This document shows positions 1 through 20,956 of a stretch of 20,956 bases of DNA, piece after piece. The stretch is from a virus. Both the position numbers and the translations under genes were made by a program. The DNA lies in IMG/VR virus record IMGVR_UViG_3300010885_026914, positions 1 through 20,956 of that record; one strand, 5' to 3'. The notes below the pieces were generated by a model. It saw only the letters and a program-made list of their open reading frames with translations. It did no database searches and was not told the DNA's origin. Positions within the stretch are counted from its first letter, which is position 1, and every line of letters begins with the position of its first letter.

Positions 1-180
1 AATAATATCACTCAAATCATCTGTTCTGCCATCATATGCAGAAATTCTAGTATAATTTTCAATTTCCCAATATTTAAATTGTTCTTCCATATATTGTTTT
101 CTTTCTGGTTGCCCATCAAGATTTAAATAATAAATTGGAGGAATATTTTTAAATTTATATGCAGATTTATTTTTATCCAT
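1..180 (-). CDS. GT25-family glycosyltransferase, N-terminal part (runs off the left edge)
   Basis: Only the first 60 residues are in the window; the reading frame is open to base 1. The protein reads IYYLNLDGQPERK at residues 16-28, which is the hallmark start of GT25 (LOB/LPS-type) glycosyltransferases, followed by a Trp-Glu-Ile-Glu-Asn stretch and Arg-Ile-Ser-Ala-Tyr-Asp-Gly, the usual 'R..A.DG' segment of the family. GT25 enzymes move galactose or related sugars onto LPS or protein. The ATG at 180 lies inside the 3' end of the upstream glycosyltransferase (8-base overlap, ATGGATAA), so it should be translationally coupled to it. The acceptor and sugar cannot be inferred, and the catalytic acidic motif is outside the window. 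The match rests on about 30 residues. Confidence 0.72.
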   Translation of the reverse strand, partial: MDKNKSAYKFKNIPPIYYLNLDGQPERKQYMEEQFKYWEIENYTRISAYDGRTDDLSDII

Positions 181-988
181 TACTGTATTTTTTTAGATAA
201 TCCTGTGTTGAGTAATATTCAATAAGTTGTTGTTTATCCATTACTTGAATTTTATCCCATTCTGAATTATTCATATTCATATGTGGATTATTAAACCAAG
301 AATTTTGACCTCGTTTATGTTCTAGGTGATAAACAAAATTTTCTACTCTTCCAATATTATAATCCAAAGTAGAAAATCTGTAAAATCTTTCTTTATCTTC
401 GGGAGCATATGCAATAAAATTTTCATTTTCCATTCCACCATCAATATAAACTTGACGATTGAAAAATTGTGCCCACCCAAAATCTGATGTATGGAGATTT
501 GAATGTCTATCAAGACAGTCAAAATCTCCTGTTTGTAAAAATTGAGAAACAATCCCATCTGTAGCATTTACTTGTTTTTGGTACATTCCTTGTCCATATG
601 GATAAATTATATCATGAGTATTAAAAAGAATTGCACTATATGCTTCATGATAAGAATCTAATGGGAGCAAAACATCACAATCATAATTAACTACAATTTT
701 AGTTTTTGTTTCCACAATCATTTCATTCAAAACTCTTTGACGATGAAATGATGGAGAATCTGATTTTTCAAAAATATGATTTAAATTAATTTCATCTTCC
801 AGAATATCTTTTAAAATTGGAAGAGCATCTCTTTGGAATATAGAGTCAGAATCTACTTCTTTAATAATAATATTCGTATCAAAATTTTCCAAAAGAAATG
901 CAGTTGTAGTAATCACATTCCGAAGTCTATCATTTGATTCAATACGAATTGGAATGATAAACGTTGCTTCTGATAGATCAATTTTCAT
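173..988 (-). CDS. GT-A fold glycosyltransferase, galactosyltransferase-like (GT2/GT7 type)
   Basis: This 271-residue protein has a GT-A layout. It has an N-terminal nucleotide-binding strand (ATFIIPIRIES, residues 8-18), an acidic metal-site motif Asp-Cys-Asp at 103-105 in a hydrophobic context, and a C-terminal block GGMENENFIAYAPEDKE (about 184-200) resembling the GG.N..F..E..E element of beta-galactosyltransferase C-terminal domains (Glyco_transf_7C). His-Leu-Glu-His follows near 221-224. There is no signal peptide or membrane segment, so it is probably cytosolic, using a nucleotide sugar. It overlaps the upstream GT2 gene by 11 bases and the downstream GT25 gene by 8, consistent with one polycistronic message. 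The donor is unknown. Family-level confidence is good; the galactose preference is only inferred. Confidence 0.78.
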   Translation of the reverse strand: MKIDLSEATFIIPIRIESNDRLRNVITTTAFLLENFDTNIIIKEVDSDSIFQRDALPILKDILEDEINLNHIFEKSDSPSFHRQRVLNEMIVETKTKIVVNYDCDVLLPLDSYHEAYSAILFNTHDIIYPYGQGMYQKQVNATDGIVSQFLQTGDFDCLDRHSNLHTSDFGWAQFFNRQVYIDGGMENENFIAYAPEDKERFYRFSTLDYNIGRVENFVYHLEHKRGQNSWFNNPHMNMNNSEWDKIQVMDKQQLIEYYSTQDYLKKYSNG

Positions 989-1736
989 CTGGATATTTCC
1001 TATTTTTACAAAAATCTTTATGTTTATTTTGAATATAATTATATTCTGATCTATTAATCATCCAACCACCTTCCGGATGTTCTATTGCTGCATCATATTG
1101 AGAGGTAGAATGACTACTAATTCTACTGTCATGATCACGATTGGCAACCAATACATCAGAAATGATATATGGCATTCCGTTTTTCCACCTCATTCTATGA
1201 TAAAATTCGGTATCAAGAAATAATTTAAGATTTTCATCAAACTCAACTTTTGCCTCATTTAGAAACGAAACCACTGATGGACTACTCAAAAGATTTCTAC
1301 CTTCTAACATATAATCAGTCCATCTTGGAACTTTCAAATCATATAAATTTTTACCATCTTCTGTTCCACAGAATCCACTAAATGCCCATTTACAATTAGT
1401 TTCATCATATATTTTTTTAATAGTATTGAGTGCATTTTCATCCACAAAAATATCATCAGAAAACATAATCTTAATGATTCTTCCAGTACAATTATCCAAT
1501 GCAATATTAATGTTTTCGCAAGGAACTGATCCTTGATATTTCACATAGGTAAATTCAAAGTCATCAGAATATTCTTGACAAACATTTAAAATATTATCAT
1601 TTTTACTTTGATCTGATACAACAATATCAAAATCTTGAAAAGTTTGAACCTTTAATGATTGTAAAAGTTCCCTCATCCACAATGGACCATTTATACCACG
1701 GTCATGAGCAGGTATGGCAATACTAAATTCAGACAT
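978..1736 (-). CDS. GT2-family glycosyltransferase
   Basis: The protein begins MSEFSIAIPAHDR, the canonical GT2 first strand, followed by IVVSDQS at 38-44 and the metal/donor motif FSDDIF at 92-97. A later Glu-Phe-Tyr-His-Arg-Met-Arg element resembles the catalytic-base helix region. Length (252 residues) suits a single-domain GT2. The frame stays open upstream to a TTG at 1751, but the ATG at 1736 is preferred: GGGGAAG lies about six bases upstream, and this ATG shares a base with the stop of the preceding GT11 gene (TAATG), a typical coupling arrangement. It probably adds one sugar in the glycan made by this cluster; donor and acceptor are unknown. Confidence 0.82.
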   Translation of the reverse strand: MSEFSIAIPAHDRGINGPLWMRELLQSLKVQTFQDFDIVVSDQSKNDNILNVCQEYSDDFEFTYVKYQGSVPCENINIALDNCTGRIIKIMFSDDIFVDENALNTIKKIYDETNCKWAFSGFCGTEDGKNLYDLKVPRWTDYMLEGRNLLSSPSVVSFLNEAKVEFDENLKLFLDTEFYHRMRWKNGMPYIISDVLVANRDHDSRISSHSTSQYDAAIEHPEGGWMINRSEYNYIQNKHKDFCKNRKYPDEN

Positions 1737-2509
1737 TAGATTCTTCCCCAAGATTCAGGAACAAGATCACTATCATCAAGATTTGCCGATGGACCAAACC
1801 AAACTTTGGGAGCAATAACTTTTTTAGAATCTGCCAACCAAGCACCCCACCAACTAAATGACGAATTGGCAATAATATGATGAGAACACATTGCCATCAA
1901 ACACATATCTATAAGATTATTATCAGATTCAGAAACCATAAATCTATCTGGTTGAAACAACTCTTGATTCATACACCAATTTGGATCATCAGAAAAAATC
2001 AATACAGGAATATCTTGAGGAAGTTTAGTCAAAGCAACTTCATAATATTCCAACGGACATAATGGATGGTAACTCTGCTTTTCAACGTAATCAGATCTAC
2101 GAATATGTAATGAAATTACTTCACCAAACTGAAACATTTCTCTACAAGGATTCCAGATAGTATCTACAAAACTAAAATCTTCTTTAATTTTAGTTTTAAT
2201 ATGCTCAAAATACTTTTCAGTTTGAAAAAATCCATAAAGATTAATATTGTCTGGACAAGTTTCAAATAAATCTTGATCAAATGTAAAACTTTTTTCTTCA
2301 AGATAAGTTGCGCCAAGCATCTTTACGTGTTCAACATAAGGAAGTTTGAACGCATCAAATAATTGATGATCATTCCATTGATCTTTAAATTCACTTGGAG
2401 GAATACACCAATCATATCCATGTTTATCAGCAATACCTCTCAATGCAGCATATTGAAACATTTGATTTCCAAGTCGTCCATTACGACCAAGATGATTATA
2501 ACCAATCAT
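1736..2509 (-). CDS. GT11-family fucosyltransferase-like glycosyltransferase (copy 1)
   Basis: This 257-residue protein shows the GT11 (alpha-1,2-fucosyltransferase) motifs in order. These are GRLGNQMFQYAALRG near the N-terminus (11-25), the GDP-sugar-binding HIRRSDY at 135-141, PVLIFSDDP around 168-176, and SSFSWWGAWL at 216-225. GT11 enzymes use GDP-L-fucose, and some relatives accept GDP-L-galactose, which differs only at C6. No fucose biosynthesis pair is visible here, whereas a GDP-mannose 3,5-epimerase heads the cluster, so the donor may be L-galactose; that is inference. It is clearly a paralogue of the GT11 gene at 12000-12857. It is followed without a gap by the GT2 gene; a 30-base gap separates it from the upstream methyltransferase. 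Confidence 0.88.
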   Translation of the reverse strand: MIGYNHLGRNGRLGNQMFQYAALRGIADKHGYDWCIPPSEFKDQWNDHQLFDAFKLPYVEHVKMLGATYLEEKSFTFDQDLFETCPDNINLYGFFQTEKYFEHIKTKIKEDFSFVDTIWNPCREMFQFGEVISLHIRRSDYVEKQSYHPLCPLEYYEVALTKLPQDIPVLIFSDDPNWCMNQELFQPDRFMVSESDNNLIDMCLMAMCSHHIIANSSFSWWGAWLADSKKVIAPKVWFGPSANLDDSDLVPESWGRI

Positions 2510-2539
2510 AACTATAATTTTTTAAATATTTTATGAAAA

Positions 2540-3223
2540 TTAATGGATTGGAGGAATTGTTGAAATTGATAATTTTTTCCTATCATATTCAACAATATTA
2601 AGATCGTAAAATTTATTAAAATTTATTAAACCACTACCATGATATGCATGTCCAATATCAGAAATATCAAATACTTCATGTCTATCTGTATCAATTCCAT
2701 TCCAAAACTCACTCATATTTCCATCTGCATTATTATGAATATCATCTAAAAATAAAAGACCACCTTTCCATGTGTTTTCCAAATATTTTATCATACCTTT
2801 TTCGGTATTACCATCATGGGATACGTCTAGTGTCATCAAATCTATTTCATCATAATTAAGACTAGAATCTTCCATAAAATTTCCAATTCTAAATTCAACG
2901 TTATCTCTCGTTATTCCATCAGTACCAAAATTAGTAATATCATAAGATATTATTTTATTTGTTTGATTATGGCTCAACATAACAGCAGATCCACCCACAC
3001 TTGTTCCCAATTCAAGAATAATAGTATTATCAACTAAACTTGAAAAATATGCATAAAATGGATAGTCAGATCCTGGCATTCCACTTGGATGTGTAACATC
3101 CGCAATTCCCGGATGTCTATAATTACCTTCTTGACCTCCAACCATATATTCAGTCAAATACTTATAATCCGCATAAGAAGAATTAAGTACATATGTTTTA
3201 TCAATTGTGATTTGTTTTTTCAT
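2540..3223 (-). CDS. class I SAM-dependent methyltransferase (Methyltransf_24-like)
   Basis: The 227-residue protein has the SAM-binding motif I as IILELGTSVGGSA (68-80). An acidic residue follows the second strand (IISYDI, near 91-96), and then IDLMTLDVSHDG and GGLLFLDDIHNN, matching strands 4 and 5 of a Rossmann methyltransferase of the Methyltransf_24/CmcI-like group. A methyltransferase among sugar transferases most often methylates a sugar hydroxyl, but the substrate is not shown by the sequence. ATG 3223 has only an A/T-rich upstream stretch and no clear Shine-Dalgarno; the gene sits 13 bases after the DUF5672 gene, so reinitiation is likely. Confidence 0.75.
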   Translation of the reverse strand: MKKQITIDKTYVLNSSYADYKYLTEYMVGGQEGNYRHPGIADVTHPSGMPGSDYPFYAYFSSLVDNTIILELGTSVGGSAVMLSHNQTNKIISYDITNFGTDGITRDNVEFRIGNFMEDSSLNYDEIDLMTLDVSHDGNTEKGMIKYLENTWKGGLLFLDDIHNNADGNMSEFWNGIDTDRHEVFDISDIGHAYHGSGLINFNKFYDLNIVEYDRKKLSISTIPPIH

Positions 3224-3236
3224 TTTTTATATAAAA

Positions 3237-3947
3237 TTAATTATCATACAATTCAATTCCTGATGGCAATCTATAATGAAAACCAAAAGGAATTATTCCT
3301 TCACATTCTGGTATTCTCGTTTCTTGAGAAAATTTAACTGCAACTTCTACAGGAGCAAATTTACATGAATTTTCAATGTATATATGTCTATTATGGACAC
3401 ACACATTTCCATCTCCATGATAATTTACCACTCCAGGTGGCATTTTATAAAAATCACTATTATTAACTTCCCAAGGAACTTCTACTTTGTTTGGAACATC
3501 TAAAAGTTTTTTACTCATTAGACAAAATCCACCGTTACCAACTCTATGATGATTGCCAAATGGATCAACATAAGAATCTTCAACATATGCCCAAGGTGCT
3601 CCAATATAATCATATTCCAACCAAGAATTATCCCATTTTTCGGGGAAAATAACAAATCCATCAGATTGTATCAATAAACAATGTGAGGTTTGAATATGTT
3701 CCCCTACTTTATAAATCCAATAATAATTGTAGTCATTATAATTATTAACTTCTATTACTGGTTCTTCTAAAATTATTCCATCTGGTTCTAATTTAGAACG
3801 ATATTGTTCTATTTGTTCTTTAGAAGTAACTAATTTAACAGCACCATATTCTATACCACTCATACTTGTATAGAGTGCTCTTATAGTTTCTTCTATCTTT
3901 GGAGTATTATCAAAAGCAAATAAAGTTACATCAGGTAAATTTATCAC
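3237..3947 (-). CDS. DUF5672-family putative glycosyltransferase
   Basis: The 236-residue protein carries a run of elements that I associate with DUF5672. These are LLIQSDGFVI (91-100, with a Ser-Asp-Gly replacing a classic DxD), WLEYDYIGAPWA (109-120) and RVGNGGFCLMSKKLLD (135-150). Members are found beside glycosyltransferases and are thought to be GT-A transferases. The chosen start is GTG at 3947, giving a GTGA overlap with the stop of the preceding methyltransferase and a GGGGA about nine bases upstream; the next in-frame Met is at residue 29, inside the fold. No membrane segment or signal is seen. The function as a transferase is inferred from family and context, and the sugar is unknown. 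Confidence 0.75.
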   Translation of the reverse strand: MINLPDVTLFAFDNTPKIEETIRALYTSMSGIEYGAVKLVTSKEQIEQYRSKLEPDGIILEEPVIEVNNYNDYNYYWIYKVGEHIQTSHCLLIQSDGFVIFPEKWDNSWLEYDYIGAPWAYVEDSYVDPFGNHHRVGNGGFCLMSKKLLDVPNKVEVPWEVNNSDFYKMPPGVVNYHGDGNVCVHNRHIYIENSCKFAPVEVAVKFSQETRIPECEGIIPFGFHYRLPSGIELYDN

Positions 3948-4513
3948 TTTTTAAATCCCCAAAAATATAAATCACAGTGATTTTCTTCTACAGAAAATTC
4001 ATATGAAGAAAAAATTTCATCAACATCAATTGCATTTCGAACATCTTCTTCTGTAATATTTTTATAATATTCAGTTTGCCAACCTTCAAGTTTTGCACTT
4101 GGCATAACTGTCCAAGTTGGATCTTTTTCTAACATTTCGTTTTGCTGTGATGACAATCCATGAACAGGTCTTCCCGTGGTAGCACAAGCAAATAATATAA
4201 AACCACCAGATTTTAAAAGTCTTACTGCATTTTGAAGACTTTCTTCATAATAAGGATTGTGCTCCCAACACTCACTAGAAACAATAACATCAAATGATTG
4301 ATCAGGTGCGTCATATTTTTGTGCTTCACACACAATATCAACACCTGGACCTTCTTCAATATCTAATCCCAAAATTTCTGAATCTTCAAACAAATATGAA
4401 TTTGTTCCATTCAAATCATATGATCCAATATCCAAAACTTTTTTATTAACAAAAGTTTCTGGAAATTTAATTTTAACTGATTCAAAATAATCTTTTTGTT
4501 CTTTGTGTGACAT
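3944..4513 (-). CDS. class I SAM-dependent methyltransferase (Methyltransf_11-like)
   Basis: A compact 189-residue methyltransferase. Motif I is KKVLDIGSYDLNGTN (24-38), the acidic end of strand 2 is LGLDIEEG (49-56), and strand 4 and the following segment are SFDVIVSSECWEHN (73-86). KSGGFILFACATTGRP (101-116) is the post-II region typical of Methyltransf_11 small-molecule methyltransferases. The C-terminal NHCDLYFWGFKK gives the last strand. Its stop overlaps the DUF5672 start (GTGA), and two bases separate it from the upstream sugar methyltransferase. A glycan or sugar-nucleotide substrate is likely from context only. Confidence 0.8.
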   Translation of the reverse strand: MSHKEQKDYFESVKIKFPETFVNKKVLDIGSYDLNGTNSYLFEDSEILGLDIEEGPGVDIVCEAQKYDAPDQSFDVIVSSECWEHNPYYEESLQNAVRLLKSGGFILFACATTGRPVHGLSSQQNEMLEKDPTWTVMPSAKLEGWQTEYYKNITEEDVRNAIDVDEIFSSYEFSVEENHCDLYFWGFKK

Positions 4514-4515
4514 AA

Positions 4516-5334
4516 TTAGTTTTTCTCTTTTTTGATGTAAACAATAATATTACTACTATACCACTCTTCTACTTTATTCGAATCATCTACAAGAAAATTA
4601 TCTGGAAGAGTACTAATTGTTTTTTTATGTTCTTCCATTCTTTCATAATTATCTGGATTTCGGACAATATAACCAAAATTAGATTTAGAAACAAATTTAT
4701 CAAAATAAATTAATTGTGTATTCAAATCACATTCTGATAAAGAATTGACAGCAATCGTCAAATCTATTTCCTCATCTTCAAATTTATGTAATTCATCACA
4801 AGGAAGTGTTTTTACCTTTCCGTTAAGATGTGGAAAATTAGAAATATATTTATCAATCAATTTACAAGTTTCTGGTAGATCTACCAAAGTATATTGATCA
4901 AATTCAAAAAATCCAGAAAGAATTAAACACAATCCACCATATCCACCACCAATTTCTACAATATTTTTTAATTTTGATCTATCTCCAAATTTATCAATAA
5001 ATGAAATGATATCAATAGCATTAAAAGCAAATTTAAGAGTAGTGGGAGAAAATTCTCCTACTTCAGGATCAACGTAAATATCTGGATTACCAAGAGTATC
5101 ATTGATTCTAAATTTATCTATGTTATCTAAAAATGTTTTATAGTTTTCATGTGATTTGACTGCTTGAAGGTAATAGTCAAAAAATAATTTAGGAGCTCCC
5201 TCCAAGATAGTTGTATAACCACCATCCTGCTTAAAGTTTTCAAACCTTTCGTCATCGCTTGCACACTCAATACAAGATTGGGCATATAGTTCCATCATCT
5301 TATCTGAAATAGCGTTCCATCCGTGAATAGTCAT
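4516..5334 (-). CDS. putative sugar O-methyltransferase
   Basis: The 272-residue protein has a long alpha-helical N-terminal region (1-105) and then a Rossmann methyltransferase core: NIVEIGGGYGGLCLIL (124-139), YTLVDLPETCKL (strand 2 with acidic Asp), and IDLTIAVNSLSEC. The long N-terminal helical part plus 'EIGGGYGGL' and 'VDLPE' is the pattern of the family annotated as putative sugar O-methyltransferase. It would place methyl groups on a saccharide or sugar-nucleotide in the cytosol. It lies seven bases after the GT11-like gene and two bases before the Methyltransf_11 gene, so two methyltransferases are adjacent here. The family call is from memory of these motifs; substrate position is unknown. 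Confidence 0.75.
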   Translation of the reverse strand: MTIHGWNAISDKMMELYAQSCIECASDDERFENFKQDGGYTTILEGAPKLFFDYYLQAVKSHENYKTFLDNIDKFRINDTLGNPDIYVDPEVGEFSPTTLKFAFNAIDIISFIDKFGDRSKLKNIVEIGGGYGGLCLILSGFFEFDQYTLVDLPETCKLIDKYISNFPHLNGKVKTLPCDELHKFEDEEIDLTIAVNSLSECDLNTQLIYFDKFVSKSNFGYIVRNPDNYERMEEHKKTISTLPDNFLVDDSNKVEEWYSSNIIVYIKKEKN

Positions 5335-5341
5335 ATGTTTT

Positions 5342-6328
5342 TTAAGAATATTGAATGATAACTCCAGAAGTATCTGGATTAATTACATTAGTATAACGAC
5401 GATGTTCTTGCCAACATTCATCCCCATTTTTTAAGTTTCCATTTCTGTCCATATATGTCCATTCAGTTACAATAGAATCAACAGGTCTCCACCAACCATC
5501 AGAATAATTCCAATCAAACCAATACATAGGAACAATAATATTTTGAAGATTAGTAGATAACCAAACTGGCCAAAATGAAAAAGTTGAGGATGACATAATA
5601 ACATTTTTTGCTGTATGGAGAATAGTATAATCAATTGAAAGTGGACCTCCCTTCATTTGATACCAACCAATTTTATAATTAGGTCCACCAGGTTCATTGG
5701 AAACTGCTGCACCAACTACTTCAATTCCAGGTATATGTTTTCTAGCAAGATCTACATCATCAGTGACAATTACAAATCGCATATCACTACGAAGTTCTTT
5801 CATTCTTTGAATTGCCATTTGATAATATTGAGGTGGCAAAAATGAATGACCAGTGGAATAATCTCCACCCCTAAAGTGAATAACACAAATATCATCAGAA
5901 GAATAATCATAAATGATTTTATCTTCGTCTACTTTACACCATTCACGAATATCATCTTTTCTATCTTCAATGTAAAGAAGATTTTGAAATGTACCATCAA
6001 TCTTTGTATTATCTGGAAGAAAGAAAAGACCGTGATCAATAGGATTCATATCATGTTGGTGTCTACCTTCTTTGTGGTGACCCTCTTGCCTTTCACGATA
6101 CCAATGGTCAATCCCTTCAGGAAGACTATCTGGAGGACCTCCATCTGGACTAGATCCCCCTACAACATCTTCTCCCCAAAAATAAGGCATCCATCCAGCG
6201 CCTTTCCATAGATTTTTTCCTTTAATTCCATAATTATACCCAAGCTTTTCTGCAATAATTCTTGTTACTACTGATGCCCAAATCTGATTTCCTAAACCAG
6301 ATCCAAGATACATTTCATTTACTAACAT
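5342..6328 (-). CDS. GT11-like glycosyltransferase with a long Gly/Pro/His-rich insertion
   Basis: This 328-residue protein has a fucosyltransferase fold signature: GLGNQIWASVVTRIIAEKLG (11-30), HFRGGDYS (151-158) matching the HxRxGD donor-binding motif, FVIVTDD (185-191), and SSSTFSFWPVWL (246-257) matching the C-terminal SSxSWW-type motif. It differs from the other GT11 proteins here by about 70 residues (roughly 40-110) rich in Gly, Pro, His and Trp between the first and second motifs, and by a longer C-terminus with many Trp. GDP-L-fucose or GDP-L-galactose is the expected donor type. It overlaps the preceding exostosin-like gene by seven bases. It is more divergent than the two close GT11 copies, so acceptor specificity is probably different. 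Confidence 0.78.
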   Translation of the reverse strand: MLVNEMYLGSGLGNQIWASVVTRIIAEKLGYNYGIKGKNLWKGAGWMPYFWGEDVVGGSSPDGGPPDSLPEGIDHWYRERQEGHHKEGRHQHDMNPIDHGLFFLPDNTKIDGTFQNLLYIEDRKDDIREWCKVDEDKIIYDYSSDDICVIHFRGGDYSTGHSFLPPQYYQMAIQRMKELRSDMRFVIVTDDVDLARKHIPGIEVVGAAVSNEPGGPNYKIGWYQMKGGPLSIDYTILHTAKNVIMSSSTFSFWPVWLSTNLQNIIVPMYWFDWNYSDGWWRPVDSIVTEWTYMDRNGNLKNGDECWQEHRRYTNVINPDTSGVIIQYS

Positions 6329-7263
6329 ATTTTTTTTAAATTTCCATTTACAATTTTATCAAAAAAAGATGAAAGTGTCAATGATGTCAAATTCATTTCT
6401 TGTGTTTGTTTAAATAGATAATCATTTTGTTCTAAAAGTTCTTTTGTGATTTCAGAATATTCATTTACAAAAAGAACAGGATAATCTTTAAACAAAACTT
6501 CAAGATATGGATGTCTTTTCATGATAGGAACTCTTCTCATATAGAGAACTTCCCAATTACGATGACAATCTATAGCATTTCCACGAGGACAAATCATAAA
6601 TTTTGATTGACTCAAATTATAAAGAAATACAGAATATGGAACTCTTTTATCATGAACTTCTGCCCATGATTTATTATAAAATAATTCTTTAATGCCTCTG
6701 CGTTCAATATTTGATCCTTCATCGTGACTTACATACAATAAACCTGGAGGATTTTTTGGAATATGCTTCATGCAATTTTCAATATCATCAATCCTATCAT
6801 CACCTGGATGCATCTTTCTTTGAAGTCCATATGGAGCAGGAATAACTTTACCTCCATGACTTATAGCATTGACAGCAGAAATACAAAGAACATTATCAGG
6901 AATCGCATCAAAAATATATTCATCAATTGGAGTATCTTCCAAATTAGTAAAAATAATAAATTTCATATCTGGAAAATGAGAGCATAATTTTAAAAGATCA
7001 CTTGTTTCCATCAATGATTCTATAATTGAACGATCTTCTTTTTTTACTTCTACAATATATCTTTTATATAAACGAATATTGTCAATAAACAAAGTCATAT
7101 AATTACGACTTTTTTTTATTTCAAATAATTTTTCGATAAACTCCAAATTTAATAAATTTGCATCTTTCATAAAAGATGTATAGATATTTCCCCATTGACC
7201 TCCCTGATCTCCAAAGGAATAATCACATAATTTTGAAAGTTCTACACCTTCAATTAATTCCAT
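6322..7263 (-). CDS. exostosin/RXYLT1-like glycosyltransferase (GT47-type C-terminus)
   Basis: In this 313-residue protein the C-terminal third holds KFMICPRGNAIDCHRNWEVL (221-240) and then MRRVPIMKRHPYLEVL. This is the conserved nucleotide-sugar-binding block of exostosin-like and RXYLT1 C-terminal domains (C-P-R-G-N, H-R-x-W-E, then V-P-I). The middle has IPAPYGLQRK and LLYVSHDEGSNIERRG, corresponding to the preceding GT-B strand and an Arg-rich loop. No transmembrane anchor is present, unlike eukaryotic members, as expected for a phage or bacterial enzyme. It probably transfers a sugar from a nucleotide donor. It overlaps the upstream GT17 gene by ten bases and the downstream GT11-like gene by seven. 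Confidence 0.72.
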   Translation of the reverse strand: MELIEGVELSKLCDYSFGDQGGQWGNIYTSFMKDANLLNLEFIEKLFEIKKSRNYMTLFIDNIRLYKRYIVEVKKEDRSIIESLMETSDLLKLCSHFPDMKFIIFTNLEDTPIDEYIFDAIPDNVLCISAVNAISHGGKVIPAPYGLQRKMHPGDDRIDDIENCMKHIPKNPPGLLYVSHDEGSNIERRGIKELFYNKSWAEVHDKRVPYSVFLYNLSQSKFMICPRGNAIDCHRNWEVLYMRRVPIMKRHPYLEVLFKDYPVLFVNEYSEITKELLEQNDYLFKQTQEMNLTSLTLSSFFDKIVNGNLKKIC

Positions 7264-8108
7264 GGTTTGATGACTTTAATGTATTTTTCTTGATTATTTA
7301 AAATATATTCTGGATAAGAATCATCAATTGGAACAGTTGTCAACAATCCACGATTCAATGGATCAATTCCCTTTTCTATTTTCTCTTCTGCATTATCTAC
7401 AACGGATGGAATATTACATTCAGTGTGTTCGTATGATTGCATCTTTAATCTAAAATTATCAGCATCACCAAAACAACTCCAGTGCCATCCACCTTGTTCT
7501 ATTTTATAAGAACTTCTATGTTGATTTCTCAACATATCAACTGAAGATTCGGAAAGAACCTTAAATGTTGAAATTCTTGTTCCCATCCAATTTTCTTGAC
7601 AAAGACAATTCAATTTATAATAAAAAGCTCTTTGAAGACAAACATAATGGGTTAATGGATCAAACCATTCTAAATTTTTAAGAATTAAAGGATTGATAAT
7701 TTCATCCGCATCACTAGTAAGAACAATATCATCATCATTTATACAAAAATTAACTAATCCATAGATACTACTATCACGATTAAAAATAGCTCTTTTAAAT
7801 CTCAATTCATACGTATCATAAGGAATTCCATCTAAATTCAATTCATTAAGGGGAGTATGATATTTTCTTTTTTCCATATATTCCGAATAGTCATTTGGAA
7901 TGACTTCAGTTACATTATGAATAATCTTATGATTGAATTTTTCAAACCTATCTTTATTTTCTTGATAATAAAGGGGTTTTGGGTTTCCACTTACAGTCCA
8001 AGGAGATTCCGTCAAAACAAAATAATCTACAACATCATTTAAGATGTTTAATCTCATTTCTAATAAATCAAGTTCATTAAAAAAAATAAAAGAATCAAAT
8101 ATTCTCAT
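7254..8108 (-). CDS. GT17-family glycosyltransferase
   Basis: The 284-residue protein begins MRIFDSFIFFNELDLLEMRL and has VLTESPWTVSGNPKPL (31-46) and IVLTSDADEIINP (128-140). This is the strand order and wording of GT17 (beta-1,4-N-acetylglucosaminyltransferase III-like) enzymes, with the Asp-Ala-Asp-Glu at 133-136 as metal/donor site. RAIFNRDSS supplies the usual basic segment. GT17 in bacteria and phages is found in surface-polysaccharide clusters. The ATG overlaps the stop of the upstream gene as ATGA. GlcNAc transfer is the family activity, not demonstrated here. Confidence 0.85.
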   Translation of the reverse strand: MRIFDSFIFFNELDLLEMRLNILNDVVDYFVLTESPWTVSGNPKPLYYQENKDRFEKFNHKIIHNVTEVIPNDYSEYMEKRKYHTPLNELNLDGIPYDTYELRFKRAIFNRDSSIYGLVNFCINDDDIVLTSDADEIINPLILKNLEWFDPLTHYVCLQRAFYYKLNCLCQENWMGTRISTFKVLSESSVDMLRNQHRSSYKIEQGGWHWSCFGDADNFRLKMQSYEHTECNIPSVVDNAEEKIEKGIDPLNRGLLTTVPIDDSYPEYILNNQEKYIKVIKPWN

Positions 8109-8896
8109 TGATTTTTATACTCCAAAATAAATTTTCTTTGTTGTTCATTGTTTTTCCAAGTTTTTAGTTGAATATAATTTTCCAAATTCATCATTTGGAC
8201 TGTAATATCAGAATCAAATAACATTTCTGGATTTAAATGCTCATCAAGATACAAATCACTACAATAAAAATTTTTCAAATTATTTGAACATAGTGCTGCC
8301 GCAACTGCAAATGTTCCCGTACCAGAAGATGCAAGATTTTTTGTTCTCAACAAAGTAGAAAAATCTTCATCAATAGAAGAAGACTGAATAGTTACTTTGT
8401 TTATTTTTTTAAGTTCATCAACTATTGGATTATAATTATCTGGTTCAGTTACTACAATTATTTTAGCATACTCATCAACCAAATTCAAATAATAGCAAAG
8501 AGGATTTGGAACATAGTCATGAGGGGGATTATGTTCATGTGCAAAAATATCTCCACTACGAATATGAATAACTAAAGTATCTTTATCAAATGAAGATCCA
8601 ATTTTAAATTTAAATTTAGGAACAATATAATCTTTTGCTACTCTACCAATATTTTGATAAAAATATTTAATATTAATATCAAAGTCTTTATTTTGAGTAT
8701 TGTAATGAAAAAATCTATTGGGTCTGGTTATAGTTTTATTTTCATTGTTTAATACTACTTGATCAATTAATTCATGTTCTGGGCTAAAAAATCCATCTTC
8801 ATGAATTTCAGAAAACAACACTCCATTACAAATTTGTTGAATATTATTTCCAAATCTCCCGTACCAATGGGAGATTGTATTTAAATAATTACTCAT
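8105..8896 (-). CDS. fucosyltransferase-fold glycosyltransferase (divergent GT11/NodZ-like)
   Basis: A 263-residue protein with GRFGNNIQQICNGVLF (13-28), corresponding to the first GT11 motif, and LVIHIRSGDIFAH (108-120), the HxRxGD donor phosphate-binding motif shared by alpha-1,2, alpha-1,6 and protein O-fucosyltransferases. It also has IIVVTEPDN (146-154) and a C-terminal LASSGTGTFAVAAALCS (188-204) in place of SSxSWWGAWL. The three motifs are in the correct order, but it is too divergent for me to fix the family. The likely donor class is GDP-L-fucose or GDP-L-galactose. It is coupled by ATGA overlaps at both ends, to the FkbM gene upstream and the GT17 gene downstream. Confidence 0.68.
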   Translation of the reverse strand: MSNYLNTISHWYGRFGNNIQQICNGVLFSEIHEDGFFSPEHELIDQVVLNNENKTITRPNRFFHYNTQNKDFDINIKYFYQNIGRVAKDYIVPKFKFKIGSSFDKDTLVIHIRSGDIFAHEHNPPHDYVPNPLCYYLNLVDEYAKIIVVTEPDNYNPIVDELKKINKVTIQSSSIDEDFSTLLRTKNLASSGTGTFAVAAALCSNNLKNFYCSDLYLDEHLNPEMLFDSDITVQMMNLENYIQLKTWKNNEQQRKFILEYKNQ

Positions 8897-9525
8897 AAAA
8901 ATTTTTGATTAATATAAAATGCGTCACCCCAAGTTCCACCCATCCAGTCAGTTTCAACTCTAACTAAATCATAAGAAGATAAAAATTCATCAATCTCTTG
9001 AATGAGAGCATTATTTTCATAAACTTCAGCATTGTTTACTTCGGTATAAACTGCATCAATTTTTTCTAAAGTTTTTAAAGCACCCTTAAGAACTTCCAAT
9101 TCATATCCTTGCGTATCCATATTAATAAAATTATAAGTATGGTTTTCATTAATTGCAAAATACGAATCAAGAGTAATCATTTCAACTTCTTCTGTCCTGT
9201 CAAATTTAATATCAGGATATTGGGTTAAAACAATTTTTGGTTTTAAAATAGAACTACAAAGTCCATCTTCATTGCAGATCATTTCAATATTTTTATTACT
9301 ATTACCCAATGCTTTATTTACTAAAATAATATTTTCAAAATTAAGTTCATTTGCAACTTTAGAAAGTTTTTCAAATGGACCTTTTTGTGGTTCAAATATT
9401 AAAATATTTTCTACATTTGAATTTTTGTAACTTGGAAGTTCTTGTCCAATATGACCTCCGATATGAATTACACCACTAACATCAATTTTATACTTATGGA
9501 CTAACGAAGAAAAACTAATTAACAT
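8893..9525 (-). CDS. FkbM-family SAM-dependent methyltransferase
   Basis: The 210-residue protein has the FkbM plan: GVIHIGGHIGQE (18-29, motif I), ILIFEPQKGPFEKL (41-54), IILVNKALGN (strand 3 with the typical N.A.G), VEMITLDSYF, FINMDTQGYELEVLKGA (the D-x-x-G-x-E-x-x-V-L-x-G hallmark) and AVYTEVN. FkbM proteins methylate hydroxyls on sugars and polyketides; a sugar O-methyl is likely here. Its C-terminus Gly-Gly-Thr-Trp-Gly-Asp-Ala-Phe-Tyr is the usual terminal strand. It overlaps the downstream gene as ATGA and is separated by three bases from the next methyltransferase upstream. Confidence 0.88.
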   Translation of the reverse strand: MLISFSSLVHKYKIDVSGVIHIGGHIGQELPSYKNSNVENILIFEPQKGPFEKLSKVANELNFENIILVNKALGNSNKNIEMICNEDGLCSSILKPKIVLTQYPDIKFDRTEEVEMITLDSYFAINENHTYNFINMDTQGYELEVLKGALKTLEKIDAVYTEVNNAEVYENNALIQEIDEFLSSYDLVRVETDWMGGTWGDAFYINQKFL

Positions 9526-9528
9526 TTT

Positions 9529-10221
9529 TTAAATTGCAAAGATACATTTTGTACTTTCTTTTGAAATTCTACTAGAATTTATAAATTTCTCAACAATTTC
9601 TGGATTTACTACTTGTGGATCAACATACCAATCTTCATAGGGATTATTCAAATTTGCTACATTTCTAACTACAAGTTGATATCCAAGAGATAAAAGTATT
9701 TCCATAGCCTCTTCACCTGCATCTGGACCATCTTTATAAGAATCAGTTTCATATGTAATCACAGAAAATCTATACTCATCAAGAGGAAGTGCTTTAAGAG
9801 CATTTAATGTCTGCCAAGCAGGTTCAATATCTACTTGAAGATAATCAATTTGTTTTGGAAATTTTTTTTCTTCAAATAATTTTGTATAATCAAAAGTCAA
9901 AGCATCCGCACAAATACATTTATTTTCACGTATTGAATTATATCCATTTACTTTTTCTGGATCAATTTCAAAAGAAACTCCATTCCAATTAAATTGAGTT
10001 TCCAAAAGATACGTATTGCTAATAATTACACCATGGTCACCACCAATCTCAACATATGTTCCATCTTTTTTTCCATCAAGAATACTGAGAGCAAACATAT
10101 CTTGAAATGCTTGAGAATAATTATTCTCAATATTTTCTACACCCGAAAATTTATATCGGAGTTTTTCCAAATCTTTTTTAAAATACCGATTACAATCGGG
10201 AAAAATAAATTCTTCAGTCAT
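9529..10221 (-). CDS. FkbM-like methyltransferase (atypical)
   Basis: In this 230-residue protein YSQAFQDMFALSIL (35-48) followed by GTYVEIGGDHGVIISNT (54-70) and GVSFEIDP (81-88) matches the FkbM-related proteins that start 'SQ..QD..V' and carry motif I with an acidic residue after strand 2. IDYLQVDIEPAWQTLNAL takes the place of the usual I-D-x-E-G-x-E-x-x-V-L-x-G loop, so the Gly-x-Glu part is altered (Pro-Ala-Trp). Either the substrate loop differs or the enzyme is a divergent relative. It overlaps the upstream dehydrogenase gene by eight bases. A role in methylating the cluster's glycan is inferred from context. Confidence 0.75.
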   Translation of the reverse strand: MTEEFIFPDCNRYFKKDLEKLRYKFSGVENIENNYSQAFQDMFALSILDGKKDGTYVEIGGDHGVIISNTYLLETQFNWNGVSFEIDPEKVNGYNSIRENKCICADALTFDYTKLFEEKKFPKQIDYLQVDIEPAWQTLNALKALPLDEYRFSVITYETDSYKDGPDAGEEAMEILLSLGYQLVVRNVANLNNPYEDWYVDPQVVNPEIVEKFINSSRISKESTKCIFAI

Positions 10222-11014
10222 AAATACCTCTTATTTTTTTATTATAATCCCAAGCTGCTTGTAGCAATTCAGAATTAATATTATTTTCATTTAATGTGTG
10301 AATAAGTGCGTTAATGTCTTTGGGAAAACAATAACCACCAAATCCCAATTTACCATCTGGTCCAGGAACTTTAGTGTGATGAGTTCCAATTCTATCATCC
10401 TTTACAATTGCATCTTTAACTTTATCGTAATTAATATTGAAACTATTACAAGTTTCATAAAGATTATTAAAATACGCAATTTTTAATGCCAAAAAAGAAT
10501 TTGAAAAATATTTAATTGTTTCTGATTCTTTAGATTGAACTATGTATAAAGGAGTATCATTCCACTCTGGAAAAATATCATAAAGAAATTCCCCAAACTG
10601 TTTTGCGTAAGAATAATCTCCTCCAACTACATTTCTATTACAATGCAAAAAATCATTTTTTGCATTTTCTGCAGTGAGAAATTCTGGATTATGTAAAATT
10701 TTAAGATCAAGTCTCAAACTGCAAAGTTGATCTGTTGTGCCAATAGGTACTGTAGATTTAATTACAAATAATCCAGATATGTTATTTGGAACTTCATTAA
10801 AAAAATTAAAAATATAAGAAGTGTCACAAGTTCCATCTTCCATCATTGGTGTAGGAAGACAAACAAAAATTACATCACAAGAAAGTACCTCATCGTATGA
10901 ATTTAATGTTTTTTCTGGAAAAACATCAAAAACTTTTGTAGAAATCCTATCTTTAAAATTTTGATAGATTGCATTTCCCACAAACCCATTTCCAATAATA
11001 CCTACAGTTTTCAT
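10214..11014 (-). CDS. UDP-glucose/GDP-mannose dehydrogenase-like protein lacking the C-terminal domain
   Basis: Counting from ATG 11014, this 266-residue protein has GIIGNGFVG (5-13, NAD site), VFVCLPTP-like VIFVCLPTP (48-56), KSTVPIGTT (86-94), NPEFLTAENA (109-118), SETIKYFSNSFLALKIAYFNN (Glu-Lys-Asn catalytic helix, about 164-184) and FGGYCFPKD (225-233) with the catalytic Cys229. Family members usually exceed 400 residues because a third domain binds the nucleotide; here the protein stops about 33 residues after the Cys motif. All oxidation residues are kept, so it may use another substrate or dimer partner. The TTG upstream start at 11023 is rejected: ATG 11014 forms ATGA with the upstream stop and has GGA at proper spacing. 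Confidence 0.82.
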   Translation of the reverse strand: MKTVGIIGNGFVGNAIYQNFKDRISTKVFDVFPEKTLNSYDEVLSCDVIFVCLPTPMMEDGTCDTSYIFNFFNEVPNNISGLFVIKSTVPIGTTDQLCSLRLDLKILHNPEFLTAENAKNDFLHCNRNVVGGDYSYAKQFGEFLYDIFPEWNDTPLYIVQSKESETIKYFSNSFLALKIAYFNNLYETCNSFNINYDKVKDAIVKDDRIGTHHTKVPGPDGKLGFGGYCFPKDINALIHTLNENNINSELLQAAWDYNKKIRGIYD

Positions 11015-12003
11015 TTTTTCCAATAATCGTAAATATCTTTTGTGACTTCATAATCCATAGTTTTAACTTTTCTATTTGGTTGTTTCATTGCCCAAACAAA
11101 CATACTATCAATGAGTTCTTCAAGATTAGTATTATCTTCAAATTGAAGAATTGTTTTTGCTTTTGTATGATCACAATATGCATGTTTTACTTCATGCCTT
11201 GGTTCGCCATGTTCAATTGGAACATCATAACCATACTTTTTACCTATTTTTTGAACTGTATCTGCAACTTCGTTTAGAGTGAAATATTTGTCAGCACCAA
11301 TATTAAAAGTTTCTCCATCACAATTAGTAAGAAGTTTGTCAAATGGTTCCATATAATATTTGATATCAGAAAATGCTCTGGTTTGTTCCCCATCACCATA
11401 AACTAAAATTGGTTCTCCATTTAATGTTTTACGAATAAAAATACCAATCACATTACGATACTTATCCCAAATGTTTTGATAAACACCAAGAACATTATGA
11501 GGACGAACAATATTATACCGAAGCCCAAACTGTTCATGAGCAAGTTTAAGATCACACTCTACGGCATATTTGGCAATACCATATGGATCAATTGGTTGAG
11601 GTTTTTTATCTTCTGTAAATGGAGGTTCTTGTTCTCCATAAACAGCCATACTGGACGTAAATATCATTTTAGTATTATGAGTAATACACTCATTAATCAA
11701 ATTTGCAGAGCAAATAAGATTATTTCTATAGTTAAAATTACGAATAAAAGGAGAAAGTCCTTCTGCAGCATATGCAGCAAAGTGCAAAAGAACATCAGGT
11801 TTGTGCTCTTCAAAAAGTTCTACAACTTTTTTTCTTCTTTCAAGATTAAATTTAACAAAAGTAAAATTTTCTGCCTTTGGAATAAATGCTTTATATCCTC
11901 CAGATAAATCATCAATACCAATTACTTCATGACCATTAGAAATAAGGTGACGACCATAATTAGCACCAAGCAATCCAGCGCATCCTGTTACAAAAATTTT
12001 CAT
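11011..12003 (-). CDS. NAD-dependent epimerase/dehydratase, UDP-glucose 4-epimerase-like
   Basis: Starting at ATG 12003 the protein (330 residues) opens MKIFVTGCAGLLGANYG, an extended-SDR dinucleotide motif (G-x-x-G-x-x-G, 7-13), with IDDLSGG at 30-36 (acidic residue for NAD). VLLHFAAYAA (71-80), TSSMAVYG (116-123) and YGIAKYAVE (141-149, catalytic Tyr141/Lys145) follow. It then continues VRPHNVLG, VYGDGEQTRAFSDIKYYMEP and FNIGADKYFTLNEVA, the GalE/RmlB-like ending. It probably interconverts a UDP- or GDP-sugar for the transferases downstream. An in-frame TTG at 12024 is less likely as start; ATG 12003 gives an ATGA overlap with the GT11 stop. Substrate is not determinable. Confidence 0.85.
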   Translation of the reverse strand: MKIFVTGCAGLLGANYGRHLISNGHEVIGIDDLSGGYKAFIPKAENFTFVKFNLERRKKVVELFEEHKPDVLLHFAAYAAEGLSPFIRNFNYRNNLICSANLINECITHNTKMIFTSSMAVYGEQEPPFTEDKKPQPIDPYGIAKYAVECDLKLAHEQFGLRYNIVRPHNVLGVYQNIWDKYRNVIGIFIRKTLNGEPILVYGDGEQTRAFSDIKYYMEPFDKLLTNCDGETFNIGADKYFTLNEVADTVQKIGKKYGYDVPIEHGEPRHEVKHAYCDHTKAKTILQFEDNTNLEELIDSMFVWAMKQPNRKVKTMDYEVTKDIYDYWKK

Positions 12004-12857
12004 ATTATTTTCCAATTTGAACAATATAGGTCTTTAGTTTCTTTGTCTGCATATGCAGAACCAAACCACATTTGAGGAGCAATGACTTTTTTGTTGGGAT
12101 TTTCAATTAACCAAGCACCCCACCAACTCATACTACTATTAGCAATTATAGCATGAGAACACAAAGACATCAAGCATAAGTCAGCATATGGAGTATAAGA
12201 ACCATCTGCATATTTATCAACTGGTTCAGAAATAAGAAATCTATCACTAGAAAAAAATTCTTGTTCCTTTACCCATTCTGGAGAATCAGAAAAAACAATT
12301 ACTGGTTGAGTATCATCAAATTCAGAAAGTGCTTTTTCGTAATATTCTACTGGTTGAACAGGATGTTGATCAGAACAATTTACATATGCCCATTTAAATC
12401 CACGAGGATCAACAAGATTTGGATCACCACGACGAACATGAAGCATAATAGGTTCCTGTCCTTCCAGAGATTGCATCATCTCTTTGCATGGTTCTAGATG
12501 CTCATCATGAAATGTAAAATCTTTGCGAATTTCATCTGAAATATGTTTGAAATATTTTTCGGATTGATAGAATCCATGAAGACTTACATTATCTGGACAT
12601 TGATTAAACAGTTCCTCATCAAAATGAAAAAATCTTTCTTGAACATAATTCAAATCTTCATGATAAGAGAGATTATTATCTTTTACAGATTCCAATTTAA
12701 AACAATTATGAAGACTATAGTTTTCAATACCAGTTTTATGAAAGGGAGGAATGCACCAATTATATCCATGATGATCGGCAATACCTCTTACTGCCGCATA
12801 TTCAAACATTTGGTTTCCCAGTCTACCCAAATTACCAATTTGATTAAATGCTAACAT
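12000..12857 (-). CDS. GT11-family fucosyltransferase-like glycosyltransferase (copy 2)
   Basis: A 285-residue GT11 protein with GRLGNQMFEYAAVRGIAD (11-28), LHVRRGDPN (139-147), PVIVFSDSPEW (185-195), and NSSMSWWGAWL (240-250). Compared with the copy at 1736-2509, the N-terminal 40 residues, the SEKYF block, the FSDxP motif and the SWWGAWL motif are nearly the same. This copy has extra loops near 41-70 and 146-170 (WAYVNCSDQHPVQP). The N-terminal coding DNA of the two also looks alike, so they are paralogues. The expected donor is GDP-L-fucose or its 6-hydroxy analogue GDP-L-galactose. Five bases separate it from the methyltransferase upstream. Confidence 0.9.
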   Translation of the reverse strand: MLAFNQIGNLGRLGNQMFEYAAVRGIADHHGYNWCIPPFHKTGIENYSLHNCFKLESVKDNNLSYHEDLNYVQERFFHFDEELFNQCPDNVSLHGFYQSEKYFKHISDEIRKDFTFHDEHLEPCKEMMQSLEGQEPIMLHVRRGDPNLVDPRGFKWAYVNCSDQHPVQPVEYYEKALSEFDDTQPVIVFSDSPEWVKEQEFFSSDRFLISEPVDKYADGSYTPYADLCLMSLCSHAIIANSSMSWWGAWLIENPNKKVIAPQMWFGSAYADKETKDLYCSNWKII

Positions 12858-12862
12858 TAAAT

Positions 12863-13615
12863 TTATTCTGCTAAAATTTCTAATTCATTTTCAATTAAAT
12901 CAATATCTTGACCCCAATCAATAAAATTAGTATTTTCTTTATTGAAGTAAAGATTATTTACGGTATTTCTTGCAGAAAAAATTTCATCCCATTTAATATT
13001 TTTTTTGCATTTATCAAAAAATGATAAATTTTTAATTTGAACAAAAGTCATACCATAACTTTTTGGATAACATTTTACAATCAAATCTTCATTTTCAAAA
13101 TCAATCATTTCATCTAACATAAAAAATTCCATAATTGCTTCTTCAACACGGCCATATTTAATTCCACCATGAGTTTCTGCCGATCCAGGTTCCCAATGAG
13201 AATCATGAAATACAAAATATCCATTTTCTTTAATATGGTTTGACCAAAAATATAATTCACAAAGAACTTGTTCTCTAAAATGGATAGTATCTACAAATAT
13301 AATATCGAATGGATCTTCATCCCAATTTTTTCCTAAAGTTACACTATCCGCTTGGTAACAAAGATAATTTTCATTTACAAAACGAGCACCCATTTGACTA
13401 AATACATCAAACATCAAATCACATCCACAAACTTGATTATTTCTTTCTTTTGATTCATAAGAAAGAATCGCAGAAGAAGGACCAAACCTAACACCAAGAT
13501 CCATAAATCTTGCATTATTCATAGTTTTAACGAGATCTAAAAGAATCCAAGAATTTTCTCCCAAATCACAATGAGGTTCGTTAATAAAATTTTGAAGTTC
13601 AATAATATTAGACAT
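12863..13615 (-). CDS. class I SAM-dependent methyltransferase (Methyltransf_24/CmcI-like)
   Basis: From ATG 13615 the protein has 250 residues. MDLGVRFGPSSAIL (38-51) is motif I, CGCDLMFDVFS (63-73) gives the acidic residue, FDIIFVDTIHFREQV (103-117) is strand 4, and GYFVFHDSHW (132-141) is strand 5 with the His-Asp-Ser-His signature of cephalosporin-hydroxylase/Methyltransf_24-like proteins. The frame runs on to a TTG at 13660, but ATG 13615 is preceded by GGAG at good spacing and overlaps the upstream epimerase stop by eight bases. It probably modifies a sugar; which one is unknown. Confidence 0.78.
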   Translation of the reverse strand: MSNIIELQNFINEPHCDLGENSWILLDLVKTMNNARFMDLGVRFGPSSAILSYESKERNNQVCGCDLMFDVFSQMGARFVNENYLCYQADSVTLGKNWDEDPFDIIFVDTIHFREQVLCELYFWSNHIKENGYFVFHDSHWEPGSAETHGGIKYGRVEEAIMEFFMLDEMIDFENEDLIVKCYPKSYGMTFVQIKNLSFFDKCKKNIKWDEIFSARNTVNNLYFNKENTNFIDWGQDIDLIENELEILAE

Positions 13616-14459
13616 AATTTTTCTCCATATCTTTAAAGACTTTTGATATTCCTTGTTCAATGCTTGTTTTTGGCATCCACCACTTCATAATATAAGGATC
13701 AGCAACATTCCTTTTATCCATTTGAACATTATCTTTTTCAATAGATGGTTGCAGTTTAACATCATATTTACCAATCAAATTAAATTGTCCCATAATTATA
13801 TTGGCAATATCAATGATTTTTGTAGAATGGAAACTGGTAATATGCAATTCATCTTCTGATGTAAAATCAGTATAATTATCCATAATGATTTCAAGTGCAT
13901 CGCAACAATCTTCTGCATAAAGAAACTCACGTTCTTCTTGACCATCTGTAAGCATATCAATTACACCAGTCTCAAATCCTTTGCGAATAAAGTCTGTGAT
14001 CGCATGTGACTTATCATAATCTTTTTCAATACCATAAACATTCCAGAATTTAACGATCAGTCCATTGAGTGATTTGGTATACAGTTCACCAACGTTCTTA
14101 AGAACTCCGTATGGAGAGTAACTCATATTACTCATTTGAGATGAGGCAAAAATAAATCTCTTATTATACTTTTGAAGAAGACCAAAGGCATTTGCCATCA
14201 AACGAATATTGTTATTAATAAACTGGAAAGTATGTTGGTACTTTTTAAGATAACGTGATCCACCCACATCAAATGCAAGGAAGAATACAAAGTCTGCAGT
14301 CTCAATTGCATTTTCAAGATATTGATTGGGAATAACAGTCATATCATGATTAAGAGTTTCCACCTTATCAAAATCAATAACTACGTGACCTTTACTGCGA
14401 AGATATTCCGAAAGATAGGCACCGATCTGCCCACTGGATCCTAAAATTGTAATTTTCAT
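13608..14459 (-). CDS. NAD-dependent epimerase/dehydratase (extended SDR)
   Basis: This 283-residue extended SDR shows ILGSSGQIGAYL (5-16) as the dinucleotide motif, FVFFLAFDVGGSRY (57-70), IFASSQMSN (103-111) and SPYGVLKNVGE (115-125, catalytic Tyr117/Lys121). VKFWNVYG (136-143) and REFLYAEDCCDAL follow, the latter equal to the F-x-Y-x-x-D-x-x-x-A element before the substrate domain. It is somewhat shorter than GalE/RmlB. It sits directly between the GDP-mannose 3,5-epimerase (ATGA overlap) and a methyltransferase, so it may act on the same nucleotide sugar, for example as a later epimerase or reductase. The specific reaction is not readable from sequence. Confidence 0.82.
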   Translation of the reverse strand: MKITILGSSGQIGAYLSEYLRSKGHVVIDFDKVETLNHDMTVIPNQYLENAIETADFVFFLAFDVGGSRYLKKYQHTFQFINNNIRLMANAFGLLQKYNKRFIFASSQMSNMSYSPYGVLKNVGELYTKSLNGLIVKFWNVYGIEKDYDKSHAITDFIRKGFETGVIDMLTDGQEEREFLYAEDCCDALEIIMDNYTDFTSEDELHITSFHSTKIIDIANIIMGQFNLIGKYDVKLQPSIEKDNVQMDKRNVADPYIMKWWMPKTSIEQGISKVFKDMEKNYV

Positions 14460-15499
14460 TTTTTAATTTGCCCACCAATCCATTCATATGTTTTGCGAAT
14501 ACCTTCTTCAAGAGATTGTGAATAATCCCAACCAAGTTCTCTACGAACTACGTCATTATTAGAATTACGTCCACGAACCCCAAGAGGTCCATCAATATGG
14601 TTCTTTTCTACTTTCTTTCCAGCAACTTTTGCAGCAGTTTCTACAAGTTGATTGATAGTTACCATTTCCTCTGAACCAATATTTACTGGTCCAATGAAAT
14701 CAGAATCCATCATACGACGAGTTGCTTCAATACACTCATCAATATAAAGGAATGAACGAGTCTGCAAACCATCACCCCAGACTTCAATCGTACCACCGTC
14801 TTCTGGAAGATATGCTACTTTACGACAAATTGCTGCTGGTGCTTTCTCGCGTCCACCTTCCCATGTTCCTTCGGGGCCAAAGATATTATGATAACGAGAT
14901 ACCCTAACAGGTATGCCATGATTCCTATGATAGGCAAAGTAAAGACGTTCCGAAAAAAGTTTTTCCCATCCATATTCAGAGTCTGGTGCAGCAGGATAAG
15001 CGGATTCTTCACGGCAGTCAGGATTATCAGGATCAAGTTGATTGTGCTCTGGATACATACATGCAGACCCAGAATAGAAGATCTTGGTCTTATTAACACC
15101 AATCCTTTCATTCATCTGATGTTGCATCTCAAGGACGTTGAGATTAATTGTAACTGAATTATGCATAATATCTGCATCATTCTCACCAGTGAAAACAAAT
15201 CCTGCTCCACCCATATCAGCAGCAAACTGATAGATTTCATCAAATGATTGAATATAACGATAAGGAACTGAATTGTAGAAGTTACCTCTATCTCCTTTAT
15301 ATTCAAGAACACGACGAACAAAATCTATATCACGAAGATCTCCCTGAACAAATTCATTTGCTTCAGTAGGAGAATACTCAGGTCTCTTAAGATCTACACC
15401 ACGAACCCAATATCCTTCGGAACGTAGTCTTTTAACCATGTGACTTCCAATAAAGCCACCAGCACCAAGAACAAGTGCTTTTTTAATATATTGACTCAT
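14456..15499 (-). CDS. GDP-mannose 3,5-epimerase-like enzyme (GDP-L-galactose forming)
   Basis: This 347-residue extended SDR is the best-identified enzyme of the cluster. Beyond the generic GAGGFIGSH (12-20) and YGWEK (176-180), it carries the specific landmarks of plant/bacterial GME: FAADMGGAGFV (92-102), SGSACMYPE (143-151, Cys147 as a catalytic acid/base), RYHNIFGPEGTWEGGREKAP (202-221, Lys219 the second acid/base), VWGDGLQTRSF (240-250), PVNIGSEEMV and GPLGVRGRNSNN (304-315). GME turns GDP-D-mannose into GDP-L-galactose and GDP-L-gulose. It is the first gene after a sigma70-like promoter and has visibly higher G+C than the genes after it. There is an insertion near 62-82 relative to the plant enzyme. 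Loss of specificity towards another GDP-hexose is possible. Confidence 0.88.
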   Translation of the reverse strand: MSQYIKKALVLGAGGFIGSHMVKRLRSEGYWVRGVDLKRPEYSPTEANEFVQGDLRDIDFVRRVLEYKGDRGNFYNSVPYRYIQSFDEIYQFAADMGGAGFVFTGENDADIMHNSVTINLNVLEMQHQMNERIGVNKTKIFYSGSACMYPEHNQLDPDNPDCREESAYPAAPDSEYGWEKLFSERLYFAYHRNHGIPVRVSRYHNIFGPEGTWEGGREKAPAAICRKVAYLPEDGGTIEVWGDGLQTRSFLYIDECIEATRRMMDSDFIGPVNIGSEEMVTINQLVETAAKVAGKKVEKNHIDGPLGVRGRNSNNDVVRRELGWDYSQSLEEGIRKTYEWIGGQIKK

Positions 15500-15528
15500 A
15501 AATCAATTTGTTAGTGTATGTATTATGT

Positions 15529-15557
15529 ATTATACCAAAAAAGGAGAGTTTATACAA
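15529..15557 (-). promoter_or_regulatory. sigma70-like promoter for the glycan operon
   Basis: Reading the minus strand there is a perfect -10 TATAAT (15529-15534), 17 bases after a weaker -35 TTGTAT (15552-15557). It lies about 30 bases before the first glycan gene. The -10 is convincing; the -35 matches only three of six positions and overlaps a terminator hairpin. Confidence 0.5.
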
Positions 15558-15561
15558 CTCT
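15537..15561 (-). terminator. intrinsic terminator after the tRNA/antitoxin unit
   Basis: On the minus strand the hairpin is AGAGTT-GTATA-AACTCT (stem 15545-15550 with 15556-15561), followed by CC and six U. It would end transcripts from the promoter at 15986-16014 just before the glycan operon. Its U-run lies in the spacer of the next promoter. Confidence 0.6.
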
Positions 15562-15661
15562 TCTTTCCTATATCTTTCCCCAACAATTTTTTAAGGAAAT
15601 TGTAAACCTAAGAGGGTCATAATTGACTCCACCAGTACTTTTAAAGTCTCTCCGTGACTAA
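15562..15661. other. non-coding spacer with an AT-rich hairpin
   Basis: No gene is supported between the tRNA 3' end and the terminator. On the minus strand there is a seven-base-pair hairpin ACAATTT...AAATTGT near 15582-15602. There is also a nine-codon ORF (MTLLGLQFP) starting near 15618 with GGTGGAG upstream; it is too short to call. Confidence 0.4.
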
Positions 15662-15749
15662 TACGAGTGCCTGGATTCGAACCAGGTCAAAGCCGCTAAT
15701 CTGGCGGAAAGAGTTTATAAGGCTCCTCTGACTACCAAGTCTCACTCGC
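15662..15749 (-). tRNA. class II tRNA-like gene, isotype uncertain
   Basis: On the minus strand the acceptor arm pairs over seven positions (GCGAGTG with CACTCGT, one G-U), with discriminator A and no encoded CCA. The T arm is perfect: CCTGG-TTCGAAT-CCAGG. The D arm is short (GAC-TTGGTA-GTC) and a variable arm CCGC-CAGATTA-GCGG makes it a class II tRNA of about 88 nt. The anticodon arm folds as AGGAG-CTCTT around nine bases; with a C-A mismatch at 31-39 the loop is CTTATAA and the anticodon would be UAU, which does not fit class II identities (Leu, Ser, Tyr). UAA (Leu) would need A33. It starts six bases after the antitoxin-like stop codon and shares its promoter. Confidence 0.7.
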
Positions 15750-15755
15750 ATAAAA

Positions 15756-15965
15756 TCAACAACCCTCTTCGTGATCCGTGTGTATTCGGATAAAGTTATC
15801 GTATTCTTCTACATCATCACCATAAACTATGTACTCATAATCCTTTGCTGGCATTATGACTACTTCCTTTTCTTCACTGGTTATAATAAAAGACTCTCCA
15901 TTATCCACTCTTTCTAGTAGATTATCAAAGTCTGTTTGAAATTCTTCAACTGTAAACTTTTCCAT
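15756..15965 (-). CDS. Phd/YefM-type antitoxin-like protein
   Basis: From ATG 15965 the 69-residue protein reads MEKFTVEEFQTDFDNLLERV, then NGESFIITSEEKEVVIMPAKDYEYI. This is the Phd/YefM DNA-binding fold: F/V-T-x-x-x-F/A-...-L-x-x-V-x-x-G-E-x-x-x-I-T-...-K-x-V-x-x-x-x-x-x-x-Y. The remaining about 20 acidic residues (YGDDVEEYDNF...) could be a short toxin-binding tail. No toxin gene is adjacent; the next genes are a tRNA and the glycan operon. An upstream in-frame TTG (15977) is less likely. It follows a near-consensus sigma70 promoter, so early expression is likely. It may block a host toxin or simply act as a small repressor; both are inference. Confidence 0.75.
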   Translation of the reverse strand: MEKFTVEEFQTDFDNLLERVDNGESFIITSEEKEVVIMPAKDYEYIVYGDDVEEYDNFIRIHTDHEEGC

Positions 15966-15985
15966 TTCAAAAATCAATATAAAAT

Positions 15986-16014
15986 ATTTTATCAGGTATT
16001 AGAATATCTGTCAA
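15986..16014 (-). promoter_or_regulatory. near-consensus sigma70 promoter
   Basis: On the minus strand TTGACA (16009-16014) is followed by a 17-base spacer and TAAAAT (15986-15991), about 20 bases before the antitoxin-like ATG at 15965. This is the best sigma70 match in the window and points to early transcription by host RNA polymerase of the antitoxin-like gene and tRNA. Confidence 0.75.
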
Positions 16015-16029
16015 TACAACTATTAAAAA

Positions 16030-16188
16030 TCAAAATTTATCTAAATGATCTTCCAATCTAATCAAAAGACGTTCCACATCTTTTGTGTCTGGTCCACCAT
16101 CTTGTTTAGCATAAAAAATATAATCATCCAATGATACAGTAAGTAATTCAATATCATTTTTTGAAAGCTTTGGGGTTTCCCAACTCAT
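16030..16188 (-). CDS. small conserved-looking protein, unknown function (52 aa)
   Basis: A 52-residue ORF starting MSWETPKLSKNDIELL and ending LIRLEDHLDKF. It is acidic, has no Cys, no signal and no membrane segment, and looks like a small two-helix protein (YIFYAKQDGG in the middle, then DTKDVERLLIRLEDHL). Its support is positional: the ATG overlaps the stop of the zinc-ribbon gene as ATGA, and it fills the gap up to the next promoter exactly. I do not recognise a family. Confidence 0.65.
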   Translation of the reverse strand: MSWETPKLSKNDIELLTVSLDDYIFYAKQDGGPDTKDVERLLIRLEDHLDKF

Positions 16189-16439
16189 TTAATTTCAAAC
16201 TCCATTTTTCTAATTTTACGGTTTCTTCTTGCTTCTTGATATGCAAGATCTTCTCTTGTAAAAAGAGAAGATGAATTATTTTTTTGATCTGGTTTTGATA
16301 TTAATTCCACCAAAGTCAAATCTAATGCAGTAATTTTATCATCTTTTACTGTGGTTAAATTGTCGCATCCACAGCACTTAGTCTGTGTTGGGTGCGAGTG
16401 CAACTCTTTGTTGCACATTTTACATCTAATCTTTAACAT
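16185..16439 (-). CDS. zinc-ribbon protein, unknown function
   Basis: This 84-residue protein starts MLKIRCKMCNKELHSHPTQ and has C6-x2-C9 and C22-C23-x-C25, a compact zinc-ribbon-like N-terminus with two His (14, 16). A basic C-terminal helix, EARRNRKIRKMEFEIK, follows. I recall similar small CxxC/'SHPTQT-CCGC' proteins as conserved hypotheticals in T4-like cyanophages, so a phage regulatory or nucleic-acid-binding role is possible but unproven. It lies 51 bases after the Dps gene and overlaps the 52-residue ORF (ATGA). A TATAAT-like hexamer in the spacer lacks a convincing -35, so read-through from the Dps promoter seems more likely. Confidence 0.75.
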   Translation of the reverse strand: MLKIRCKMCNKELHSHPTQTKCCGCDNLTTVKDDKITALDLTLVELISKPDQKNNSSSLFTREDLAYQEARRNRKIRKMEFEIK

Positions 16440-16490
16440 TTTAATTCATCCGTTTTAATTCGTCAAGTATTTCAATTATAACATTAATTT

Positions 16491-16925
16491 TTATTCAAGA
16501 AAAGATCTCAGCATCCAAACGAACTTGCCATGTGCTTCGTTTAAATCATCAACAAGATTGACAGTTCCTCTTGACTTTTGTGCTTCTGCTTCTTCAGCAA
16601 CTTCACCTAACATATCTATAATTTTTTTATGACCTTCAAGTAAATCTTCAATCATCTCCATTTCGGAAATATTAGTTTTTGCTTCTCCAACTCCAGATAC
16701 TTCTACAACTCTAGATAAAGAACTAATAGGTTTAATACTCAAAAATCTCATATGTTCTGATACACGATCAACTTCTTCTTGAATTGCCCCATATTGCTCT
16801 CCAAATAGATCATGAATTTGCTTAAAGTCAGATCCAACAATGTGCCAATGGTAAACCCAGGTTTTTTGAAATAGCAAAAAAAGTGACGCCTGAGCATCAC
16901 TTATGAGTTTAAACAATTTTTCCAT
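16491..16925 (-). CDS. dps: Dps-like miniferritin
   Basis: The 144-residue protein has the Dps/ferritin-like four-helix pattern: TWVYHWHIVGSDF (22-34), IHDLFGEQYGAIQEEVDRVSEHM (37-59), then an ILLE-like helix GHKKIIDMLGEVAEEAE and a final helix. All inter-subunit ferroxidase ligands are present: His26, His38, Asp53 and Glu57. Dps forms a 12-mer shell that oxidises iron with peroxide, stores it and can protect DNA. It is somewhat short and lacks a Lys-rich N-terminal tail, so direct DNA binding is less likely than iron/peroxide detoxification. A perfect late promoter octamer precedes it. Its neighbour upstream is a porin, which suggests an envelope/iron theme. A host-derived auxiliary metabolic gene is the likely origin. 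Confidence 0.9.
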   Translation of the reverse strand: MEKLFKLISDAQASLFLLFQKTWVYHWHIVGSDFKQIHDLFGEQYGAIQEEVDRVSEHMRFLSIKPISSLSRVVEVSGVGEAKTNISEMEMIEDLLEGHKKIIDMLGEVAEEAEAQKSRGTVNLVDDLNEAHGKFVWMLRSFLE

Positions 16926-16945
16926 TATACTAATACTGTTTCAAG

Positions 16946-16953
16946 TATTTATA
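16946..16953 (-). promoter_or_regulatory. T4-type late promoter (TATAAATA) for the Dps gene
   Basis: Minus strand TATAAATACTTG, a perfect match to the T4-like late -10 element TATAAATA with the favoured CT after it, 20 bases before the Dps ATG. T4-like phages read this element with the phage sigma factor gp55. Confidence 0.75.
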
Positions 16954-16963
16954 AAATAAAAAG

Positions 16964-16990
16964 AAAGACAAAATCCCCCGCAAGGGGGAT
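16964..16990 (-). terminator. strong intrinsic terminator after the porin gene
   Basis: On the minus strand ATCCCCC-TTGC-GGGGGAT (16973-16990) forms a seven-base-pair GC-rich stem followed by TTTGTCTTTC. It lies 26 bases after the porin stop codon and just before the Dps late promoter, insulating the two genes. Confidence 0.85.
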
Positions 16991-17016
16991 AAATGATATT
17001 TCAACCTTGGAGGTTA

Positions 17017-18498
17017 TCAGAAGGTGAACTTGGTCTGAACCACTCCACCCCAAGACGATTCATTTTGGAATCGTTGGTTGTTGCTTACATAGAAGATAGC
17101 AGGAGTGATGCTGATGTTGTCCGAAACTTGATACTTATAGAAGACTTCAAGCATCGTGGCATCATCACCAATGAAGTCAGAATTACCGGGTTGACCAACG
17201 GCAACACCAGCAGTATTACCTTGAGCAAATACATCAGACCACTGAAGTCCAACGAACCAAGAATCAGAATCGGTGGCACCAGTTTTAGAACCTTTGCCAT
17301 CTACATCATTATATCCATAACCAACTGAGATAGAAGGAACGAATCCACTCTGAGAAGGTTGCCAGTAAGCATTCAGAGCAATGCTATTGCTTTCCTGACC
17401 TGTGGCAAGAGCACCAGACCCTCCTCCAAGGGCATTAAAGGTGCGGACACGACTGCCTTCAGTACCATAACGGTAAGCAACCGCAGCACCCCACTGAGGA
17501 GCACGATAACCAACTTGTGCTAGGAAGTTCAATCCACTATCGGAATTGAAGACACCAGTTTCAGTGTTATCACCATCTTGAGAGACATAGTTCAGACCAG
17601 CAAGGAACCCTCCCTGACCTTTTGGAACTTGTTGCTTCCATTGAGCACCAAAACCAGCACCAGTTGCCTTGTTATAGACACCAGAGGCACCACCAAGTTG
17701 GAAGAAGTCAAGGATTTCCGACTTATAAGCAGAAGGAACCCATGCCATCTCTGTGTTACGAACCAGAGGACCAGCAGTTAAAGTTACACTCTTACCAACT
17801 GGGAACTGATAATACAGACGGTCAATCACAACTTGGTCGGCATAAGATTCTGCCTTATCAAGTTTGAATAGTGAAGAACTGGAACCAAAAGGATCAGAAC
17901 TGAAGTTACCAGAACGCAGACGAGTACGGAGCAAGTCCTTACCAGTGAACGAGGTATCAAAGTTCAGACGAACATCATAGTTAAATGCAGTATTACCTAC
18001 ATCAACACGTTTGTTAGTTTCAAGACCGGGAACGCCACCAAGAATAAAGTTTACTTCACCTTTGAGTTTGGTAGTGGTAGAGAATTGTGTTGCTTCCAAG
18101 TTTCCAACACGGTTCTCAAGACCATCTACACGAGCAGTGATAACAGTAAGTTCTGCATCAAACTCAGCAAGAAGTTTTTTAAGTTCATCGGTAGTTTCAG
18201 TTACACGATCTAGGCAAGCATTCAAAAGAGCAGCAGCTTCATAACGAGTCATTGCCTGACGACCCACAAAGGTGCCATTAGGATAACCTGCTACGCAACC
18301 ATAACGCTCTACAAGATTGCTAAGTGCCTGATATGCCCAATCAGTAGGTTGGACATCAGTAAATTGGGTAACGCTTGTGACTTGTTGTGCCGAGGCATAC
18401 TTATTGACATCCTCAGTATTGAGTTCTGCAGCATTCACCGCAGGAGCAATAAGACCCAGTGCAACAGGCACGAGCATTAGTTTTTTAAGAAAATTCAT
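17017..18498 (-). CDS. SLH-domain outer-membrane porin (cyanobacterial OprB/iron-uptake-porin type)
   Basis: The 493-residue protein has a Sec signal peptide (MNFLKKLMLVPVALGLIAPAVNA, cut before AE at 24), one S-layer homology domain at about 45-100 (FTDVQPTDWAYQALSNLVERYG, then GYPNGTFVGRQAMTRYEAAALL), and a coiled coil at about 103-137. A long barrel of alternating strands follows, ending VVQTKFTF with the terminal Phe of outer-membrane barrels. This is the plan of cyanobacterial SomA/SomB-like porins, in which the SLH domain grips the peptidoglycan-linked polymer. It is clearly richer in G+C than its neighbours, as expected for a gene taken from a host. It would insert into the host outer membrane and change its permeability to small solutes, possibly iron. 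The substrate is unknown. Confidence 0.9.
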   Translation of the reverse strand: MNFLKKLMLVPVALGLIAPAVNAAELNTEDVNKYASAQQVTSVTQFTDVQPTDWAYQALSNLVERYGCVAGYPNGTFVGRQAMTRYEAAALLNACLDRVTETTDELKKLLAEFDAELTVITARVDGLENRVGNLEATQFSTTTKLKGEVNFILGGVPGLETNKRVDVGNTAFNYDVRLNFDTSFTGKDLLRTRLRSGNFSSDPFGSSSSLFKLDKAESYADQVVIDRLYYQFPVGKSVTLTAGPLVRNTEMAWVPSAYKSEILDFFQLGGASGVYNKATGAGFGAQWKQQVPKGQGGFLAGLNYVSQDGDNTETGVFNSDSGLNFLAQVGYRAPQWGAAVAYRYGTEGSRVRTFNALGGGSGALATGQESNSIALNAYWQPSQSGFVPSISVGYGYNDVDGKGSKTGATDSDSWFVGLQWSDVFAQGNTAGVAVGQPGNSDFIGDDATMLEVFYKYQVSDNISITPAIFYVSNNQRFQNESSWGGVVQTKFTF

Positions 18499-18527
18499 AA
18501 ATGTGTTTTAATTAAACGACAAGTGTT

Positions 18528-18549
18528 AAGAAATCTTACAGGATTTCTT
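18528..18549 (-). promoter_or_regulatory. 5' leader hairpin upstream of the porin
   Basis: An eight-base-pair inverted repeat AAGAAATC-GATTTCTT with a six-base loop lies about 30 bases before the porin ATG and is not followed by a U-run, so it is not a terminator. It may stabilise the mRNA or block the ribosome site. Confidence 0.4.
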
Positions 18550-18552
18550 GAA

Positions 18553-18588
18553 CGTATTTAGTTTGGAGCAATACTTGGAATTTGTCAA
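18553..18588 (-). promoter_or_regulatory. candidate porin promoter (late-like CTAAATA and TTGACA)
   Basis: On the minus strand ACTAAATAC (about 18553-18561) is six of eight to the late octamer TATAAATA, and a perfect TTGACA (18583-18588) lies upstream, but no TATAAT falls at 16-18 bases from it. Either a late promoter with a two-base deviation or an activator-dependent sigma70 promoter is possible. Confidence 0.35.
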
Positions 18589-18605
18589 GCATTTTTTTGT
18601 ACGGT

Positions 18606-18621
18606 CCCGATAGAGTTCGGG
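18606..18621 (-). terminator. CCCGA/TCGGG hairpin, possible factor-dependent terminator
   Basis: Minus strand CCCGA-ACTCTA-TCGGG, a five-base-pair stem just after the tRNA-like sequence. It has no U-run, so it is not a standard intrinsic terminator; it could be a processing signal. Confidence 0.3.
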
Positions 18622-18625
18622 CGAG

Positions 18626-18696
18626 ATTGGATACACGGATTTGAACCGAGGAGTTCTTCTTAGAAGAGAGGAATGTTACCAATACATCAATTACGC
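18626..18696 (-). pseudogene. degenerate tRNA-like sequence (Arg-UCU-like loop)
   Basis: On the minus strand a T arm CTCGG-TTCAAAT-CCGTG (one mismatch, 18634-18650), an anticodon loop CTTCTAA with UCU in the anticodon position (18660-18666), and a D arm ATGT-ATTGGTA-ACAT (18673-18687) follow each other at tRNA spacing. The anticodon stem has mismatches, and the bases where the acceptor should pair (5' near 18690-18696 against 3' near 18627-18633) do not match. It may be a decayed tRNA-Arg(UCU), a common cyanophage tRNA, or chance similarity. Confidence 0.4.
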
Positions 18697-18710
18697 ACAT
18701 ATTGATCATA

Positions 18711-19118
18711 TCACTCATTAAGGCAATCGTCAATCCAAGGGGCACATAAACGCATTTCTCCACCTAAAGACTTACATTCATCCGTATAGCATACAGATTC
18801 ATCTACAGGTTTCTCTGAAAATATTGGAGCAGGAATCTCTACGGGTTTTTCTCTAGTTTTTCTCCAATACTCATCAATTGCACTATCAACATCCCTCTCA
18901 ATTCTTCGGTCAAGTTTCTCTGGGTCTTTGATGATTAACTCATTAAGAATAGTTTGTGGGAAATATTTTCTTTGCATTTCATCCAATAAGTCCCATAAAG
19001 TATTTGTGGATATTCCAGAGCATTGGGAGAGTGCTGCAATAATGGAGGTCAATACAACTCCTATAATTGCATATTGTTTAATATCAGGTTTCTTCTTGCC
19101 AAAATTGAAATTAAACAT
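18711..19118 (-). CDS. single-TM protein, possible lysis accessory protein
   Basis: The 135-residue protein starts MFNFNFGKKKPDIKQ, positively charged, then has one hydrophobic segment YAIIGVVLTSIIAALSQCSG (16-35), followed by a helical charged region (WDLLDEMQRKYF, DRRIERDVDSAIDEYW), a Pro-rich stretch (EKPVEIPAPIFSEKP) and four Cys near the end (SVCYTDECKSLGGEMRLC, then DDC). This fits an N-in membrane anchor with a periplasmic domain. It directly follows the lysozyme gene and has its own late-type promoter, so a spanin- or holin-like role is possible; neither family is recognised. Gln before the Cys at 33 argues against a lipoprotein. Confidence 0.7.
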   Translation of the reverse strand: MFNFNFGKKKPDIKQYAIIGVVLTSIIAALSQCSGISTNTLWDLLDEMQRKYFPQTILNELIIKDPEKLDRRIERDVDSAIDEYWRKTREKPVEIPAPIFSEKPVDESVCYTDECKSLGGEMRLCAPWIDDCLNE

Positions 19119-19122
19119 AAAA

Positions 19123-19145
19123 AAAGAGGAGTATAGAACTCCTCA
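19123..19145 (-). terminator. intrinsic terminator after the lysozyme gene
   Basis: On the minus strand GAGGAGT-TCTAT-ACTCCTC forms a seven-base-pair stem followed directly by seven U (T-run ending near 19120, just before the next ATG at 19118). It ends the lysozyme transcript and overlaps the leader of the next gene. Confidence 0.8.
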
Positions 19146-19146
19146 G

Positions 19147-19154
19147 TATTTATT
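19147..19154 (-). promoter_or_regulatory. T4-type late promoter variant (AATAAATA)
   Basis: Minus strand AATAAATACTGAG, seven of eight to TATAAATA and keeping the ACT after it, 28 bases before the one-TM protein ATG at 19118. It lies between the lysozyme stop codon and its terminator. Confidence 0.55.
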
Positions 19155-19169
19155 AAGTTGTATGTATTT

Positions 19170-19811
19170 TCAGACTTCAACAAGAACTAATTTATTTGCA
19201 TAGTTATAAGCAAAGTCAGTTCTTGCCCCATGATGACCCCAACGAATCCACTTACTTGCAAGACGCATGTAGTGAGTAATGGACCCACCAGGTGTTTTCA
19301 TTTGGTTCTCAATCATCTTCCAATCACCTTCGTGCAGCATATAGTCAAGTTGTGCATCCAGTGAGGAAGGATTAGCACCAATACGGGCAGCGTGTCTTCC
19401 TAGTCCATAAAAACGAGGAGCATTAGTCCATTGGATAAGACCATACCCCCCACCACAATTAGGATAGGAAGTTCTAGCACCACCCTCACAAATATTAGGT
19501 GTGAAGGTAGATTCTTGTCGGATATTGCCCATAATGGTTGCTATGGCGTTTTTGTCAGTAATTCCACGTTTCTGTAAGAATTCTACAGTCTTCGTTTCAT
19601 TAGTATTACATCCTTTACAAACTAATCGTTTAACTTTAGGTTTCTCGGGAACAACCTCTTTGGTCTCTGTCTCTTGAGTAGGCGCTTCAGGAACAATTGA
19701 AAATGGTTGTACTACTGAAGATGTTGCCATACTCGGTGCTGGCAGTGTTGCCGCTGATGTTGCAACCGCACCCAAAATTGCTACGGTTACATTTGTTAGG
19801 TTTTTAAGCAT
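19170..19811 (-). CDS. exported phage tail-lysozyme-type muramidase
   Basis: The 213-residue protein has an N-terminal signal-like hydrophobic segment (about 5-30, with AxA-type sites near 20-30) and a Pro/Thr/Glu linker (41-62). A domain from about residue 73, TVEFLQKRGITDKNAIATIM, follows, then GNIRQESTF (95-103, Glu100 the likely catalytic acid) and GGYGLIQWT (121-129). This is the Phage_lysozyme2/tail lysozyme pattern with a lysozyme-like fold that cuts peptidoglycan. It also has four Cys (65, 68, 108, 119) that could form disulfides in the periplasm. A signal peptide suggests Sec export, so it is more like an endolysin than a baseplate lysozyme, though a virion role cannot be excluded. 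Confidence 0.85.
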   Translation of the reverse strand: MLKNLTNVTVAILGAVATSAATLPAPSMATSSVVQPFSIVPEAPTQETETKEVVPEKPKVKRLVCKGCNTNETKTVEFLQKRGITDKNAIATIMGNIRQESTFTPNICEGGARTSYPNCGGGYGLIQWTNAPRFYGLGRHAARIGANPSSLDAQLDYMLHEGDWKMIENQMKTPGGSITHYMRLASKWIRWGHHGARTDFAYNYANKLVLVEV

Positions 19812-19833
19812 TTAGTTTAATAGAATTCGGCAT

Positions 19834-19882
19834 CCGTATAAAAGGGGGGTATACCAACCCTCTCGGGAGGCACCTTCCACGG
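19834..19882 (-). promoter_or_regulatory. structured G/C-rich leader upstream of the lysozyme
   Basis: In the roughly 110-base leader of the lysozyme mRNA, outer CCGT/ACGG arms enclose two smaller hairpins (CCTC-GAGG and GGGT-ACCC). The block is GC-rich in an AT-rich context. No riboswitch family is recognised. A seven-codon ORF (MRFIMSL) lies further upstream. It may delay lysozyme translation. Confidence 0.3.
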
Positions 19883-19930
19883 CTCTAAGTGTCACGTCAC
19901 AGACTCATAATAAATCTCATAATATCACAG

Positions 19931-19938
19931 TATTTAGA
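19931..19938 (-). promoter_or_regulatory. late promoter variant (TCTAAATA) for the lysozyme
   Basis: Minus strand TCTAAATACTGTG, seven of eight to the T4 late octamer with ACT following, just after the stop of the preceding small ORF and about 120 bases before the lysozyme ATG. It would create the long structured leader. Confidence 0.5.
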
Positions 19939-19943
19939 ATTGA

Positions 19944-20138
19944 TTAAAAATCCACAAAATAACCATTAATATAATCGAGTGATAATACTTCAAGATTTTC
20001 TTTTTGAATTACCCAATCACGGATTTCACTATAGATACATTCCGCATCTCTTGCTCTACCCTCTTCACATAAATCGCACATACGATTAATATGTTGTTGT
20101 ATCGTATTATTGCAGATTTTTTTGATATGAAGTTGCAT
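19944..20138 (-). CDS. small protein of unknown function (64 aa)
   Basis: A 64-residue protein, MQLHIKKICNNTIQQHINRM, then CDLCEEGRARDAECIYSEIRDWVIQ and a C-terminal hydrophobic YINGYFVDF. It appears fully helical with three Cys, one pair as CDLC, but too few ligands for a standard zinc finger. The start overlaps the nuclease gene by 32 bases; ATG 20138 is favoured because AGGAAGGA lies at suitable spacing upstream. A start at the internal Met20 would remove the overlap. No family is recognised. Confidence 0.6.
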   Translation of the reverse strand: MQLHIKKICNNTIQQHINRMCDLCEEGRARDAECIYSEIRDWVIQKENLEVLSLDYINGYFVDF

Positions 20139-20556
20139 TAAAGTAATCCTTCCTGAAATATCGGTTCATGACATTTGAATTGTAATACGCAGGAGTCCCA
20201 CTGTCAAGTGCTTCGGTCAGGACGTTGTTTAAAAATAATTGCCTCGTCTCTTCATAGTTTGTTTTACCTAATGTCTTATGAAGAGATACTATAGTTCTTT
20301 GGAACTTATCCTTTCCATGTTTCTTTATATCTTCTTTTAATTCAGGACAAGAACCATAATAATTTTTCCAATCACTTTCTTGTTTTACTTTTCTTTTCTT
20401 TCCTTTCGGTGTTCTAAAAGACCAAAAGTATTTTCTTCCCAAATATTTCCTTTGAGTTTCTTCGCAACTTATCAAATAAACAAATCCAAAATTCTCTTGA
20501 ATATCTTCTGTCTCAAAAACTTTTCCTTGATATAACCAAGGATTATCATAACTCAT
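20107..20556 (-). CDS. GIY-YIG/Seg-like putative endonuclease
   Basis: The 149-residue protein contains GFVYLISCEETQRKYLGRKYFW (24-45), in which F-V-Y and Y-L-G stand in for the GIY and YIG motifs at the usual 10-12 residue spacing. A basic loop KGKKRKVKQESDWKNYYGS (51-69) and a helix ending TNYEETRQLF (99-108) with a candidate metal-binding Glu follow. Similar proteins are annotated as putative endonucleases in T4-like phages. It has no obvious DNA-binding repeat, so it could be a freestanding homing-type nuclease or a host-DNA nuclease. A perfect late promoter octamer precedes it. The nuclease call is moderate because the first motif is degenerate. Confidence 0.7.
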   Translation of the reverse strand: MSYDNPWLYQGKVFETEDIQENFGFVYLISCEETQRKYLGRKYFWSFRTPKGKKRKVKQESDWKNYYGSCPELKEDIKKHGKDKFQRTIVSLHKTLGKTNYEETRQLFLNNVLTEALDSGTPAYYNSNVMNRYFRKDYFNATSYQKNLQ

Positions 20557-20580
20557 TCGGGTCTTTAATAATATTCAAAG

Positions 20581-20588
20581 TATTTATA
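20581..20588 (-). promoter_or_regulatory. T4-type late promoter (TATAAATA) for the nuclease gene
   Basis: Minus strand CTATAAATACTTTG, a perfect late octamer followed by CT, 24 bases before the ATG at 20556. It resembles the Dps promoter base for base around the core. Confidence 0.75.
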
Positions 20589-20630
20589 GATATAACTTAT
20601 CTTCAACCCTAACAGAGTGATTATAGTCAT

Positions 20631-20654
20631 AAAAAAAGCACCTGTCAAGGTGCT
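20631..20654 (-). terminator. intrinsic terminator after the partial virion protein
   Basis: Minus strand AGCACCT-TGAC-AGGTGCT, a perfect seven-base-pair stem with a four-base loop followed by seven U, 20 bases after the stop codon at 20675. Confidence 0.9.
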
Positions 20655-20674
20655 TAATAAATTGTAATATTATA

Positions 20675-20956
20675 TCAACCTTCCATAATTTGATCGAACC
20701 AACCCTCACTCATATTGTTGATAATCACATTTGCGTCATTAACTGTTGTTGCAAAGTTATTTTCAAGAAGATATGATGCTACAAACTCGTATGCGGCATA
20801 TGCCTCTCTATTGAGTTCCTTTTTCTCGTTGGGTGTGAGGACACCTCTTTGTGCTCCTCTTGCTGCCTGCTTTGCCTTTACGGCAGGGTCATTGGACTTA
20901 TAGGCATAACCATGAAGACCAGGATTTGATGAAGTTGTTCTGCGGAAATCACCTCT
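20675..20956 (-). CDS. C-terminal part of a probable phage structural protein (runs off the right edge)
   Basis: The last 93 residues are present; the frame is open to base 20956. The segment has a Gly/Ser/Arg/Lys-rich linker (FRRTTSSNPGLHG, KAKQAARGAQRG) and then a helical tail LTPNEKKELNREAYAAYEFV, SYLLENNFATTVNDANVIIN, ending NMSEGWFDQIMEG. I recall similar tails (E-x-Y-x-x-V...LL-x-x-x-x-A-x-x...A-x-x-I-x-x-x-M-S-x-x-W) at the ends of several different virion proteins of marine T4-like phages. That makes a structural role the best guess, but the protein itself cannot be named. It has its own strong terminator. G+C is higher than in the glycan genes. Confidence 0.6.
   Translation of the reverse strand, partial: RGDFRRTTSSNPGLHGYAYKSNDPAVKAKQAARGAQRGVLTPNEKKELNREAYAAYEFVASYLLENNFATTVNDANVIINNMSEGWFDQIMEG

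Follow-up and report, generated by a model that had tools for sequence, protein, structure and literature searches.

A Dps-family miniferritin gene behind a conserved T4-type late promoter motif in a group of mostly uncultured cyanophages

The virus fragment analysed here, 20,956 bases in length and referred to as the window, carries a gene for a Dps-family miniferritin (dps) just downstream of a motif of the T4 late promoter type. This locus raises the question of whether dps is a resident gene of the phage late programme or a passive insertion, and of what a miniferritin might do in an infected cell. The first-pass annotation had proposed late control, with the product serving in protection against iron and peroxide stress or being packaged with DNA or virions.

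The Dps protein and its ferroxidase site

The dps gene lies at 16491-16925 (-), starts with ATG and encodes 144 amino acids. Sequence and modelling confirm its product as a Dps miniferritin with a predicted Dps fold: it matches Pfam Ferritin (E 2.4e-19) and PHROG 3636 (7.6e-30), conserves the ferroxidase ligands discussed below, and in its AlphaFold2 monomer model (pLDDT 86) is predicted to adopt a four-helix ferritin-like fold with a short BC helix, residues 70-76, between the long helices. The best structure match of the model is T. elongatus Dps (2c41), with Z 18.1, rmsd 2.9 over 144 residues and TM 0.84. This protein, B. subtilis MrgA and H. pylori NAP (HP-NAP) share with the phage Dps the fold and four ferroxidase ligands, but are about 26-27% identical to it in structure alignments and differ at the fifth ferroxidase position, where the phage protein has Gly.

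The 59 distinct phage Dps collected are 57-100% identical to that of the window, and dps is under purifying selection, since the median dN/dS between relatives is 0.10. Three divergent phage Dps, 191-196 amino acids in total length, bear acidic C-terminal extensions. Among 50,697 phage records the only close relative is the Dps of Synechococcus phage S-SRM01, a freshwater isolate from Singapore (QPX48251.1; 72.9% identity over the full length), from which a freshwater type would be expected for the dps-bearing phages. No close cellular relative emerged from two pattern scans across genomes of bacteria and archaea; the patterns were tuned to the window Dps, so that distant cellular Dps would escape them. 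The best-ranked cellular matches among plasmids are 29-35% identical. Dps-family proteins are also found in Escherichia phages of the ECBP2/SU10 kind, Bacillus phage G (gp346) and Bacteroides phage BS162P1, but these are 23-33% identical and belong to phages of unrelated hosts. Literature searches for Dps together with porin, or for ferritin, in cyanophages returned nothing relevant, and the main text of the S-SRM01 paper mentions neither Dps nor the porin described below (PMC8557907).

The first-pass annotation stated that all four ferroxidase ligands are conserved. This is correct for the residues H, H, D and E (E. coli 51, 63, 78 and 82), which correspond to H26, H38, D53 and E57 and, together with W27, are invariant in 59/59 phage Dps. 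The canonical ferroxidase centre, however, comprises five residues, the fifth being an Asp or Glu at E. coli position 67 whose carboxylate contacts iron site B via a water molecule (PMC6675082). The site of the window Dps is incomplete because Gly42 occupies this fifth position; the residue is Gly in 58 of the phage proteins and Arg in one, and Glu is found at the aligned position of MrgA, B. brevis Dps and HP-NAP. Judging from the sequence, ferroxidase activity may be slow or altered, although loss of residue 67 need not abolish it, as that residue normally binds through water. The absence of an acidic residue at position 67 is shared with NpDps4, which has a non-coordinating Asn there and uses O2 to oxidise Fe2+, no use of H2O2 being evident (PMC6675082). 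In contrast to the His-type cyanobacterial Dps, which are defined by a His at position 78 (PMC6675082), the phage proteins keep an invariant Asp there (D53), and they have Met at position 138, where the extra His of the His-type was placed by eye. Since both positions differ, the phage Dps is not of the His-type.

The late promoter motif and its conservation

A candidate T4-type late promoter, TATAAATACT, is located at 16944-16953 (-), as judged by motif count and conservation. The TATAAATA part (16946-16953) ends 20 nt before the dps ATG, in agreement with the perfect motif 20 bases upstream reported by the first-pass annotation. The 10-mer TATAAATACT occurs twice in the window against 0.16 expected, a count reached by 1 of 100 shuffles, and both copies stand just upstream of a same-strand ORF, namely dps (16925) and a GIY-YIG gene (20556). 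The 8-mer TATAAATA shows no excess in the window (2 sites against 3.6 expected), and its significance thus rests on position and cross-phage conservation. A terminator-like hairpin at 16973-16990 (-), recognised by consensus scan only, separates the upstream porin gene from the promoter motif and suggests that dps starts its own transcript. Scanning revealed neither a strong sigma-70-type promoter directly upstream of dps nor a clear early promoter, the only nearby candidate being a 9/12 match whose -10 box falls within the ORF.

Viral contigs were scanned with the window Dps, yielding 80 related loci, and further scans brought the number of loci with dps to 122; the contigs were found through dps or porin homology and are not an unbiased sample. 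Among these, NATAAATA is present in 58/58 distinct 60-base upstream regions of dps and TATAAATA in 56, with 14-22 nt between the end of the motif and the start codon, so that motif and late-promoter spacing are both conserved. The 40 bases upstream of the motif fall into 12 mutually dissimilar flank types. In 82/120 loci the motif comes directly after the end of a tRNA-Val gene, and the remaining loci have other sequence, some of them, including the window, with a terminator-like hairpin. A fixed motif amid changing flanks is the pattern expected of a promoter in use. NATAAATA is absent upstream of the neighbouring lysozyme and epimerase genes and of some small downstream ORFs.

Further evidence comes from phages carrying the late transcription machinery. 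NATAAATA has been described as the late promoter of cyanomyoviruses, S-PM2 included (PMC2984593), and the dps motif is a perfect match to the T4 form. In S-SRM01, whose annotation includes the late sigma factor gp55 and the late-promoter accessory protein gp33, 25 of the 35 TATAAATA sites are followed, 13-31 nt downstream, by an ORF that starts with ATG and encodes 80 amino acids or more, against 3.2% of random positions and an average of 7.7% for scrambled motifs, one of which reaches 48%. Genes behind NATAAATA in S-SRM01 include those for tail-fibre-like, baseplate, prohead-core and terminase proteins. An extended leader, NATAAATA-N-CTAAAAA, is common to 14 of 41 distinct dps leaders and several S-SRM01 virion genes, the tail-fibre-like gene among them. 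A gp55 relative is encoded in 8/8 large dps-bearing contigs tested; the window, at 21 kb, is too short to show gp55. In the literature searched, no such promoter was found to precede a gene for a miniferritin, which sets the locus apart from known late promoters.

Late control of dps is therefore well supported at the sequence level, and the claim that the gene is wired into the late programme rather than passively inserted has held up, given the conserved motif and position, the dN/dS of about 0.1, the gp55 genes on the same contigs and the lack of a strong sigma-70-type promoter directly upstream. The gene would be transcribed late, and, as T4 late transcription starts about 6 nt after the motif (PMC2988020), the dps transcript would be expected to begin at a similar distance. 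Against strictly late expression, the upstream tRNA arrays could be read through into dps before the late phase. Because gene and promoter arrangement are kept across a large group of related viruses, dps very probably has a function in the late stage of infection.

Several other elements of this kind were observed. The GIY-YIG gene mentioned above (20107-20556, -) encodes a SegE-like endonuclease, for which the PHROG 447 label 'NAD synthetase' looks wrong. Upstream of it, at 20620-20655 (-), a 12/12 sigma-70-type promoter is overlapped by a terminator-like stem-loop, an arrangement resembling the promoter-early stem-loops (PeSLs) of T4-type phages. At 19126-19153 (-) a terminator-like hairpin comes straight after the late motif AATAAATA and precedes the ATG of a phrog_3316 gene; a late start would consequently fall in the 5' arm of the hairpin. 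The same layout is found in S-PM2, S-SRM01 and many contigs. In S-SRM01, genes near 18021, 48503, 51314, 56026, 62477 and 192486, for example, have common leaders with paired late motifs and inverted repeats (e.g. TATAAATAGTATTGCGAACACAA...ATG). These genes include NUMOD/HNH endonuclease types, and the leaders possibly act as a translational lock on mobile endonucleases.

Genomic setting of dps

Downstream of dps, at 16185-16439 (-), lies a phrog_8074 gene for a small Cys-rich protein, zinc-ribbon-like by eye, which adjoins dps in nearly all loci reaching that far. As the gap is only 51 nt, phrog_8074 is possibly read on the dps transcript. Upstream, at 17017-18498 (-), is a gene for an SLH-OprB porin assigned to the NCBIfam 'iron uptake porin' subfamily (304 bits). 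Frequently the porin gene neighbours dps on its upstream side; some contigs match over no more than an SLH-domain-sized piece of the porin, and in others dps is many kilobases away from the porin. The usual order is tRNA-Gly, porin, tRNA-Val, dps and phrog_8074, often followed by tRNA-Ser and tRNA-Pro; these tRNA genes are missing from the window lineage. S-SRM01 has the same order of porin, dps and phrog_8074 and the same leader start, TATAAATACTTGAAA, but its sequence has diverged and it retains tRNA-Val upstream. Gene order alone hints at a link of dps, by way of the porin, to iron uptake.

The phrog_8074 gene is found in 89 cyanophage records. In S-CAM1, S-PM2 and DSL-LC03 it follows tRNA-Val directly, with no dps, and because these junctions are empty, dps was probably inserted at the tRNA-Val/phrog_8074 junction. 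The empty junction of S-PM2 carries CATAAATA. Those of S-CAM1 and DSL-LC03 have no NATAAATA, which implies that, relative to these two phages, the promoter arrived or evolved together with dps.

Two further features of the surroundings were noted. An unannotated tRNA-like element at 15661-15751 (-) has an 8-bp acceptor stem and a long variable arm; it scores 27.5 bits against Rfam tRNA-Sec, under the cut-off of 47, and ARAGORN is silent on it. A 97-nt stretch at this element is 99% identical to an unannotated region of S-SRM01 (32938-33034) and 81% identical in S-SKS1, and outside this stretch the window and S-SRM01 are diverged at the DNA level. Beyond it, some 15 kb of glycan-type genes run in one direction (173-15499, -), comprising glycosyltransferases, a fucosyltransferase-like gene, epimerases and methyltransferases, all assigned by eye except for the epimerase at 14456-15499.

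Proposed role and alternative explanations

The favoured reading, to which we give a probability of roughly 0.6, is that dps is a resident gene of T4-type cyanophages encoding a late miniferritin that binds ferrous iron in the infected cell. These phages make up a large group, most of them uncultured, and dps would belong to their late gene set. Late RNA polymerase, consisting of the host core with gp55/gp33 and the sliding clamp, would start about 6 nt downstream of TATAAATA and produce an mRNA with a short leader for dps, and possibly for phrog_8074 as well. The protein would form a 12-mer cage, taking up ferrous iron and oxidising it during late infection, at a time when the iron proteins of the photosynthetic cell are being degraded, and may in this way limit Fenton chemistry, the production of hydroxyl radicals from Fe2+ and peroxide. 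Iron is often limiting for cyanobacteria, and an infected cell is a source of both iron and peroxide. The iron chemistry and its benefit to the phage are presumed from family membership. The protection against iron and peroxide stress put forward by the first-pass annotation is thus plausible by homology, but one ferroxidase residue is missing.

That residue is the starting point for another explanation, in which the cage has been retained for a purpose other than rapid ferroxidation with H2O2, mainly metal binding or storage, or oxidation with O2 and not H2O2, as in atypical cyanobacterial Dps. The nearly constant Gly42, at a position where MrgA, B. brevis Dps and HP-NAP have Glu, and the precedent of NpDps4 with Asn at 67 and O2 as oxidant (PMC6675082) point in this direction; nevertheless the other four ligands are invariant, D53 is the canonical Asp and not the His of His-type sites, and the missing residue normally binds through water (PMC6675082). 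We regard this explanation as unlikely. A slightly bolder and more doubtful extension holds that a phage-specific Dps lineage with a remodelled, carboxylate-poor site manages iron in the dying cell together with the phage porin, either as a late store or by passing iron into progeny. The idea that Dps belongs to the virion or takes part in capsid assembly, and is made late for packaging with DNA or for attachment to the particle, finds some encouragement in the extended leader that dps shares with S-SRM01 virion genes, and in 'prohead protease' proteins of other phages that contain a Dps-like domain in predicted structures (BFVD A0A6J7XDU5, A0A6J7WPK9 and A0A6J7WIS1, from uncultured phages). 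Against it, the window Dps is acidic (pI 5.03, net charge -9.9 per subunit) and has no N-terminal tail, its first helix beginning at residue 2 in the AlphaFold2 model, and the gene sits in a tRNA/accessory island outside the head and tail gene blocks. Not every Dps has a DNA-binding N-terminal tail; of this one, acidic and tailless, no binding to DNA through a basic tail would be expected. The packaging with DNA suggested earlier is accordingly disfavoured, and a virion role of any kind appears quite improbable.

Two alternatives concern the gene and its leader. The 20 nt between TATAAATA and the ATG (16926-16945, -) contain an imperfect inverted repeat, AATACT...AGTATT, which begins in the end of the promoter motif and occurs in varied forms in most relatives. 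The layout matches that of T4 genes e, soc and 49, whose hairpin lock mechanism has been reviewed (PMC3014915), and an extra lock as in gene e would hide the start in RNA read through from the tRNA array and leave it open in late-promoter RNA, which is without the 5' arm. The repeat covaries, with a mean stem of 5.9 bp compared with 5.1 (sd 0.12) for swapped halves and 3.9 for shuffled sequences, in a test inflated by sequence relatedness; two loci have stems of 8-10 bp, but the majority are short and A/U-rich. When the RNAs were folded, the predicted openness of the start region was on average the same (0.38 in read-through against 0.40 in late RNA), for which reason a lock is not claimed; it is improbable, and would supplement the late-miniferritin account, not replace it. 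The least probable explanation makes dps a neutral passenger of a tRNA-island hot spot behind a neighbour's promoter. While dps does resemble an insertion into a variable region when compared with S-CAM1, S-PM2 and DSL-LC03, and the empty S-PM2 junction carries CATAAATA, the motif is kept across the 12 flank types, NATAAATA is lacking at the other two empty junctions, and the dN/dS of about 0.1 largely refutes neutrality.

The late-miniferritin reading can be tested now, as an isolate with the same cassette exists, S-SRM01 on Synechococcus KCZYC6. A conserved late phage miniferritin beside an iron-type porin gene suggests that iron is controlled late in infection by a widespread group of cyanophages.

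Follow-up and report, generated by a model that had tools for sequence, protein, structure and literature searches.

An SLH-anchored porin in a T4-like cyanophage contig and the different barrels of its phage relatives

Phage PA-2 carries the Lc porin of E. coli. Other outer-membrane barrels have been reported from viruses and prophages: marine viral contigs hold OmpL beside glnK-amtB (PMC8115048) and NmpC, a host-type barrel, is listed under the DLP prophage (PMC5811629); the passages of these two papers that we draw on mention neither an SLH anchor nor an exchange of barrels. Phage-borne outer-membrane barrels, among them a phage porin in GenBank, are already on record (passages of PMC8115048; names in BFVD).

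The closest cellular proteins to the porin described here are the cyanobacterial SLH-OprB porins (SomA/SomB; Slr1841 and Slr1908 of Synechocystis), which have the same domains. The OmpM proteins of diderm Firmicutes (8bys, 8bym) share the succession of SLH domain, stalk and 16-strand barrel but are cellular and not viral; OmpM1 is the 'outer membrane attachment porin' of Veillonella. To judge from passages of two reports, SLH barrels can serve both as links between membrane and wall and as routes for ions or iron (PMC8707739, PMC10628300). Among phage isolates, S-SRM01 encodes an annotated 'porin' (QPX48248.1; MW015081) of the same type as ours, A1 in the scheme used below, with 70% identity over the full length; the word 'porin' occurs 0 times in the main text of the S-SRM01 paper (PMC8557907; term search). 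S-PM2 encodes a 'putative S-layer protein' (YP_195203.1, S-PM2p170) and S-CREM1 an 'iron uptake porin' (UYA57656.1), each with a signal peptide recognized by eye, an SLH domain and a helix (45% and 61% identity there, respectively). Unlike the porin described here, these two have a predicted 8-strand C-terminal barrel and no OprB match at E 1. Little work seems to exist on phage genes that alter the outer membrane of cyanobacteria during infection, and our literature search gave one sentence on the family.

An intact SLH-OprB porin and its surroundings

The window, meaning the whole stretch of DNA that was analysed (a virus record of 20,956 bases), contains on its minus strand an uninterrupted ATG-to-stop frame of 493 aa that fits 17017-18498 exactly. 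The gene and the parts of its protein are as follows.

17017..18498, minus strand: SLH-OprB porin gene, 493 aa, type A1 barrel (ORF call, Pfam, NCBIfam, AlphaFold2)
18421..18498, minus strand: signal peptide region, residues 1-26 (by eye; the same extent was used in the selection analysis)
18232..18363, minus strand: SLH domain, residues 46-89, with a TRYE motif (Pfam PF00395; motif from sequence reading)
18088..18246, minus strand: long helix, residues 85-137 (AlphaFold2, low pLDDT; putative coiled-coil stalk by analogy with OmpM)
17020..18075, minus strand: predicted 16-strand beta-barrel, residues 142-493, Phe-terminated (AlphaFold2; Foldseek to OprB and OmpM1)

The protein matched the Pfam SLH profile PF00395 at residues 46-89 (E 1.6e-8) and the OprB profile PF04966 at residues 101-493 (E 4.9e-16; profile 2-372 of 372), both above their cut-offs, which gives it the SLH-OprB architecture of the SomA/SomB type. 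The match to the NCBIfam model NF033921 (por_somb, 'iron uptake porin') scored 304 bits (cut-off 100) and spanned profile positions 1-485 of 485; at such lengths, these domain matches are far beyond chance. The AlphaFold2 model (57 aligned rows) places a long helix at residues 85-137, followed by 16 strands that span 142 to 492, with pLDDT mostly >90 in the barrel and <65 in the N-terminal third, and its nearest solved folds were OprB and OmpM1 (Foldseek). Compared with the OmpM chain, the SLH and stalk part matched at E 1e-21 and the fold at E 8e-12, with 13-14% identity in the structural alignment. The N-terminus (MNFLKKLMLVPVALGLIAPAVNA/A) is of the Sec type by eye, and the C-terminus reads TKFTF.

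Positions 17017-18498 thus hold an intact SomA/OmpM-type porin in a T4-like cyanophage contig. This agrees with the initial annotation, which had described a full-length porin in a phage region: the 493-aa frame is intact, NF033921 matches along its full length, the neighbours belong to phage families and S-SRM01 has a counterpart. Of the functional parts it had listed as complete, the SLH domain, the barrel and the C-terminal Phe were found, the Sec signal is a reading by eye, and the putative coiled coil is a helix of low pLDDT, so called by analogy with OmpM. Ion or iron channel activity is putative, by kinship with the SomA/SomB-type family, as are cell-wall binding by the SLH domain and trimer formation, by analogy with OmpM; the model is a monomer.

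The phage families found around the porin are SegE, phrog_512 (lysozyme-like), phrog_3316, Phd antitoxin and a nucleotide-sugar epimerase. Its nearest neighbours and candidate signals are as follows.

16491..16925, minus strand: Dps-like ferritin gene, downstream neighbour (Pfam PF00210, phrog_3636)
16973..16990, minus strand: intrinsic-terminator-like hairpin directly after the porin stop (13 such sites in the scanned region against a mean of 3.6 in shuffles)
18628..18696, minus strand: weak tRNA resemblance ahead of the porin gene (Rfam RF00005 at 20.6 bits, short of the gathering threshold of 29, E 0.47)
18705..18733, minus strand: sigma-70-like promoter match about 200 nt upstream of the porin (consensus match only; 31 sites against a mean of 22.1 in shuffles)
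18711..19118, minus strand: phrog_3316 gene, upstream neighbour (PHROG match)
19170..19811, minus strand: phrog_512/Phage_lysozyme2 gene, upstream neighbour (Pfam and PHROG matches)

ARAGORN found no tRNA in the window; the weak tRNA-like stretch at 18628-18696 (minus strand) sits where relatives often carry intact tRNAs. The motif TATAAATA, which we take to be a late-type promoter motif, occurs twice in the window, which is not above chance; one copy directly precedes the Dps gene and none precedes the porin, so a late promoter ahead of the porin was rejected. Positions 20107-20556 (minus strand) carry the phrog_447 label 'NAD synthetase', as does a distant S-SRM01 relative, at odds with a SegE GIY-YIG endonuclease domain there (Pfam, E 4.3e-52). 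Positions 1-15500 (minus strand) hold about 20 ORFs, many of which look by eye like glycosyl-, fucosyl- and methyltransferases or epimerases. A profile scan of a single ORF in this left part confirmed a 347-aa epimerase, and the left 15 kb adjoining the porin are likely a surface-glycan cluster, which would agree with surface change as a theme without proving anything. The first 12 kb had no megablast match in phage records.

Base composition departs from that of host porins. The window porin has a GC content of 0.445 and a GC3 of 0.316, whereas 108 host porins average 0.614 and 0.793, respectively; across 59 phage porins, mean GC3 is 0.327. The composition had been called host-like; the GC content of the gene merely exceeds that of the flanking phage DNA.

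Related stretches numbered 311, 339 and at least 567 in three overlapping IMG/VR scans. With relatives this common and one isolate already annotated, the earlier view of such a gene as unusual is unsupported. Among 50,697 phage records, 6 matched at E 1e-5, representing three phages (S-SRM01, S-PM2 and S-CREM1). A phrog_3316 relative is present in 67 phage records, so most records with phrog_3316 lack an SLH barrel. In S-SRM01 the lysozyme-like gene and phrog_3316 precede the annotated porin and Dps follows it; at 1e-5, S-SRM01 alone among Synechococcus phage records matched the Dps-like ferritin. In GenBank the S-SRM01 porin begins six codons past the conserved ATG, which truncates its signal peptide (locus L002, 15007-15025). 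The 'S-layer domain protein' of P-SSM4 (T4-GC425) was rejected as a further member, having no Pfam match at E 0.1. Cellular relatives of the full porin query were found in 286 of 300 genomes drawn from one host family, with a best identity of 64-65% and, in comparison, a low GC3 in the phage copies. Two contigs titled Microbacteriaceae and Bifidobacterium breve (L085, L117) hold cyanophage-type and picocyanobacterial-type porins, and these MAG contigs are probably mis-binned or mislabelled.

Four barrels in two genomic contexts

Four phage versions occur in the same genomic contexts: A1, the type of the window; A2 and A3, which surfaced in a host-seeded IMG/VR scan; and class B, to which the S-PM2 and S-CREM1 proteins belong. 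These two (279 and 292 aa) keep the SLH part and differ in the C-terminal part, where neither OprB nor any other Pfam family matched at E 1, SLH being the sole match; the complete class B relatives fetched end in a conserved ...GxGxKF. The class B model has eight strands, predicted with modest confidence (mean pLDDT 61.8). Its matches among solved folds were OmpA, OprG, OmpW and Ail (Foldseek, E 8e-5 to 1e-3), and VIA-align gave Z scores of 14.7 for OmpW, 14.0 for OmpA and 14.0 for NspA across 140-144 residues (1bxw: Z 14.0, 144 residues, rmsd 2.9). Neither an OmpA profile nor the C-terminal OmpA peptidoglycan-binding domain was matched in Pfam (two proteins at E 1, four at E 0.1), and we describe class B as OmpA-like in its predicted fold without filing it as OmpA. 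A barrel of this fold would be closed and probably has little or no wide pore. The C-terminal part was found in none of 300 host-family genomes, drawn in the manner described above, in a search whose positive control recovered 6 of 6 phage records. A 156-aa 'outer-membrane beta-barrel domain-containing' protein of cyanophage S-CBWM1 (BFVD A0A3G1L3F6) matched the class B fold at E 2.1e-4.

The modelled barrel would make the S-PM2 'S-layer protein' an outer-membrane protein, whereas the passage of a 2010 review that discusses it argued from S-layers (PMC2984593). That passage, reporting second-hand, calls the S-PM2 gene early and abundantly transcribed and suggests protection. As far as our literature search shows, the interpretation of this protein as an SLH-anchored barrel of eight strands, which depends on the model, is new, as are the recurrent place with four barrels and the mosaic of anchor and barrel described below; no paper on barrel exchange in such phage proteins was found in open-licence text.

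Viral loci were taken as the best 80 of 311, the best 80 of 339 and the best 80 of at least 567 stretches, from which 164 distinct genes were classed (83 A1, 2 A2, 10 A3 and 69 B). Two recurrent contexts account for 149 of the 164; 7 have another context and 8 have short flanks. The first, with the lysozyme or phrog_3316 upstream, Dps or its neighbours downstream, or both, was found on both sides in 45 genes and on one side in 27. The second, defined by an hli match within 4 kb downstream, holds 71 genes; 6 genes, all class B, meet both tests. A1, A2, A3 and B each occur in both contexts. Locus L203 repeats the gene order of the window with a class B gene replacing the porin and the Phd gene alone undetected, L267 has the window order with an A2 barrel, and in L263 the order is similar around an A3 gene, with neither phrog_3316 nor Dps detected. 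Dps often lies downstream, after porin and class B genes alike, and for this reason a pairing of porin and Dps for iron was rejected as specific. Among 30 long records (85-284 kb) picked for holding A or B, all 30 had exactly one barrel gene (15 A, 15 B).

A tRNA-Gly lies 44-212 nt before the start of the barrel gene in 76 of the 158 genes with enough upstream sequence (42/79 A1, 1/2 A2, 1/9 A3, 32/68 B), with anticodon TCC in 74 and GCC in 2. For comparison, 29 tRNAs of any kind were found in the 400 nt downstream at 150 loci. This tRNA-Gly precedes the barrel gene in L002, L012, L031, L164, L203, L263, L267 and others, and in several is the last of a tRNA array; exchange may take place at the tRNA region. 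The tRNA-Gly was rejected as the mark of one context, being missing from L009 (lysozyme/Dps) and present in L164 (hli).

Histories of anchor and barrel, and selection on the loops

We compared anchors and barrels by DNA identity in steps of 25 codons. In four of five A3 representatives (L259, L262, L266, L272) and in both A2 genes (L267, L278), codons 1-150 show 73-99% identity per step to an A1 phage gene, and beyond codon 150 identity falls to 30-71% (A3) and 51-80% (A2), with exceptions at codons 175-200 and, in A2, in the last step. Two control pairs of A1 genes kept 68-97% and 61-91% identity along the whole gene. At the protein level, the mosaic A2 and A3 anchors are 91-93% identical to A1, and their barrels have 45-58% identity with A1 and 59-64% with the nearest host. 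The A3 protein of L256 lacks the mosaic, its anchor being 83% identical to hosts and 81% to A1.

Of the phylogenetic trees, the larger used complete non-redundant rows, 167 of 282 candidates after clustering at 93%, and the AU tests used 77 of the 167, leaving out 6 long host rows and 84 others and retaining 19 of 52 A1 rows; the window protein is represented by L006 (100% identical). For anchors, a single phage clade was not rejected (p-AU 0.582; constrained tree 3.35 log units ahead of the unconstrained one, 77 rows, in an alignment of 143 columns that leaves about half of the forks unresolved). For barrels it was rejected (319 log units worse, p-AU 1.1e-4, 77 rows): the 16-strand barrels of A1, A2 and A3 group with different host porins at three separate places, and the barrel tree needs three changes, each forced by starred branches. 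A single phage porin clade had been seen at first, with 44 phage rows, and was rejected for barrels after A2 and A3 entered. A kinship with picocyanobacterial porins had been proposed for phylogenetic study; in our unrooted trees, built from loci chosen by similarity (best 80 per scan), the phage porins do group among picocyanobacterial sequences. We infer a direction of transfer from host to phage. Between class B and A anchors identity is only about 39-72% where they align, so sharing of the anchor is established for the A types alone; judged by sequence, the phage line appears to have kept its own anchor with differing barrels in A1, A2 and most A3.

The A1 porins are under purifying selection, with a median dN/dS of 0.153 (73 pairs at 85-96% identity; 0.132 in strands and 0.189 in extracellular loops). 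With loop topology inferred from a periplasmic N-terminus, L3, the presumed constriction loop, is the most conserved A1 loop (0.40 bits, against 1.1-1.6 for L1, L4, L6, L7 and L8). The ratio of surface-loop to strand variability is 1.96 in A1 phages and 2.07 and 2.39 in two host groups, and hypervariable loops specific to phages are unsupported against these controls; the same pattern in both host groups marks a working porin, not a special evolution of the surface. The L3/strand ratio is 0.71 in A1 phages and 0.92 and 0.55 in the host groups. The anchor/strand ratio is 1.05 in A1 phages against 0.60 and 0.61 in hosts (52, 18 and 29 rows), the phage anchor being relatively less conserved. Loop trimming specific to phages is unsupported in A1 (the surface loops have a median total of 107 residues, and those of the nearest host clade 102) and in A2 (146 against 142); the A3 surface loops are shorter than those of host sisters (123 against 182 residues, host range 142-193).

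What the anchored barrels may do

We favour, tentatively, an anchored protein that resurfaces the infected cell, acting through exclusion, tethering or both; among the possible roles we rank resurfacing first, tethering second and feeding third. The signal peptide, the Phe-ended barrel and the SLH domain on its stalk would lead to export, insertion into the outer membrane and hooking to the cell wall. A host-related porin line in phages seems to have kept its own anchor under 16-strand barrels that fall at three host places, and other phages in the same contexts would pair an anchor of this design with a predicted OmpA/OmpW-like barrel of eight strands. The shared job would be that of an anchored surface protein that re-covers the infected cell, hinders secondary infection or grazing, and also helps to hold the outer membrane to the wall, with production early and in quantity, as reported for S-PM2 only. 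The 16-strand versions may also maintain ion or iron flow, as the conservation of the presumed constriction loop L3 would suggest.

Because an 8-strand barrel can occupy the place of the pore, pore feeding is unlikely as the shared function, and with little or no pore expected in the small barrel the common job should be that of an anchored surface protein. All versions share an anchored outer-membrane barrel, not a wide pore, which lowers feeding and leaves resurfacing and tethering. The initial annotation, partly supported as a whole, had proposed either feeding of the infection or replacement of a host surface protein to block superinfection; on sequence comparison the second fits better, and the first is weakened by the predicted 8-strand barrel that takes the pore's place in the same contexts. 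A protective role had already been suggested in print for the S-PM2 relative, in the passage of the review cited above (PMC2984593). Our search of open-licence text found neither experiments on these phage SLH barrels nor expression data for class A.

Among the results that speak against resurfacing, the A1 surface loops are no more variable, relative to strands, than those of host porins; near host clades have loops no longer than those of A1 and A2; and most isolates have no version at all, given the three phages among 50,697 records. A stronger form of the favoured reading, which we regard as doubtful, is that cyanophages have a dedicated resurfacing gene that combines a phage-specific anchor with exchanged host-type barrels or a phage-specific 8-strand stand-in, the pore being optional. 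If true, this would be a viral counterpart of antigenic variation, in which infected cells change their surface protein and exclude competing phages or grazers. The family is common in environmental phage sequence, selected, present once per genome in long records, and offers a natural replacement of A by B in one place. A vague idea of host-surface remodelling by phages thereby becomes a clean question, namely what unites a 16-strand pore and an 8-strand barrel on a like anchor, and S-PM2 and S-SRM01 are isolates with named Synechococcus hosts that carry one version each.

It is unlikely, though consistent with the SLH domain, helix and outer-membrane barrel common to all four versions, that the protein is primarily an envelope tether, by which the phage would add links between outer membrane and wall against blebbing or detachment during host shutdown and keep the cell whole until timed lysis, the barrel being a mere membrane plug. 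Disruption of the Synechocystis SLH-OprB porin Slr1908 increased vesicle release (passages of PMC8707739), and deletion of three of the four OmpM paralogues of Veillonella detached the outer membrane (passages of PMC10628300). The relatively lower conservation of the A1 phage anchor compared with host anchors speaks against tethering as the main constraint, however, and tethering alone leaves unexplained why differently derived barrels sit on the phage anchor.

Still less probable is a feeding role, in which the phage porin would act as an auxiliary metabolic gene that boosts uptake of iron or other ions during infection. The NCBIfam name 'iron uptake porin', a Slr1908 mutant with about 40% less iron (passages of PMC8707739), the conserved L3 and the Dps-like ferritin gene often found downstream are in its favour. 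However, the predicted 8-strand barrel replaces the 16-strand pore in the same contexts, Dps lies downstream of both kinds, and an L3/strand ratio that falls between those of the two host groups is expected of any working porin.

That the protein helps lysis or release, by weakening the outer membrane or as a late spanin-like link, we consider very improbable. Lysis-related genes do lie nearby (the phrog_512 lysozyme-like gene, and a lysin-family gene in many loci), but an intact SLH domain should strengthen the envelope and the presumed late-type motif TATAAATA precedes Dps, not the porin. The S-PM2 relative is, moreover, reported as early transcribed (passage of PMC2984593). A hitch-hiking host gene or contig chimera of no phage function, for which relatives in nearly all host-family genomes (286/300) might speak, is scarcely credible: the isolates S-SRM01, S-PM2 and S-CREM1 carry members, which refutes this reading for the family, GC3 is phage-like, dN/dS is 0.15, and 149 of the 164 distinct genes lie in the two recurrent phage contexts.
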